64,000 nt of DNA, from assembly GCA_021845905.1 (NCBI GenBank), contig JAJZVA010000001.1, forward strand, positions 62,001 to 126,000, written 5' to 3'. Origin of the DNA: Pseudomonadota bacterium. Its GTDB lineage: Bacteria; Pseudomonadota; Alphaproteobacteria; Micavibrionales; UBA2020. This document shows, one piece after another, positions 1 to 64,000 of this stretch (positions within the stretch are counted from its first letter, which is position 1; every line of letters starts with the position of its first letter). Both the position numbers and the translations under genes were made by a program. Below the pieces are notes generated by a model, which saw only the letters and a program-made list of their open reading frames with translations, did not search any database and had not been told where the DNA came from.

Positions 1-11
1 GGGGGTATCTC

Positions 12-1031
12 ATGAAGCTAAATGATAAAAAATGCCATAATGCAAAGCCCGAATCCAAGCCATACAAGATGGTGGATGGTGGCGGCCTTTATCTGCTGGT
101 AACACCGGAAGGTCAAAAATACTGGCGTTTGAAATACCGTTATTTGGGTAAGGAGAAGCTTCTCGCGTTGGGCGTATATCCGCTGACAACGCTGGCGGAA
201 GCCCGAGAAGCACGGAATCAGGCGAAGAAAATGCTGGTGGCTGGAAAAGACCCGTCCGCCGTAAAGAAGGAAAACAAAAGAAAGGCTTTGCGAGCATCCA
301 GAAACACCTTTGAAGCCGTTGCCCTTGAATGGCATGAAAAACAGAAAGATATATGGACACCGCATCATGCCGTCAACGTCATGCGCAGACTGAATATTGA
401 TATATTCCCTTATATCGGGAAACGTCCGATTGCGGATATTGATCCACTGGAATTGCTGGACGAGGTTTTGAGAAAAATAGAAAAGCGGGATTCGCTTTAT
501 ATGGCTTCCCGCGTCAAACAGATATGCGGACAGATTTTCCGTTATGGCGTTGCTACCGGAAGATGCAAGCGTGATCCATCCACAGACTTGCGCGGCGCTC
601 TAAAAACGAACAAGACGCGGAATTATCCGGCATTGGATATCAAGGAAATGCCGGAATTTATGACCATACTGGAAAAGAATGATGCTCGCCTGTTTGCCAG
701 TACGCGCCGCGCTATCCGTTTGCTCATGCTGACATTCACGCGCACAACGGAACTTATACATTCGACATGGGAAGAATTTGACCTTGTAAACGCCATGTGG
801 GAAATCCCCGCTGAACGGATGAAAATGGGCAATCCGCATCTTGTGCCGTTATCGCTGCAAACAATAGCAATCCTGAAAGAGCAAAAAAAGGAAACGGGGC
901 ATTTGAACGTGCCTTGGGTTTTTCCCAGCCAAGTCCGCCCCAGAGAACCTATGAGCAATAATACGGTTCTTTTCGCCATCGGGCGCATGGGATACAACAG
1001 GCCACAGCAACGCTGCCGGATGGTAGGTTGA
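12..1031 (+). pseudogene. Tyrosine-type integrase (P4/DUF4102 family), 3'-truncated
   Basis: Site-specific recombinase of the P4-like family used by genomic islands that integrate at tRNA 3' ends. The N-terminal DUF4102 domain (roughly residues 1-90), a SAM-like core-binding domain (about 95-190) and the start of the catalytic domain are present. These include the first catalytic arginine in FTRTTEL and the family motif RMKMGNPHLVPLS. Family-like sequence stops at RMGY (residue 328, codon ending at 995). The last 11 residues are antisense cas1 sequence, so the HxxR box and the nucleophilic tyrosine are missing and the protein cannot recombine DNA. Full-length relatives are about 400 residues. 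A GGGGGTA heptamer at 1-7 lies just before the start, as is common for this family. The gene is broken by a rearrangement, or less likely by an assembly chimera. Confidence 0.9.
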
Positions 1032-1238
1032 GCCGCAAAGTACAATCATGGCTCCGTCATCCATCAGGCGATTTATCAGGTTGAACGAGATGCCGCCATT
1101 CTTGCTTCCTAAAATCAGAACCCCAATATCTTCAACCGGAATTTGGGAAACTTCCTGCCCATCTTTTGAAACGACGAGGAAGCCCCTATTAAGGTTGAGG
1201 TAATGGCCGTCATTCTGGATTTCAATTACCCGTTCCAT
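849..1238 (-). pseudogene. cas1: Cas1 remnant (type II CRISPR adaptation integrase), 3'-truncated
   Basis: N-terminal fragment of a type II Cas1. The start overlaps the cas9 end by 17 bp, the normal cas9-cas1 operon arrangement. Residues 1-80 match the N-terminal beta-sandwich domain of type II Cas1: it begins MERVIEIQND, then GVLILG, then YHPAALLWP. After about residue 80 (position 996-1001) the frame runs into antisense integrase sequence and stops at 849. The whole helical catalytic domain, with its metal-binding Glu and His residues, is absent. Spacer acquisition from this locus should therefore be dead. No cas2 follows. Confidence 0.88.
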
Positions 1239-4200
1239 GCTTTTTAACGACTTCGGTGTTTAAGGAGCCGGGATCATGAATTCTACCCGTGGGAGAGACA
1301 AATATTTTCCTTGCATTAGTCTCTAGAATTTTATTGAAGGACAAAAATATTTGAATTTTTTCCTCTTTCTGCCGCTCCACTATATTTCCCCCTTCAAAGT
1401 GCTCAGTAAGGACTATGATTTCATTGGCGGGTCTAAGGCTCATAATCCGTGCCGTTTTTTCTTCGCCCTTGTGATCCAGTCTCAATAAGTCCCCCTTATG
1501 TACTTTTATTAAAAGCTTTGCGGCAGGGTGTGGGCGCAACGAGTTCTGATCTTTTTGGTTGGCATCAAAAAGGGAAACGCCCATGTGGACAATTTTCCCA
1601 TCCGGCATCTTCCAGAAAGATACATGGTGAATATCACCGGGGCTGACGCCTTTTATATGCTCCAAATGGCCTTGTTTATGCCGTATCAGTTTCACGGTGG
1701 CATCTTTCTTCAGAATGCGTACACGCCGTATCCCGTTTTCCTCTCCGTATTTTTGTAAGGCGGATTTCAGGGCCTCCGTATCAATTGTCTTCTTTTCCTT
1801 TTTGCCTTTTTGCTTTGTTTCTCCGGGCTGGGAATCAAGGATTTTTTCCAATTCAGCGCGGATCAATGGATCACGTATCTGTCCGACTTCGTTTTGAGTA
1901 AGGCCAGTCAGAGACTTGCGCGTAACAATATTAAATTCGTTTTCCTTTTCCCATTCTGTGCGTTTGTCGGCCTCCGGAGGCAGGGAGGGATGATAAATAA
2001 CGCCGTAATAGCTATCCTCATGCAATGCCCCGCCGAGTCCATGTTCGGGGCGGTGTGAAATGACGATGCCCTGTTTGTCATCAGTCCCCGCAATTTTATC
2101 ACGCACTTGTTCCCAAAATCCTACGGGCAAATCTTCGGCAACAATTCTTTCCGGATTTTCGCCTCGTGCGTTAAGGGTCATAACTTTTTTAACCGTGCCT
2201 AAATCAGTCAAGGCGATAACGACAGCATCAATGGCGTGCTGGCGGTGATCGTCACGGTTCTTGCGGTTATGCCCTAAAACTTCGTTTAATCCCCATGCGC
2301 GGCGCATCAGGGCGGTGAGGCGTCCGGTTGAAACGTCTACGCGCTTTGATACAAGGGAAAGATAGCGTTTTGCAACCTTGGACAGATAGCGCGTATCGTT
2401 CAACTGGCGGGCAAGAAACGTGTTTTCATCCGCAAATTTTTGCATAGCTTCCGCGCCAAAGCGCCAGCGTTTATTTTTGGGCAGGTTTTCAGCGCGTTGC
2501 AGGATACGCTCGTAGCTGTAATTTTTGTCGGTGGAGCCTAAGGGTTGTTTATTGCTGAATGCTTCATATGGGGATTCCTCGCGTTTATCCCTGTTTACAG
2601 AGCGGAAAGACAAGGTTTTATTGGCGCGGGAATCGTCAAGCGTCCGCGAGAACGGCAGAATATGTTCGATTTCGATTTCATCGGAAAAAAGCAAATCCAT
2701 AGAAATGGTTTTTCCGGTATAGGGGCATTTACGATCATTAATATCGGCGCTTAATTCTTCCCAAAGCTTGTATTTCAGGTGCTTTTCGCCTTTTTTTTCG
2801 CCAACCCATTCACCTCTTTCGGTGAGTTCCTTTTTAATGCGTTCATTTTCTCTTTCATTTTCGGATTGCTCTTTTGCCAATTTATCTTTGTCTTCTTTGG
2901 ACATTTTTAAATCACGCGCCATTTCAATGCGGATAATATCCGGCTTGCCGTGATTTTTTATGAGTTCATTGACGATTTTCTGGAGTTGGCGCAGACCGAT
3001 ATGGACGGTAGGGTTGGAAATTTTACCGCGCTTTTCGTCATCAGGGGATGTATCCGGATTGTGCGGTTCCACAACGGACTCAGGGATGGCTTGGCCGTAA
3101 TAAGGCAGGGCCGGGGCGGAGCCGCCAAAATCACGGACACTATGTGATCCGCCCAGCTTTGCGCAAGCCTCATCATAGCGTAACCTGTCCAGCATCAAAG
3201 GTACAAGGCCATGCAGGGCTTTTTGGCTAAATCGTGAATATCCATCTGGAAAGCTGGTCGGGGATACATTTTCAATGAGTTCTTTTGCCTTTTCCTCCTC
3301 TAATCCCCAATCATTCACGGCTTTACTGTAGAGAACGTTATCATCCTCTACCTCTAGCAATTCAGAAACTATTTCATCCTGTTTTTGCAGAGGGAAAGAA
3401 AGCCACTCTTTGCCAAAATATTTTTTGAGCGTCGGATAAACGGCATCGCCTTTTAACTTGGAACGGTTGACGGCAAGATTAAACTCAACATCTTCGTCTA
3501 AGCCCAGTTTCTTTTTAATGTCATCAAAGGAGACTTCTTTTTTGCCAAGGAACAGGTCTAGAAGAATTTTTCTTTTATCCTGGAGTTTGTTTTTATCCGC
3601 CTCAATATCTTCAAAGGAGCTAAAACTGCCTTTGCGGATTTTGAGGTTGTTTATATCCTGAACAATCCTGAACAATTGTGCACTGGGCAGGGCGATAGGC
3701 GCTCTTTCCTGTTGAGGCGTAATTTCTCCGGTCTCCGGATGGATGGTTTCGGGACTAAAGTAAAGCTGGCATCTGCCGACTTTTGGTTTCTTCAACGGAC
3801 GCTGGTAAATAATTTTATTTTTTAGTTTGTCCCACTGTCCCGGAGCCAGTTTTTGGTGTTTTTCTTGCGTAGCGCGGATTTTGTCGAATTCGTCTTCATA
3901 CATTTTCCGGGTGGGGTAGAGATCATAAGAGTTTTTATTGCCCATTGGTGTAGGACGAAAACGCACAGACTCTCTTTTTTGATGCTGTTCCCACAAAAAT
4001 TGCCCTAATGTTTTGCCTTCCAACGCAATTTTGAGCTTCTCTTTGCCTTTTTCTGTTTCTTTTTTGCTATCGGCCTTGTCAATTTTACGGTTGCTTTGAA
4101 AGCCGCGCCGCTGGTTAAGATGAAATAATGCTCTCCCGAGGTCATACGGTTCTACGGCTTCCGTTGCCGCTTTTGCGCGGAGCATATAGGGGTCTTTAGC

Positions 4201-4488
4201 TTCCAAAGCTTTTCTTTGCTCAATGTTTTCCGGCATCAAGCTGAAACGCACTAAAAGGCTCATTAAATCATGTTTCCGCTGTAACATGCGGTCACGGCGG
4301 CGGCGCTGGCTACGTTTTTCGCGTCTGTTTACAGCAAGAGATGTGCCTTTTTGTGGATCGCGCCCTGAGTTGAAAATGCGGACGCCGGCATCCGATATTT
4401 TGGTAGGTGAGTCATTATCATCAGTTTCAATTAATGCCCAGCCGATTGAGTTTGTTCCCATATCTAGGCCTAAAATTTTTTTTGCCAT
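1222..4488 (-). CDS. cas9: CRISPR-associated endonuclease Cas9 (type II-C size)
   Basis: RNA-guided double-strand DNA endonuclease of 1088 residues, in the compact II-C range. RuvC-I is GLDMGTNSIGW with D9. The arginine-rich bridge helix lies at about 54-72 (NRREKRSQRRRRDR). RuvC-II is RIEMARDL with E522. The HNH domain is at about 585-640, with EHILPFS (H609) and N632 at the position of SpCas9 N863. RuvC-III is HRQHAIDA with H751 and D754. All nuclease residues are therefore present and there is no frameshift. The start is supported by an AAAGGA Shine-Dalgarno 8-9 bases upstream. The broken cas1 follows. The gene is much more AT-rich than the genes to the right, as expected of acquired DNA. 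The cas9 promoter must lie within or beyond the divergent tracrRNA region. Confidence 0.97.
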   Translation of the reverse strand: MAKKILGLDMGTNSIGWALIETDDNDSPTKISDAGVRIFNSGRDPQKGTSLAVNRREKRSQRRRRDRMLQRKHDLMSLLVRFSLMPENIEQRKALEAKDPYMLRAKAATEAVEPYDLGRALFHLNQRRGFQSNRKIDKADSKKETEKGKEKLKIALEGKTLGQFLWEQHQKRESVRFRPTPMGNKNSYDLYPTRKMYEDEFDKIRATQEKHQKLAPGQWDKLKNKIIYQRPLKKPKVGRCQLYFSPETIHPETGEITPQQERAPIALPSAQLFRIVQDINNLKIRKGSFSSFEDIEADKNKLQDKRKILLDLFLGKKEVSFDDIKKKLGLDEDVEFNLAVNRSKLKGDAVYPTLKKYFGKEWLSFPLQKQDEIVSELLEVEDDNVLYSKAVNDWGLEEEKAKELIENVSPTSFPDGYSRFSQKALHGLVPLMLDRLRYDEACAKLGGSHSVRDFGGSAPALPYYGQAIPESVVEPHNPDTSPDDEKRGKISNPTVHIGLRQLQKIVNELIKNHGKPDIIRIEMARDLKMSKEDKDKLAKEQSENERENERIKKELTERGEWVGEKKGEKHLKYKLWEELSADINDRKCPYTGKTISMDLLFSDEIEIEHILPFSRTLDDSRANKTLSFRSVNRDKREESPYEAFSNKQPLGSTDKNYSYERILQRAENLPKNKRWRFGAEAMQKFADENTFLARQLNDTRYLSKVAKRYLSLVSKRVDVSTGRLTALMRRAWGLNEVLGHNRKNRDDHRQHAIDAVVIALTDLGTVKKVMTLNARGENPERIVAEDLPVGFWEQVRDKIAGTDDKQGIVISHRPEHGLGGALHEDSYYGVIYHPSLPPEADKRTEWEKENEFNIVTRKSLTGLTQNEVGQIRDPLIRAELEKILDSQPGETKQKGKKEKKTIDTEALKSALQKYGEENGIRRVRILKKDATVKLIRHKQGHLEHIKGVSPGDIHHVSFWKMPDGKIVHMGVSLFDANQKDQNSLRPHPAAKLLIKVHKGDLLRLDHKGEEKTARIMSLRPANEIIVLTEHFEGGNIVERQKEEKIQIFLSFNKILETNARKIFVSPTGRIHDPGSLNTEVVKKHGTGN

Positions 4489-4504
4489 AATTTAATTCCT
4501 TTAA

Positions 4505-4664
4505 AAAAATGGTTGCAACTTCGGGTCGTTATTGTTACAAGAAAGCCATCGGACGTAAAACCTTTTATTTAGCAGATAGAAATTTGCGGTCTTTCCGGTA
4601 ACAAGCGGTTTAATTTACCGCACAAGATATAATTAAAACGCGGGCTACGGCCCGCGTTTTTTTT
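4505..4664 (+). ncRNA. Predicted tracrRNA, divergent from cas9
   Basis: Trans-activating CRISPR RNA candidate. Bases around 4511-4540 would be the anti-repeat, ending GTTACAA. They are followed by GAAAGCCATC, which resembles the ACAATAAGGCCGTC junction after the anti-repeat in Neisseria-type II-C tracrRNAs. Further along, GCGGT (4605-4609) and ACCGC (4617-4621) form a hairpin. A strong intrinsic terminator closes the transcript at 4639-4664. The position just upstream of cas9 fits type II-C loci. The 5' end is uncertain and its promoter may lie inside the cas9 start. The matching CRISPR repeat should begin roughly TTGTAAC; no such repeat array occurs in this window. Confidence 0.7.
4639..4664 (+). 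terminator. Rho-independent terminator of the tracrRNA
   Basis: A perfect 7-bp stem CGCGGGC/GCCCGCG (4639-4645 and 4650-4656) with a 4-base loop, extended by A/T pairs and followed by eight T residues at 4657-4664. The long T run on the plus strand sets the direction. In reverse only TTTTAATT follows, so it would be a weaker terminator for minus-strand transcription. Confidence 0.88.
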
Positions 4665-4855
4665 GTTGCGCTTTTTGTTTTACATTATGGGGGTAGTTTG
4701 AATAGTTTTCTGGTATGGCTTTTCATCAATACCAGTGCGTTATACCATCAATGTGGTACACTGCTTGGAAATCGAACTGTCACAGTGATTTATACCCTGC
4801 TAAATACCTGATAAACGCATTGAAAATATGTGGGGGTACGTCAGGGGGTATGTAG
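4665..4855. other. Non-coding attachment-region DNA with GGGGGTA heptamers and inverted repeats
   Basis: No gene is supported here. GGGGGTA occurs at 4689-4695, 4832-4838 and 4844-4850, the same heptamer that precedes the integrase start at 1-7. An inverted repeat CTGGTAT (4710-4716)/ATACCAG (4729-4735) and a second weak one around 4743-4758 (TACCA/TGGTA) are also present. Short repeats like these beside an att core are what integrase arm-binding sites look like; the assignment is inference. Confidence 0.45.
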
Positions 4856-4922
4856 ATAGTTCATATTGAGAATATCAATATAAATCATGCTGTTGTTGTC
4901 GAGATATGATTCCCGTCACCGC
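4856..4922 (+). repeat. Direct repeat copy A, attachment-site-like (tRNA-Gly 3'-end-like core)
   Basis: 67-bp imperfect direct repeat matching 12648-12714. The first 14 bases (ATAGTTCATATTGA, 4856-4869) and a 17-base block (ATATGATTCCCGTCACC, 4904-4920) are identical to the other copy and equally spaced, while the 34 bases between differ. From 4908 the sequence GATTCCCGTCACCGCTCCA resembles the 3' end of tRNA-Gly (typically ending CACCCGCTCCA), the usual target of P4-type integrases, but no tRNA body is present. Interpreted as an attR-like scar between the cas9 segment and the Ehr operon. Confidence 0.72.
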
Positions 4923-4932
4923 TCCAAAAACC

Positions 4933-4972
4933 GCTTCCAAAGACTTCCTGTAGCTTCCCAAGACATCCTTAA
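4933..4972. repeat. Two imperfect 20-bp tandem units
   Basis: GCTTCCAAAGAC at 4933-4944 recurs as GCTTCCCAAGAC at 4953-4964, with the following bases also similar, giving a 20-bp period just outside the attachment-like core. Function unknown. Confidence 0.4.
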
Positions 4973-5002
4973 GTATGCAGGCTTATAGCAAGCCGTTCTT
5001 TG

Positions 5003-5536
<534 letters not shown>

Positions 5537-5551
5537 GATGACGAAACCTTT

Positions 5552-7024
5552 TTACAAATCATGCCCAGAATAGGAGCAGTTGAACGACTTGTTACATAGC
5601 GGAAAGTCGGCGACGATGTTGCCTTCGATGGCGGCTTCCAGCAACGGCCACTGGAACCATGAAGGGTCGCGCAAATGGCAGCGCCGGACGCGTCCGTCTT
5701 CGCCGAGCGCGAGCCAGACGAAGATGTCGCCGCGAAAGCCTTCGACCAGAGCGAAACCTTCGCATGAGGCAGACACTGGCGGTACGTCGGCGGCAATTTC
5801 CCCCTCAGGAAGGCTATTGAGAATCTGGCCGATCAGCGCGAGGCTTTGTTGCACTTCCAGAATCCTGATCCATACGCGGGCGTGGACGTCGCTGTCAACG
5901 CGCACCGGCACCTCGAAGTTCAGTTCCTCGTAAGGCGAATAGCCCGCCATGCGCCGCGCGTCGAAATCGCGTCCCGAGGCGCGGCCGATATATCCCCCCG
6001 CCGCGTATTGCCGCGCGAGTCTGGGCCTGAGAATGCCCGTGCCGACGGTGCGCTCCAGAAGCGTCGGTGTATTGTCGTAGAGCCGCACGAGCGGCGGAAA
6101 ATCTTTTTGCAGTTTTTCGAGAAGGGCGCGCAAGATGCCTGCTTCAGCCCCGCCAATGTCCGCCTTAACCCCGCCGGGAACAATTAAATCGCGCATCAGC
6201 CGGTGGCCGAAGCAGGCGTCCGCCGCGCGCAGTACGCGCTCGCGCAAGACGCCGCAGTGCGCGAGCATGAGCGAAAACGCGGCGTCGTTGCAGATCGCGC
6301 CGATGTCGCCGAAGTGGTTGGCGATACGCTCAAGCTCCGCCATCAGGGCGCGGAGCCAGTGCGCGCGCGGCGGTACTTTAATGTCAAGCGCCTTTTCTGC
6401 GGCACGGGAAAAGGCAAGTTGATAGGCGACCGCGCTGTCTCCGGAGACGCGTCCCGCAAGTTTTACGGCATGGGACAGATCTGCGCCTGCCATCAACCGT
6501 TCGATGCCTTTGTGGACGTAGCCGAGGCGTTCCTCCAGTCGTACAACCGTTTCACCGCTGGCAGTGAAGCGAAAATGCCCCGGCTCGATAATGCCGGCGT
6601 GGACGGGCCCTACCGGTATCTTGTGAAGGCTTTCCCCTTCGACGGGCAGAAAAACGTATGGCGTGGATGGTACGGGCGGGAGTTTTTTCTCCAGCGGAGC
6701 GCTTACACCCCATTTATCATGGTCGAGCCATGGTCTGTCGTCAGGCGTGTCAAGCGGTACGAGGCCGAAAAGGTCTTTTATCGCGCGCTCCAGCCGCAGG
6801 GCGGGCGGATGATGCTGCGCGACGGAGGGAAACGCGCCATTCTGAGAGGCGATGCAGACGATATGCGCTGTGTTTTCTTCAGTGTTCCACACCGCCATGC
6901 GCGCGAAACCGTCGTCGCCCCATAGGGAGAGCAAATTGAACTGGCCGTCTGCCATCTGCCGACAGAGGGCCGTCCATTCCTCCGCGGAAACGATATCGGA
7001 TATGCTCATATCATGTTCTGTCAT
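5552..7024 (-). CDS. hyfG: Ehr complex large subunit (HyfG/NuoCD-like) lacking [NiFe] ligands
   Basis: Large subunit of a group-4-hydrogenase/complex I-type complex, 490 residues. A NuoC-like domain (about 1-110) is fused to a NuoD/HyfG-like domain. In true hydrogenases the CxxC at the first ligand site binds nickel; here it reads GRVSGDS (residues 191-197), with serine in both cysteine positions. The C-terminal CxxC site reads FNCSYSGHDL, with one cysteine and then serine. At most one of four nickel ligands survives, so H2 chemistry is very unlikely. The start at 7024 has GGGA 8 bases upstream and follows the previous stop by 4 bp; ATG at 7009 is an alternative. No hydrogenase maturation (hyp) genes are nearby, consistent with a metal-free active site. 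Confidence 0.88.
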   Translation of the reverse strand: MTEHDMSISDIVSAEEWTALCRQMADGQFNLLSLWGDDGFARMAVWNTEENTAHIVCIASQNGAFPSVAQHHPPALRLERAIKDLFGLVPLDTPDDRPWLDHDKWGVSAPLEKKLPPVPSTPYVFLPVEGESLHKIPVGPVHAGIIEPGHFRFTASGETVVRLEERLGYVHKGIERLMAGADLSHAVKLAGRVSGDSAVAYQLAFSRAAEKALDIKVPPRAHWLRALMAELERIANHFGDIGAICNDAAFSLMLAHCGVLRERVLRAADACFGHRLMRDLIVPGGVKADIGGAEAGILRALLEKLQKDFPPLVRLYDNTPTLLERTVGTGILRPRLARQYAAGGYIGRASGRDFDARRMAGYSPYEELNFEVPVRVDSDVHARVWIRILEVQQSLALIGQILNSLPEGEIAADVPPVSASCEGFALVEGFRGDIFVWLALGEDGRVRRCHLRDPSWFQWPLLEAAIEGNIVADFPLCNKSFNCSYSGHDL

Positions 7025-7028
7025 TATT

Positions 7029-8468
7029 TTATCCCAATATCCTCGCCACATGCCTGAACCACACGACAACAGCCGCCGGAATGAAAACGCCCGTGATAAA
7101 GACGATCGCGAGATGGACGAACATCGGAATGAAAGAGGCGTGCGATGGCTTCACACTCCCCTGCACCGGGCCGAAAGCCATTCTATGCGTATGGCGCATG
7201 ATGGCGCCGAAGGCAGCGAGCAAGGCCAGAACCAGCGGTATGGCAAACCATGGAGTGCGCGCAAATGCCGAGCTTATCGTAAGAAACTCGCTCATGAAGA
7301 CGCCGAGCGGCGGCATGCCCACGATGGCGACGACGCCCAGCACGAGTCCCCAGCCCAGAAGCGGATGGCTCTCTGTCAGGCCGCGGATCTCCGCCATTTT
7401 TTGCGTGCCTTTGGCCTGAGAAACATGGCCGACGGAAAAAAAGATCGCGGATTTCGTCAGGCTGTGCATCACCATCTGCAACAGACCGGCGAAATTGGCA
7501 AGTGCGCCGCCGATACCGAAGGCGAAGGTGATGATCCCCATGTGTTCGATCGAGGAATAGGCGAACATGCGCTTGATATCGTGGCGAGGGTAAAGCATGA
7601 AAGCTGCGAAAACGGCGGTGACGAGGCCGATGACTGCCATCAGCGGTCCCGGCGGAATGACGTGCGGATTGGCGGCGAACAGAATTTTAAAGCGCAAAAT
7701 GGCGTAGAGCGCGACGTTGAGTAGCAGACCGGATAACACAGCCGAGACGGGCGTCGGTCCTTCGGCATGGGCATCGGGCAGCCATGCGTGCAGGGGGAAA
7801 AGTCCCGCTTTCGTGCCGTAGCCGAGTAGCAGGAAGATGAAGGCGATGTTCATCAGGGCTGGGTCGAATGCGGACGCGTGCGGCAGAAGCGCCGTCCACA
7901 CCATGCCATTCACCCCCTCGCCGACCACGGACCGCGCAGCGGCATAAACGAGCGTCGTGCCGAACAGGGCGAAGGCGATGCCGACGCTGCCGAGAATGAA
8001 ATATTTCCATGCCGCCTCGATGGCTTCGGGCGTGCGGTAAATTCCGACCAGAACGACGGTAGACAGGGTCGCAAGCTCGACCGCCACCCACATTAGGCCG
8101 ATATTGTTGGTGACGAGCGCTAGGTTCATGCCGAAGAGCATGACTTGATAGAGCGCATGGTAAAAACGCAGCAACCTCGGCGTCAAATGTCCCGTCTCCA
8201 TTTCGTGCGCGATGTAGCTTGCGCTGAAAACGCTGGTCGTAAAGCCGACAAAGGTATTAAGTACAATAAACACGATGTTCAGGTCATCGACAAGAAAATA
8301 AGGAGTCACCGGAGGGCGGTGCGCGATGAGGTTCAGGGCCGCGCCCAGCGTCAGGGCGCTCGCGATAACATTGACGCAGGACGACAGTTTGTATTCCGGC
8401 AGCGCCGCAAGAAGGGCGGCTGCGACGAGTGGGATGATCAGGATAAGGCTGACGGCATTGAAGCTCAT
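7029..8468 (-). CDS. hyfF: Ehr complex proton-pump subunit (HyfF-like)
   Basis: Antiporter-like integral membrane subunit of 479 residues, in the NuoM/NuoN/MrpD proton-translocation family. It has about 13-14 hydrophobic segments. The conserved core includes the SAVLSGLLLN segment and a lysine/histidine-bearing broken-helix region around HSLTKSAIFF. It starts inside the stop of the preceding gene (ATGA overlap), which shows translational coupling; the in-frame upstream start at 8492 would overlap more and is not preferred. Two antiporter-like subunits occur in this operon (with HyfB), so the complex can probably move protons or sodium ions. Confidence 0.88.
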   Translation of the reverse strand: MSFNAVSLILIIPLVAAALLAALPEYKLSSCVNVIASALTLGAALNLIAHRPPVTPYFLVDDLNIVFIVLNTFVGFTTSVFSASYIAHEMETGHLTPRLLRFYHALYQVMLFGMNLALVTNNIGLMWVAVELATLSTVVLVGIYRTPEAIEAAWKYFILGSVGIAFALFGTTLVYAAARSVVGEGVNGMVWTALLPHASAFDPALMNIAFIFLLLGYGTKAGLFPLHAWLPDAHAEGPTPVSAVLSGLLLNVALYAILRFKILFAANPHVIPPGPLMAVIGLVTAVFAAFMLYPRHDIKRMFAYSSIEHMGIITFAFGIGGALANFAGLLQMVMHSLTKSAIFFSVGHVSQAKGTQKMAEIRGLTESHPLLGWGLVLGVVAIVGMPPLGVFMSEFLTISSAFARTPWFAIPLVLALLAAFGAIMRHTHRMAFGPVQGSVKPSHASFIPMFVHLAIVFITGVFIPAAVVVWFRHVARILG

Positions 8469-9187
8469 AACGTTTTTCCCTCGTTCCCACATGACGATCT
8501 GCCGGAAGAAACCTCTGTCAGCCGCCGCTCGCCCCTGAAATCGTCAAGCGCGCGAAGGTCCACCGTGTCGAACCGCTCGCGGATGCGGAACAGGAATAGG
8601 CCGATAACGATGAATGCGACAAGAATGGAGAAAGCAATGCTGATTTCCACCATGAAAGGCATGCCTTTCGTTCCCGCGGCGGCAAGGATCAGCCCGTTCT
8701 CCAGTGACAGAAATCCGATGATCTGGCTCACGGCGTTGCGGCGCGTCACCATCATCAGCAGCCCCAGCAGCAGGACGGCGAGTGCGAACGCAAGATCCTC
8801 GCGCTCCAGCAGCGCAGTGTTCGCCGCCGCTTTGAGCATGACATCCATGGAGAGCGCCACCAATGCCATGCCGACCAGCATGATGGTTCCGGTTCCGGTG
8901 CCAGCCACGGTCTCGATCTCGCGGTGGATGCGAAGGCGTATGACGATGTGGTGTAGCGCGAATGGAATAAGGAGCGCCTTGAACAAAAGCGCGATCAGTG
9001 CTGTGATATAAAGCTGCGGCGCATGCTGGAGAACGGCCTGCCATGCGACAGCAAGCGAGAGAAGAAAGGCTTGCAAGGCGTAAATGTTGATAAGCGCGTA
9101 GAGGCGCTTTTGATAGAGCATCATCAGGCTGGCGAGCATCAGGGCGCCAGCCAGCATATGTGCGACGCTGTAGTCCATAACGCTCAT
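8465..9187 (-). CDS. hyfE: Ehr complex membrane subunit (HyfE-like)
   Basis: Integral membrane protein of 240 residues with about 6-7 hydrophobic helices. The C-terminal part (SLENGLILAAAGTKGMPF) is NuoK-like. It belongs to the HyfE/hydrogenase-4 membrane subunit family. ATG directly follows the stop of the HyfC-like gene (TAG-ATG). The C-terminal 30 or so residues are hydrophilic. Role: part of the ion-conducting membrane arm. Confidence 0.85.
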   Translation of the reverse strand: MSVMDYSVAHMLAGALMLASLMMLYQKRLYALINIYALQAFLLSLAVAWQAVLQHAPQLYITALIALLFKALLIPFALHHIVIRLRIHREIETVAGTGTGTIMLVGMALVALSMDVMLKAAANTALLEREDLAFALAVLLLGLLMMVTRRNAVSQIIGFLSLENGLILAAAGTKGMPFMVEISIAFSILVAFIVIGLFLFRIRERFDTVDLRALDDFRGERRLTEVSSGRSSCGNEGKTL

Positions 9188-10144
9188 CTAAAATCTCTCC
9201 GAAACAAACAATAGCAACGTCGCCAGCAGGCTCATCATTAGAGCCACGTTGAGAAAATCCGGTACGCGGAAAACGCGCATCTTGGCAATCGAGGTTTCGA
9301 ACAGCGCCAAAAGGCCTCCCGATATGGCCAGTTTGCCGAGATAAAAAACCTCTGCAAGAACGTATGCCTCCCAGTTGTCGCCTGCCTGCGCAAAACCCCA
9401 GGGCACGAAGATGCAGCTGATCAGGGACACGTAGAGCAGAAGCTTTACGGCCGCTGCCAGTTCGATCATGGCGAGGTGCCGCCCCGAATATTCCAGCACC
9501 ATAGCCTCGTGCACCATGGTGAGTTCGAGGTGCGTGGCGGGATTGTCCACGGGGATGCGGGCATTCTCCGCGAGGGCGACGATCATCAGTGCGACAAGCG
9601 CGAGACCCAGCGAGACGCGCAGACCTACGGAAGTCGAGGCTATATAATCAGAAATCACGGAGAGCTGCGTCGAGCCAGCGATAAGCGCAAGGGTAAAAAC
9701 GATCATCATCATGGCGGGCTCGGCCAGCGTTGAAATCATCATCTCGCGGCTTGAACCAATGCCGCCGAAACTTGTACCGATGTCCATGCCTGCCAATGCG
9801 AGCAGGAAGCGCGCGGAGGCGAGAAGCGCGACGATGGCGATCAAATCGACAGCGCGACCGAAGACGAGCCCTGTCGTGAAAGTCGGCACCAGCGATGCCG
9901 CAAGCCATGTGAAGGCGAGAATCAGGCAGGGCGCGCCGCGGAACAGCCACGAGGCGTTCTCGGCTATCACGGGGGTTTTGCGCAGGAGACGCAAAAGCTC
10001 GCGGTAAGGTTGAAACAGGGAAGCGCCTTGCCGCCGCAGCAAACGCGCTTTTGTTTTGCGCGCGATGCCGACCAGCAGCGGTGCGAGCAAAAGAACAGCC
10101 GCCATCTGCACGCCCTGAAGAATAAGCTTTTCGATCAGAACCAT
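9188..10144 (-). CDS. hyfC: Ehr complex membrane anchor (HyfC/NuoH-like)
   Basis: NuoH/HycD-family subunit of 318 residues that connects the soluble hydrogenase-like module to the membrane arm. Seen: about 8 transmembrane segments, the charged loop AENARIPVDNPATHLELTM and EAMVLEYSG, which are hallmark acidic loops lining the quinone/ion path in this family. The start at 10144 overlaps the upstream gene's stop by 10 bp. An in-frame extension to 10285 would be antisense-like in composition and lies wholly inside the upstream gene, so it is rejected. Confidence 0.88.
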   Translation of the reverse strand: MVLIEKLILQGVQMAAVLLLAPLLVGIARKTKARLLRRQGASLFQPYRELLRLLRKTPVIAENASWLFRGAPCLILAFTWLAASLVPTFTTGLVFGRAVDLIAIVALLASARFLLALAGMDIGTSFGGIGSSREMMISTLAEPAMMMIVFTLALIAGSTQLSVISDYIASTSVGLRVSLGLALVALMIVALAENARIPVDNPATHLELTMVHEAMVLEYSGRHLAMIELAAAVKLLLYVSLISCIFVPWGFAQAGDNWEAYVLAEVFYLGKLAISGGLLALFETSIAKMRVFRVPDFLNVALMMSLLATLLLFVSERF

Positions 10145-12138
10145 AGCGCCAGCACCCCTAAAAGAAGAATCAGGGACAGAAAGACGATGCCCAGATAGTG
10201 CCGGATCGACAGAAACTGGAAGCGGTCCATGCGCTCGGCAACGCAGAAGACGCGCGACGAGATCCGATCGTAAATTCCTTCCCATGCGGCATCGTGCGAT
10301 TCCTGAACAAGGCGTGCGGGGGCGGAACTGCCGGGCGGCGGCATCTCCACGCGCTCAGAGGCGCGAAAAAGAGAACGGCCAAAGACGCGGCGGATGGGTT
10401 GCGCGAAGCTCTCCGCCGTGTATTGCGTCTGAGGGTCCTCGAGAGGAAAGCCGCAGTCCCATGCGGGCGCGCGGCGTGGCGTGCCGCCGCCTAAACGCCG
10501 CGCGAGAAGAGCGACCAGCCCTGCGGAGAAAACCATAAAGGCAAAAACAAGAAGACCGTTATATGAGCTGCGCACGGCAGAGACCGGAACAAGCGTCAGT
10601 CCTTCGGCATGATGCGGCATGTGAGCGCCGGTCATCTCTCGAACGGTGGGGGTGAGGACATTGATAACGAAACCCGGAAAAATTCCCGCCAACAGGCAGA
10701 GTAGCGCAAGCATAAACATAGCAGTCAGCGAAAAACGATCCGTTTCCACGGCGTTTTTGGCCTTCTCCGTGCGCGGGCGGCCAAGAAAAACGATGCCATA
10801 GACCTTGACGAAACAGGCAGCCGCGAGCGCAGCCGCCAGCGCCAGCATCGCACCGGAGGCAGGAACCAGCATCTTCAAGCCCCAGTGTGAGGGCACAGGC
10901 CCCTGAATGATCGCCTGAAACGTCAGCCATTCTGAAGCGAAACCGTTGAAGGGCAGCAGAGCGGAAATAGCCGCGCAGCCGACCAGAAAGACGAAAGCTG
11001 TCTGTGGCATGCGGTGGATCAGGCCGCCGAGGCGCTCCATGTCGCGCGTCTGCGCCGCCGTCTGCACCGCGCCCGCGCCGAAAAACAGCAGGCTCTTGAA
11101 AAGCGAGTGGTTGAAAACATGGAACAGCGCGGCGGTAAAGGCTAGCGCCGCAAAGGCGTCCTGCCCGTTTGTCTTGAACACAAGCGCGAGGCCGAGGCCG
11201 ATAAAGATGATGCCGATGTTCTCCACGGTGGAAAAGGCGAGAAGTTTTTTGAGGTCATGTTGCATCAGCGCGTAGAGAACACCCATCACCGCCGTTATGC
11301 CGCCGAGCGTCAGTACGGCCATGCCGCCGTTCTCTCCGCTGCCGCCGAGCAAACCGAAAACGATGCGGATGAAGCCGTAAACCGCAACCTTGGTCATGAC
11401 CCCGCTCATCAGTCCGGAAACGTGCGACGGCGCGGCGGGATGCGCGAGAGGCAGCCAGACATGTAAAGGATAAATCCCCGCCTTGGAACCCGCGCCGAGC
11501 AGCGCCAGAAACAGCACAAGCGCGGCGCGCCATGACAGGACGGGATTGTGCCGCATTTCGGAGAAGACGTAATGCCCGTGCGGCCCTGCGAGCAGGGCGA
11601 AGGCCAGCAGCAGCATGAAGGTGCCAAAACTCGCCATGACGATATAGACGTATCCGGCGTGCAGGTTCTCCTTCTCGCGGTGGTGCGCCATGACCAGCGC
11701 CCACGAGGTCAGCGACATAAACTCCCAAGCAAACAGGAACGTGAAGGCGTCTCCCGCCAGAACGACGAGATTCATCGCGGCGATGAACGCGGGATAGAAC
11801 GGAAGCACACGGTGCGGCGCTTCTTCGTGCCGCCCGTAGCCGAGCGCATAAAAGCTGGCCGCTGCAACGCCGAGATTGACGATGACTAGGAAAAACGCCG
11901 CCAGCGCGTCAAGTTTGAAATGTGCGCCAGTCCACGCCAGCCCTATCGGCAGAACCATCTCCATGTCCGCCGCGGATGTCAGTAAATGGCCGATGCCGCC
12001 CCACAGCATGATCAGGGAAAGAACGAAGCAGGCGGCATAAACAGGAATGGATGCATTGAAAAGACGGTTTGTCGTTGCGCTCATGACAGAGAGGACGAAA
12101 AGAAGAGCGACGCAACACAGCAGAGCCGCGATAGACAT
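10135..12138 (-). CDS. hyfB: Ehr complex large antiporter-like subunit (HyfB-like)
   Basis: Membrane subunit of 667 residues in the NuoL/HyfB family, with about 15-16 transmembrane helices. Conserved segments include HVWLPLAHPAAPSHVSG, the GVMTKVAVYG helix and HDLKKLLAFSTVENIG, which carry the lysines and histidines used for ion translocation. The C-terminus extends about 100 residues beyond the core, ending in one more helix. It is the first structural gene of the operon, 4 bp after the XRE regulator. Its presence with HyfF gives two predicted pump modules. Confidence 0.9.
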   Translation of the reverse strand: MSIAALLCCVALLFVLSVMSATTNRLFNASIPVYAACFVLSLIMLWGGIGHLLTSAADMEMVLPIGLAWTGAHFKLDALAAFFLVIVNLGVAAASFYALGYGRHEEAPHRVLPFYPAFIAAMNLVVLAGDAFTFLFAWEFMSLTSWALVMAHHREKENLHAGYVYIVMASFGTFMLLLAFALLAGPHGHYVFSEMRHNPVLSWRAALVLFLALLGAGSKAGIYPLHVWLPLAHPAAPSHVSGLMSGVMTKVAVYGFIRIVFGLLGGSGENGGMAVLTLGGITAVMGVLYALMQHDLKKLLAFSTVENIGIIFIGLGLALVFKTNGQDAFAALAFTAALFHVFNHSLFKSLLFFGAGAVQTAAQTRDMERLGGLIHRMPQTAFVFLVGCAAISALLPFNGFASEWLTFQAIIQGPVPSHWGLKMLVPASGAMLALAAALAAACFVKVYGIVFLGRPRTEKAKNAVETDRFSLTAMFMLALLCLLAGIFPGFVINVLTPTVREMTGAHMPHHAEGLTLVPVSAVRSSYNGLLVFAFMVFSAGLVALLARRLGGGTPRRAPAWDCGFPLEDPQTQYTAESFAQPIRRVFGRSLFRASERVEMPPPGSSAPARLVQESHDAAWEGIYDRISSRVFCVAERMDRFQFLSIRHYLGIVFLSLILLLGVLALWF

Positions 12139-12142
12139 TTAT

Positions 12143-12415
12143 TTACTGCGCGCCCCCTGTCGGGATGGAAGCGTCTTTCAGACGGATGCCGCGTCCGCCG
12201 CTTTCGCTACTTGCGCCCTCGCCGATCAATTCTATCCCCGCCGCATCGAGCGCCGACACCAGCTTCATGAGAGAGTCGACGTTGCCGCGAATGATGTCGT
12301 CGCTCGTTTCCATGCGCTGGATCGTCGGCAGCGACAGTCCCGATATATTGGCCAGTTGTTTCTGGTCAATGCCAAGCAGGGCGCGCGCGGCGCGTAATTG
12401 TGCGGAGGTGATCAT
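12143..12415 (-). CDS. XRE-family helix-turn-helix regulator, first gene of the Ehr operon
   Basis: Small DNA-binding protein of 90 residues. An HTH_3/Cro-like domain occupies about residues 3-62 (LRAARALLGIDQKQLANISG, then LSLPTIQRME, the recognition-helix region). The C-terminal 25 residues are Gly/Ser-rich and probably disordered. The start at 12415 is chosen because it opens the HTH fold; a longer frame to 12487 adds residues unlike the family. It lies 4 bp upstream of the hyfB-like gene on the same strand and is probably co-transcribed, so it may autoregulate the operon. No toxin partner is seen. Confidence 0.8.
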   Translation of the reverse strand: MITSAQLRAARALLGIDQKQLANISGLSLPTIQRMETSDDIIRGNVDSLMKLVSALDAAGIELIGEGASSESGGRGIRLKDASIPTGGAQ

Positions 12416-12647
12416 GGGTGATGTGTTGTAGCAGTGTGTTTCCGAATATTCGCGGTGCAATCTAATCCATGTGTAGTTACATATCAACTGCTATTTTTAA
12501 TGTTTAGAACATCAACTTTAAAATATATTATATCAGTATGTTATATATGATGAACGGCTTTGAAATTAAACTGGGATACCGAGACAATTATACTAACTGC
12601 ACGATGGTTGCATTATAAAAATATGGAGCATTTTTTGAGGCGCAAAT
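12416..12647. other. AT-rich intergenic region upstream of the Ehr operon
   Basis: About 230 bp without a credible gene, much more AT-rich than the operon. It should contain the operon promoter, and TGTAGTTACA at 12472-12481 is a small possible operator. I cannot fix promoter boxes with confidence. Confidence 0.4.
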
Positions 12648-12714
12648 ATAGTTCATATTGAAATAATTTATTTATATCAATGAATTACATATACAATATG
12701 ATTCCCGTCACCCC
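12648..12714 (+). repeat. Direct repeat copy B, attachment-site-like
   Basis: Second copy of the 67-bp repeat at 4856-4922, same orientation. Identical blocks are 12648-12661 and 12696-12712, with the same 34-base spacing between them. The tRNA-Gly-like core is shorter here (GATTCCCGTCACC then CCAAAAAC). It ends about 20 bp from the stop codon of the neighbouring trans-sulfuration gene, i.e. at the boundary with ordinary chromosomal genes. No GGGGGTA heptamers adjoin this copy. Confidence 0.72.
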
Positions 12715-12733
12715 AAAAACTCTCCGGAATTTT

Positions 12734-13897
12734 TTATGCTTTGTCGAGTGCGGCGCTCAAGTCGGCGATCAGGTCGTCCACATCCTCGATGCCGACGGAC
12801 AGACGGATCAGCCCGTCGCTGATGCCAAGCTTGGCGCGTTCTTCTTTCGGAATGGAGGCGTGGGTCATGATCGCCGGATGCTCGATCAGGCTTTCGACCC
12901 CGCCAAGGCTCTCCGCCAGCGTGAAGATTTTGCAAGCTGACAACATGCGGCGGGAAGACTCAAGATCGCCTTTCAAAATCGCCGTCACCATGCCGCCGAA
13001 GCCGCTCATCTGCTTTTTAGCCAGCGCATGCTGCGGGTGGCTGGCAAGGCCGGGATAGTAAACTTTCTCGACCTTCGGGTGTTTCTCGAGCCACTGCGCG
13101 ATTTTCATTGCGCTGTCGGTATGGCGCTCCATGCGCACATCCAGCGTCTTCACGCCACGCAACGCAAGGAAGCTGTCGAAAGGTCCGAGAATGCCGCCGG
13201 TGGAATTCTGGATGAATTTCAGCCGGTCGGCCAGCTCCGGATTTTCACCGACGACGACAACGCCGCCGATGATGTCGGAGTGCCCGCTGATATATTTGGT
13301 GATCGAATGGACGACGATATCCGCGCCGCAGTTGAGCGGTTTCTGGTTGCACGGCGTTGCGAAGGTATTGTCCGCAACTGAAATAAGCTTGTGTTTTTTC
13401 GCAAAGGCCGCCGCCATCTCCAGATCGATCAGTTTCAACAACGGATTGCTCGGGCTTTCCATCCACAGCATCTTCGTTTCGGGGGTCAGCGCCTTTTCGA
13501 GGTTTTCCGGCTTCGTCATGTCGACGTAGGAAACCTTTAGCCCTGCCGACTGCTTGCGCACGCGCTCGAACAAACGATAGCTCCCGCCGTAAAGGTCGTC
13601 GGATGCGATCATATGGCTGTTCGCTGGCAACAGGTCCAGCACTGCGCACATCGCCGCAAGGCCCGAGCCGAAGGCAAAACCAGCCGTGCCGTCTTCAAGG
13701 TCGGCGACGCAGCGCTCGAAAGCATGGCGCGTCGGGTTGTGACCGCGGGCGTAGACGAAGCCTTTGTGCTCGCCGGGCGCGGATTGCGCGTATGTCGAAG
13801 TGGCGTAGATCGGCACGTTGACGGCGCCTGTTGTCGGATCGGGATATTGCCCCGCGTGGATGCAACGGGTGGAAAATTTCATTTTCGAGTTGCTCAT
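12734..13897 (-). CDS. PLP-dependent trans-sulfuration enzyme (cystathionine gamma-lyase/gamma-synthase type)
   Basis: Cys/Met metabolism PLP enzyme, 387 residues, normal length for the family. Seen: YARGHNPTRHAFE near residue 50 (substrate/phosphate contact) and GSGLAAM. The PLP aspartate is in ISVADNTFATP, and SITKYISGHSD carries the Schiff-base lysine. Coupling by a 4-bp overlap to a cystathionine beta-synthase gene favours cystathionine gamma-lyase activity (cystathionine to cysteine, 2-oxobutyrate and ammonia) in reverse trans-sulfuration. Sequence alone does not exclude cystathionine gamma-synthase or beta-lyase. Cytoplasmic homotetramer expected. Confidence 0.88.
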   Translation of the reverse strand: MSNSKMKFSTRCIHAGQYPDPTTGAVNVPIYATSTYAQSAPGEHKGFVYARGHNPTRHAFERCVADLEDGTAGFAFGSGLAAMCAVLDLLPANSHMIASDDLYGGSYRLFERVRKQSAGLKVSYVDMTKPENLEKALTPETKMLWMESPSNPLLKLIDLEMAAAFAKKHKLISVADNTFATPCNQKPLNCGADIVVHSITKYISGHSDIIGGVVVVGENPELADRLKFIQNSTGGILGPFDSFLALRGVKTLDVRMERHTDSAMKIAQWLEKHPKVEKVYYPGLASHPQHALAKKQMSGFGGMVTAILKGDLESSRRMLSACKIFTLAESLGGVESLIEHPAIMTHASIPKEERAKLGISDGLIRLSVGIEDVDDLIADLSAALDKA

Positions 13898-15264
13898 GCT
13901 GCTTTTCCTTGCGCTTTCATGACAAAATGGTTGAGAAGATCGATGCGGGTGACGAGTCCGATCAGTTTTTCATGCTCCGTGACGACGATCATGGGATTGT
14001 CTTCCAGCAAGGCCGCCGCTTCGTCAAGCCCGGCGGTGCAATCGAGCCTTGCCGGCGCGGGCTTCATGATTTTCCCGACGGGAACGTCGCGCCGCGCGGC
14101 CACCTGTTCCATGTACTTCAGTAACAGAGATTCATCGACGATGCCTGCGAGCCTGCCGTCTTCATCGATCACGGGCAACTGCGAGACATCGGCCACGCGC
14201 ATGCGCTTGTAGGCTGTGAGCAGCGTGTCGGTCGGGCGGACGATGACCGTGTCGCCCTGATCGTGACGGCGGACGACGAGATCCTCGACGGTGTTCGTCA
14301 GATTGCGTTTTTTGAACCCCTGCTCCGTCATCCAGAAATCGCTGAAGGTTTTGGAGAGATATTTGTCGCCGCGGTCGCAGATGAGCGAGACGACGCGTTT
14401 CGGACTCTTTTGCGCGCGGCAATATTTCAGCGCGGTCGCGAACAAGGTGCCGGAAGACGTTCCGGCGAGAATGCCTTCCTTCACCAGCAATTCCCGCGCG
14501 GCGGCAAGGCTTTCCTCATCCGTGACGCTATAGGCTTTTTTGACCAGGGACATATCCATGATCGACGGCACGAAGTCCTCGCCGATGCCTTCGATCACCC
14601 ATGATCCGGCCTCGACCTTCTCGTTGCGGTTGAACAAAGGCTCGAGAATGGAGCCGACGGGATCGGCCAGCACCATCTCCGTCTTCGGACTGACTTTTTT
14701 GAAGAAGCGCCCGATGCCTGTCAGCGTGCCGCCGGAGCCGACGCCGCAGACGATGGCGTCGACGTCGCGGTTCATCTGCTCCCAGATTTCCGGGCCGGTG
14801 GTTTTTTCATGCGCCTCGGCGTTGACGGGATTGGCGAACTGGTTGATGTAGAAACCACCCGTCTCCTCGGCGATGCGCGCGGCGATGTTTTGGTAATATT
14901 CCGGATGTTCCTTCGTCACGTCGGAGCGGGCGATGCGCACGTCCGCGCCAAGCGCCTTGCAGTGCAGAACTTTCTCGCGCGACATTTTATCCGGCAGGAC
15001 GAGGATGACTTTATAGCCTTTCAGTGCGGCGATCAGCGCGAGGCCGAGGCCTGTGTTGCCCGCCGTCGCCTCGACGATCGTGCCGCCGGGTTTCAGCTTT
15101 CCTTCTTTCTCCGCCGCCTCGATCATGGCGAGCGCCATGCGGTCCTTGATCGACCCACCGGGATTTTGCGATTCAAGCTTCACGAACAGCTTGCACGGGC
15201 CGGTATCGAAGTGCGTGATTTCAACCAGTGGCGTATTGCCGATGAGTTTAAGAATATCGCTCAT
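13894..15264 (-). CDS. Cystathionine beta-synthase with C-terminal CBS-domain pair
   Basis: Fold-type II PLP enzyme of 456 residues. The catalytic domain (about 1-320) has the PLP lysine in NPGGSIKDRMA, the TAGNTG loop and the phosphate-binding GSGGTLTGIG and GTSSGT loops. Two CBS motifs follow at about 335-450 and probably bind an adenosyl effector. It condenses serine (or O-acetylserine) with homocysteine to cystathionine. Being first in a two-gene operon with the gamma-lyase-type enzyme supports CBS over plain cysteine synthase. It diverges from cysE across a 62-bp region holding a perfect palindrome. Confidence 0.9.
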   Translation of the reverse strand: MSDILKLIGNTPLVEITHFDTGPCKLFVKLESQNPGGSIKDRMALAMIEAAEKEGKLKPGGTIVEATAGNTGLGLALIAALKGYKVILVLPDKMSREKVLHCKALGADVRIARSDVTKEHPEYYQNIAARIAEETGGFYINQFANPVNAEAHEKTTGPEIWEQMNRDVDAIVCGVGSGGTLTGIGRFFKKVSPKTEMVLADPVGSILEPLFNRNEKVEAGSWVIEGIGEDFVPSIMDMSLVKKAYSVTDEESLAAARELLVKEGILAGTSSGTLFATALKYCRAQKSPKRVVSLICDRGDKYLSKTFSDFWMTEQGFKKRNLTNTVEDLVVRRHDQGDTVIVRPTDTLLTAYKRMRVADVSQLPVIDEDGRLAGIVDESLLLKYMEQVAARRDVPVGKIMKPAPARLDCTAGLDEAAALLEDNPMIVVTEHEKLIGLVTRIDLLNHFVMKAQGKAA

Positions 15265-15272
15265 TATTCACC

Positions 15273-15288
15273 ATAATAACGTTATTAT
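15273..15288. promoter_or_regulatory. 16-bp perfect palindrome between cystathionine operon and cysE
   Basis: ATAATAACGTTATTAT is a perfect inverted repeat centred in the 62-bp divergent promoter region. It sits just before a predicted cysE -35 box (TTGCTG, 15288-15293). The position suits an operator that controls both sulfur operons. The regulator is unknown and not encoded nearby. Confidence 0.6.
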
Positions 15289-15316
15289 TGCTGTCAATAT
15301 TTTAGAACTTTATTAT
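15288..15316 (+). promoter_or_regulatory. Predicted sigma70-type promoter of cysE
   Basis: TTGCTG (15288-15293), a 17-bp spacer and TATTAT (15311-15316). Transcription would begin near 15323, only about 4 bases before the cysE ATG. No Shine-Dalgarno is visible before that ATG, so translation could be near-leaderless. Confidence 0.45.
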
Positions 15317-15326
15317 CATACCCTGC

Positions 15327-16085
15327 ATGAAGACGCACGCACATTCCATCCCGCCTGAGGATATCTGGGCCAAAATCCGCTCGGAAGCGAAAATTATAAA
15401 AGAAAAAGAACCTGCGCTCGCCGCTTTTGTGCAGGACAGCATTTTATCTGAAGATCATTTTCTCGCCGCGCTCAGAAAAATTCTCGCCGCAAAGCTTGCC
15501 GTTCAGGATGTTCCGGCCTGCATGTTGCACGGCATGTTTTCGGAAGTTTACGCCTCCGCGCCCGATCTCGCCGACGATGCGATATGCGATCTCGTCTCGA
15601 CCACGAAAAACGACCCCGCCGTGCACGATCCGCTCATGCCGTTTTTGTTTTTCAAGGGCTACCATGCGCTGCAAAGCTACCGCGTCGCGCACAAACTTTG
15701 GGAAAACGGCCGCAGGCATCTGGCTCTGCACTTGCAAAACCGCATGTCCGAGGTTTTCGCCGTGGACATCCATCCCGCGGCGGCGATCGGTTGCGGCGTG
15801 ATGTTCGATCATGCGACAGGAATCGTCGTCGGGGAAACCGCCGTCATTGAAAACGACGTTCTGATCTGGCACAGCGTCACGCTGGGCAGCAAATCGCCCC
15901 GGGCGACGGGCGACAGACATCCCAAAATCAGGAAAAGCGCGCGCATCGGCGCAAACGCCACGATACTGGGCCCGGTCGAAATCGGCGTGAACGCGCGCGT
16001 CGCGGCGGGAAGCATGGTTCTTGAAGACGTGCCGGACGGCGCCAAGGTTGCAGGCGTGCCGGCGAAAATCGTCAAGCACGGCTGA
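15327..16085 (+). CDS. cysE: Serine O-acetyltransferase
   Basis: Transfers acetyl from acetyl-CoA to L-serine, giving O-acetylserine, the entry step of cysteine synthesis. 252 residues. The alpha-helical N-terminal domain (about 1-140) is followed by a left-handed beta-helix of hexapeptide repeats (about 145-245). Family motifs: DIHPAAAIGCGVMFDHATG (with the catalytic Asp-His pair), GETAVIENDVLIWHSVTLG and GDRHPKI. The C-terminus ends VAGVPAKIVKHG, slightly shorter than the E. coli tail that mediates cysteine synthase binding. Divergent from the cystathionine operon and followed 15 bp later by a TauE-like permease. Confidence 0.95.
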   Translation: MKTHAHSIPPEDIWAKIRSEAKIIKEKEPALAAFVQDSILSEDHFLAALRKILAAKLAVQDVPACMLHGMFSEVYASAPDLADDAICDLVSTTKNDPAVHDPLMPFLFFKGYHALQSYRVAHKLWENGRRHLALHLQNRMSEVFAVDIHPAAAIGCGVMFDHATGIVVGETAVIENDVLIWHSVTLGSKSPRATGDRHPKIRKSARIGANATILGPVEIGVNARVAAGSMVLEDVPDGAKVAGVPAKIVKHG

Positions 16086-16100
16086 CAAAGGCGGGATGTC

Positions 16101-16844
16101 ATGACGCTGTTCACGGGCCTGTTCATCCTTTTCAGCGTGCTTGTGACGGCCGTTATTTCCGGCGTGCTCGGCATGGCGGGTGGCATGGTGCTGATGGGCG
16201 TGCTCGTCTGGACGCTCTCCGTCCGTCAGGCGATGATGCTCCACGCGACCGCGCAGTTCTTCTCCAATGCCAGCCGTTCTTTCATTCACCGTGAGCACTT
16301 GAAGTTCAACAGCGTCAAATATTATCTGGCGGGCATGCTTTTGAGTTTCTGCGTCATTTCGCTTTTCACTTTTCTGCCAGACAAAGCTGTCGTTTTCGGG
16401 ATGCTCGGCATCGGGCCTTTCATTCCGCAGATTTTTCGCGGCCGCGTGAAATTCGACTTTACAAAGCCGACGCATGCTTTTTTCTGCGGCCTCGTCATCA
16501 CCTGCATGCAACTGATGGCGGGCGTCTCCGGCGCGGCCTTGAGCATGTTTTTTCAGGACATCGACATGACACGGCACGAAGTCGTTTCCACCAAGGCCTT
16601 CACGCAGGCGATATCCCACGTCACCAAACTGGTTTATTTCGGGCTGGTCATCCCGCGGGCCCATGCCGTCAGCGGATTGCCGCTCTGGATATATTTCGCC
16701 GTCGTGCCCGCCGCCGTGCTTGGCGCGAATATCGGAAAGCATATCCTCAACCGCATCACAGACAGGCAGTTCTACAAGGCGACGCAGATTGTGTTGTGGA
16801 TACTGGGCGCGGTTTATCTTTGCAAGGCGGCTTCCCTCTTATGA
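16101..16844 (+). CDS. TauE/SafE-family sulfite/anion exporter-like permease
   Basis: Integral membrane protein of 247 residues with about 7-8 transmembrane helices arranged as two related halves, as in the TauE/SafE family. GVLGMAGGMVLMGVL near the N-terminus is the typical glycine-rich first repeat, and MAGVSGAALSMFF is the matching segment of the second half. The family exports sulfite, sulfoacetate or related organic anions. The location 15 bp after cysE suggests a sulfur-linked substrate, but the substrate cannot be read from sequence. Confidence 0.83.
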   Translation: MTLFTGLFILFSVLVTAVISGVLGMAGGMVLMGVLVWTLSVRQAMMLHATAQFFSNASRSFIHREHLKFNSVKYYLAGMLLSFCVISLFTFLPDKAVVFGMLGIGPFIPQIFRGRVKFDFTKPTHAFFCGLVITCMQLMAGVSGAALSMFFQDIDMTRHEVVSTKAFTQAISHVTKLVYFGLVIPRAHAVSGLPLWIYFAVVPAAVLGANIGKHILNRITDRQFYKATQIVLWILGAVYLCKAASLL

Positions 16845-16928
16845 AGAAGCGCATATCGCGTTTTAGGGCGCGGGTATAAACTTTACTTGATAGACTTTGC
16901 CTTCAAAATGAACCGCGGGCTTGTCGGA

Positions 16929-16950
16929 ATTAATGAGGTCTGACCCTAAT
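16929..16950. repeat. GGGTCAGACCTC-type short dispersed motif
   Basis: On the minus strand this reads ATTAGGGTCAGACCTCATTA, with the small palindrome GGTCTGACC in the middle. Similar AGGGTCAGACC motifs are widely scattered in proteobacteria, often near REP-associated transposases. The stop codon of the DUF3307 gene (16946-16948) is formed inside it. Assignment is from memory of the motif. Confidence 0.4.
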
Positions 16951-17341
16951 GCAACGGCACGCCAGAGTGCAGGACAATCACGACAACGTAAACAAGATGC
17001 GTAATGTTATGCGCCTCCTGATCAAGCCCGAAAGCCCACCAGTACGCGTTGTCCTTATAGGTCCAGCCGGTTTTGTGGTTGATCATCGCCTTTGTCTTGT
17101 CGATCAGCGCGTGAACGAGAAAATCGACAACGCCGAGCCACCACAACGACGGCGCAAAAAACAAAACAAGTCCCAAGGTAAAAACGGCGTGTATCCCCGC
17201 ATGCATGACGAGCGCGCGCATACCGCCCTGCTCCGGTTGCCCTTTGACGAGAGCCATCCACGACGGCTGCAAAAAGAAGTCGCAGATCACCTGCTTGGCC
17301 CTGAAAGCCAGATATAAAACCAATATGCCGGCAAGACTCAT
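16946..17341 (-). CDS. DUF3307-family membrane protein
   Basis: Integral membrane protein of 131 residues with about four hydrophobic segments. Family-like features are the early KQVICDFFLQP segment and a set of conserved histidines and aspartates in helices (HAGIHAVF, VDFLVHALIDKTK, HNITHLVY). The function of DUF3307 proteins is unknown. The C-terminal stop lies inside a short dispersed motif, so the end may have been reshaped by that element. It is convergent with the tauE-like gene and stands alone. Confidence 0.72.
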   Translation of the reverse strand: MSLAGILVLYLAFRAKQVICDFFLQPSWMALVKGQPEQGGMRALVMHAGIHAVFTLGLVLFFAPSLWWLGVVDFLVHALIDKTKAMINHKTGWTYKDNAYWWAFGLDQEAHNITHLVYVVVIVLHSGVPLH

Positions 17342-17499
17342 AAAAGCTCCCCGAAATAACCCCTCATATTATTGTAATAGTCTTTATGCGCCTTTGACCA
17401 GCACTAAAACGTTCCCGTAATGCATTTTATTTCGGAATATTAATACTTCCTTTAAGTCATCTGACATAGAATGGCTCAAAGGAGTAAAATCCGCCATCA

Positions 17500-18729
17500 A
17501 TGTCAGAAACAGCGAAAAAAAACATCAAAAAAGGCGATGTGCTGATCCGTGAAGGCGACCGCGGAGACAGCGCCTACGTCATTGAATCCGGCAGCGTTGA
17601 AATCCTGATCCTGCGCGGCGGAAACCTGATGCAGATCGGCACGCGCGGCCCCGGATCGATTATCGGAGAAATGGCGATGATCGACGACAAGCCGCGCACG
17701 GCGACCATCCGCGCCATCGAAGACTGCACCGTCATAGAGATTTCGCGCGCGGACTTCGCGCATCGCGTCGAAAGCGCCGACCCGATCGTCAAAATGGTGA
17801 TGCGTGTGATCATGGCCCGCTACCGCGACATGATCGCCCGCACGCAGTTCATGCAAATGCCAGCTTATATGACTGCCGCCGTCGAAAACGCCGAAAACAG
17901 CGGTGAGTTGCACGATCTTGCCGTAAATGCGATAAAAATCCACAACGAACTCAAAGCCGCTCTCGAAAAAGGCCAACTGGTGCTTTTCTTTCAGCCGATC
18001 GTTGCCGTGCAGGAGATGAAAATCGCCGGATTCGAGGCGTTGATGCGCTGGCGACACCCGGAAAAAGGGCTTATTTCACCGGGCGTTTTCATCCCCGTCG
18101 CAGAGGAAAGCGGCCTGATCACGGAGATGTCGCACTGGGCGCTCGGTGTTTCCTGCGATGCGCTCAAGGCCATTCACGCCGTTGTCAATCCGGGTACTAC
18201 GGACGCGCACGGACCTTTTGTCAGCGTCAATTTCTCCGTCAAGGATTTCTCTGCGGGAAATTTCTCAAAGCAAATCAAATCCGTCCTGCAAAGCAAAAAA
18301 ATAAACCCCGCGAACATTCATCTCGAAATCACAGAGAGCCTGCTCATGGAAGCGCCCGGCGCCGCAAAAGACGCGCTTGAGGAATGCAGGAGTTTCGGGA
18401 CAAGCGTTTCGATAGACGACTTCGGCACCGGCTATTCGTCTTTGAGCTATCTGCACCACTTTCCCATCGACTCCCTCAAGATCGACCAGAGTTTCATACG
18501 CGCGATGAGCCGCGATCCGGCAAGCGAGATCCTCGTCAAGTCCATCATCGGCCTTGCCCACAACATGAACATCAAGGTCATCGCCGAGGGCATTGAAACG
18601 CCCGAAGAAGCGGCCATGCTGAAAAAAATGGGTTGCGAGGAGTGTCAGGGATACTGGTTTGCGAAACCCATGCCGCTTGAGGATTTATTGACCTTCGTTA
18701 AAAATTGGACGCCCCCGCTAATTGCCTAG
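17500..18729 (+). CDS. Cyclic-nucleotide-binding domain fused to EAL c-di-GMP phosphodiesterase
   Basis: 409-residue two-domain signalling protein. The N-terminal CRP-like cNMP-binding domain (about 5-120) keeps the phosphate-binding cassette: GEMAM with G56/E57, and PRTA with R66/T67/A68, residues that contact cAMP in family members. The EAL domain (about 150-400) has FEALMRW, VSVNFS, EITES, the IDDFGTGYSSLSYL loop, K in DSLKIDQSF, AEGIE and QGYWFAKP, i.e. the metal- and substrate-binding set of active phosphodiesterases. No membrane segment or HTH. Expected role: cytosolic hydrolysis of c-di-GMP gated by cAMP. It lies directly upstream of the RTX protein gene and near a predicted adenylate cyclase. 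Confidence 0.92.
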   Translation: MSETAKKNIKKGDVLIREGDRGDSAYVIESGSVEILILRGGNLMQIGTRGPGSIIGEMAMIDDKPRTATIRAIEDCTVIEISRADFAHRVESADPIVKMVMRVIMARYRDMIARTQFMQMPAYMTAAVENAENSGELHDLAVNAIKIHNELKAALEKGQLVLFFQPIVAVQEMKIAGFEALMRWRHPEKGLISPGVFIPVAEESGLITEMSHWALGVSCDALKAIHAVVNPGTTDAHGPFVSVNFSVKDFSAGNFSKQIKSVLQSKKINPANIHLEITESLLMEAPGAAKDALEECRSFGTSVSIDDFGTGYSSLSYLHHFPIDSLKIDQSFIRAMSRDPASEILVKSIIGLAHNMNIKVIAEGIETPEEAAMLKKMGCEECQGYWFAKPMPLEDLLTFVKNWTPPLIA

Positions 18730-18866
18730 TCTTTTTTTAGAAAAATATCATATATATATCAATATCTTAATATATGACAAAAGCTATTATTTTTTCATAG
18801 TCGATTAATGTTTTTTCTATACAATGAAAAGGATAAAGGTCTGCGCATAAGACACGGGGGTGAATC

Positions 18867-21800
18867 ATGCCAAAAGACATGCCGATGGATACCAACATCA
18901 AAGCCGTTGCAGGGCACCCCGTCTCTTTGCCGGGCGGAGATTTCATCGCCAATGCCGTGATGTCCCGCGTCGGACAAGACCTTCACCTTACCGCGGACGG
19001 ACACACCGTCGTGGTTCAGGGATATTTCGCGATGGGCAACCCGCCAGAGCTTGTCACGCACGACGGCGCGCATCTTTCCCCCGCGATGGTCGATTCCTTC
19101 GTGCAAACCGAACACCCGGGTCAATACGCCTCCTCCGGACAAATCGTCAATGATGCAAGCCCGGCAGGCACGGTAACGCAGGTCGTGGGCAGGGATGAAA
19201 TCGTCCGCGCGGACGGCACGCACGTCATTGCCGCGGTAGGAACGCCCATCTATCAGGGCGATATCGTCCAAACGTCGAAAACCGGCGCCGTCAACATCAT
19301 GTTCTCGGATCACACCACGTTCGCCGTCAGTGAAAACGCGCGCATGTCCGTGGACAAATACATTTATCACTCGGCGGAGCACACCGGCAGCACGTTCTTC
19401 TCCATGTTGCAGGGCATGTTCGTCTATACCAGCGGCCTGATCGGCAAAACGGAACCCGGAAACGTCAATATCGAGACGCCGGTCGGCTCTATCGGCATTC
19501 GCGGAACCGTCATCGCCGGAGACATCCACATGTCGGGCCCGAGCAATATCACCATCGTCAACGGCGCCATCACCGTCACCAACGGCAGCGGCACCATCGA
19601 TATGAGCAACAGTTTTCAGACGGTCTCCGTTGAAAACTATAACACGCCTCCGCAAGCCGTTTTCATGAACGCCTCGACTTTCGGTTCCGAATACAACTCG
19701 CTCAGCACGGTCGCCGCCGACACATTGCACCATTTCATCAGCATCGCCCCTACGGAACCGGCGACGACCACGCCCGCGACGTCGACTTTGACGACGGATG
19801 CGCTGACAACGTCAACGGCGCCTGTCGAGTCTTCCACCAGCAGCGCCTCTGTGACATCATTCAGTTCGACAAGCTCCACGACGACATCGTCTTTCAGCAC
19901 TGCCGGAACCGCGAGCTTCAGCACGACGACATCGAGCGGCACAACAAGCGCATCTCCGACATCCACGTCGCTGACCTCCTCAACGGGAACGGCGACAACG
20001 ACAACCACGTCAACATCGACGACAACAACGTCTTCTGCAACATTGCCGTTCGGCATACAGCTGGCGGTGGATTCCGGCTACAGCAACACAGACCACATTA
20101 CCAACGATCCGACATTGCAGGCGATCAATCTCGCCACCACGGCCGCGACCGTCATGTACGCCATCGAAGCGGGTTCGACATGGAATTCCGCGGGGGCTTC
20201 GTGGTCGGCAACCCAGCCGACGCTGACCGACGGCACCTACACGGCGGAAGCGCAGGAATATAATTCAAAAGGCGCCGTCATCAGCACGTCAGGCCCCATA
20301 ACCTTCACGCTGGACACAACGCAGCCGACACTGACAAACGTGACCGGCGTAACGGCAACTGACGCGAACAACCAATACATGACCAACGAGAGCCTTTCGG
20401 CAACGTTGCACTTTAGCGAAGCCATGTCCATCACGGCGGGAGAAATAACCAACGTCACCGGAACTACCCCCGCCACCATTGCGGTGGATTCAATCGTCAG
20501 CGACGGCTACAACTCCGTCACGGGCACCTATGACTACACGGTGACATACCACGCGACGTCCTCTGGCAATATCCAAATTCAGGTGGCCGGACAGGATTTG
20601 GCAGGTAACAGCATAAACGGATCTGAGACCATTCAGGGAACGGCTGTACTCGTTCACGACATAGAATTGCAGTTCGCGCAGAATTATACGAAGGGAACCG
20701 CGACGACAGCAGACGACGGCATCGCGCAGTTCGCACAAAACGGCACTGTCTTCGGCAACATTCAAGTCGCATCAGGTGTGACGGTTGACCATTATGTCGT
20801 TCAAACAATAAACGGACAGGAATATAACGCCGCCACGGGCGCCGTGCAAGCCATCTCCGATCCCGGAAATACCATTTTCTCCATCGACTCGAGCGGCAAT
20901 ATCGTCGTTGACAATTATCTGGCGCTTGCCACCAATGCGGCTATAAACTCAAGCGGCACGCTTAGCATTTTGATCGACGCATATAATGCGTCGAATACCA
21001 TGATCGATCAGATCAGCAGGACAGTCGTCATCAATCCCGACCCCTACTTGACGGCTACCACGCCGACCGTGGGGCTTGGAAATCTCACAGGCAGCTACCT
21101 GATCAGTACGGACACGGCCAATGTCACACTCACCGGCACGTCCGGCGCTGACATGCTGGTCGGAGGCTCCGGCAACGACACGCTGATCGGCAACGGCGGT
21201 CAGGACGTCCTCCTTGGCGAAGGCGGAAACGACACCATTCAGGTTTTCGACTCGACCTTCGTCGCCATTGACGGCGGCACCGGCGTCAACACGCTTGATA
21301 TAGGCGGCGCCACGGCGCCCACGAACACCGTCGTGAATACCACGGCGGCAAACGGCTCGACAATCACTTCCGCGGATCAGGCCAATATCCACAATATCGC
21401 CAACATCACGCTCGACACCTCGCCCATAGGCGGAGCGAACGGCGTGTTGCTGAACAACACGAGCGTCTTCGCCATGGCCAACGACGGCGCCGGAAACCAC
21501 ATCCTGAACGTGAGCGGCATCAACGGGGAAACGGGCAACTATGTCGCGATAACGCCGGACACGAATACCGGCTCCGTCACGGACCTTCACCTGACGTCGG
21601 GAACCTGGGGCGTATCGCAGACCCTCACCTATTCCGGCGTGTATACAGACAGCGCGGGCGTCAACCAGAACGTGACGCTCAACGTGCAGGAATTCTCTGC
21701 CTCGGGCAATACCTTCAGCAACGCAAATTCGCTTGTCGTCGAGGATGCGCAACATCAGATCACTGGCGCGACGCAATTCAGCACGACCGGGAGCCTGACC

Positions 21801-22412
21801 GGCACGGCAAACGCGGACTATCTCACTCTTGGCGGCACGGCAGGCGGGTTCAGGATAGATGGCGGCGGCGGGCATGACATTCTCGTCGGCAACGCGAGCG
21901 GCGCGACGACAATCAACATCGAGGATGCGAACTTCGCTTACGTTGACGGCGGCTTCGCCATGGGGGGCGCCCAGAACATCAACACGCTGCAACTCGACAG
22001 CGGCGGCACGGCGGCGCAGTTCTCGCTCGATTTCAGCAACCCGACAACACTGGCTGAAAACGCAAGCCTCGGGATCGTCAAAGACATGTCGCAAATCGAC
22101 CTTGGCACATCGTCCACGGGTCAGGGCAACAATGTCGCCTTGAGCGTGCAGGACGTCTTCAACATCACGCAGGCGGATCCCTCAGGCAATCACACGCTGA
22201 CGATCGTGGAAAACGAAGCCACGACAAAGGACGGCGTCGCAACTGTGCTCACCAGCAGCGGGTTCGCTATGACCGGGGATACAACCGCAGGCGGAACGAT
22301 GGCCGGCAACATGACCTTTACGGGCTCCTACAGCGGGCATACCGTCACGCTGGTCATTGCCGAAACGGCGGCTTCCGGGGCAACCGGCCACATCACCATC
22401 GCCACGGCCTGA
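18867..22412 (+). CDS. Giant FecR-domain/RTX repeat surface or secreted protein (putative T1SS substrate)
   Basis: 1181-residue acidic, glycine/threonine-rich protein without an N-terminal Sec signal. A FecR-like domain lies at about 101-220 (GTPIYQGDIVQTSKTGAV to GSIGIRGTVIAGDI). A Ser/Thr tract spans about 300-395, almost entirely S and T. Ig-like regions follow at about 400-740. Calcium-binding RTX nonapeptides (GGSGNDTLIGNGGQD) are at about 755-790, with a weaker set near 998-1030. The FecR part resembles in layout the N-terminal retention modules of LapA-type adhesins. RTX repeats plus the adjacent ABC/HlyD/TolC genes argue for type I secretion of an adhesin or biofilm-matrix protein. 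GGGGGTG precedes the ATG as Shine-Dalgarno. Confidence 0.88.
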   Translation: MPKDMPMDTNIKAVAGHPVSLPGGDFIANAVMSRVGQDLHLTADGHTVVVQGYFAMGNPPELVTHDGAHLSPAMVDSFVQTEHPGQYASSGQIVNDASPAGTVTQVVGRDEIVRADGTHVIAAVGTPIYQGDIVQTSKTGAVNIMFSDHTTFAVSENARMSVDKYIYHSAEHTGSTFFSMLQGMFVYTSGLIGKTEPGNVNIETPVGSIGIRGTVIAGDIHMSGPSNITIVNGAITVTNGSGTIDMSNSFQTVSVENYNTPPQAVFMNASTFGSEYNSLSTVAADTLHHFISIAPTEPATTTPATSTLTTDALTTSTAPVESSTSSASVTSFSSTSSTTTSSFSTAGTASFSTTTSSGTTSASPTSTSLTSSTGTATTTTTSTSTTTTSSATLPFGIQLAVDSGYSNTDHITNDPTLQAINLATTAATVMYAIEAGSTWNSAGASWSATQPTLTDGTYTAEAQEYNSKGAVISTSGPITFTLDTTQPTLTNVTGVTATDANNQYMTNESLSATLHFSEAMSITAGEITNVTGTTPATIAVDSIVSDGYNSVTGTYDYTVTYHATSSGNIQIQVAGQDLAGNSINGSETIQGTAVLVHDIELQFAQNYTKGTATTADDGIAQFAQNGTVFGNIQVASGVTVDHYVVQTINGQEYNAATGAVQAISDPGNTIFSIDSSGNIVVDNYLALATNAAINSSGTLSILIDAYNASNTMIDQISRTVVINPDPYLTATTPTVGLGNLTGSYLISTDTANVTLTGTSGADMLVGGSGNDTLIGNGGQDVLLGEGGNDTIQVFDSTFVAIDGGTGVNTLDIGGATAPTNTVVNTTAANGSTITSADQANIHNIANITLDTSPIGGANGVLLNNTSVFAMANDGAGNHILNVSGINGETGNYVAITPDTNTGSVTDLHLTSGTWGVSQTLTYSGVYTDSAGVNQNVTLNVQEFSASGNTFSNANSLVVEDAQHQITGATQFSTTGSLTGTANADYLTLGGTAGGFRIDGGGGHDILVGNASGATTINIEDANFAYVDGGFAMGGAQNINTLQLDSGGTAAQFSLDFSNPTTLAENASLGIVKDMSQIDLGTSSTGQGNNVALSVQDVFNITQADPSGNHTLTIVENEATTKDGVATVLTSSGFAMTGDTTAGGTMAGNMTFTGSYSGHTVTLVIAETAASGATGHITIATA

Positions 22413-22434
22413 CAGACGCGGCAAAGATGCAAAT

Positions 22435-24708
22435 TCAATGTTTGTCTTTGGCGACCCAGATGCCTCTCCATTCCGGAGCCGGAGGGTTTTGCTGAAAATT
22501 TGAAATGCGCTGACGATAGCACGCATAAAGGCCGGCGAGATCGGGGCGCAGATTTTCGCACGCGTCCGCGTGAACCAGCGCTTCTTCCCACTTTTGCGCG
22601 CGATAAGCCTCCAGCAAGCTCGACTGCGCGGATGACAATACCTTGAAAGTCTCCGATGCAGCCATGTCAGCATCCCCCAACAAGGTGTAAACGCGCTCAG
22701 GCTCGGTGCGCCCCTTGACAGTCAGCAGGTCGATTTCCAAAACGGCGAATTCAGGCGCCTGTTTCAGTACGGAGGCTGAAATCATTGTCTGTATCCCGTA
22801 GCCTTTGGTTTGCCCTTCGAGGCGCGACGCGAGATTGACCGTATCACCAAGCGCCGAATAGGCAAAGCGCTGCCGCGAACCCATGTTGCCGATGGAAGCC
22901 TGCCCTGTGTTTATGCCGATACCGGCACGCAATTCATGATACGGCTTGCCGTTTTTCTCTGCTTCATCACGAAGCTTTGCATTGACCGCATTCAGCGCCT
23001 CCAGCATCTGCAACGCCGCGGCGCAGGCGTGACGCGCATGATCGCGGTCATCGAGCGGCGCGTTCCAGAAGGCCATCATCGCATCGCCCATGTATTTGTC
23101 GACCGTGCCGCGGTTTTCCAGCACGCACGACGTCATCGGCGTCAGAAAATCGTTCATCATGCGGATGAGGTCGGCTGGATCCATGGATTCCGAAATGGTG
23201 GTGAAGTTGCGAATATCCGTGAACATCACGGAAATCTCGCGCACTTCGCCGCCCAGTTTCAGCTTGGCCGGATCTTTCGTCAGTTCTTCCAGCAGGTCCT
23301 GCGAGATATAATGGCCGAAAGCCTCGCGTATCGCCCTGCGCTCGGATTCAGAGCGCAGATTGTTCAGGACAGACGAGACAATGAAAATAACGATGACCGT
23401 CAAAGACGGATAAACCGGTGCGAACAAAAGATGATAATGCCCATAGGCATATATCGCGCCGCCGATTCCGCCTCCCAGCAAAAGCGCCACGATCAGGGTC
23501 AGAAGACCGGTACCGATAAAAGGCGAAAGAAAGATGATGCCGAGGCTGATAGCTCCTGTCGCGCACAGTTCAAAGCCCTTAAAATATCCCGGGCGGTAAA
23601 GATATTGGTGTTCGAGCATTTGCTCGAGCATTTCAGCATGCACTTCAACGCCGGGCAGGCTTGCGTTCAACGGCGAGGCGCGCAGATCAAACAGGCCGAT
23701 GGCCGATGTGCCGACGAGAATGATCCTGTCTTTCACCAGTTTCGCGATCGCAGGGTCGTCTTGCAATATCTTCCATGCCGGAATATACAAATGTCGCCAA
23801 TAACGATGTCCCGCGTAATAAACCCGCATCTTTCCGGAGGAATCCGTCGGGATGGTGTATCCTCCCACGCGTATGCTCTGAATGCCGTAACCTTGAGAAA
23901 CGCGCTGACCGTAGCTCTTGACGAAATAAATGCCTTTATGCAACGCGACCCGCAAAGCTTCCAGCGACAAGGACGGATACATTCTGACCTGCCCGTCAGG
24001 ACGTTCCTGACCGACGAGCATGGGGACGGAGCGTACGATGCCGTCTCCGTCCGGCCTCATCGCGAAACTTCCCTCGCCCGCGGATGCGTCAACGATGGCG
24101 GGCAAGGAAGTGGTAAAATAACGATAGGTAAAAATAAATTTCTGAGGATCGGGGTTTATCCCGTCGTTAAAAAAAGACGCTTTGAGCGTCGGCCTGCCAT
24201 GCGTCGACTGCCCGCTGGCGGCGGAGACGAAACCGATGACGACATTGCCTGTCTTGGCGATCGTTTTGGCGAACAGCGCGTCATTGTCCGGCAATGTTTC
24301 CAGTTTCTTTTCGACCGGAAGCAATGTGGGCGTTTGAGGCAGGTTTTTGGCGATGCGGGCGGGAGACGTCCTGTCATGCTCGGGGAAAACCATATCGAAA
24401 GCGATGGATTTCGCACCCATGCTTTTCAAAACCTCCGGTATCTTCGCAACCAGCGTGCGCGGCCAGGGCCACTGTCCGTAACGACGCAACGATGCTTCGT
24501 CTATATCGACGATCGCCACGCCTTTGATCGGCGAAGCGGCGGGCAGCGATTCCATCTGTCGCGGCATCATCCGATTGTAAGCGTCGAACGTCAGCTGGCG
24601 CCAGCGGTGAATGAAAGCGGGATCATGCATCCGCAACGCAACAAGCCCCGCCAGCAGCGTCAGAAGAAGAACGATCTGCGCCAGCCTGTTGGATACGATG
24701 CTGAGCAT
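22435..24708 (-). CDS. CHASE2-domain class III adenylate cyclase
   Basis: Membrane receptor-cyclase of 757 residues. The N-terminal helix (about 5-25) is followed by an extracytoplasmic CHASE2 sensor (about 35-345) and about three transmembrane helices (350-435). The cyclase domain is at about 460-640. Catalytic residues are present: metal aspartates in MFTDIRNF and GDAMMAF, adenine-selecting Lys in VDKYMGD and Asp in ALGDTVNLASRLE, and the transition-state Asn/Arg in the same motif. It should make cAMP. A C-terminal tail of about 80 residues looks helical. Start 24708 is preferred because ACGGAG lies upstream and it begins 1 base after the HlyD-gene stop; ATG at 24729 is possible. It is the last gene of the secretion operon and convergent with the RTX gene. 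Confidence 0.92.
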   Translation of the reverse strand: MLSIVSNRLAQIVLLLTLLAGLVALRMHDPAFIHRWRQLTFDAYNRMMPRQMESLPAASPIKGVAIVDIDEASLRRYGQWPWPRTLVAKIPEVLKSMGAKSIAFDMVFPEHDRTSPARIAKNLPQTPTLLPVEKKLETLPDNDALFAKTIAKTGNVVIGFVSAASGQSTHGRPTLKASFFNDGINPDPQKFIFTYRYFTTSLPAIVDASAGEGSFAMRPDGDGIVRSVPMLVGQERPDGQVRMYPSLSLEALRVALHKGIYFVKSYGQRVSQGYGIQSIRVGGYTIPTDSSGKMRVYYAGHRYWRHLYIPAWKILQDDPAIAKLVKDRIILVGTSAIGLFDLRASPLNASLPGVEVHAEMLEQMLEHQYLYRPGYFKGFELCATGAISLGIIFLSPFIGTGLLTLIVALLLGGGIGGAIYAYGHYHLLFAPVYPSLTVIVIFIVSSVLNNLRSESERRAIREAFGHYISQDLLEELTKDPAKLKLGGEVREISVMFTDIRNFTTISESMDPADLIRMMNDFLTPMTSCVLENRGTVDKYMGDAMMAFWNAPLDDRDHARHACAAALQMLEALNAVNAKLRDEAEKNGKPYHELRAGIGINTGQASIGNMGSRQRFAYSALGDTVNLASRLEGQTKGYGIQTMISASVLKQAPEFAVLEIDLLTVKGRTEPERVYTLLGDADMAASETFKVLSSAQSSLLEAYRAQKWEEALVHADACENLRPDLAGLYACYRQRISNFQQNPPAPEWRGIWVAKDKH

Positions 24709-24709
24709 G

Positions 24710-26029
24710 CTACTGCTCCGTAAAGGCACGATCCTTCGTGCGCAAAACCGGTTTGAGGAGATAGGTGAGCAGCGTGCGCCGACCGACGATCACGTCCGTT
24801 TCAGCAACCATGCCGGAGAATATCCTGTACGGCGCTTTTTTGGTGCCGAGGTAGTTTTTGTCCGTGCGCACGTCGATCTGGAAGAAGGCATGGCCCTGAC
24901 TGTCCTCGATGGTGTTTGGGCTGATACGGACCAGTTTGCCGGCGAGCGTGCCGTAGATTTCAGGATCGTAGGCGGTGATCTGAACCTTCACTTTCTGGCC
25001 CGGGCGGAGAAACGCGACATCCTTGGGAGCGATGCGCGCGCGGATCACAAGACTCTCGTTCAAAGGTACGATCTCGACCAGCTTTTGCGCCGGTTCGACG
25101 ACGCCGCCGACGGTTTTGACGTTCACTTGCTGGACAACGCCATCGACAGGAGAACGCAATTCGGAATGGTTGACCTTGTCGTTGACCGAACGCAAGCTTG
25201 CCGTCAGCGTTGAAAGCTTCGCTTCCGTGTCGTTCATTTGCCCGAGCGCGTCGGAGCGGAACGCGCCTATCTTTTCGTTTTTCTTTTTGCTGGCGGCGCG
25301 CAGTTTCGCCTCCAGCGACCGGGCGCTGTCATAGGCGCTGGCGAGATTTCCCGAGGTATCGTTCAGTGCGCGCTCATCCTTGATGAGTTCGATCTCCGGG
25401 ATGGCTTTCGCCGCCGCAAGCCGCGTGTCGATATCGACTTGCTTTTGCAGCAAAACCTTGCTTTTTTTCAACTGGGCGATGCTGGCCTGCACCTCGGCGA
25501 GGTTTGCGCTCGCTTCCTGCACCTGATCCTGAATGATGTTGAGCGCGGTCGCCAGCTCTTCCTGCCGCGACTGGTAAAGCTTTTCCTCGTTGGCCGCGAT
25601 ATTGGGAAAGTTTTTGGCGACATCCGAAGGGATTTTGAATTTTTCGCCGGCGGATTCCGCCTGTAGCCGCGCCTCGCGCGCCTCAAGCGCCGCTTTCTGC
25701 GCCTCGATGCCCTGCCCTTCGGATGCATATTGCACGTCGGCGATGCGCATCAGCACCTGCCCTTTTTTGACAACGTCGCCCTCATGCACGAGAATGGCGG
25801 AAACGATACCTCCTTCAAGGCTCTGCACAACCTGCACGTCGCCGGACGGCATCACCTGTCCCATGCCGCGCACCTGCTCGTCGATATGCGAGTTGGCCAT
25901 CCACACGAACATCCAGACGACAAGAAGCACGACGGATACAAGGAACGTCTGCGCGGCGCGGCTGGGCTTGAGATGCGCCGCCGCTTCAAGCTCTGACATA
26001 AATTCAAGATCTTCGCTTTCCGTATCCAT
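24710..26029 (-). CDS. HlyD-family type I secretion membrane fusion protein
   Basis: Periplasmic adaptor of 439 residues linking the ABC exporter to TolC. One N-terminal transmembrane helix (about 28-48, FLVSVVLLVVWMFVWM) is followed by the first half of the lipoyl domain (EGGIVSAILVHEGDVVKKGQ). A long alpha-helical coiled-coil hairpin spans about 95-285. The second half of the lipoyl/barrel (SPVDGVVQQVNVKTVGGVV) follows, and then a C-terminal beta domain. The gene starts 3 bp after the ABC gene and leads into the CHASE2 cyclase. Confidence 0.93.
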   Translation of the reverse strand: MDTESEDLEFMSELEAAAHLKPSRAAQTFLVSVVLLVVWMFVWMANSHIDEQVRGMGQVMPSGDVQVVQSLEGGIVSAILVHEGDVVKKGQVLMRIADVQYASEGQGIEAQKAALEAREARLQAESAGEKFKIPSDVAKNFPNIAANEEKLYQSRQEELATALNIIQDQVQEASANLAEVQASIAQLKKSKVLLQKQVDIDTRLAAAKAIPEIELIKDERALNDTSGNLASAYDSARSLEAKLRAASKKKNEKIGAFRSDALGQMNDTEAKLSTLTASLRSVNDKVNHSELRSPVDGVVQQVNVKTVGGVVEPAQKLVEIVPLNESLVIRARIAPKDVAFLRPGQKVKVQITAYDPEIYGTLAGKLVRISPNTIEDSQGHAFFQIDVRTDKNYLGTKKAPYRIFSGMVAETDVIVGRRTLLTYLLKPVLRTKDRAFTEQ

Positions 26030-26032
26030 CGC

Positions 26033-28201
26033 TCAATCCTTCGATACAGTGACTTTGCCGGCGTTGAGCGCCTGCAACACGTCGTCGCGCGGCCCGTCGG
26101 CAACCACTTTTCCGTTATCCATAACGATCAACCTGTCGATGACCTTCAGCAAGGCAGGCTTGTGCGTCACCAGAACGAAGGTCTTGTCCTTGATGAAAGG
26201 CTCGAGGTTGTTGAGGATCATGTTCTCCGTCGCCGTATCCATGGCGTTGGTCGGCTCGTCAAGGATGATCACCGGCGTATCCATGATGAGCGTGCGCGCC
26301 AGCGCGACGGATTGCCGTTGCCCGCCGGAAAGCCCGTCGCCGCGTTCGCCGACCGGCGCGTCGTAGCCCATCGGATGGCGGCGGACGAAATCATGAACGC
26401 CCGTCAGCTCGGCTATTTTGAGCACTTCCTCGTCGGTGGCGCGCAATCGACCCATGACGATATTCTCGCGCACCGTGCCGCTCATCAGCATCGTGTCCTG
26501 CCCCATGTAGGCGATATTGCGGCGCAAGTCGGCGGGGTCTATCTGGCGGATGTCCGTGTCGTCCACCAGAATGGTGCCGGACGACGGCTCGAAGAAATTG
26601 ACCATCAGTTTGACAAGCGTGGTCTTTCCGGAGCCGATGCGCCCGACCACGGCCACTTTTTCGCCGGGCTTGATATTGATGTTGATATTTTGCAGCACCG
26701 GGCGCCCGGCTTGCGGATAGGAGAACGTCAAATCGCGGAACTGAAAATGCCCTTTAAGCTGCGGGCGATGCAGGAACTTCTTGTCGCGCGGCCGTTCGAC
26801 CGGCTGGCGCATCACGCCGTCGAGCGTGCGGTAGGCCGAGCGCGCCTGATGATAGCGGTTGATCAGCGAGGCCATCTGCCCGACGGGCGCGATCGCGCGG
26901 GCGCCGAGAATGATGCAGGCCATCAGTTCGCCTTCCGTCATCGTCCGGTGCTGGATGGCGAACATGCCGCCGAGCATGATCATGACAGCGGACATCTTCT
27001 GAATGAAAATGGAGAAATTGACCACCATGCCCGAATAAAACCGCGACTGCTGCCCCGCTTCCGAAGCGCGCGCGACGTAATGCGCGTAATTGGCGCGGAT
27101 ATGCCCCTCACCGCCGACGCCCTTGATCGTTTCGAGATTGCCGAGCGCCTCGACCAGCAAACCATGCTGTTGCTCGCCGGTCTTCATCGCCTGATGCACC
27201 TTGCGCCGCACGGGCAGTTGCATGACGTAGCCGGTCAGCAGGACGACGACATAAAAAGCCAGAACCAGCAATGCAAAATCAAATCCCGCGATCAGCCAGA
27301 CAGCCACAACGAACAGCAGGGAAAACGGAAAGTCGACAAGCGCCGTCATTGTCGCGGAATTGAAAAACTCGCGCAGGGAGTCAAATTCCTTGAGATTATT
27401 AGCAAACGCGCCGGTCGAACCGGGTCGATGGCCGAGCCGCATGTCGAGCACCTGGCTGAACAATCGTTGGGCGATGATGACGTCGAAGCGGCGGCCGGCG
27501 ATGTCTATGAAATAGGCGCGCAGCGTGCGGATGAGGATATCGAAAACGTAGATCGAACTCGCGCCGATCACCAGCACCCAGCCGGTCGAAAAAGCGTTGT
27601 TCGGCAGCACGCGGTCGTAAAACCCCATGGAGAAGATCGGGCTGGTGAGCGCGAAGATATTGATCAGCAGCGCCGCGACGGCCACGCGTATGTAGATATC
27701 CTTGTTTTCGATCACATTGCCCCAGAACCAGTGCTCGGACAAAGGCGCGCCTTCACCGCCATCGCCCTGATGGTTGGGCCTGATATAAATGCAATAGCCT
27801 GAATAGTCCTTCGAGATATCCCTGAGGCTGGCGCTTTTTTCCTCCTTGGTCACGGGATCGAGCGTGACGCAGACATCGCCGCTGCCGCGTTGCAGAAGAA
27901 CAACGGCTTTTTTCTTCTTTGTGATGATCACGACGGGCGCGACCTGCGCGGGTATTTTCTCAAGCGGGCGCTTGATGATCCGCGCCTTGAACCCGGCGCG
28001 ATCCGCCGCCTGACAAAAAAGCTTGGGCGTCATCCCGGCCTTGCCGACGGGCAAGCCAGCCTGCAATGCGGGGGCAGAGCGTGTATGCCCGAAATGGCCG
28101 GTCACGAAAACGAGCGCCTCAAGCAGGCTGTCTTCGCGGCTTTGCGGCGCCGTATCTTCAGCCTTTCGGCTTTGCTGTTGCATTTGAGGTTGCGGTGTCA
28201 T
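26033..28201 (-). CDS. Type I secretion ABC transporter with degenerate C39-like domain (LapB type)
   Basis: Inner-membrane exporter and ATPase of 722 residues. The N-terminal C39-peptidase-like domain (about 20-145) has no catalytic Cys at the expected position (VFVTGHFGH), so it should bind and not cleave substrate, as in RTX exporters. The membrane domain is at about 165-455. The ATPase domain has Walker A GRIGSGKTTL, signature LSGGQRQS and Walker B VIILDEPTN. ATG 28201 is used; a TTG two codons upstream is possible. It overlaps the TolC gene by 44 bp. It probably exports the RTX protein encoded convergently at 18867-22412. Confidence 0.93.
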   Translation of the reverse strand: MTPQPQMQQQSRKAEDTAPQSREDSLLEALVFVTGHFGHTRSAPALQAGLPVGKAGMTPKLFCQAADRAGFKARIIKRPLEKIPAQVAPVVIITKKKKAVVLLQRGSGDVCVTLDPVTKEEKSASLRDISKDYSGYCIYIRPNHQGDGGEGAPLSEHWFWGNVIENKDIYIRVAVAALLINIFALTSPIFSMGFYDRVLPNNAFSTGWVLVIGASSIYVFDILIRTLRAYFIDIAGRRFDVIIAQRLFSQVLDMRLGHRPGSTGAFANNLKEFDSLREFFNSATMTALVDFPFSLLFVVAVWLIAGFDFALLVLAFYVVVLLTGYVMQLPVRRKVHQAMKTGEQQHGLLVEALGNLETIKGVGGEGHIRANYAHYVARASEAGQQSRFYSGMVVNFSIFIQKMSAVMIMLGGMFAIQHRTMTEGELMACIILGARAIAPVGQMASLINRYHQARSAYRTLDGVMRQPVERPRDKKFLHRPQLKGHFQFRDLTFSYPQAGRPVLQNININIKPGEKVAVVGRIGSGKTTLVKLMVNFFEPSSGTILVDDTDIRQIDPADLRRNIAYMGQDTMLMSGTVRENIVMGRLRATDEEVLKIAELTGVHDFVRRHPMGYDAPVGERGDGLSGGQRQSVALARTLIMDTPVIILDEPTNAMDTATENMILNNLEPFIKDKTFVLVTHKPALLKVIDRLIVMDNGKVVADGPRDDVLQALNAGKVTVSKD

Positions 28202-29504
28202 TTTCAAAAGCCTCGCGCAGGTCGCCCATCGCGTTCAAGAGCTGGAAACGGGCCAAAAGACTGCGGTAGCTGGCGTCGACCTGCGCCGCCTGCGCTTCGA
28301 AAAGCTTGGCGCGCGCTTCAATGATCTGAAGGTTCGTCTGTTTTCCACCCTGAAACTGGGCAAGGAAATTCTTGAGGATCGTCTCGCTTTCGGTTTCCTG
28401 CTCGGTCAGCAGGGCATACTGCCGGTCCACCGTCTGCACGGCGGTGAATTTCTGGCGCACGTCGTGTTCGACCGTGCGGACGATTTCATCGCGCTTGTCC
28501 ATCGCGGCCTGTTCCTGATCGCCGTATTTGTCGACGCGGTCTATCTGGCTGCCGCCCGTCGAAAAACTCCATGCCATCTTGATCAGTCCTTCTGCGTCGC
28601 TTGTATAGCCGCCGAGGTCGTATTTTTCGTTATCCTTGGTATAAGAGACTTCGGCGCTGACCTGCGGCATGAGATCCGACCTGACGGCATCCTTGTCGCT
28701 CATGGCGGCGTTGACAAGTTTGTCCGCCGACAGGATATGGCTGTTCGTCCGCACGGCTGTGGCAAGCGCCTGATCTATCGTGGCGGGGACCAGTCCGTTC
28801 CAAACCGGCGCGCCCAGTTCGAGTTCCGATGCGGGCGCTTCTCCGGTCACCTCCATATAATCGGCTTCGGCCTGTTGATAGGCGTCCTGATAGCCGAGCT
28901 GGGTATTCTGCGCTTGCGCGTAGATAGCGTCCGCCTGCAGAAGGTCGGCTTCGTTCGCCGCGCCGTTCTTGACCATGAGCGCGATATTCTTGCGGCGTTT
29001 TTCGATATCGGACTCGTAACTGCGGGCCAGTTGATACAAAGTCGCCGTCCGCATCAGGTTGAGATGCGCGCGGGCGGCGCGCAACGCGATATCCTGCTTT
29101 GTTCCGGTGAGGTCATATTCAGCGGCGGCAAAACGGTCTTGTGCGCCGCTGACGCGGTTTTCGACGTTAAATCCGGTGAACAAAGGTTGCGTCAGGGAAA
29201 TGGTTTCCATCTGTTTCCAGCTGGCGCTGGCGCCACCGGAGGCCGTATCCGCGCGGGTCGTAAGGTCGTTATTGTGGACGCGCCCGGTTTCCGTCTGCAC
29301 GGACAGCACCGGAAAATAACCCGCGCGTTGTTCCGCTATGTTCAATTTGGCGGCTGAGGCCGTCGCCATGCCTTCCCTGATCTGCGGATGGGTGGAAACC
29401 GCGAGATTGACCGTATCGGCAATCGTCTCCGCATGGGCGCGCGGAAAAATGCATAGCGCCGTGGTCAAAGACAAGGCAAAAGCAAGTTTCCTAACCGATG
29501 GCAA
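28158..29504 (-). CDS. TolC-family outer membrane channel of the type I system
   Basis: Outer-membrane export duct of 448 residues. A signal peptide ends AHA at about residue 25. Two internally related halves follow with long helices typical of TolC (GMATASAAKLNIAEQRAGYFP and NYEPDIEKR-like helices). There is no downstream Pal-like feature. The start is TTG, preceded by AGGGGGG 5 bases upstream; no ATG lies close by. First gene of the tolC-abc-hlyD-cyclase operon. Confidence 0.9.
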   Translation of the reverse strand: MPSVRKLAFALSLTTALCIFPRAHAETIADTVNLAVSTHPQIREGMATASAAKLNIAEQRAGYFPVLSVQTETGRVHNNDLTTRADTASGGASASWKQMETISLTQPLFTGFNVENRVSGAQDRFAAAEYDLTGTKQDIALRAARAHLNLMRTATLYQLARSYESDIEKRRKNIALMVKNGAANEADLLQADAIYAQAQNTQLGYQDAYQQAEADYMEVTGEAPASELELGAPVWNGLVPATIDQALATAVRTNSHILSADKLVNAAMSDKDAVRSDLMPQVSAEVSYTKDNEKYDLGGYTSDAEGLIKMAWSFSTGGSQIDRVDKYGDQEQAAMDKRDEIVRTVEHDVRQKFTAVQTVDRQYALLTEQETESETILKNFLAQFQGGKQTNLQIIEARAKLFEAQAAQVDASYRSLLARFQLLNAMGDLREAFENDTATSNATAKPKG

Positions 29505-29672
29505 ATAATCCCCCCTAAAATCCGCGACAAATGGCAGTCTGAAACCCTTGAATTATAGAATGCCTGACTTGTTAACCTTTCGCAACCATTCCTTGTCTTG
29601 CGGATATGATTATTAAGCTATACAATCTGAAAAACTTCGCTATTTCGTCAAAGGGAGATTGACGTTTATCTC

Positions 29673-30554
29673 ATGTCGTCAAGGTTTAAAAGAACGGCTT
29701 ACAGAGCCTGGCACAGGGCGGTCTTTCGCTTGCAAACCGCCTGCGGCATGCTGGATGTCAAGCGCCAGCCCGCGCAAACGATATTCCTCCATATTCCCAA
29801 AACAGCCGGATCGTCGGTGAACGAGTATTTTGCCAGTTTCACCGGAAGCCGCGGCTCTGATCGCTTCCTGCCGATCGACATGTACAAGGGCGACGATTAC
29901 TATTCCGAAGTCAGCGAAGAAGGGTTGGAAAAAGCCCACGCGGCCATGTATGTCACGGGCCATTTCGACTGGCATACGCTTGAAGCCATACGGCGTCCGG
30001 ATGCTTTCGTATTCACGTTTCTGCGCGATCCAGCCGAAAGGTTGCTGTCTTTCTATCATTACATCCACCACATCGACGAGCGCAAACAGACGAACAGCTC
30101 TCAGAAAGCATGGTTCAGCGGCCTGAAATCCCTGACGTTAGAAGAGTTTTGCGCGGGCGACGATCCGGACGGGCTTTACGCCACCAACAACCTGATGGTG
30201 CGCCAGATGGCAGGACGTCAAATCGGCACGGCGGCAACGGACGCGCCTTTCGAGGAGATGCTGGCGCAGGCGCTCAAAAACCTCCAGACGCTCAATTACG
30301 TCGGCTTTCAAAACAGCTTTGACAATGACTTTCAGGCGCTTGTGAAAAAAACCGGTTTTCCGCCGTTACGCCTGCCGAAGGAAAATATCACCAAAAAGCT
30401 GGCCGTTTATCCAGGCCCCGCATATGTTGCCAAAGCCGGAAAACAGGACATTCTCAAACTGGCGGCGCCGCGTCTGGCATGGGACATAAAGTTCTACCAG
30501 CAGGCGCAATCTCTGGTGCCGGAGATCAATAAGCGCCCTTTCATAAAAGCTTAG
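29673..30554 (+). CDS. Sulfotransferase family 2-like protein
   Basis: Probable PAPS-dependent sulfotransferase, 293 residues. The 5'-phosphosulfate-binding loop is visible as FLHIPKTAGSSV (about 37-48) and the 3'-phosphate-binding segment as FLRDPAERLLSFYHY (about 112-126). No signal peptide; an amphipathic basic N-terminus. These enzymes sulfate carbohydrates or other acceptors; the acceptor here is unknown. It stands between the secretion operon (divergent) and the GGDEF gene, so a surface glycan is a reasonable guess. Confidence 0.82.
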   Translation: MSSRFKRTAYRAWHRAVFRLQTACGMLDVKRQPAQTIFLHIPKTAGSSVNEYFASFTGSRGSDRFLPIDMYKGDDYYSEVSEEGLEKAHAAMYVTGHFDWHTLEAIRRPDAFVFTFLRDPAERLLSFYHYIHHIDERKQTNSSQKAWFSGLKSLTLEEFCAGDDPDGLYATNNLMVRQMAGRQIGTAATDAPFEEMLAQALKNLQTLNYVGFQNSFDNDFQALVKKTGFPPLRLPKENITKKLAVYPGPAYVAKAGKQDILKLAAPRLAWDIKFYQQAQSLVPEINKRPFIKA

Positions 30555-30664
30555 TTTAAATATAACACATTGAAAATAAATAATATTTTTTATTTTCCTA
30601 ATCTGGCATGATTCTCGCATGGCACTCCCTGTCAGTTCACAAACGCACAAGGGAGACAACGACC

Positions 30665-31477
30665 ATGACAACGTCCACATCTGAAAACAAATCCTCGGAA
30701 ATCGTCATCGACAGCCGCACGCTGGACCAGCAAATCTGGACGCTGATGGCAGACGACCAATGGCATCGCCATAAAGACGCACTCATCTTGTTGCAAAACG
30801 CGCACGCGCAGGTCAAAGCGGCGGAAAACCGCATCCGGGCGCAGGACAGGAAAATCTATGAGCTGGAACGTCTTGCGGCAACAGACTCCGTCACCGGGCT
30901 TCTCAACCGCCGCGGGTTCGAAAACTTCTGCGCGCAGGAGCTGGAACGCGCCCGCCGCCACAACACGCCGGGCAGCGTGCTGGTGCTCTTCGATCTCGAC
31001 AAGTTCAAAGAGATAAACGATACCTACGGCCATCAGGCCGGCGACGCCTGCCTGAAGAAAGTGGCCGAAACCCTGCGCCGCAAAATCCGCAGCGTCGATG
31101 CCGCGGCGCGCATGGGCGGAGATGAATTCGCCTTGCTCCTGTCCCACACCGACCCGGAAAAATCCGCCAACTGCCTCAACGAGATCAGGTATGTCATGGA
31201 TAACGTGCAACTCCTTTGGGAGCAACAGTTGCTCTCCGTCAAAACCAGCATGGGCATCAAATATTTTACCGGCGATATATCCTACGAAACCGCCTACCAT
31301 GCCGCCGATAAATCCCTTTACGAAAACAAGAGAGAACGGCATTTGATGCAACAGTCCGCCATGCGCAAGTCCTTTGCCAAGGACGGAAGCACTCAAATCC
31401 GCAACCTCGGCACGATCAACGCGCCGCAGGAAACATCAGTGCCCGGCATCGCGGGCTTCATGCTGAACGCCTTTTAA
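30665..31477 (+). CDS. GGDEF-domain diguanylate cyclase
   Basis: Soluble protein of 270 residues predicted to make c-di-GMP from two GTP. A short helical/coiled-coil N-terminal part (about 40-75) replaces a recognisable sensor domain. The GGDEF domain lies at about 78-230 with FDLDKFKEIND, GHQAGD and an intact active motif MGGDEFALL. RSVD five residues before GGDEF matches the RxxD inhibitory site. A 30-residue C-terminal tail follows. ATG 30665 is chosen because GGGAG lies 9 bases upstream. With the EAL protein at 17500 it forms a synthesis/degradation pair in one locus. Confidence 0.92.
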   Translation: MTTSTSENKSSEIVIDSRTLDQQIWTLMADDQWHRHKDALILLQNAHAQVKAAENRIRAQDRKIYELERLAATDSVTGLLNRRGFENFCAQELERARRHNTPGSVLVLFDLDKFKEINDTYGHQAGDACLKKVAETLRRKIRSVDAAARMGGDEFALLLSHTDPEKSANCLNEIRYVMDNVQLLWEQQLLSVKTSMGIKYFTGDISYETAYHAADKSLYENKRERHLMQQSAMRKSFAKDGSTQIRNLGTINAPQETSVPGIAGFMLNAF

Positions 31478-31500
31478 AAACCTTACCCCCCGAACGGCGC

Positions 31501-31531
31501 GCGAGGGATTAACCCGCTGTTAATCCCTCGC
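31501..31531. repeat. Perfect 13-bp inverted repeat
   Basis: GCGAGGGATTAAC (31501-31513) and its exact complement GTTAATCCCTCGC (31519-31531) around a 5-base loop, just after the GGDEF gene stop. No T run follows directly, so it is not a classical terminator by itself. Confidence 0.7.
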
Positions 31532-31537
31532 CGCTAC

Positions 31538-31564
31538 AATAAACGCCGTATTGTTTATTTTTTT
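31538..31564 (+). terminator. Possible weak terminator after the GGDEF gene
   Basis: AATAAAC (31538-31544) pairs with GTTTATT (31553-31559), followed by T residues to 31564. The stem is AT-rich and weak on its own, but follows the stronger 13-bp hairpin. Confidence 0.4.
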
Positions 31565-31577
31565 AAGGGGTTTTCCC

Positions 31578-32312
31578 ATGACATCCACGCAAGCCACGGC
31601 AAAACAAATTTCAGCGACGGGCAGACCGGCGCTTTTGCCGACGTCGGCGCAAAACGAGACATTCGCCAACGTCACCTATCATCTTGACGGCGAACTGGTT
31701 CCAGTGCTGACGATCGAGATCAAGCCGGACGAGCCGGTCTATTTCGAACATAACATCATGCTGTGGAAGGCGCCTACCGTGAACATCGGCATGAAAGCCA
31801 TGAAAGGCGCATTCAAGCGCATGATGGCCGGTTTGCAGGTTTTCGTGACGGAAGCGCAAGGCCAGGGCATGATCGCCTTCAGCCGCGACGGCGCCGGGCA
31901 TATCGTGCCCCTGCATCTCGAACGCGGCATGGAGATCGACGTGCGCGAGCACCAGTTTCTCGCCGCATCGCGCCATGTCGAATACAGCTTCAGCCGCGTC
32001 AAAGGCATATCCTCGATGATGTTCGGCGGCACAGGATTTTTCATCGACAAGTTCCGTTGCACCGAAGGCGAAGGCATCCTGTGGCTGCACGGCTACGGCA
32101 ATGTTTTTGAAAAGACTCTCGCGGCCGGCGAGCAGATCGAAGTCGAGCCCGGCGGCTGGCTTTACAAAGACGCCAGCGTCCAAATGGATACCAACATCCA
32201 GCGCGTTTCCAGCGGTCTCTTCGGCGGCATGAGCTTCATCACCAACCGTTTCACCGGGCCCGGGCGCGTCGGGATACAGTCGATGTACATGCACTTCCCC
32301 ACTATGGAGTAG
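31578..32312 (+). CDS. AIM24-family protein
   Basis: 244-residue protein of the AIM24/TIGR00266 family, a beta-rich fold widespread in bacteria and named after a yeast mitochondrial protein. Its role is not established. Seen: repeated glycine-rich beta segments such as GMKAMKGAFKRMMAG, SSMMFGGTGFFIDKF and GLFGGMSFITNRFTGPG, the last typical of the family end. ATG 31578 is preferred over an upstream frame because AAGGGG lies 7-8 bases before it. Ends 3 bp from the convergent pgi gene. Confidence 0.85.
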   Translation: MTSTQATAKQISATGRPALLPTSAQNETFANVTYHLDGELVPVLTIEIKPDEPVYFEHNIMLWKAPTVNIGMKAMKGAFKRMMAGLQVFVTEAQGQGMIAFSRDGAGHIVPLHLERGMEIDVREHQFLAASRHVEYSFSRVKGISSMMFGGTGFFIDKFRCTEGEGILWLHGYGNVFEKTLAAGEQIEVEPGGWLYKDASVQMDTNIQRVSSGLFGGMSFITNRFTGPGRVGIQSMYMHFPTME

Positions 32313-32315
32313 TGA

Positions 32316-33623
32316 CTAGCGTCGTCCGGCCAGCAGCTTCTTCTTGATGATCTTGCCCATCTCGACGCCGCACTGGTCGAAACTGTTGATGTTCCAGAGA
32401 ACGCCCTGCGTGAAAATCTTGTGCTCATAGAACGCCATCAGCATGCCGAGGCTTTCCGGCGTGACGTCTCTCACTTTTAAAAGCGTGCTCGGACGTCCGC
32501 CTTCGAGATTGTTCTGCGGATGCGCCTTGTCACGTTGCCCCTTGAACAGGATATCCGCCTGAATGACGCAGTTCTCGCTGTCCTCCGACGTGATGAATTC
32601 GACCGGCACGATGTCCGTTCCCTGATGCAACCATTGGAAGAAGCTGTGCTGCGCATCGTAGCCAAGACAGCCGAAAACCACCGGCCCCGTCGCGCCTTTC
32701 ACGCGCCTGCCGTTCAGTTCCACAGACTTGCCGTTGCTCTCCATGTCAAGTTGCTGCAACCACGCCGGAAAAAACTCCAACTGAGGCGGATAAGGAATCG
32801 AGGCATAGGCAAGATATTTCTCGCGGTGTGCCATGCCGATCAGCGCCATCATGACGGGAATATTCTTGGTCAGCGGCGTTTTTTTGAAGTGTTCGTCTGC
32901 CTTGCGCCCGCCTTCGAGAAATTGGGTAAAAGCCTTTGCGCCCGCCATGATCATCGGCGTGATGCCGACGGAAGACCATGTGCTGTAGCGCCCGCCGACC
33001 CAGTCCCAGAACCGGAACACGCGACCTTCCGGCACGCCCCATTTCACGGCCGTCGCGGGATTTGCCGTGACGGCGACAAACGTGCTTTTCCCCCGCGCCC
33101 ACTTCCGGGCGATGTCCGCCTGCCCCAGCGTTTCGGGCGTGGTGAATGTCTTCGAGACAATCACGAACAACGTCGATGCGGGTGACAAATCTTTCAGCAC
33201 GCTTTTGACATCGTCCGACACGAAATGCGCCTTGAGACGCGGCAGGTGATGCGCCGCCAGCGCGCGCGTGACCATTTTCGGCCCGAGCAGGCTGCCGCCT
33301 ATGCCGATATGAACGATGTCGGTGATTTTTTTGTCGCGGCGTATTTTTTCCGAGAATTCCGCCATCCGCGCCAGTTCCGCATGCACGTCCGCGACGACGT
33401 TTCTTCCGTCCACATAAATCTTTTCGCTCTTTTTCGCCCTGAGTGCCGTGTGCAAAACCGCCCAGCCGCTTGTGGCGTTGATTTTCGCGCCCGACATCAT
33501 CGCCTGCCGCCGCCCTTCAAAATCGCGTGCCCGCGCCAGCTTCAGCAATGCCGCCATATGCTTTTTGTTGATCGCAGTTCTTGAATAATCAAAAAGCAGA
33601 CCGTTGCATGTAAGGGTTTTCAT
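32316..33623 (-). CDS. pgi: Glucose-6-phosphate isomerase
   Basis: Interconverts glucose-6-phosphate and fructose-6-phosphate in the cytoplasm. 435 residues, a short version compared with the roughly 550-residue E. coli enzyme. Family landmarks: NATSGWAVLHTALR, GIGGSLLGPKMV, SKTFTTPET (phosphate-binding SKTF), the RYSTWSSVG segment, the ESNGK signature and, near the end, NSFDQCGVEMGK with the catalytic lysine region. Divergent from the alpha-glucosidase-glucokinase genes, with which it forms a small sugar-entry neighbourhood. Confidence 0.94.
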   Translation of the reverse strand: MKTLTCNGLLFDYSRTAINKKHMAALLKLARARDFEGRRQAMMSGAKINATSGWAVLHTALRAKKSEKIYVDGRNVVADVHAELARMAEFSEKIRRDKKITDIVHIGIGGSLLGPKMVTRALAAHHLPRLKAHFVSDDVKSVLKDLSPASTLFVIVSKTFTTPETLGQADIARKWARGKSTFVAVTANPATAVKWGVPEGRVFRFWDWVGGRYSTWSSVGITPMIMAGAKAFTQFLEGGRKADEHFKKTPLTKNIPVMMALIGMAHREKYLAYASIPYPPQLEFFPAWLQQLDMESNGKSVELNGRRVKGATGPVVFGCLGYDAQHSFFQWLHQGTDIVPVEFITSEDSENCVIQADILFKGQRDKAHPQNNLEGGRPSTLLKVRDVTPESLGMLMAFYEHKIFTQGVLWNINSFDQCGVEMGKIIKKKLLAGRR

Positions 33624-33747
33624 CTTTTTCCAGATTGTTATGCAGATTTTAACGTGGACAATCAGGGGAAAACGTACTTAAAATCTTAAGGCATTACAAT
33701 CAAATTGCACTCAGCTCAAAACAACCTAACTTGGCACGACTTAACGC

Positions 33748-35355
33748 ATGAAAAACACGGATTGGTGGCGCGGCGCCGTATTGTATCAGATATATCCCCG
33801 CAGCTTCAAAGACAGCAACGGCGACGGCATCGGCGATTTGCGCGGAATTACCGAAAAACTCGACTATATCGCATCGCTCGGCGTCGACGGCGTGTGGGTA
33901 TCGCCTTTTTACAAATCTCCGATGGTCGATTTCGGCTACGACGTCGAAGATTATCGCGCGATAGATCCGATGTTCGGCACGATGGAGGATTTCGACGCCC
34001 TGCTCGAAGGCATGCGCGCGCGCGGACTGAAGCTGATCATCGACCTCGTGCTCAACCATACCTCCGACAGGCATCAGTGGTTTCTTGAAAGCCGCAAGGA
34101 CAGAATCAATCCGAAAGCCGACTGGTACGTCTGGGCGGACGCGAAACCGGACGGCACGCCGCCCAACAACTGGCAATCCGTCTTCGGCGGGCAGGCCTGG
34201 CGCTTCGACCCGCGGCGCGGGCAGTATTACCTGCATCAATTTCTCAATGAACAGCCGGATCTCAACGTCCGCAATCCTGAAGTGCAGGACGCCCTGCTCG
34301 ACGTCGCCAAATTCTGGCTCGACAAGGGCGTGGACGGTTTCAGGCTGGACGTCATCAATCATTGCATTCAGGACGCCTACCTGCGCGACAACCCCTCAAG
34401 GCCGGAAAACGAACGCACGCCGGACAGGGCCTTTAAAAACACCTATGACATGCAGCGGCACCTCTACGACAAATCGCAGCCGGAAAACATCGATTTCCTG
34501 CGCCGTCTTCGCAACCTCACCGATTCATATGATGCCCGCATGACGGTGGCGGAGATCGGCGACGACAACAACATCGCGCGCTGCATCGAATACACGGCGC
34601 CGGGCCTTCTGCACACGGCCTACAGTTTTTCCCTGCTGACGGAAAAATACGGCGCCTACAACATTCATGAGATGGTCGGCAGTTTCCGTGAAAAAGGCAT
34701 GCAAAGCTGGCCGACATGGGCTTTTTCAAATCATGACGTCGTGCGAGTCGCGTCGCGTTGGGCCCTGCAGGGACATACGGACGCAAGGCAGGTGAAAATG
34801 CTCCAGGCCCTGCTGTGCAGCCTGTGGGGCACCGTATTCGTCTATCAGGGAGAGGAACTCGGGCTGACCGACGTCAAGATTCCATACGAAAAAATTCAAG
34901 ACCCTTTCAGCAAATTCACCTGGCCTGAAGATGTCGGCCGCGACGGCTGCCGCACGCCGATGCCGTGGGAGCGAGACAAGGTCAACGCGGGATTTTCCGG
35001 CCCGGGCGCGGAACCATGGCTGCCTATCGTCAAAGAGCATCATGACGCTGCCGTCGACGTGCAGGAATTGGACGAAAATTCGCCTCTGCGTTTCTTCCGC
35101 AACTTCATCAAATGGAGAAAAAACCAGCAGGCGCTTGTCTCCGGCGACATCGGCTTTTTCGAGCCGCGCGAGCCCATACTGGCTTTTTCGCGCAACGGCC
35201 TCATCGCCGTCTTCAACCTCGGCAACAAGGAAGAAACCTATACGTTGCCGGTTGGCACGAGGGCGCTTGACGGACACGGCCTGCCTTACGGCCTTTCCGA
35301 CCATGACAAGCTCCGCCTGCCTGCCTTCGGCGGCTTTTTCGGAGAAATGGGGTGA
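33748..35355 (+). CDS. GH13 alpha-glucosidase (oligo-1,6-glucosidase-like)
   Basis: Glycoside hydrolase family 13 enzyme, 535 residues, no signal peptide, so cytoplasmic. (beta/alpha)8 barrel motifs: DLVLNHTSDRH, GFRLDVINH with the nucleophile Asp, VAEIGD with the acid/base Glu and FSNHDVVR with the third carboxylate Asp. It opens with WWRGAVLYQIYPRSF, typical of exo-acting alpha-glucosidases and trehalose-6-phosphate/oligo-1,6-glucosidase relatives. It releases glucose that the next gene, glucokinase, can phosphorylate; the genes overlap by 4 bp. Confidence 0.92.
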   Translation: MKNTDWWRGAVLYQIYPRSFKDSNGDGIGDLRGITEKLDYIASLGVDGVWVSPFYKSPMVDFGYDVEDYRAIDPMFGTMEDFDALLEGMRARGLKLIIDLVLNHTSDRHQWFLESRKDRINPKADWYVWADAKPDGTPPNNWQSVFGGQAWRFDPRRGQYYLHQFLNEQPDLNVRNPEVQDALLDVAKFWLDKGVDGFRLDVINHCIQDAYLRDNPSRPENERTPDRAFKNTYDMQRHLYDKSQPENIDFLRRLRNLTDSYDARMTVAEIGDDNNIARCIEYTAPGLLHTAYSFSLLTEKYGAYNIHEMVGSFREKGMQSWPTWAFSNHDVVRVASRWALQGHTDARQVKMLQALLCSLWGTVFVYQGEELGLTDVKIPYEKIQDPFSKFTWPEDVGRDGCRTPMPWERDKVNAGFSGPGAEPWLPIVKEHHDAAVDVQELDENSPLRFFRNFIKWRKNQQALVSGDIGFFEPREPILAFSRNGLIAVFNLGNKEETYTLPVGTRALDGHGLPYGLSDHDKLRLPAFGGFFGEMG

Positions 35356-36320
35356 GCGCACAAGGAAACGGCCTCATCGCCGATATCGGCGGCACGAATG
35401 CCCGCTTCGCCCACGTCGGCAAGGACGGCACGGTCTCTGATATCGACGTTCTCGCCTGCGCGGATTACGCCAGCCTGACGCAAGCCGCGAAAGCCTATCT
35501 GGCAAAACACAAGCGCACCGCGGCGCACGCGGCCTTTGCCGTCGCCGCGCCCATTCTTGGCGACCAGATCAGGATGCCGAACCACACCTGGGTCATGTCG
35601 CAAAAGCAAATCAAAGACGACATGAATCTTGAAACCTTGCGCATCGTCAACGATTTCACCGCCGTCGCGCACGGCGTTCCGCTCCTTTCGCCGGAAGACT
35701 ACCGCCAGATAGGCGACGGCGCGGCGCAAAAAAACGCGCCCATCGGCATTATCGGTCCAGGCACCGGCCTTGGCGTCGCCGCCGTCGTGTTCGACGCGCA
35801 AGGCCGCGCGATCCCGGTCACGACCGAAGGCGGCCATGTCACCATGTGCATCAACACGCAGCGCGAGTGGGATATCGTCGCCGAGCTGAAACGCGAAAAA
35901 TATCATCATGTTTCCGCCGAAAGGCTCGTCTCCGGCAAGGGCATCGTCAACATCTATCAGGCGATTTGCGCGCTCGATGGACACACGCCTGAAAAGACGG
36001 ATCCATCGGACATCACGCGCGCCGGCCTCGAAAAATCCTGCCCCGTCTGCGTTGAAACGCTGGATCTTTTCGCGGACCTTCTCGGCACGCTGGCCGGCAA
36101 CGTCGCACTGTCCCTCGGTGCGTTCGGCGGCGTCTATATCGCGGGGGGCATCGTCACCAAGCTCGGTGACTGGTTCAAGGCCAGCCGCTTTCGGGAAAGC
36201 TTCATGAACAAAGGCCGCTCGCGCGACTACCTTGCGCGCATCCCGACTTTCGTCATCACCCACCCTTATCCCGGGTTAGTCGGTTTGCAAAGGCTGGCGA
36301 TGGACGGCGCGCAATGCTAG
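35352..36320 (+). CDS. glk: Glucokinase
   Basis: ATP-dependent hexokinase of the bacterial glucokinase family, 322 residues. Seen: phosphate-1 motif LIADIGGTNARFAHVG, NDFTAVAHG with the catalytic Asp region, GPGTGLGVAAV and VTTEGGHVTM. GTG start inside the stop of the glucosidase gene (GTGA overlap), showing translational coupling. Product glucose-6-phosphate is the substrate of the pgi product encoded just upstream on the other strand. Confidence 0.94.
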   Translation: MSAQGNGLIADIGGTNARFAHVGKDGTVSDIDVLACADYASLTQAAKAYLAKHKRTAAHAAFAVAAPILGDQIRMPNHTWVMSQKQIKDDMNLETLRIVNDFTAVAHGVPLLSPEDYRQIGDGAAQKNAPIGIIGPGTGLGVAAVVFDAQGRAIPVTTEGGHVTMCINTQREWDIVAELKREKYHHVSAERLVSGKGIVNIYQAICALDGHTPEKTDPSDITRAGLEKSCPVCVETLDLFADLLGTLAGNVALSLGAFGGVYIAGGIVTKLGDWFKASRFRESFMNKGRSRDYLARIPTFVITHPYPGLVGLQRLAMDGAQC

Positions 36321-36321
36321 A

Positions 36322-37653
36322 ATGGCTCCCATGAAAGACCTGCAACCTTATGTTCCATGGCTCCGGCACTGGTTTGACGTGATCTCCAAATGGCTTTTCA
36401 CGCATGTGATCTCATGGGATTCCCTGCTGCAAATATCGATTGCCGTCGTCATTTTCTTCATCGCGCGGTTTCTTGCCGGACATAGCGCGGGATGGCTGGA
36501 TACGCGCCTGAAAAAGCCCAACCAGCGTCATGCCGGTTATCTTCACGAATCATACAAGGAAATATTCTTCCTGATTTTCCTCGTCGTGCTTCTCTGGTTC
36601 GCTGCGATCGCCATCCGCAACGCGAAACTGCCCTTCTACATTTTAAGAACGGCCGCAAGCCTTTCCACGGCCTGGGCCGTCATACGCCTCACCTCCAACA
36701 TTATCAAAAGCCTTTTCTGGTCGCGCATTTTCGCCGTCGTTCTCTGGTGCATGGCCGCGCTGAACATCGTCGGCTGGCTCGGGCGGGTCACCGAGATCAT
36801 GGGCAAAACAGCCGTTACGGTCGGGAACTTCAGGCTTTCGCTGTTGCTGGTTGTGAAAAGCCTGTTTGCCTTTTCCATTCTGTTATGGACGGTCAAATTC
36901 CTTTCAACGCTACTGCAGCGCATTTTCCAGCGCGCCGACGGACTGACCCCGTCGCAACGTGTGCTGTTTTTTAAGCTTTCCAATATTTTTCTTTACGCCG
37001 TCGGGATCATCGTCGGCATGGATATCGTCGGCATAGACCTGACGACGCTGACGATGTTCAGCGGCGCGCTCGGCCTCGGCATCGGCTTCGGCCTGCAAAA
37101 GGTGTTCTCCAACCTGATGAGCGGCATCATCCTGCTGCTCGATAAATCCATCAAGCCCGGCGACGTGATCAGCGTCGGCGACACGTTCGGCTGGGTGAAC
37201 TCTCTTGGCGCGCGCCATGTCTCCGTCCTCACGCGCGACGGCAAGGAGCACCTGATCCCGAATGAAAATCTTATCACGCAGACCGTGGAAAACTGGTCCT
37301 ACACGAACAAAAAAGTCCGGATCCGCATTCCCGTGGGCGTTTCCTACGCCGCCGACATGGCGCTGGTGAGAAAGCTTCTTTTGCAGTCGGTAACGGAAAA
37401 CCGGCGCATCCTCAAGGATCCTGAGCCTGTCTGCTACATGACGGGGTTCGGCGACAGCACGGTCAACCATTTACTGCTCGTCTGGATCAGCGACCCGTCG
37501 GATGGCGTGGCGAACGTCATGAGCGAAACCTACTACCGGATATGGGATCTCTTCAAAGAGCACAAGGTCGAACTTCCCTTCCCGCAACGGGACGTGCATC
37601 TCAAGGTCGAGAAGGACTCGCCCGTTATTCAGGCTTTGCGCGAGCGCGTCTGA
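36322..37653 (+). CDS. MscS-family mechanosensitive ion channel
   Basis: Inner-membrane channel-like protein of 443 residues. About six hydrophobic segments precede the MscS pore helix (about 235-265, GALGLGIGFGLQKVFSN, rich in Gly/Ala packing residues). The beta domain follows (DKSIKPGDVISVGDTFGWV, then ERDGKEHLIPNENLI-like with NEN) and a C-terminal alpha/beta domain. Expected to release osmolytes on hypo-osmotic shock. It starts one base after the glk stop and ends 7 bp from the convergent valS; no terminator hairpin fits in that gap. Confidence 0.9.
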   Translation: MAPMKDLQPYVPWLRHWFDVISKWLFTHVISWDSLLQISIAVVIFFIARFLAGHSAGWLDTRLKKPNQRHAGYLHESYKEIFFLIFLVVLLWFAAIAIRNAKLPFYILRTAASLSTAWAVIRLTSNIIKSLFWSRIFAVVLWCMAALNIVGWLGRVTEIMGKTAVTVGNFRLSLLLVVKSLFAFSILLWTVKFLSTLLQRIFQRADGLTPSQRVLFFKLSNIFLYAVGIIVGMDIVGIDLTTLTMFSGALGLGIGFGLQKVFSNLMSGIILLLDKSIKPGDVISVGDTFGWVNSLGARHVSVLTRDGKEHLIPNENLITQTVENWSYTNKKVRIRIPVGVSYAADMALVRKLLLQSVTENRRILKDPEPVCYMTGFGDSTVNHLLLVWISDPSDGVANVMSETYYRIWDLFKEHKVELPFPQRDVHLKVEKDSPVIQALRERV

Positions 37654-37660
37654 TAAAATC

Positions 37661-40318
<2,658 letters not shown>

Positions 40319-40341
40319 CGCTGTCATCCTCACATTTCACC

Positions 40342-40369
40342 GGAGTATTATTTGTAATAAAAATACTCC
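40342..40369 (-). promoter_or_regulatory. Hairpin in the valS 5' leader
   Basis: GGAGTATT/AATACTCC, an 8-bp perfect stem with a 12-base loop, sits about 25 bases upstream of the valS ATG. A second imperfect stem (GAAATGGC/GCCGTTTC on the minus strand) lies just upstream. On the minus strand neither is followed by a T run, so a leader regulatory structure is more likely than a terminator. On the plus strand a T run follows, but no plus-strand gene ends here. Confidence 0.4.
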
Positions 40370-40425
40370 TTTTTTGAAACGGCTTTTATCGCCATTTCAA
40401 GTCATTTTTAACGATATGAAAATTA

Positions 40426-41763
40426 TTAAGGGTTAAGCGGCGACCAGGCTGGGTCGGACGCATCCGTCGGCGTCGGAATCTCATGTTCGTTGAACCCTGT
40501 CAAATCGATCGTGTAGAGACGCGACGAACGTCCGTCTCCATGCGCGCCTGTCGCGACGACCTTGAAAAAGCACAGCACGCGCCCGTTCGGCGACCAGGTC
40601 GGCCCTTCAACGTCGAACCCCTTGGCGATAAGCCGTTCGCCGCTGCCATCGGGATGGATGACGCCGATATAGAATTCGTTTTTATAGATGCGGGTGAACG
40701 CGATGTAGTCGCCGCGCGGCGACCAGACCGGAGACGCGTAGCGCCCCGTGCCGAAAGTGATGCGGTGCGCGCCGGAGCCATCGGAATTCATGACGTATAT
40801 CTGTTGCGAGCCGCTACGGTCGGATTCAAACGCGATATATTTCCCGTCCGGAGAATAAGACGGGCTGGTGCTGATCGAATCCCCATGCGTCAGGCGCGCG
40901 ACCCCGTGATTGCGCAGGTCCATGGTGTAGATGTCGCTGTTGCCGTTGTTGTCCGAAAGGCTCATGACGACCTTGTTGCCGTCCGGAGAAAAGCGCGGCG
41001 CGAACGTCATGCCCGGAAAATCGCCCAAGACCTCCTGCCGTCCGGAATCGATATCATAAAGGTAGACGCGCGGCTTGTTGTGATAATATGCCATATACGT
41101 GATCTGCTGTTCCGTCGGCGAGAAGCGCGGCGTCAGCACCATCGCGCTGCCGTCGGTGAGATAATGGACGTTGGCGCCGTCCTGATCCATGATCGCGAGG
41201 CGGCGCGTGCGGTGACCGTAAGGCCCCGTCTCTGCGACATAGACGATGCGGCTGTCGAAATACCCCTGCTCGCCGGTGATGCGCTTGTAAATCGTGTCGG
41301 CGATGATATGGCCGATGCGCCGCCAGTTGGTCGGCGTCGTCATATAGGCCATGCCGACGAGCTGCTGTTGCGCCTCAACGTCCCACAGGCGGAATTCGAC
41401 GCGCGTGCGGTTGTTGCCGGTGGTGCTGATGGTGCCGGTCACGAGCGCCTGCGCGCCGATCGAGCCCCATGACTTGAAGTCAGGATTTGTCGCCGCCTCG
41501 CTCGTGTTCTGCAGGAAGGATTTCTGATCCAGCGTCTTGAACAGGCCCGAGCCGTCCAGATCGTTCGAGATCACCTTGACAAGGTCCTGCCCCAGCGTCG
41601 GCTGGCCCGCGACGCTCCCGGAAAAGTCCGGGATGGCGATCGGCAACGGCTTGACCTCTCCGCGCGTCACGTCGATTTTGAGATCTGCGCGCGCGGGCAT
41701 TACGCCTGCGCCAAGAAAAACAAAAACGGCCAAAACCGCCAGAACGTGTTTGCGGAGTGTCAT
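40426..41763 (-). CDS. tolB: Tol-Pal system beta-propeller protein TolB
   Basis: Periplasmic component of the Tol-Pal envelope-constriction machine, 445 residues. A signal peptide ends ARA at about 26. The N-terminal alpha/beta domain (about 30-160) precedes a six-bladed beta-propeller with repeated blades such as SPDGKYIAFESDRSGSQQIY, FSPDGNKVVM and SPRGDYIAFTR. The start overlaps the tolA stop (ATGA). Pal, the usual next gene, is absent; valS follows instead. Confidence 0.95.
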   Translation of the reverse strand: MTLRKHVLAVLAVFVFLGAGVMPARADLKIDVTRGEVKPLPIAIPDFSGSVAGQPTLGQDLVKVISNDLDGSGLFKTLDQKSFLQNTSEAATNPDFKSWGSIGAQALVTGTISTTGNNRTRVEFRLWDVEAQQQLVGMAYMTTPTNWRRIGHIIADTIYKRITGEQGYFDSRIVYVAETGPYGHRTRRLAIMDQDGANVHYLTDGSAMVLTPRFSPTEQQITYMAYYHNKPRVYLYDIDSGRQEVLGDFPGMTFAPRFSPDGNKVVMSLSDNNGNSDIYTMDLRNHGVARLTHGDSISTSPSYSPDGKYIAFESDRSGSQQIYVMNSDGSGAHRITFGTGRYASPVWSPRGDYIAFTRIYKNEFYIGVIHPDGSGERLIAKGFDVEGPTWSPNGRVLCFFKVVATGAHGDGRSSRLYTIDLTGFNEHEIPTPTDASDPAWSPLNP

Positions 41764-42545
41764 TGGAACATATCCTTCGGGTTGAAAGTCACTGTCATCG
41801 TATTCCAGATACTATACTTATCAGGCGGAAGATCAAAAGGCGAGCATTTTGGGTTGCGCACAGCCCGCATCGCGCTGTCCGCCACCGAACGAAAAACCGC
41901 GTCGGAATTATAGCGCGCCGTATCGACGATGCGCGCCGACTGCAATGTGCGGTTCTGGTTTATAACCATAAAAATACTCACTGACATATTCTGAATGCCT
42001 TTTGCGCCGATCGGCACGTTCCAGCAACTTTCCAGCTGCGAGCGCAACGCGTCTTCCTCGCTCATCGTCATGCGCTCGCCCAAAGGCGCGTTTTGCCCGG
42101 CTTTTTGCACCTGCTTTGGCGTGCTGTCCTCGAGATTACGCAAGACGGCGGCGAAATCCTGCTGCTGCTCTTTCTTGACGACCTTCGCCGTGTCCTTTTT
42201 CTTCACTTTTTTCGGCAAGGCGTTCTTGTCTATGACCACCGTTTTTTCCGGCGGACGGTCCTGCGGCAGTGGCGGCGCTATCGTCGGCGTCACCGCTTTC
42301 GACGACATGTTGGTCGGCGCCGGCGTTGGATGCTTTGGCGGCGGCTTTTCCTGTTTTGTCTTGCGCACGGCGGGCACAGGCGCGAATCTATTCGTCCGCG
42401 TTTGTTTGGCGATGCTGACGAGATCCACTGTGATCGGTGGCGGCATGTCCGGCACCACGGACGGCAACAGCGGCAAGCCGATGATCGCAATCAGCAAAAT
42501 CATCGCGTGAAAGATTATGGAGCCGTATATCGATGCGCGCCGCAT
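41760..42545 (-). CDS. tolA: TolA-like energy-transducing protein
   Basis: 261-residue inner-membrane protein bridging TolQR to the outer membrane. One N-terminal transmembrane helix (about 8-27), then a Pro/Lys-rich stretch (about 55-140) that spans the periplasm. The C-terminal TolA/TonB-like domain (about 165-261) has RSQLESCWNVPIGAKG and a conserved AVRNPKCSPF segment with a cysteine, as in alphaproteobacterial TolA. Order tolQ-tolR-tolA-tolB is canonical. Confidence 0.88.
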   Translation of the reverse strand: MRRASIYGSIIFHAMILLIAIIGLPLLPSVVPDMPPPITVDLVSIAKQTRTNRFAPVPAVRKTKQEKPPPKHPTPAPTNMSSKAVTPTIAPPLPQDRPPEKTVVIDKNALPKKVKKKDTAKVVKKEQQQDFAAVLRNLEDSTPKQVQKAGQNAPLGERMTMSEEDALRSQLESCWNVPIGAKGIQNMSVSIFMVINQNRTLQSARIVDTARYNSDAVFRSVADSAMRAVRNPKCSPFDLPPDKYSIWNTMTVTFNPKDMFQ

Positions 42546-42561
42546 GCGTCGTCATCCTCCG

Positions 42562-43020
42562 TTATCGCGCTTGCGCAGATGAATCTTCAGAGGCGAGCGG
42601 ATCCGTCACGAGCGCGATTTTGGTAAAACCGGACGTCCCGGCTATCGCCATGACGCGCATGACCTGCCCGTAAGTCAAGTGATGGTCGGCACGGATATAA
42701 ATCCGCTTGTCCGGTTTCTGCTGCGCGATGGCCGTCAGCTTCGCTTTCAGTTCATCCGCCGTCATGCGCGTCCGCCCGATATAAATATGGTCATGCGCGT
42801 CGATAAAAATTTCCAGCGGCGTGTCATCCGGCTTGCTGAGCGCGCGGGCGTGCGCCTTGGGCAGATTGATGTTCACACCGGTCGTCAAAAGCGGCGCCGT
42901 GATCATGAAGATCACCAGCAAAACCAGCATCACGTCCACAAGCGGCGTGACGTTGATCTCCGCCATCACCCTGTGGGGGCGGCGTCCGCCGCGGCGGCTT
43001 CTTTCGAGCTTGACCCCCAT
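42562..43020 (-). CDS. tolR: TolR (ExbD-family) stator subunit
   Basis: 152 residues. A basic N-terminus is followed by one transmembrane helix with the proton-carrying aspartate in [18 protein letters not shown] (Asp in LVDVM). The periplasmic domain ends near VTDP. Works with TolQ as the proton-motive-force motor. Start overlaps the tolQ stop by one base. Confidence 0.94.
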
Positions 43021-43760
43021 TATCTTTTTCCTTGCGCCTCAAGATGACGGCTTAAAATCGAGCCGAATTCGGCGGAAAAAGCCTCGAGGCGGTCGCCATA
43101 CCTGCCGAGATCGGTGGAAAATTTGTTGTAAGCCACCACCGCCGGAATGGCGGCGACAAGGCCGAGCGCCGTCGCGAACAAAGCTTCCGCGATGCCCGGA
43201 GCGACGACGGCAAGGCTGGTGTTCTGCGCGCCCGCGATCGCCGAAAAGCTGTTCATGATGCCCCAAACCGTGCCGAACAGGCCGACGAACGGCGCCGTCG
43301 AACCGACCGTGCCGAGGAAGGTCATGTATTTTTCAAGCAGGTTCACTTCGCGGTTGATCGAAGTCGCCATCGCGCGGTCGATGCGCTGCTGCAATCCGGC
43401 GCGCAGGTCGCCCGCGGCGCCGCTCTCAACCGTCAAATTCCATTCGTTCATGCCAGCGCAGAAGGTGCGCGCCATCGGATCGCCCGGCTTGGCCTGAATG
43501 CGCTTGTAAAGCTTTTCCAGCGCCTCGCCCGACCAGAAGGAGTTTTCGAATTTGTTGGCCTTGGCATTGAGGCTTTTGAAGGTCGCCCATTTGTCGAAGA
43601 TGATCGCCCAGCTCCAGATCGACGCCGAAACGAGGATCAGCAAAATGCACTTCACGATCAGGTCGGCCTGCAAAAACAGCCCCCAGATCGAAAGATCGTG
43701 CACCGCGTGCGAACCCGCAAGCACCACGGAATCCGCGCCTGCAACCGGTAAAGCAACCAT
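43020..43760 (-). CDS. tolQ: TolQ (MotA/ExbB-family) proton channel subunit
   Basis: 246 residues with three transmembrane helices: near 25-50, and two in the second half. The conserved segments [21 protein letters not shown] and [20 protein letters not shown] line the proton path. Forms the motor with TolR. First gene of tolQRAB, 12 bp after ybgC. Confidence 0.95.
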
Positions 43761-43772
43761 ATGTTCTTCTCC

Positions 43773-44174
43773 CTAGACTTTTGAGTCGTATATTTTTCTC
43801 ATCTCTTGCGGCAATCTAACAGCTTTGAACGCGCTATCAACACAAACAAGCGTAACCTTGATTTCTGTCAGCAACCTGTCAGCGCAAAAAATACCCTGTT
43901 TGATTTCCATACTCGCGCCGCCAAGCCTGACGATCTCCGACTTTATAGTCAGTTCGTCATCCAGCTTTGCAGGCGCTTTATATTGCAGATCGGCCGCGAC
44001 CACGGCGAAGGCGATGCCTCCTTCACTGAGCAACGGCGCGTGTTCGAATCCCGCCGCGCGCAGCATTTCCGTCCGCCCGCGTTCTGCGAAAGCGAGATAA
44101 CGCGCGTGATAGACCACGCCGCCGGCGTCGGTATCTTCATAGTATACGCGGATTTTCAGTTCATGCGGTGTCAC
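43773..44174 (-). CDS. ybgC: YbgC-type acyl-CoA thioesterase
   Basis: Hot-dog-fold thioesterase of 133 residues with the active-site segment RVYYEDTDAGGVVYHARYL (catalytic Asp and the Tyr/His pair). It hydrolyses short or long acyl-CoA, or acts in phospholipid metabolism, and is usually the first tol-pal gene. Start: GTG 44174 has GAGG 12 bases upstream; another in-frame GTG at 44192 overlaps ruvB more and has no ribosome site. Either way it overlaps or abuts ruvB. Confidence 0.9.
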   Translation of the reverse strand: MTPHELKIRVYYEDTDAGGVVYHARYLAFAERGRTEMLRAAGFEHAPLLSEGGIAFAVVAADLQYKAPAKLDDELTIKSEIVRLGGASMEIKQGIFCADRLLTEIKVTLVCVDSAFKAVRLPQEMRKIYDSKV

Positions 44175-44178
44175 GTCG

Positions 44179-45249
44179 TTACAGATCCTCACTGGACGGA
44201 AGGTCGACCATCAGCGCCATTTGCCTGTCTTTGGCGTTGGTCGGCGGCGGCAGACCGAGATATTTATAGCCGTTGTCGGAGATCATCCGGCCGCGCGGCG
44301 TACGGATGATCAGCCCGCACTGGATCAGATAGGGCTCGACCGTTTCCTCCAGCACGTCACGCTGCTCGGAGAGCGCGGCGGAAATCGTCTCGATGCCCGC
44401 AGGCCCGCCCGCGTAGTTCTCGGCGATGCAATTCATGTAGCGGCGGTCCATGGAATCCAGCCCCTGCTTGTCCACTTCAAGTTTCAAGAGCGCGGCGTCG
44501 GCGATTTTGGCATCGACTTTTTTCACTTTATCCACGGCGGCGAAATCCCGCACCCGTCTGGTGAGCCTGCCCGCGATACGCGGCGTGCCGCGGGAACGTC
44601 GCGCAATCTCGAACGCGCCTTCCGGCGTGATGTCCATGCCGATGATGTTCGAGCCGCGCAAGACGATTTGCGCCAGTTCTTCGGCGGCGTAAAACTCCAA
44701 GCGCAACGGAATGCCGAAACGCTCGCGCAGAGGGCGCGTGATCAACCCCGAGCGCGTCGTCGCGCCGACCAGCGTGAACGGCGGCAGGTCGATCCGCACC
44801 GAACGCGCGGCAGGGCCTTCGCCGATGATCAGGTCGAGCTGGCGGTCTTCCATCGCGGGATAAAGAATTTCCTCCACCGCGGCATTGAGGCGGTGGATTT
44901 CGTCGATGAACAAAACGTCATGCGGCTGCAAATTGGTGAGAATGGCGGCAAGATCGCCCGCCTTGGAGATAATCGGGCCGGAAGTGGCGCGGAAACCTGC
45001 GTTCATCTCGCGGCTGATGATCTGCGCCAGCGTCGTTTTGCCAAGCCCGGGCGGGCCGAACAGCAGGACGTGATCCAGCGGCTCGTTGCGCGCCTTTGCG
45101 GCCTCGATAAAGACTTTCAAATTCTCGCGGGATTTTTTCTGGCCGATGAATTCGTCGATCGAGAGCGGACGGATGGAAAGCTCGTCACCGTCTTTTTCAG
45201 GCTGATAATCGGGCGCTGTTTCACGCCGGGTTTGTGCGTCAGTCGTCAT
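44179..45249 (-). CDS. ruvB: Holliday junction branch-migration helicase RuvB
   Basis: AAA+ motor of 356 residues that drives branch migration on RuvA-bound Holliday junctions. Walker [10 protein letters not shown], Walker [10 protein letters not shown], sensor-1 ATTRSG and the arginine-finger region RPLRERFGI are seen. The C-terminal winged-helix domain ends with [17 protein letters not shown]. 4-bp overlap with ruvA. Confidence 0.97.
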
Positions 45250-45896
45250 GCGCTGAGCTCCTTCAAACTTTCACGAATGAGATCGCCGAGCGGCAGATCG
45301 TCTCCGCGTTCGCGCAACACATCGGCGACGGCGCTGAAAGCCTCACTACGGCCATAGCCGAGATTGATCAGCGCGGAGACGGCATCGTTGCTGGCGGTGA
45401 TCGGCAGTTCCGCCACGGGTGCCGCGCCCTTCTTGTCTTTTTTGCCTGTTGCGGATTGCGCCTGCTGCGTCGCCGCGAGCCCAAGCGCCATCTTGCCCGC
45501 TTTTTCCTTCAATTCGGTGATAATGCGCACGGCCAGTTTTTCGCCGACGCCGTCCGCCATGCGGATCGCCGTTTTGTCTTGCGAGGCGATAACCACCGGC
45601 AAACGGTCTGCGGGCACGGCGGCAAGTATCGATTGCGCCACTTTCGCGCCGACGCCCTGCACGGTGCACAAAATCAAGAACCACTCTTTCTCCGCCGCGT
45701 CTGCAAATCCATAGAGCGTGATCTGGTCTTCGCGCACGATCGTCTCGATCAGCAAACTGACCGGCACGCCCTTTTTCGAGCCGATCTTCGCCAGCGTGCG
45801 GCTGGAGGCGTAAACCAGATAGCCGACGCCGCCCACATCGATGATCACATGGTTGCTGCCGACGCTGTCGATCAAACCTGAAAGTTTCGCGATCAT
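45246..45896 (-). CDS. ruvA: Holliday junction-binding protein RuvA
   Basis: 216 residues. The N-terminal OB domain starts [12 protein letters not shown]. Helix-hairpin-helix motifs are [13 protein letters not shown] and [17 protein letters not shown] flexible linker rich in Lys/Gly/Ala (about 135-160) leads to the C-terminal RuvB-binding three-helix domain with [10 protein letters not shown]. Between an HD-hydrolase gene and ruvB, overlapping both by 4 bp. Confidence 0.95.
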
Positions 45897-46558
45897 GCCG
45901 CCACCCCGCTTGAAAAATCCCCCGAGATTTCCGTTTTCATCTGTTCAAGATAGGATTTCATGAAATCCGCGCGGCGTTTCGCCTCAAGCCTTGCGGTGTC
46001 CGTTTGCATCGTTCCGGCGATTTTGAACAGCTTGACCGGAAAATGGTCCACGGCGAAACACCCATCATCCAGCGGACGCGCCTCCGCCCAGGCGTCGTCG
46101 CCATTGTAATAAGGCCTCTTCAGCAAAGTGGAAACGGAAAAACAACGCGCAATGCCGAACGCGCCCAAGGCATCAAGTCTGTCCGCGTCCTGCACGACTT
46201 TGGCCTCGATTGTTTCCGGTGCGATATTCGCGCTGAAGCTGTGCGCTGCGATGGCATGATGGATGGCGGGCAATTGCTCTTCGGGATAGCCAACCTCGCG
46301 CAAATAAGCGACCGCCGCATCCGCCGACAACCGCGAAGCCATTTTACGGCGCGGATCGTCCTTCGGCACGTTGACGAAGTCATGGAAATACGCCGCCGGC
46401 ATGACCACACGGATATCCGCGCCTTCGGCTTGCGCCAGTTGCAGGGCGGTTTTCACCACCCGGTCGATGTGCAGAACATCGTGCGAGACGTCATCGGCAG
46501 GATAAAGCGTCTTCGCCTTGGCCGCGAACAATTCCTGCCAGCGCGTCATGTCCGTCAT
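45893..46558 (-). CDS. HD-domain phosphohydrolase
   Basis: 221-residue metal-dependent hydrolase of the HD superfamily. The metal ligands appear as HDVLHIDRV (His, about 25), AYFHDFV (His-Asp, about 58) and QDADRLDALG (Asp, about 122), the set seen in YedJ/YpgQ-type nucleotide hydrolases. Substrate unknown. Inserted between ruvC and ruvA with 4-bp overlaps on both sides, so it is translationally coupled to Holliday junction processing genes. Confidence 0.85.
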   Translation of the reverse strand: MTDMTRWQELFAAKAKTLYPADDVSHDVLHIDRVVKTALQLAQAEGADIRVVMPAAYFHDFVNVPKDDPRRKMASRLSADAAVAYLREVGYPEEQLPAIHHAIAAHSFSANIAPETIEAKVVQDADRLDALGAFGIARCFSVSTLLKRPYYNGDDAWAEARPLDDGCFAVDHFPVKLFKIAGTMQTDTARLEAKRRADFMKSYLEQMKTEISGDFSSGVAA

Positions 46559-47061
46559 CGCACACCCCCGCTCATGATACCGCCCATTTTCAAACGGCTG
46601 GCGCTATGATTGGCATGGCAGATGGCGACGGCGAGCGCATCCGCCGCGTCCGTCGAGGCCTCGACGCCGGGCAACAGCGTGCGGATCATCATCTGCACCT
46701 GTTCTTTTTCCGCGTGCCCCGTGCCGACAACGGATTTTTTCACCAGATTGGCGGGATATTCCGACACGGGAATGCCGAACTTCGCCGGCGCGAGGAGCGC
46801 AATGCCGCGTGCAAGGCCTAATTTAAGCGACGATGCGGGGTTTTTGTTCACGAACACTTCCTCGACAGCAGCCTCTTCCGGCAGCCAGATTTTCATTTGT
46901 TGCATCAGCCCGTCGAAAATATCGGCCAGCCGCCGAGCCGACGGCGATTTCGCGCTCGTCATTATCACGCCGTGGGAGACGTGCGAAATTCTGTTGCCCT
47001 GCACGTCGATCAACCCCCAGCCCGTGCGCTGAAGCCCCGGATCTATGCCGATAACCCTCAT
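46555..47061 (-). CDS. ruvC: Crossover junction endodeoxyribonuclease RuvC
   Basis: Holliday junction resolvase, 168 residues, RNase H-like fold. Catalytic acids lie in IGIDPGLQRTGWG (Asp7), the AVEEVFVNKN segment (Glu about 68) and DAADALAVAICH (two Asp about 140). It starts the ruvC-HD-ruvA-ruvB series and follows the small membrane protein gene by 3 bp. Confidence 0.95.
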   Translation of the reverse strand: MRVIGIDPGLQRTGWGLIDVQGNRISHVSHGVIMTSAKSPSARRLADIFDGLMQQMKIWLPEEAAVEEVFVNKNPASSLKLGLARGIALLAPAKFGIPVSEYPANLVKKSVVGTGHAEKEQVQMMIRTLLPGVEASTDAADALAVAICHANHSASRLKMGGIMSGGVR

Positions 47062-47064
47062 GGT

Positions 47065-47535
47065 TTAATCCTCCAGTTTCGCTATTCTGCGGAGATAAAC
47101 GACGAAATCCGGATCCTCACCGGGCAGCAACTCGGGCAGGAAAGCGCGGAAATCAGGCCTCTTGCACCAGAAGAGCATGTAGTCCTCCCATGTCGACCAG
47201 AGGCGTTGCGCTTCCTTGTCCATTTTCTGTTCGTACACCAGAATGAAAGCCTGCTCGAAAAGAGACACGAGCGAGTCGTAGATGTTTTTTTTGCGTTCTT
47301 TTTGTTCGGGCGTAAGGTCCGCGTCGGGAACAGGATTGGTGCGCAAGCGCAGGTCGGAATTGCGGATCAGCAGATCGTTGAACTTCGCGTATTCCTCCGA
47401 GAGCTTCTGGTACATTTCCTCGTTCTTGACCTTTTTGCCCATGCTCTGTTCGTACATGAAAAGCGCGACGGCATAGGGCGCGGAAAGCGCAAGCGCGATG
47501 TTGGCGGCCACCATCCAGAATTCGGAAACGGTCAT
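47065..47535 (-). CDS. Membrane-anchored protein of unknown function
   Basis: 156 residues, not recognised. One N-terminal hydrophobic helix (about 5-27, [22 protein letters not shown]) is followed by a charged, strongly helical region (about 30-100). A tryptophan-rich segment ([16 protein letters not shown]) and the C-terminal RIAKLED follow. Its 4-bp overlap with yebC and 3-bp gap to ruvC make it a real gene of this operon. The cytoplasmic helical domain suggests a scaffold or sensor; no enzyme motif is visible. Confidence 0.7.
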
Positions 47536-48287
47536 GATGCCATCAACTGCGCCATCACGCCGTCGTCCATTTCAAAGTTGGCGAAAACGTTTTGCACGTC
47601 GTCGCTGTCTTCGAGCATTTCGATCATCAAGATCAGGCTCTTCGCCTGATCGGGCGTGACGGCGACGGTGTTGTTCGGCTTCCAGACGATGCCGCTCTCC
47701 TGCGCTGCGCCGAATTTCGCCTCGAGCGCCTCCTTGACGGCGATGAAATCCGCCGGCTGGGTGGTGACTTCGTGCGTATCGCCGGAGGATTCGACGTTGT
47801 CCGCCCCAGCCTCGACCGCGGCTTCGAACATTTTATCGTCCGCCGCGACGCTCGCGGCAAAGGTGATCGACCCGACCCGCGCGAACATGAAGCTGACCGA
47901 ATTCGTCTCGCCCAGCGTGCCGCCGTTTTTGGCGAAAGCAGTGCGAACATCGCCCGCCGTGCGGTTGCGATTGTCGGTCAGCGCCTCAACAATGACGGCC
48001 ACGCCGCCGGGGCCGTAGCCTTCGTAGCGGATTTCTTCATAATTCGAGGCATCTGAGCTGTTGGGGCTACCCTGCTCGATCGCTCTTTTGATCCGGTCAT
48101 TGGCCATGTTGTTTTTCCGCGCCTCGAGAATGGCGTTGCGCAGGCGCGGGTTGGCGTCCGGATCCGGCTGTCCTGACTTCGCTGCCACTGTAATTTCGCG
48201 CGCCAGCTTATTGAAAATTTTGGCTTTCTTTTTATCCTGCGCACCCTTGCGATGCATGATGTTTTTGAACTGGGAATGACCGGCCAT
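47532..48287 (-). CDS. yebC: YebC/PmpR-family protein
   Basis: 251 residues, full length. It begins [18 protein letters not shown], the family signature, and contains [27 protein letters not shown]-type sequence with NRNRT. YebC proteins were described as transcriptional regulators and more recently as ribosome-associated factors that help at proline stretches. First gene of the yebC-orf-ruvC-HD-ruvA-ruvB-ybgC-tol series. Confidence 0.95.
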
Positions 48288-48387
48288 GGCGTAACGCCTC
48301 TTTTTATTGATTTTACTGACTTATTTCTAGCATACGCCGTGCTTTAGAGAAAGGATGTTTCTCTTTTGTACCGCGTTTGGATTATGG

Positions 48388-49578
48388 CTAATTTGTCAAC
48401 GCTTTCAACCCTTCGCCCAGCTCCGCGCGTTCCTCTTTCGTCATGTGCGTGGCGTTGCCGAGGGGCATGGTGTCGTGGTCGACCGCCTGCATCATGATCA
48501 GCGGCGCATATTTTTTGATCTCCGTCATGGTGTCGAATTCAATGCCTTTCGGCGCCGTGGTAAATCCCGCTTCGGTCGGCATGTCGCTGTGGCAGGCGCT
48601 GCATCGCTCGCGGACGATCAGCCTCACTTCTTCGGGCGAAACCGCGCCTTTGATGGCGGAAACTGGGTTGCTGCCCTGCGCGGAGACGAACATCGCGACG
48701 ATGACGATGCCGAGCGCGCCCGCGACCGGATACCAGTAATTGACGTCGCCCTTGTGTTTGAGATTGAAAAACTGCCGGATCGGCCAGGCCGCCGCCGCCA
48801 GCCCCGCGAGCACCAGCCAGTTGTGCGGCACGCTGTAGAGCATCGGGTAATGGTTGCTGATCATCACCAACAGCACCGGCAAAGTCATATAGTTGTTATG
48901 CACCGAACGTTGCTTGGCTTCGGCGCCAAGACGCGGGTCGGGCGTTTCGCCCGCCAGCAACGCGGCGACGACTTTTTTCTGGTTGGGGATGATGATGCGG
49001 AAAACGTTCGCCACCATCACCGTGCCGAGCATCGCGCCGACGTGGATAAACGCGCCGCGACCGGAGAAAATATGGCACAACGCATAAGCTCCCGCCGTCA
49101 CCGATAAAAACCATACGCAACCGAACAGTCTGTTGTTTTGCCCGATGTGCGAGCGGCACAGCTCGTCATAGAAAACCCAGCCGCCGAAGATGAACGAAAG
49201 GCCGATGAACGTCGCCTGAAACGGCGTCAGCGCCATTTTCGACGGGTCGATCAGGTAGAGGTTCGCGTTATAATAATACATCAGACATAGCAGAGAAAAT
49301 CCGCTGATCCACGTGAAATAGGCTTCCCATTTGAACCAGTGCAGGTGCTTCGGCATATGCGCCGGCGCGACGGCGTATTTTTTGGGATTGTAAAACCCGC
49401 CGCCGTGCACGGCCCAGAGCTCGCCGGTGACGCCTTCCTTCTTCTCCGCCGCCGAGGGCGCGGTCAGGCTGTTGTCCAGCCATACGAAATAGAACGACGC
49501 GCCGATCCACGCAATGCCCGTGATCACATGCAGCCAGCGGAGAACGAGATTAAGCCATGCGGCGTAGTCGATGATCAC
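48388..49578 (-). CDS. puuD: Urate oxidase PuuD (membrane, cytochrome c-linked)
   Basis: 396-residue membrane urate hydroxylase converting urate to 5-hydroxyisourate. About eight transmembrane helices with conserved histidines (LRWLHVITGIAWIGASFYFVW, CHIFSGRGAFIHVG) make up the PuuD domain (about 1-310). A C-terminal cytochrome c domain (about 320-396) has the haem motif CSACH and a distal Met region (DHDTMPLGNATHM). GTG start within the stop of the malate synthase gene. Last gene of the xdhA-to-puuD operon. Confidence 0.92.
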   Translation of the reverse strand: MIIDYAAWLNLVLRWLHVITGIAWIGASFYFVWLDNSLTAPSAAEKKEGVTGELWAVHGGGFYNPKKYAVAPAHMPKHLHWFKWEAYFTWISGFSLLCLMYYYNANLYLIDPSKMALTPFQATFIGLSFIFGGWVFYDELCRSHIGQNNRLFGCVWFLSVTAGAYALCHIFSGRGAFIHVGAMLGTVMVANVFRIIIPNQKKVVAALLAGETPDPRLGAEAKQRSVHNNYMTLPVLLVMISNHYPMLYSVPHNWLVLAGLAAAAWPIRQFFNLKHKGDVNYWYPVAGALGIVIVAMFVSAQGSNPVSAIKGAVSPEEVRLIVRERCSACHSDMPTEAGFTTAPKGIEFDTMTEIKKYAPLIMMQAVDHDTMPLGNATHMTKEERAELGEGLKALTN

Positions 49579-51164
49579 GCCTGCCTCGCCTTGCTTGCCG
49601 GTTCCTTTTCGTAGGCTAGAACCATTTCGTAAGCCTTGGTGGTGAGGAATTCGTCGAGCTTTTGCGCCATCACCATGTCGCGGAACAGGAGTGAAGCGTC
49701 ATGCAGATGCTTGTCGCGGCCAAATTCGCCGACCAGCTTCATCGTTTCTTCTTTCATCATTTCATGCATGAGCGCGTCGTCCAACACGCGGCCGTCGCGC
49801 ATCGCAACCTTGTGATGCCGCCACTGCCAGAGCTGCGTGCGGGAGATCTCCGCCGTCGCCGCGTCTTCCATCAAATTATAAAGCGGCACGCAGCCGTTGC
49901 CGCCGAGCCATGCACGCAAATACAAAATGCCTATGTTGATGTTTTTGCGCACGCCCGCCTCGGTGATATCGCCTTTCGGCACGGTCAGCAGGTCCGCCGC
50001 CATCACGTTGACATCCTCGCGCTTTTTGTCGAGCTGGTTGGCCATTGGCATGTATTTGTCGAAGATGGTCTGCGCCACGGCCACCAGCCCCGGATGCGCG
50101 ACCCATGTGCCATCATGCCCGTCTTCCGCCTCGCGTTTTTTGTCCGCGCCGACCTTTTCCATCGCCAGCTTGTTCGCGGCTTCGTCATTCTTGATCGGGA
50201 TTTGCGCCGCCATGCCGCCCATCGCGAAGGCCTTGCGTTTGTGGCAGGTTTTGATCAAGAGCTGGCTGTAGGAACGCAAAAAGTGCGACATCATCGTCAC
50301 ACTGTCGCGGTCGGGCAACACAAAAGATTTATGCGCCGAAAAACGCTTGATGAAATTGAAGATATAATCCCACCGGCCGCAGTTGAGTCCGACGATATGC
50401 TCGCGCAGGACAGACAGAATTTCATCCATCTGGAAGGCGGCAGTGATCGTCTCTATCAGCACCGTCACGCGCACCGTGCCACGCGGCAGGTTCAGCGCAT
50501 CCTCAGCGTGCGTGATGACGTCGCTCCACAGTTTCGCCTCGTGATAGCTCTCCATCTTCGGCAGGTAGAAATATGGCTTCTTGCGGTTATGGAACAGATA
50601 CAACCCGAAATCGAAAAACGACGCGGAAAGCGGCTCGCCCTCCATCAGCAAATGCTTTTCCTCCATATGCAACCCGCGCGGACGCACCATCAGCACAGCG
50701 GTTTTGTCGCCCAGCTTGTATTCCTTGTGCGTGGCAGGGTCGATATAATTGATGCGGCGGGTGTTGGCGTCCATCAGGTTGATCTGCCCATTGATCAGGT
50801 TCGTCCACGTCGGCGTGCTGGAATCCTCGAAGTCCGCCATGAAGACGTTCGCGCCCGAGTTCAGCGCGTTGATGATCATCTTGCGGTCGACGGGGCCGGT
50901 GATCTCCACCCGGCGATCGAGCAAGTCATCAGGTATCGCGCGCACCGACCATGCCGCGGAGCGGATATTCGCCGTTTCGGGCGGAAAATCAAGCCTGCCT
51001 GTTTTGTCCAGCTCTTCCTGCCTTTTCACGCGCTCTTTCATCAGTTCGCGGCGGCGGTGGCCGAAATAATCCTCCAGCTCGAGGATGAACTCCAACGCCT
51101 CGGGCGTAAAAACGCGCTCCTGATCGGGAACTTTTTCCGCTTCGACTTTTAAACCGTATTTCAT
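49575..51164 (-). CDS. aceB: Malate synthase A
   Basis: Condenses glyoxylate with acetyl-CoA to malate. 529 residues, the length of isoform A. Seen: FMADFEDSSTPTWTNLINGQ, MVRPRGLHMEEKH with the catalytic Arg, the VLIETITAAFQMDEI metal-binding Glu segment, GRWDYIFNFIK and the C-terminal catalytic Asp region VLDDALMHEM. ATG 51164 overlaps the xdhC stop by 4 bp; the longer frame to 51293 lies inside xdhC and is rejected. Location in a purine-degradation operon suggests it consumes glyoxylate from allantoin breakdown as well as, or instead of, from isocitrate lyase. Confidence 0.95.
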   Translation of the reverse strand: MKYGLKVEAEKVPDQERVFTPEALEFILELEDYFGHRRRELMKERVKRQEELDKTGRLDFPPETANIRSAAWSVRAIPDDLLDRRVEITGPVDRKMIINALNSGANVFMADFEDSSTPTWTNLINGQINLMDANTRRINYIDPATHKEYKLGDKTAVLMVRPRGLHMEEKHLLMEGEPLSASFFDFGLYLFHNRKKPYFYLPKMESYHEAKLWSDVITHAEDALNLPRGTVRVTVLIETITAAFQMDEILSVLREHIVGLNCGRWDYIFNFIKRFSAHKSFVLPDRDSVTMMSHFLRSYSQLLIKTCHKRKAFAMGGMAAQIPIKNDEAANKLAMEKVGADKKREAEDGHDGTWVAHPGLVAVAQTIFDKYMPMANQLDKKREDVNVMAADLLTVPKGDITEAGVRKNINIGILYLRAWLGGNGCVPLYNLMEDAATAEISRTQLWQWRHHKVAMRDGRVLDDALMHEMMKEETMKLVGEFGRDKHLHDASLLFRDMVMAQKLDEFLTTKAYEMVLAYEKEPASKARQA

Positions 51165-51955
51165 GCCGCACTCTCCTTTTCTTCTTGTTCTTCCATGCAG
51201 GGCGTGAGCCCCAGCGTCAGCAATTCCGCCGCGAACGCAATGGCGATTTCGCGCGGGTGTTTTCCTGAGACGCCCCTGATGCCGATCGGACAAACCAGCT
51301 TTTGCGTATCCAGCTTCAGCGCCTGCAGGCGTTTTCTGAACCTCGCCGACTTGGTTTTCGAGCCGATCAGCCCAAGATAGGCGAATGCGCCGTGTTCCAG
51401 CGCGGCCTTGACGATCTCGAAATCCAGCCCGTGATCGTGGGTCATCACGATGATGTAAGTGTTCTCGGTCGCGTCTTTTATTTTATCCGTCAGGCGGGTA
51501 GTGACGATTTTCCTGCAATTCTGCGGGATGGTTTCGGGGAATTCATCCGCGCGTTCATCCACCCATGTGATATTGACCGGCAAACCTTCCAGCACCTTCA
51601 CCACTTCGCGCCCGACATGGCCCGCGCCGAAAAGGAGGATTTTTTTGCGCTGCGTAACGAACGGCTCGAGAAGCACCGTCACATGCCCGCCGCAGCATTG
51701 CGCCAGCGCAGGCCCGAGCGGATAATCTTTCGTCTGCGTGCCGCCGGTTGCGGAGACCAGCAATTTCCGCGCCGCTTCTACCGATTCAAACTCGAGATTG
51801 CCGCCGCCGATGGTGCCGAACTGCTTTTCCGCCGTGACGACCATCTTCGTCCCCGCCTCGCGTGGCGTCGAGCCTTTGGCTTCCGTGACCGTAATCAGCA
51901 CGCAGGGCGTTTCGCTCGCGCGAAGGTCGGTCAATACATCGAGCCAATCCCTCAT
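51161..51955 (-). CDS. xdhC: Xanthine dehydrogenase accessory protein XdhC
   Basis: 264-residue XdhC/CoxI-family chaperone that inserts sulfurated molybdenum cofactor into xanthine dehydrogenase. The N-terminal domain has TVTEAKGSTPREAGTKMVV and GTIGGGNLE. The C-terminal Rossmann-like domain has LLFGAGHVGREVV and LGLIGSKTK. Four-base overlaps on both sides (xdhB, aceB). Confidence 0.94.
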   Translation of the reverse strand: MRDWLDVLTDLRASETPCVLITVTEAKGSTPREAGTKMVVTAEKQFGTIGGGNLEFESVEAARKLLVSATGGTQTKDYPLGPALAQCCGGHVTVLLEPFVTQRKKILLFGAGHVGREVVKVLEGLPVNITWVDERADEFPETIPQNCRKIVTTRLTDKIKDATENTYIIVMTHDHGLDFEIVKAALEHGAFAYLGLIGSKTKSARFRKRLQALKLDTQKLVCPIGIRGVSGKHPREIAIAFAAELLTLGLTPCMEEQEEKESAA

Positions 51956-54186
51956 CCCGTCACCGCCTTTAGAATGCGCTCGGGCGTGGCGGGCGCGTCG
52001 AGATGGCCGTTGGGGTTCACCGACAATGCCGCATCTTTCAGCGCCAGAAACGCCGCCGTCGCAAGCATCAGCGGCGGCTCGCCGACGGCTTTGGAATTGT
52101 AAATCGTATCTTCCTGATTGATGCCGTCATAAAGCGCGACGCGGAAATCTTTGGGGATATCGCGGCCTGTCGGGATCTTGTATGTGCTGGGCGCGTGGGT
52201 TTTGATGACGCCCTTGTCGTCCCACCACAATTCTTCCGACGTCAGCCAGCCCGCGCCCTGCACGAAGCCGCCTTCGATCTGCCCGATATCCACGGCGGGA
52301 TTTATGGAGCGGCCGACGTCGTGGAGGATATCGGCGCGAAGGATATTGCTCTCGCCCGTCAGCGTGTCGATGATCACTTCCGCGATCGCCGCGCCATAGG
52401 CGAAATAATAGAACGGACGGCCTTTCGCCGCCGGCCTGTCCCAGTCGATCTTCGGCGTTTTGTAAAAACCCGTTGAGGAGAGTGAAATCCGCTCTCCATA
52501 GGCCGCCATCACCAGTTCTTTCCACGGCAGGTTGCGTCCTGCGTCGAACTTCTCCAGCCGTCCCTTGATGATCAGCGCCGCCGCTTGCGCCGCCTTGCCG
52601 TTCATGTCCGCGCCGCTGGACGCCGCGGTCGCCGAGGTGTTCGGCACCTTGCCGGTGCTGGTCGCGGTGATTTTGACGAGGTCGAGCGGAATGCCGAAGG
52701 TATCCGCGACGATCTGGCAGACTTTGGTGTGCAGCCCCTGCCCCATCTCCGTGCCGCCGTGGTTGACCTGCACGCTGCCGTCTTTATAGACATGCACGAG
52801 CGCGCCCGCCTGATTGAGCATGGTGAGCGTGAAACTGATGCCGAACTTCACCGGCGTGAAGGCGATGCCTTTTTTGAGGATTTTGCTTCTGGCGTTGAAA
52901 TTCCGCACCTCTTGCACGCGCTTGGCGTAATCGCCGGATTTTTCCAGTTGCGCGAAAAGCTCGTGCGTGATGCTGTCCTCGACCGTCATGTGATAATGCG
53001 TGATGCAGCGTTTGCCAAGCTTGCCTTTGGGATCGTAGAGGTTGGCCTTGCGCACGTCGAGCGGATCTTTGCCGAGCTTGCGGGCGATTTCATCGACGAT
53101 ATATTCGATCAGAAGCAAGCCTTGCGGCCCGCCGAAACCGCGGAAGGCGGTGTTGGAAACCTTGTTGGTTTTGCAGCGGTAGCTGGTCACTTTGGCATTG
53201 CCGAGAAAATAGGCGTTGTCGGCATGGAACATCGCGCGATCGGCGACGGCGTTCGACAAATCCGCCGAATAACCGCAGTTGACCATATGCGTCATCTCGA
53301 TGCCGCCGATCAGGCCGTTGTCGTCGAAGCCGACTTTATAAGTACAGTGCAAATCGTGCCGTTTGCCCGTCATAATCATGTCGTCATCGCGGTCGACGCG
53401 CAATTTTACCGGACGCCCCGTTTTCCGCGCCAGCAGCGCCGCCGCGCAGGCGAACAATGACGCCTGACTTTCCTTGCCGCCGAAGCCGCCGCCCATGCGG
53501 CGCATATCTACCGTCACCGCGTGATCGGCGAGACCGAGCACCTTGGCGATCAGATGCTGCACCTCCGTCGGATGCTGCGTCGAAGAATAACAATGCATCT
53601 CGCCATTTTCGAGCGGCGTGACGAGCGCGACCTGCCCTTCGAGGTAAAAATGCTCCTGTCCGCCGATGTCGAATGCGCCTTCCAGAACATGCGCGGATTT
53701 TTCAATGCCCGCCGCGGCGTCGCCGATCCGCATCACATACGGATCGCCGACGAAAGATTTTTCCTTCACTGCCGTTTGCACATCGAGAATGGCGGGCAGA
53801 ACCTCGTATTCCACCACGGCTTTGTGCGCGGCTGTGCGGGCGATTTCTATCGTATCCGCCGCAACGGCAAGCACCGACTGTCCCGCGAACATGACTTCAT
53901 CCTTCGCGAAAAGCGGATCGCCCGGATAAATCGGCACCGGCGCGACTTCGTTCTCGCCCGGAATATCCTTCGCCGTCACCACCGCGTGCACGCCCGCGAT
54001 GCAGCAGCCGGAAACGTCGATTTTTTTAATTTTCGCGTGGGCGTGCGGGCTTTGCAAAATATAGGCCTGCAGGCAACCCGCTGGTTCGCGGATATCGTCC
54101 GTATAGGTCGCGCCGCCGCTCACGTGCATCTCCGCGCTGTCGTGCGGCAAGGGTGAGCCCATGGATTTTTTAGCTGTTATGCTCAT
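51952..54186 (-). CDS. xdhB: Xanthine dehydrogenase molybdenum-binding subunit
   Basis: Catalytic subunit of 744 residues that oxidises hypoxanthine and xanthine to urate. Molybdopterin-binding and active-site segments: MRRMGGGFGGKESQ, FRGFGGPQG (substrate Arg), the TEMGQGLHTKV loop, and near the end the VGEPPLMLATAAF segment holding the catalytic Glu. Usual length. It is separated from xdhA by a short AT-rich insert carrying one small ORF and a REP-like palindrome. Confidence 0.96.
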   Translation of the reverse strand: MSITAKKSMGSPLPHDSAEMHVSGGATYTDDIREPAGCLQAYILQSPHAHAKIKKIDVSGCCIAGVHAVVTAKDIPGENEVAPVPIYPGDPLFAKDEVMFAGQSVLAVAADTIEIARTAAHKAVVEYEVLPAILDVQTAVKEKSFVGDPYVMRIGDAAAGIEKSAHVLEGAFDIGGQEHFYLEGQVALVTPLENGEMHCYSSTQHPTEVQHLIAKVLGLADHAVTVDMRRMGGGFGGKESQASLFACAAALLARKTGRPVKLRVDRDDDMIMTGKRHDLHCTYKVGFDDNGLIGGIEMTHMVNCGYSADLSNAVADRAMFHADNAYFLGNAKVTSYRCKTNKVSNTAFRGFGGPQGLLLIEYIVDEIARKLGKDPLDVRKANLYDPKGKLGKRCITHYHMTVEDSITHELFAQLEKSGDYAKRVQEVRNFNARSKILKKGIAFTPVKFGISFTLTMLNQAGALVHVYKDGSVQVNHGGTEMGQGLHTKVCQIVADTFGIPLDLVKITATSTGKVPNTSATAASSGADMNGKAAQAAALIIKGRLEKFDAGRNLPWKELVMAAYGERISLSSTGFYKTPKIDWDRPAAKGRPFYYFAYGAAIAEVIIDTLTGESNILRADILHDVGRSINPAVDIGQIEGGFVQGAGWLTSEELWWDDKGVIKTHAPSTYKIPTGRDIPKDFRVALYDGINQEDTIYNSKAVGEPPLMLATAAFLALKDAALSVNPNGHLDAPATPERILKAVTG

Positions 54187-54196
54187 ACAAAAACTT

Positions 54197-54499
54197 TCAG
54201 TTTTTACTCTTCTTCGTTTTTATCTGCTTATCTACAGCCCACACCACAAAAAGAACCGCGAAGGAAACAATGCTTACCCAAAAAAGCCAATGTATAGTTT
54301 CATACTGGATTTTAGTTAAGTAAACGATTTTTCCTTTAATTTGAAATGGAACAACTTGTCCTCTGCTTACATTGGCACGCAAGGGATAATCAGCAGAGTT
54401 CATTTGCATCCCTGCCTGAATCCACCATGCCGCCACACATATTACCCCAAGAGGTCTGCCGACATATTTTTCCAACCGTGACTTTTCATTTTCTTTCAT
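54197..54499 (-). CDS. Small membrane protein inserted between xdhA and xdhB
   Basis: 100 residues, not recognised. Two hydrophobic segments: about 17-31 (GVICVAAWWIQAG) and about 68-88 (IHWLFWVSIVSFAVLFVVW), with a short beta-like loop between. The C-terminus is very basic (DKQIKTKKSKN). Base composition is clearly AT-richer than the flanking xdh genes. ATG 54499 has GGTGA upstream; GTG codons at 54511 and 54508 are alternatives. It looks like a later insertion into the xdh operon. Confidence 0.6.
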   Translation of the reverse strand: MKENEKSRLEKYVGRPLGVICVAAWWIQAGMQMNSADYPLRANVSRGQVVPFQIKGKIVYLTKIQYETIHWLFWVSIVSFAVLFVVWAVDKQIKTKKSKN

Positions 54500-54510
54500 A
54501 GCGTTCACCA

Positions 54511-54538
54511 CGTCATTCCCGCGAAAGCAGGGATGACG
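54511..54538. repeat. REP-like palindrome
   Basis: CGTCATTCCC, then GCGAAAGC, then AGGGATGACG: an imperfect stem-loop of the dispersed CGTCATTCCCGCGAAAGCGGG type common in proteobacterial intergenic DNA. It lies between xdhA and the small membrane-protein gene. Confidence 0.7.
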
Positions 54539-54567
54539 AAAGGGGAAAGGATGACAAATAGGCGCGA

Positions 54568-55992
54568 TTAGGAGCCATATCCATACACCCCCGTTTCGGT
54601 TTCAGGCTGCGTGGTTTCGATGAAGCAGCGGATCAGCAGATTTTGCGCGACCTGCATGCGATAACCCGCCGTGGCGCGCATATCGGTCATCGGCTGGTAA
54701 TCGTTTTCAAGCGCGGACATCACGTTGCGAACGGTCTCCTCGTTCCACGGCTTGCCTGTCAAAGCTTTTTCCGTGTGCGCCGCGCGTTTGGGCGTACCTG
54801 CCATGCCTCCGAAGGCGATGCGGGCGGAGGCCACCTTATCGTCGTCCAGCTCGATCGCAAAAGCCGCGCAGACTGCGGAGATATCCTGATCGAAGCGTTT
54901 GGAAATCTTGTAAACCTTGAACAATACGTTTTTGGCTTTGGGTGGAATGATGATCTTCTCGACAAACCCGCCCTTTTCACACGCCTGCTTGCCGTAGGCG
55001 ATGAAGAAGTCTTCCAACGGTAGCTGGCGCGTGCAGGATTTGGAGCGTAGCACCAGTTTCGCGCCGAGCGCGATTAACGGCGGCGGGCCGTCGCCGATGG
55101 GCGAGCCGTTGGCGATGTTGCCGCCGACCGTGCCGAGGTTGCGAATCTGAACGCTCGCGAAACGGCGCAGCAAAACTCCCATGGACGGATCATAGGCCGC
55201 AAGGCTTTCAAAAGCGTGCGCGTAGCTCACCGCGCCGCCGATCTCCAACCCCGCATCCGTCTGCTTGATCTCGCGCAAAGCGGCGACGTTGCCGGTGTAG
55301 ATGACGGTTTCGAGCGTGCGGTGTTTCTTGGTCACCCACAAGCCGACATCCGTGCCGCCGCCGAGCAGCGTCGCGTCGGGATATTGCGCGGTGACATCTG
55401 CCAGTTCTTCCACCGTGCGCGGCGAGAAGAATTTTTGCCCGGCGTGTTCGTATGAGAACATGGTTTCGCGCCGCAAACCTTCCAGCGTCGCCACATCCGT
55501 TTTTAAATACCGCTCTTTCTCCGTGTTCGCCCGCCGCGCGGCATCGAGAATGGGGCGGTAGCCCGTGCAGCGGCAGAGATTGCCGGAAATGGCGTCCTGA
55601 ATGTTCTCGTCGTTCGCATTGCCATGATTATGCATGCAAGCGGTCAGAGACATCACGAAGCCCGGTGTGCAAAAGCCGCACTGCGAGCCGTGGCATTCCA
55701 CCATCGCTTTTTGCACCGCGTTCATGCCGAGGTTTTCAACCGTGATCAGGCGCCGCCCGTCGAGCGTCGGCAGGAAAACGATGCAGGCGTTGATCGCCTC
55801 GTATTCCATCTTGCCGTTTTCGAGCTCGCCGATAATCACCGTGCAGGCGCCGCAGTCGCCCTCGGCGCAGCCCTCTTTCGTGCCGGTCAGCCGTTCCTGC
55901 AGACGGAGATACTGCAAAATCGTCGTAGTCGGCGACAGGCCGGAAACGGCGCGCATCTGATCATTAAGCATAAATTTTATGGTGTCGCCCAT
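54568..55992 (-). CDS. xdhA: Xanthine dehydrogenase iron-sulfur/FAD subunit
   Basis: 474 residues. The N-terminal [2Fe-2S] ferredoxin domain has CAEGDCGACTV. The helical [2Fe-2S] domain has CHGSQCGFCTPGFVMS and CRCTGYRP. An FAD-binding domain (about 180-350) contains LLGGGTDVGLWVTK and the TVGGNIANGSPIGD loop, and a CO-dehydrogenase flavoprotein C-terminal domain follows. It passes electrons from the molybdenum subunit to NAD+. First gene of the operon, divergent from the Nudix gene. Confidence 0.95.
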   Translation of the reverse strand: MGDTIKFMLNDQMRAVSGLSPTTTILQYLRLQERLTGTKEGCAEGDCGACTVIIGELENGKMEYEAINACIVFLPTLDGRRLITVENLGMNAVQKAMVECHGSQCGFCTPGFVMSLTACMHNHGNANDENIQDAISGNLCRCTGYRPILDAARRANTEKERYLKTDVATLEGLRRETMFSYEHAGQKFFSPRTVEELADVTAQYPDATLLGGGTDVGLWVTKKHRTLETVIYTGNVAALREIKQTDAGLEIGGAVSYAHAFESLAAYDPSMGVLLRRFASVQIRNLGTVGGNIANGSPIGDGPPPLIALGAKLVLRSKSCTRQLPLEDFFIAYGKQACEKGGFVEKIIIPPKAKNVLFKVYKISKRFDQDISAVCAAFAIELDDDKVASARIAFGGMAGTPKRAAHTEKALTGKPWNEETVRNVMSALENDYQPMTDMRATAGYRMQVAQNLLIRCFIETTQPETETGVYGYGS

Positions 55993-56099
55993 CGCGTTCC
56001 TGTGCTTGCGAGAATATTTTGAACATATTATAGTCGTGTAAACGCCTTGCCAATAGATTACGCTTGTATAAATTGCTATGTAAAGTTAAGGCTCCACTT

Positions 56100-56630
56100 A
56101 TGAAGATCCTGCAGACTGAAAAAAACGTCGCATGGCTTCCGCAGCCGAATAAAGTCAGTTTCATTGTTTCACGTGAAATGCCGCCGCCCGCGCTTTGCAC
56201 TTCGGCGTATGTTTTTGCCTTTGAGGGCGATGCCCTGCTCATGGCAGATCTTGACCGCGGCGTTGATATTCCCGGCGGACATATCGACTCCGGCGAAACA
56301 CCGGAAGCCGCCATGCGGCGGGAAACAAAAGAAGAAACCGGCGCGACGCTCGGCGCCGTCCGCATGCTGGGATACCAGAAAATCACTCTGAAAGGCCCGA
56401 AACCTCCCGGCTATAAATATCCTTATCCGGAAAGCTACCAGATCATGTATCACGCAACTGAAGTGAAACCGGGAGAATTCTCAGCGGATGAAGACTCGCG
56501 CGGTCCTGTTCTGATCAGTCCGGAAAAAGCGGCAAAGATTCCTTGGCTGCAAAAGCACCGCGCGCTATATGATTATGCGCGTGCACAATGCAAAACAGCC
56601 TCCGCAAAGGAGCAAACGCCCAAACTGTAA
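56100..56630 (+). CDS. Nudix hydrolase
   Basis: 176-residue member of the Nudix superfamily. The Nudix box is complete: GGHIDSGETPEAAMRRETKEE then TGA (about residues 59-82), with the metal-binding Glu cluster RETKEE. It cleaves nucleoside-diphosphate-linked compounds; the substrate is not evident. ATG 56100 is chosen because the upstream in-frame residues look non-coding. It lies 12 bp ahead of adenine deaminase, so a purine-nucleotide substrate is possible. Confidence 0.85.
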   Translation: MKILQTEKNVAWLPQPNKVSFIVSREMPPPALCTSAYVFAFEGDALLMADLDRGVDIPGGHIDSGETPEAAMRRETKEETGATLGAVRMLGYQKITLKGPKPPGYKYPYPESYQIMYHATEVKPGEFSADEDSRGPVLISPEKAAKIPWLQKHRALYDYARAQCKTASAKEQTPKL

Positions 56631-56636
56631 AGGTAA

Positions 56637-59875
<3,239 letters not shown>

Positions 59876-59909
59876 ATAATATCAAGCAGATATATCGGGG
59901 ATATTTTTA

Positions 59910-59937
59910 TTGACACTATGTAAATAGTGTATATATT
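59910..59937 (+). promoter_or_regulatory. Strong promoter with internal operator palindrome
   Basis: TTGACA (59910-59915), 16-bp spacer, TATATT (59932-59937). ACACTAT (59913-59919) and ATAGTGT (59924-59930) form a perfect 7-bp inverted repeat around GTAA that covers the spacer and part of the -35 box. A bound repressor would block RNA polymerase. It faces the unrecognised gene at 60019. Confidence 0.65.
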
Positions 59938-60018
59938 ATTATGTCCATGCAATGGCACGGCTTGCCGTGCAGGAAACCACCATCAGTTAACCATGAACCA
60001 TCAGTAAAAGGCACCGGC

Positions 60019-60780
60019 ATGAATATCTTTCTCAGCAGGGAAAAAAGAAATCAAAGGGCAAAAGCAGCCGCCCGTGAAATCGGCTTGAATGGAACGATGG
60101 CAGACATGCGGCTGGCCGTTCAGGGCGCGAAGGAAAAATATGCGGAGCACGTGCGCGCGGGATTGCGGGACGGCGCCGTGGAAGCCTTTCTGAAAGGCCG
60201 TCCGGAAAACCTGCAAGGCATTCTCATGTCCGATGCCGGGACTTTTTTCAACGACAGGCACGACAAGGGCGTGTTCCTCGCCAATTTCATCGCCGTCAAC
60301 AACGTGAACGCCGACACCCTGACGCTCGCCTTCGCAAAAACAGGCGCCGAGGAAAAGCAAAAAACGCTCGATAAAACGCTCCGCGAACTTATCGTGCTGT
60401 TCAGATGGAACAGGAAGGATTTTCTCAAAAAACACGCCGAAACGGTTATCGCCGCAGGCGCGCGCGCGGACGGGGCGATGCTTGTCTCCGCAGCCTATTT
60501 AGGCAACTTCGGCGAGGTCAAGGATCTGCTCCTGAACAACGGCGCCACTTACGACGATGCCCTCAAGGAAGCGAAAAACCACGGCGGCACGCTCCTCACT
60601 CTGTTCGAGCAGCTCAAGGCAGCCAGTGAAAAAGAACACGCATTGAAGAAGGCTGCCAGCGAACTCACGACCCCCAAAAACAAACCTGCCGATAAAAACA
60701 AACCCGCCGTCAAAAGAGCCCCTCCGCCGCGCCAAATAGGTACGTCGGAGTTCATAAAGAACATCAAGAACATCTTCTGA
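60019..60780 (+). CDS. Unrecognised protein with one ankyrin-like repeat and Lys/Pro-rich tail
   Basis: 253 residues, no clear family. A basic N-terminus (SREKRNQRAKAAAREIG) is followed by a helical middle. A segment at about 148-190 (GAMLVSAAYLGNFGEVKDLLLNNGATYDDALKEA, cited by its key parts AAYLGNFGEVKDLLL and GATYDDALKEA) has the rhythm of an ankyrin repeat. The tail (about 215-240) repeats KNKPADKNKPAV, and the end is FIKNIKNIF. No signal peptide or membrane helix. ATG 60019 is preferred (AAAGG upstream); ATG 59941 would start almost at the predicted promoter. Probably a protein-protein interaction factor. Confidence 0.65.
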   Translation: MNIFLSREKRNQRAKAAAREIGLNGTMADMRLAVQGAKEKYAEHVRAGLRDGAVEAFLKGRPENLQGILMSDAGTFFNDRHDKGVFLANFIAVNNVNADTLTLAFAKTGAEEKQKTLDKTLRELIVLFRWNRKDFLKKHAETVIAAGARADGAMLVSAAYLGNFGEVKDLLLNNGATYDDALKEAKNHGGTLLTLFEQLKAASEKEHALKKAASELTTPKNKPADKNKPAVKRAPPPRQIGTSEFIKNIKNIF

Positions 60781-60803
60781 TCGTTTTGCGCTGCCGCGGA
60801 AAC

Positions 60804-61205
60804 TCAAGGGTTCAATTTTTCGTCAAAATAGGCGCATGCGGGCGCGTCTCCCCAGTCACGCGCGGCGGTGATGCTCCCTTTTTTGACGTCGATCTCCAAA
60901 CGGCATTCCCACGTATAGGTTTTTTGCCCGAAGCCTGTCGGCGCGGAAGGATAAACGACGTTTTCGCCGACAACGGAAATTTGCGGCCCCTGCTCCGGAA
61001 CATAAGTATTCCACATCTCTTTATGAATCCAGATATAAAACCCGTCATCGTTGCGGCGCACCGTTTCCAGCGGCCTGCCGAGTCTCTGCGCGTATGATGA
61101 AAACGGCTTTCCCGTCAGTTGCGAAAATGTGTCGGCATGCATTTTATAAGCGCAGGCCGCCAGTAGCGGAAAAAGAAACATTGGAAATGCTTTTTTGAGC
61201 TTCAT
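60804..61205 (-). CDS. Putative lipoprotein of unknown function
   Basis: 133 residues. A lipoprotein signal peptide, MKLKKAFPMFLFPLLAAC, has a lipobox ending at Cys18. The mature part is soluble and beta-rich, with a final Cys pair (CRLEIDV and ACAYF) that might form a disulfide. No family recognised. ATG 61205 is preferred because AAGGA lies 10 bases upstream and it places the signal peptide at the N-terminus. Divergent from fumC. Confidence 0.75.
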   Translation of the reverse strand: MKLKKAFPMFLFPLLAACAYKMHADTFSQLTGKPFSSYAQRLGRPLETVRRNDDGFYIWIHKEMWNTYVPEQGPQISVVGENVVYPSAPTGFGQKTYTWECRLEIDVKKGSITAARDWGDAPACAYFDEKLNP

Positions 61206-61358
61206 AATGAATTTTCCTTCCATCCTTGCGGCGCGTCAACCGTATCCTGAATAACACTAAAAATTTTCCAGATTGCTATTGGGCGCGCGCAATGGGCATT
61301 GCATTAAATCAGCATTTTGCACAGAATAAAATCCGCAAACAAAAAAGGACAAATCAGC

Positions 61359-62750
61359 ATGAACACGCGTATCGAAAGCGACTCCATGGGCGAAGTCAAG
61401 GTTCCCGCCGACAAATACTGGGGCGCGCAGACGCAGCGCTCGTTCGAGAATTTCAAGATCGGCACGGAAAAAATGCCCTTGGCCCTCATCCATGCGTTCG
61501 GCATCCAGAAAAAGGCCGCGGTGCTGACCAACATGGAGCTCGGAGCGCTCGACAAGAAACTCGGCGATGCGATTGTGCAGGCGGCGGACGAAGTCGCGCA
61601 AGGCAAGCTCGACGACCATTTTCCCCTTGCCGTGTGGCAGACGGGTTCCGGCACGCAGACCAACATGAACGCCAACGAAGTCATCGCCAACCGCGCCATC
61701 GAAATCCTCGGCGGCGAAATCGGCTCGAAGAAGCCCGTGCACCCCAACGATCACGTCAACATGGGGCAATCGTCGAACGACAGCTTCCCCACCGTCATGC
61801 ATATCTCCGCCGCCGCACAGATGCACAAGGAACTGATCCCCGCGCTCGAGCACCTGCACAAGGCCTTGCAGGCCAAGTCGGATGCCTTCAAGGACATCAT
61901 CAAGATCGGCCGCACGCACTTGCAGGATGCGACGCCCGTCACGCTCGGGCAGGAGTTTTCCGGCTACGCGATACAGGTGAAATACGCCATCGACCGCGTC
62001 AAGGCCTGCCTGCCGCGCCTCTCGCAGCTCGCGCAGGGCGGCACCGCCGTCGGCACCGGCCTCAATTGCAAAAAAGGCTTTCCCGAGCTCTTCGCCAAAA
62101 AAGTCGCGGAGATCACCGGCGTTCCTTTCACCACGGCGGAAAACAAGTTCGAGGCGCTCGCCGCGCACGACGCGATCGTCGAAGCCTCGGGAGTCGCCAA
62201 CACCATCGCCTGCTCGCTGATGAAAATCGCCAACGATATCCGGCTTTTGGGTAGCGGTCCGCGTTGCGGCATCGGCGAGATCCACCTGCCGGAAAACGAG
62301 CCCGGCTCCTCCATCATGCCCGGCAAGGTCAACCCGACGCAATCCGAAGCCATGACGATGGTCTGCGCGCAGGTGATGGGCAACCACACCACTGTTTCCG
62401 TCGCCGGATCGAACGGGCATTTCGAACTCAACGTCTTCAAGCCGGTTTTGATCTTCAATCTGTTGCAATCCGTCCGCCTGCTCGCAGACGCGTCGCGCAG
62501 CTTCACCGACAACTGCGTCGCCGGCATCGAGCCCAACACCGCGCGCATCGCGAAGCTTTTGAATGAAAGTTTAATGCTGGTCACCGCTCTCAATCCCGTC
62601 ATCGGCTACGACAAGGCGGCCAAGATCGCCAAGAAAGCGCTCCATGACGGACAGACGCTGAAAGAAGCCGCGGTGGAGCTGAATTTCCTCAGCGCCAACG
62701 ACTTCGACGCCGCCGTGCGTCCGGAAGCGATGATTGGCATGAAGGACTAG
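61359..62750 (+). CDS. fumC: Fumarate hydratase, class II
   Basis: Iron-independent fumarase of the TCA cycle, 463 residues. Signature [11 protein letters not shown], substrate loops [13 protein letters not shown] and [11 protein letters not shown], and [16 protein letters not shown] with the catalytic His region. ATG 61359 has AAGGAC upstream; the longer frame adds a basic non-family stretch. It makes malate, as does the malate synthase encoded at 49575. Confidence 0.96.
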
Positions 62751-62756
62751 AGCCTC

Positions 62757-62969
62757 ATGCCGGACAAGAATATCAAACGCTCCGTCACCGTCGCCGGTCA
62801 CCGCACCAGCATAACCCTGGAATCGGCCTTCTGGGACGCCTTGAAAGAGATCGCTTCGGCGCAAGGCAAATCCGTCAACGCGCTGATCGCGGAGATCGAC
62901 AGGCAACAACCGGAAAATCTTTCGGGCGCGATCCGGGTTTTTATCTTGAAATTCTACAAAACCACTTAA
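62757..62969 (+). CDS. Ribbon-helix-helix domain protein
   Basis: 70 residues. A beta-strand (RSVTVAGHRTSITLE) is followed by two helices (FWDALKEIASAQGKSVNALIAEID), the RHH_4-type arrangement found in many alphaproteobacteria as a possible DNA-binding protein. Six bp after fumC, so perhaps co-transcribed. Its stop overlaps the convergent methyltransferase gene by 4 bp. No toxin partner seen. Confidence 0.82.
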   Translation: MPDKNIKRSVTVAGHRTSITLESAFWDALKEIASAQGKSVNALIAEIDRQQPENLSGAIRVFILKFYKTT

Positions 62970-63865
62970 GGCCGCGCTTTTTCTTCAGCCGATATTTCAA
63001 CGGCTCTCAGCGCTTCCGCCATTTTGTTCTGCGCGGATCCGGGCCGGAGCGGCCTTTGCTGGCTTTCATCCGGCGCCCAGCCTATCGCATAGATGACGTG
63101 GAAGGTCGCGGGCACGGCACCGTCGGCATCGGCGAATTTGTCATGATAAATTTCCGCCGCCTTGAACAAAACGCCGCGGCGCGTGGGTTTCATCAGGCGC
63201 TTGAACGTCGCGTTGCTCGCGCCCATGCCGCGCAGGTCTTGCATCAACTTCAGCGGGTGCGCGTAACGCACGACGATTTTGTCGCTGTCCACGACCGGAA
63301 GCACAAACCCCGCCCGCTGCATGAGAGCGCCGATATCCTGAGCGTCCGCAAACGGCGACACGCGCGGACTCGCGCCGCCGGTCACGGCGAGCTCCGCTTC
63401 CATCAGGCACTGGCGCAGTTCATGAAGGCTTTCTCCGCCGAGCAAGGCTGCCATGAACATGCCGTCGCTTTTCAGCGCGTTGCGGATTTGCAGGAGCGCG
63501 CCCGGCAAGTCGTTGACCCAGTGCAAATTGAGGTTACTGACAATCGCATCGACGCTCGCCGCCTTTAGCGGCAGAAATTCCTCGTCAGCGACGACGTTCG
63601 GCCGCATGCCGAAAGCAGTATCCATGCGGATGATATGCTTCGTTCCTTCCCGGGGGGCAGGATGGGCGTCCGGCGCGCCGCCAAGGCTGACCATCAGCGG
63701 AAAAGTCCGTTTGACAAGATCGAGCCGCTCTTCCAGACGCCCTGCCGTTTCTTTATAGAGAAAATCATATTGCGCGATGTCGCGCGCGACGCGCTCGCGG
63801 CGGAGACGGAGCAGACGGCGGTCGAAGACTTCAATCGCGGATGCTGTTTGCGTCGCCTGTTTCAT
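62966..63865 (-). CDS. SAM-dependent methyltransferase (BioC/NDUFAF5-like)
   Basis: 299 residues with a class I methyltransferase fold. The N-terminus EVFDRRLLRLRRERVA is typical of the alphaproteobacterial relatives of mitochondrial NDUFAF5. A motif II/III-like stretch ASVDAIVSNLNLHWVNDLPGAL and LKSDGMFMAALLGG follows. The glycine-rich motif I is weak, as in NDUFAF5, which hydroxylates a complex I arginine. Substrate unknown; a role in complex I assembly or biotin synthesis are both possible. Confidence 0.8.
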   Translation of the reverse strand: MKQATQTASAIEVFDRRLLRLRRERVARDIAQYDFLYKETAGRLEERLDLVKRTFPLMVSLGGAPDAHPAPREGTKHIIRMDTAFGMRPNVVADEEFLPLKAASVDAIVSNLNLHWVNDLPGALLQIRNALKSDGMFMAALLGGESLHELRQCLMEAELAVTGGASPRVSPFADAQDIGALMQRAGFVLPVVDSDKIVVRYAHPLKLMQDLRGMGASNATFKRLMKPTRRGVLFKAAEIYHDKFADADGAVPATFHVIYAIGWAPDESQQRPLRPGSAQNKMAEALRAVEISAEEKARP

Positions 63866-63867
63866 CG

Positions 63868-64000
63868 TCAGCCTTTGGGCGGCAGTTCCGGCGCGGGAGG
63901 CTTGAGCTCCGGAACCGATATTTTTTTCTTGGGCAATGATTTTGCGATCTTGTCGATGTTTTTATCGACCTGCGCGAGCCCCGGCGTATCCTTGACCTGA
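63868..64000 (-). CDS. Partial gene at the window edge, unknown product
   Basis: Only the last 43 or so codons are inside the window. They read through a charged stretch (DKNIDKIAKSLPKKK) to a proline-rich tail (ELKPPAPELPPKG) and a TGA stop 2 bp before the methyltransferase ATG. The tight spacing supports a real gene in the same operon. Family not identifiable from this end. Confidence 0.55.
   Translation of the reverse strand, partial: QVKDTPGLAQVDKNIDKIAKSLPKKKISVPELKPPAPELPPKG

Follow-up and report, generated by a model that had tools for sequence, protein, structure and literature searches.

A conserved gene neighborhood in an apparent relative of Micavibrio suggests wiring between an exported surface protein and internal second messengers

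The window analyzed here is a stretch of 64,000 nucleotides from a genome in a little-studied bacterial group, whose members are apparently relatives of the predator Micavibrio. It contains a locus of eight genes, whose features are given below with their positions in the window.

17500..18729, + strand: predicted c-di-GMP phosphodiesterase of CNB-EAL type, resembling Bd1971 (409 aa; Pfam cNMP_binding 80 bits, EAL 242 bits)
18867..22412, + strand: exported surface protein of 1181 aa, whose FecR/retention head is followed by a variable body with a small number of RTX repeats
19155..19445, + strand: part of the head resembling a retention domain (aa 97-193; fold match to 5ix9 and profile match)
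19254..19709, + strand: part of the head with the FecR cell-surface-signaling fold (aa 130-281; overlaps the preceding feature; matches 4m0n and PupR 6ovk)
21132..21239, + strand: RTX nonapeptide repeat block (aa 756-791; PF00353, 36.7 bits)
22435..24729, - strand: class III adenylate cyclase with a CHASE2 domain (764 aa counted from the first GTG; CHASE2 180 bits, Guanylate_cyc 86 bits)
24710..26029, - strand: HlyD-type periplasmic adaptor (TIGR01843 374 bits, cut-off 209)
26033..28207, - strand: LssB-type type I secretion system (T1SS) ABC transporter with a C39-like domain (TIGR03375 831 bits, cut-off 693)
28158..29504, - strand: TolC-family outer membrane channel (Pfam OEP 158 bits; TIGR01844 187 bits, below the cut-off of 225)
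30608..31477, + strand: predicted GGDEF diguanylate cyclase with an I-site (RSVD before GGDEF)

All the proteins named in the original prediction were found, with catalytic and ligand residues intact. The placing of the cyclase in one operon with TolC, ABC and HlyD also held, as consecutive ORFs among the four either overlap or are separated by 3 bases, with the cyclase last in this apparent operon. A scan for promoters and terminators returned 12 and 17 sites, where 7.6 and 18.2 were expected by chance, and was given no weight. The true start of the cyclase may lie lower than the first GTG. A sulfotransferase-like gene at 29673-30554, part of the same stretch, had been omitted from the original prediction. 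The GGDEF gene is present with its RSVD, which we take to be the I-site by the RxxD rule, but it is labeled in no relative's gene map, and its membership of the locus was not retained.

The CNB-EAL protein had been described as having an intact cAMP cassette (E57, R66) and a complete EAL site. E57, R66 and the metal and base residues of the EAL site are indeed invariant among 35 aligned proteins including that of the window, and R107 is kept in 34 of them. The best match among solved structures is Bd1971 (6hq5/6hq4, E 4e-81, residues 8-401), with which the window protein shares CNB and EAL along its full length. According to the available parts of the published work, c-di-GMP hydrolysis by Bd1971 requires cAMP or cGMP (PMC8846402; PMC6717892), and one of these papers names a Micavibrio homologue and gives as a rule a small residue (A, G, S or T) at the Ala94 position (PMC6717892). 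The equivalent residue is A93 in the window protein, and A, S or T occurs there in 33 of the 35 proteins. The ribose, phosphate and base-capping residues listed for Bd1971 in the available text of PMC12750041 are matched too, whereas the position of N113 is mostly L or I in the window protein and its relatives. Also unlike Bd1971, for which the available parts of these sources mention no such linkage, the window CNB-EAL gene adjoins a cyclase and an adhesin/T1SS locus. By this likeness, the protein would be a Bd1971-type, cAMP-activated phosphodiesterase. Among the best 80 of 593 matches in a profile search of genome contigs with the CNB-EAL alignment, a single named relative stood out clearly, Micavibrio sp. 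UWMA-0310 (48%), and the remaining matches mostly covered the EAL part alone.

The neighboring gene had been presented as encoding a giant RTX protein. This size claim was overstated, because the protein has 1181 aa, a single Pfam RTX match (37 bits) and three GGxGxD/N motifs; its 29 homologues carry 0 to 4 such motifs each. Inspection by eye revealed no obvious Sec signal. Residues 1-240, in blocks of 60, are 42-65% identical to the 29 homologues, as against 5-25% for residues 301-1181. In the AF2 model (pLDDT 88), the head superimposes on 5ix9, a "cell surface anchoring domain" which we take to be the M. primoryensis retention domain (Z 10.6, 75/76 residues, 2.1 A), and a profile comparison also related it to the RTX-adhesin anchoring domain (E 4e-7). 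Against the retention-module family NF033682 it scored 29.2 bits, below the cut-off of 50, and seven homologues scored 24-38 bits. The same predicted head matches the FecR/PupR anti-sigma proteins of cell-surface signaling over residues 130-281 (4m0n Z 16.6, PupR 6ovk Z 15.9; 4m0n, 4m0h and 6ovk Z 15.9-16.6 over 137-138 residues). The locus differs from those systems in having neither a sigma-factor gene nor a TonB receptor gene among its eight genes, and in that the FecR fold is attached to an exported protein. Thus, the designation FecR-RTX stands for RTX by Pfam and for FecR by the fold of the predicted model, but not for FecR by Pfam, since PF04773 gave no match to the window protein at E 0.01; smaller homologous proteins do match PF04773 above the cut-off. 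By sequence the head resembles the anchoring domain of RTX adhesins, and in the predicted model it has the fold of a FecR signaling domain. Toxin RTX and other toxin structures appeared as weak structural matches.

In the cyclase, D505, K545, D549, D629, N632 and R636 are invariant in 32 proteins including that of the window, a pattern of adenylate rather than guanylate cyclases; we take these residues to be the two metal aspartates, the Lys/Asp pair specifying the purine, and the Asn and Arg. The cyclase search covered class III (PF00211) and class I. The CHASE2 cyclase is the sole PF00211 match in its own genome, and a class I enzyme was absent from all 13 genomes searched, while the E. coli positive control matched. 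Among 30 genomes that we selected from a set of 55, 23 had a PF00211 match, and in 14 of these, its own included, the CHASE2 cyclase was alone; the seven genomes with no match contained 0-2 CNB domains, the others 3-8. Since no other class III cyclase was found in this genome, the cAMP sensed by the CNB-EAL protein probably comes from the CHASE2 cyclase.

The linkage is conserved within the order, as the original prediction would have it. The CNB-EAL and CHASE2-cyclase genes are convergent neighbors in 27 of the 34 genomes that have both (window included), with the FecR/RTX gene between them in 15 of these 27 pairs; they also adjoin without an intervening FecR gene (12 genomes, gaps 0-376 bp). 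The HlyD gene precedes the cyclase in 27/36 relatives. The two genes lie apart in G033, G041 and G042, and four more genomes are interrupted by contig ends. Across the 55 genomes, 34 have both, 3 and 3 only one, and 15 neither, and the FecR/RTX protein co-occurs with them, all by hand scoring and with Fisher tests that ignore phylogeny. These presence calls were entered by hand from search tables with score cut-offs of our choice, G013 and G042 being counted on partial genes. A CNB-EAL protein is present in G024, where no PF00211 cyclase was found, and in our scoring the cyclase lacks a matching FecR/RTX protein in G001, G008, G013, G015 and G034, with the T1SS also missing beside it in G008 and G015. 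One family accounts for nine genomes in which the FecR gene is located elsewhere. Because the gene order is kept in relatives, we consider the locus more than a chance assembly. Thus, of the proposed cAMP/c-di-GMP locus, the link between cyclase and CNB-EAL is upheld by adjacency, co-occurrence, the single class III cyclase found and the likeness to Bd1971, but the GGDEF enzyme drops out of it.

Outside the order, where full-length CNB-EAL proteins occur in at least 21 genomes (20 of the 21 loci fetched), a CHASE2 gene lies near the CNB-EAL gene in three, two of them from one genus. In G134 and G248, which belong to one genus, FecR, CNB-EAL and CHASE2-cyclase genes adjoin one another, with the CNB-EAL/cyclase pair head-to-head. 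The order ABC-HlyD-CHASE2 cyclase-TolC-FecR/RTX is found in G221 and G317 (also one genus), and in G096 a Crp-type regulator adjoins FecR and the CHASE2 cyclase. A FecR gene was near 7/25 CHASE2 loci, the other 18 giving no FecR match, compared with 1/78 control loci (mixed taxa, L171-L248 chosen by EAL similarity) and 0/17 CNB-EAL loci of the same genomes. The CHASE2 locus sets, of 20 and 25 loci, represent 21 and 26 of 49 CHASE2 matches, come from genomes that all have a CNB-EAL protein too, some of one genus, and leave out the loci of G134, G248 and G141 where CHASE2 is near CNB-EAL. In other lineages, then, some CHASE2 cyclases also have a FecR gene nearby, in certain cases together with type I secretion or a CNB effector.

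Literature searches found no published description of such an arrangement. The S. meliloti system CyaD1/Clr/SMc02177 likewise combines a CHASE2 cyclase near a FecR gene with a CNB effector; according to the available part of that report, however, the effector is a transcription factor (a Crp regulator), the FecR gene is a Clr target whose product is dispensable for signal perception, and type I secretion is unmentioned (PMC5498481). The CHASE2 input in S. meliloti is reported, in the available part of a further paper, to be a plant ribosomal protein acting via an outer membrane barrel (PMC13001267). In the Burkholderia FecR-LysM/CHASE2 kinase operon, as described in the available text, a FecR gene also adjoins a CHASE2 receptor, but the output is a histidine kinase, and adenylate cyclase and RTX are absent from that text, which states that the factors sensed by CHASE2 are not known (PMC5192318).

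We lean, by a modest degree, toward considering the locus as one functional unit in which a periplasm-anchored adhesin would be coupled, possibly outside-in, to CHASE2, cAMP, CNB-EAL and a loss of c-di-GMP. TolC, LssB and HlyD would export the FecR/RTX protein C-terminus first and, judging from its homologues, the folded head would be retained in the periplasm while the variable body would lie on the cell surface. The CHASE2 cyclase, from the exporter's apparent operon, would respond to conditions in the periplasm, the likeliest cue being either the state of the secretion channel or the FecR head retained there, and produce cAMP, which on the CNB domain would switch on c-di-GMP hydrolysis as it does for Bd1971. 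A surface state would thereby be converted into a fall in c-di-GMP. In favor of this reading are the conserved order and co-occurrence, the cyclase and CNB counts, the full-length likeness to Bd1971, the fold of the head and the related arrangements outside the order. Several results tell against it: the genomes in which the CNB-EAL and cyclase genes are separated or a component is missing, the different location of the FecR gene in one family, the mirror-tree comparisons given below, the dispensable FecR protein of S. meliloti, the rarity of CHASE2 near CNB-EAL outside the order, the 18 of 25 CHASE2 loci with no FecR match, and the other CNB proteins of the genome. Because of the FecR head, a direction in which the adhesin informs the cyclase is at least as reasonable as one in which c-di-GMP governs adhesin display. 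A tentative extension, to which we give a smallish chance, makes the adhesin itself the receptor: its retained head would report contact with a surface or prey to the CHASE2 cyclase and so, through cAMP and CNB-EAL, lower c-di-GMP, CHASE2 and FecR being a general receptor pair whose CNB effector is exchangeable (CNB-EAL or Crp). If true, this would be outside-in signaling, the reverse of the Lap pathway.

The original prediction ran inside-out, from c-di-GMP to adhesin display, and dispensed with the usual LapD/LapG pair, a doubtful point in view of the peptidase matches below. In one form of this reading, cAMP-driven loss of c-di-GMP would release the adhesin, either by way of a LapD-like receptor together with a LapG-family peptidase or by an effect on expression. 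The Lap system (LapA, LapBCE, LapD, LapG) operates so according to the available part of PMC13090378, and the locus resembles it in its LssB-family exporter and in the anchoring-type head. The genome also has nine LapG-family Peptidase_C93 matches (five above the cut-off), and [TPA]AAG cleavage motifs occur once or twice in 11/29 homologues, at scattered positions and in a few shortly past the head. However, the window protein contains no [TPA]AAG and falls below the retention-model cut-off, no C93 gene was found by Pfam among the eight locus genes, which include neither LapD nor LapG, and the FecR fold and the cAMP branch are additions to the Lap scheme. The LapD N-domain (PF16448) gave no match in the genome, though control genomes were equally silent, and it was absent by Pfam from the four other listed EAL proteins. 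We regard this route as unlikely. It is somewhat less doubtful that cAMP acts mainly through Crp-family or other CNB proteins, CNB-EAL being one target of several and the neighborhood reflecting shared ancestry of a cAMP regulon, since the genome encodes two Crp-type regulators, a double-CNB protein, a lone CNB protein and a second CNB-EAL, and the Crp-type neighbor in G096 recalls S. meliloti; against this, the conserved neighbor in the relatives' maps is CNB-EAL.

A freely released RTX effector against prey, with the cyclase merely timing its expression, would accord with the hemolysin-like RTX release into the predator-prey junction proposed for Micavibrio in the available part of PMC3189940. 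The paucity of RTX motifs in the homologues and the conservation of a retention-type head on a divergent body make this quite improbable. That the neighborhood is an inherited order devoid of functional coupling seems very improbable. The genomes do share descent, which the Fisher tests ignore, and mirror-tree comparisons over 25 genomes gave no clear excess for FecR head vs CHASE2 (partial r 0.17), CNB vs CHASE2 (0.13) or CNB vs catalytic domain (0.19); FecR head vs the ABC transmembrane part reached a partial r of 0.42, some ABC rows being fragments that make the ABC nucleotide-binding column noisy. But the CNB-EAL/cyclase adjacency persists with or without the FecR gene in between, and the pair recurs head-to-head in another lineage.

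The conserved neighborhood of surface-protein, exporter, sole-found cyclase and CNB-EAL genes thus suggests wiring between a surface protein and internal signals. Little has been established about the inputs of CHASE2 domains, and the gene order offers a candidate input, a FecR-headed exported protein, together with a candidate direct biochemical output, CNB-EAL, in a genome with one class III cyclase found. If the functional unit proposed here is real, two second messengers would be joined at the protein level and linked to the way relatives of predatory bacteria attach, and a T1SS adhesin may be able to carry information into the cell.

Eight ORFs between 17500 and 31477 were taken as genes.

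Genes of the locus
17500-18729, +, CNB-EAL protein (cNMP-binding domain and EAL c-di-GMP phosphodiesterase)
18867-22412, +, FecR/RTX exported surface protein
29504 down to 22435, -, TolC, LssB-type ABC, HlyD and CHASE2 adenylate cyclase, in that order
after TolC, within 17500-31477, +, sulfotransferase-like gene, then GGDEF enzyme

The FecR/RTX and cyclase genes converge, separated by 22 bases. The original prediction of a giant FecR-RTX protein linked to cAMP and c-di-GMP enzymes was right as to the gene parts, except that the RTX protein is only moderately large and carries few repeats, and that Pfam FecR does not match it; it is assigned to FecR from its fold and from homologues matched by the Pfam profile. 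Elsewhere in the window, a low-GC stretch holds a Cas9-like protein of 1088 aa (1222-4488, -; HNH_4, RuvC_III), adjoined by an integrase-like ORF recognized by eye (12-1031, +); no direct-repeat array was found in 1-5600 around it, and the two genes are perhaps a small island. Complex-I/hydrogenase-like and antiporter-like subunits cluster at 5552-12138 (-; three ORFs checked).

The best solved relative of the CNB-EAL protein is Bd1971, which, according to two reports, hydrolyzes c-di-GMP only with cAMP or cGMP (PMC8846402, PMC6717892). The accessible text of the latter mentions no cyclase or adhesin neighbour of Bd1971, whereas the CNB-EAL gene of the window has such neighbours; the same text names Micavibrio among holders of Bd1971-like proteins and calls it alphaproteobacterial. 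NCBI places Micavibrio under Bdellovibrionota. The nearest named relative among the matches listed (best 80 of 593) is a Micavibrio MAG (L169), whose CNB-EAL is 48% identical, and we infer that the relatives of the window form a Micavibrio-like order. In 35 aligned CNB-EAL proteins, including that of the window, the CNB cassette (G56, E57, R66, T67, A68) and the EAL residues (E179, N244, E276, D306, D307, K327, E363, Q383) are invariant. An alignment of 32 cyclases likewise shows no variation at the two metal Asp, at the Lys and Asp pair, which is presumably adenine-specifying, or at the catalytic Asn and Arg.

The own genome and 54 relatives were searched with CNB-EAL, FecR/RTX, cyclase and ABC, and presence was scored by hand. 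CNB-EAL and cyclase were both present in 34 of the 55 genomes, each occurred without the other in 3, and 15 genomes had neither (Fisher 4e-8, uncorrected for phylogeny); when only the 40 genomes with a completeness of 90% or more were counted, the corresponding numbers were 28, 1, 2 and 9. For cyclase and FecR/RTX, they were 32, 5, 1 and 17 in the 55 genomes. Gene maps showed CNB-EAL and cyclase as convergent neighbours in 27 of the 34 genomes having both, with the FecR/RTX gene between them in 15 (14 relatives and the window) and the two directly adjoining in 12 (gap 0-376 bases); the neighbourhood was cut by contig ends in four (G002, G027, G030, G034), and the genes lay apart in three (G033, G041, G042). 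Of 36 cyclase-bearing relatives, 27 have HlyD next to the cyclase in the same orientation (gap -4 to 30), the others lacking HlyD at that place or having a cut or unmapped contig. No GGDEF or sulfotransferase gene was labelled in any relative's map of the locus. Nine genomes, all from one family, have the FecR gene at a different site, and three of the nine (G025, G032, G048) encode near it a lone CNB-domain protein of about 130 aa, a cAMP-type receptor again close to FecR. In several relatives, CNB-EAL lies near a row of ORFs sized like mreB, mreC, mreD, pbp2 and rodA, of which MreB alone was checked.

Proteins near the locus or near relocated FecR genes in relatives
L140:8107-8496, lone cyclic-nucleotide-binding protein
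L144:9027-9410, lone cyclic-nucleotide-binding protein
L148:5527-5919, lone cyclic-nucleotide-binding protein
L129:9935-10975, MreB

Residues 1-285 of the FecR/RTX protein gave a confident predicted model (pLDDT 88), in which the FecR cell-surface signalling fold was matched by residues 130-281 (Z 15.9-16.6) and 5ix9, a "cell surface anchoring domain", by residues 97-193 (Z 10.6, 75/76 residues). When a profile of 25 heads (N-terminal parts) was compared with PDB sequences, 5ix9 (E 4e-7) was the sole match with an E of 1 or less. We take 5ix9 to be the retention domain of the Marinomonas primoryensis RTX adhesin. Identity to 29 homologues was 42-65% in residues 1-240 (blocks of 60) and 5-25% in residues 301-1181, the pattern to be expected if the inner part is under constraint and the outer one is free to vary. 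The protein scored under the cut-off of the LapA retention model, and it has no [TPA]AAG motif, of which 11 of the 29 homologues have one or two copies. Folded retention domains of RTX adhesins exceed the size of the type I secretion channel, according to PMC12077191. In the own genome, six ORFs on one strand (L110:859-6916) form a Peptidase_C93 (LapG-family/BTLCP) row, two of them over cut-off.

Of the 289 genomes in a class-wide search, at least 21 encode full-length CNB-EAL and fall outside the order; 20 of these loci were examined. FecR gene, CNB-EAL and CHASE2 cyclase are adjacent, with no type I secretion genes, in two genomes of one genus (G134, G248), the G134 FecR protein having a Sec-signal-like start by eye; in G141, CNB-EAL and cyclase are about 5 kb apart. 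A first count found FecR at 6 of 20 CHASE2 loci and, in the same genomes, at 0 of 17 CNB-EAL loci; in genomes with CNB-EAL outside the order, it occurred at 7 of 25 CHASE2 loci, against 1 of 78 control loci. Two genomes (G221, G317) have the order ABC, HlyD, CHASE2 cyclase, TolC, FecR, with FecR proteins of 2017 and 2086 aa bearing 22 RTX motifs each. TolC, HlyD and ABC surround the cyclase in G247 and G339, where no FecR gene was found at that locus. In G096, of another lineage, FecR, a Crp-type regulator and the cyclase stand together:

L306:8207-11489, FecR, Crp-type regulator and CHASE2 cyclase in a row

This row resembles the trio of S. meliloti, whose FecR gene lies close to cyaD1 and clr (PMC5498481), and in Burkholderia FecR is paired with a CHASE2 kinase (PMC5192318). 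In the open-access literature, no description of the CNB-EAL, FecR-RTX, CHASE2-cyclase and type I secretion arrangement was found, subscription papers being mostly outside the search, nor any paper that connects CHASE2 to type I secretion, or FecR domains to RTX and adhesins.

The single cyclase found, the conserved gene order and the likeness of CNB-EAL to an enzyme whose activity has been measured suggest that the cyclase would act through cAMP on CNB-EAL, and thus on c-di-GMP. Upstream, CHASE2 would by its family be an extracytoplasmic sensor, and the FecR head may serve as a signalling domain, as this fold does elsewhere; a working retention part would keep it in the periplasm. Against these upstream steps, a mirror-tree test gave no clear excess for FecR head versus CHASE2, 18 of the 25 CHASE2 loci are without FecR, and three genomes (G008, G013, G015) have CNB-EAL and cyclase as a pair but lack the FecR/RTX protein. 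Against FecR input, the S. meliloti FecR protein is reported to be dispensable for perception (PMC5498481).

PF00211 (Guanylate_cyc) matches the CHASE2 cyclase alone in the own genome, which is 98.8% complete. Among 30 genomes chosen by us from the 55, PF00211 matched in 23, the CHASE2 cyclase being the sole match in 14 of these. None of the seven PF00211-free genomes (G009, G019, G024, G038, G044, G047, G050) has the CHASE2 cyclase, and their CNB-domain matches number 0-2, versus 3-8 in the others; the exception is G024, which keeps CNB-EAL. No class I cyclase was found in 13 of 13 genomes, and the E. coli positive control matched. CNB-EAL is one of several CNB proteins in the own genome, with two Crp-type, a double-CNB, a lone CNB and a second CNB-EAL, the last (L109:7632-8924) 39% identical and away from the only cyclase found. 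With one PF00211 cyclase and no class I cyclase found in these searches for class III and class I enzymes, the cAMP receptors of this cell therefore probably answer to this locus.
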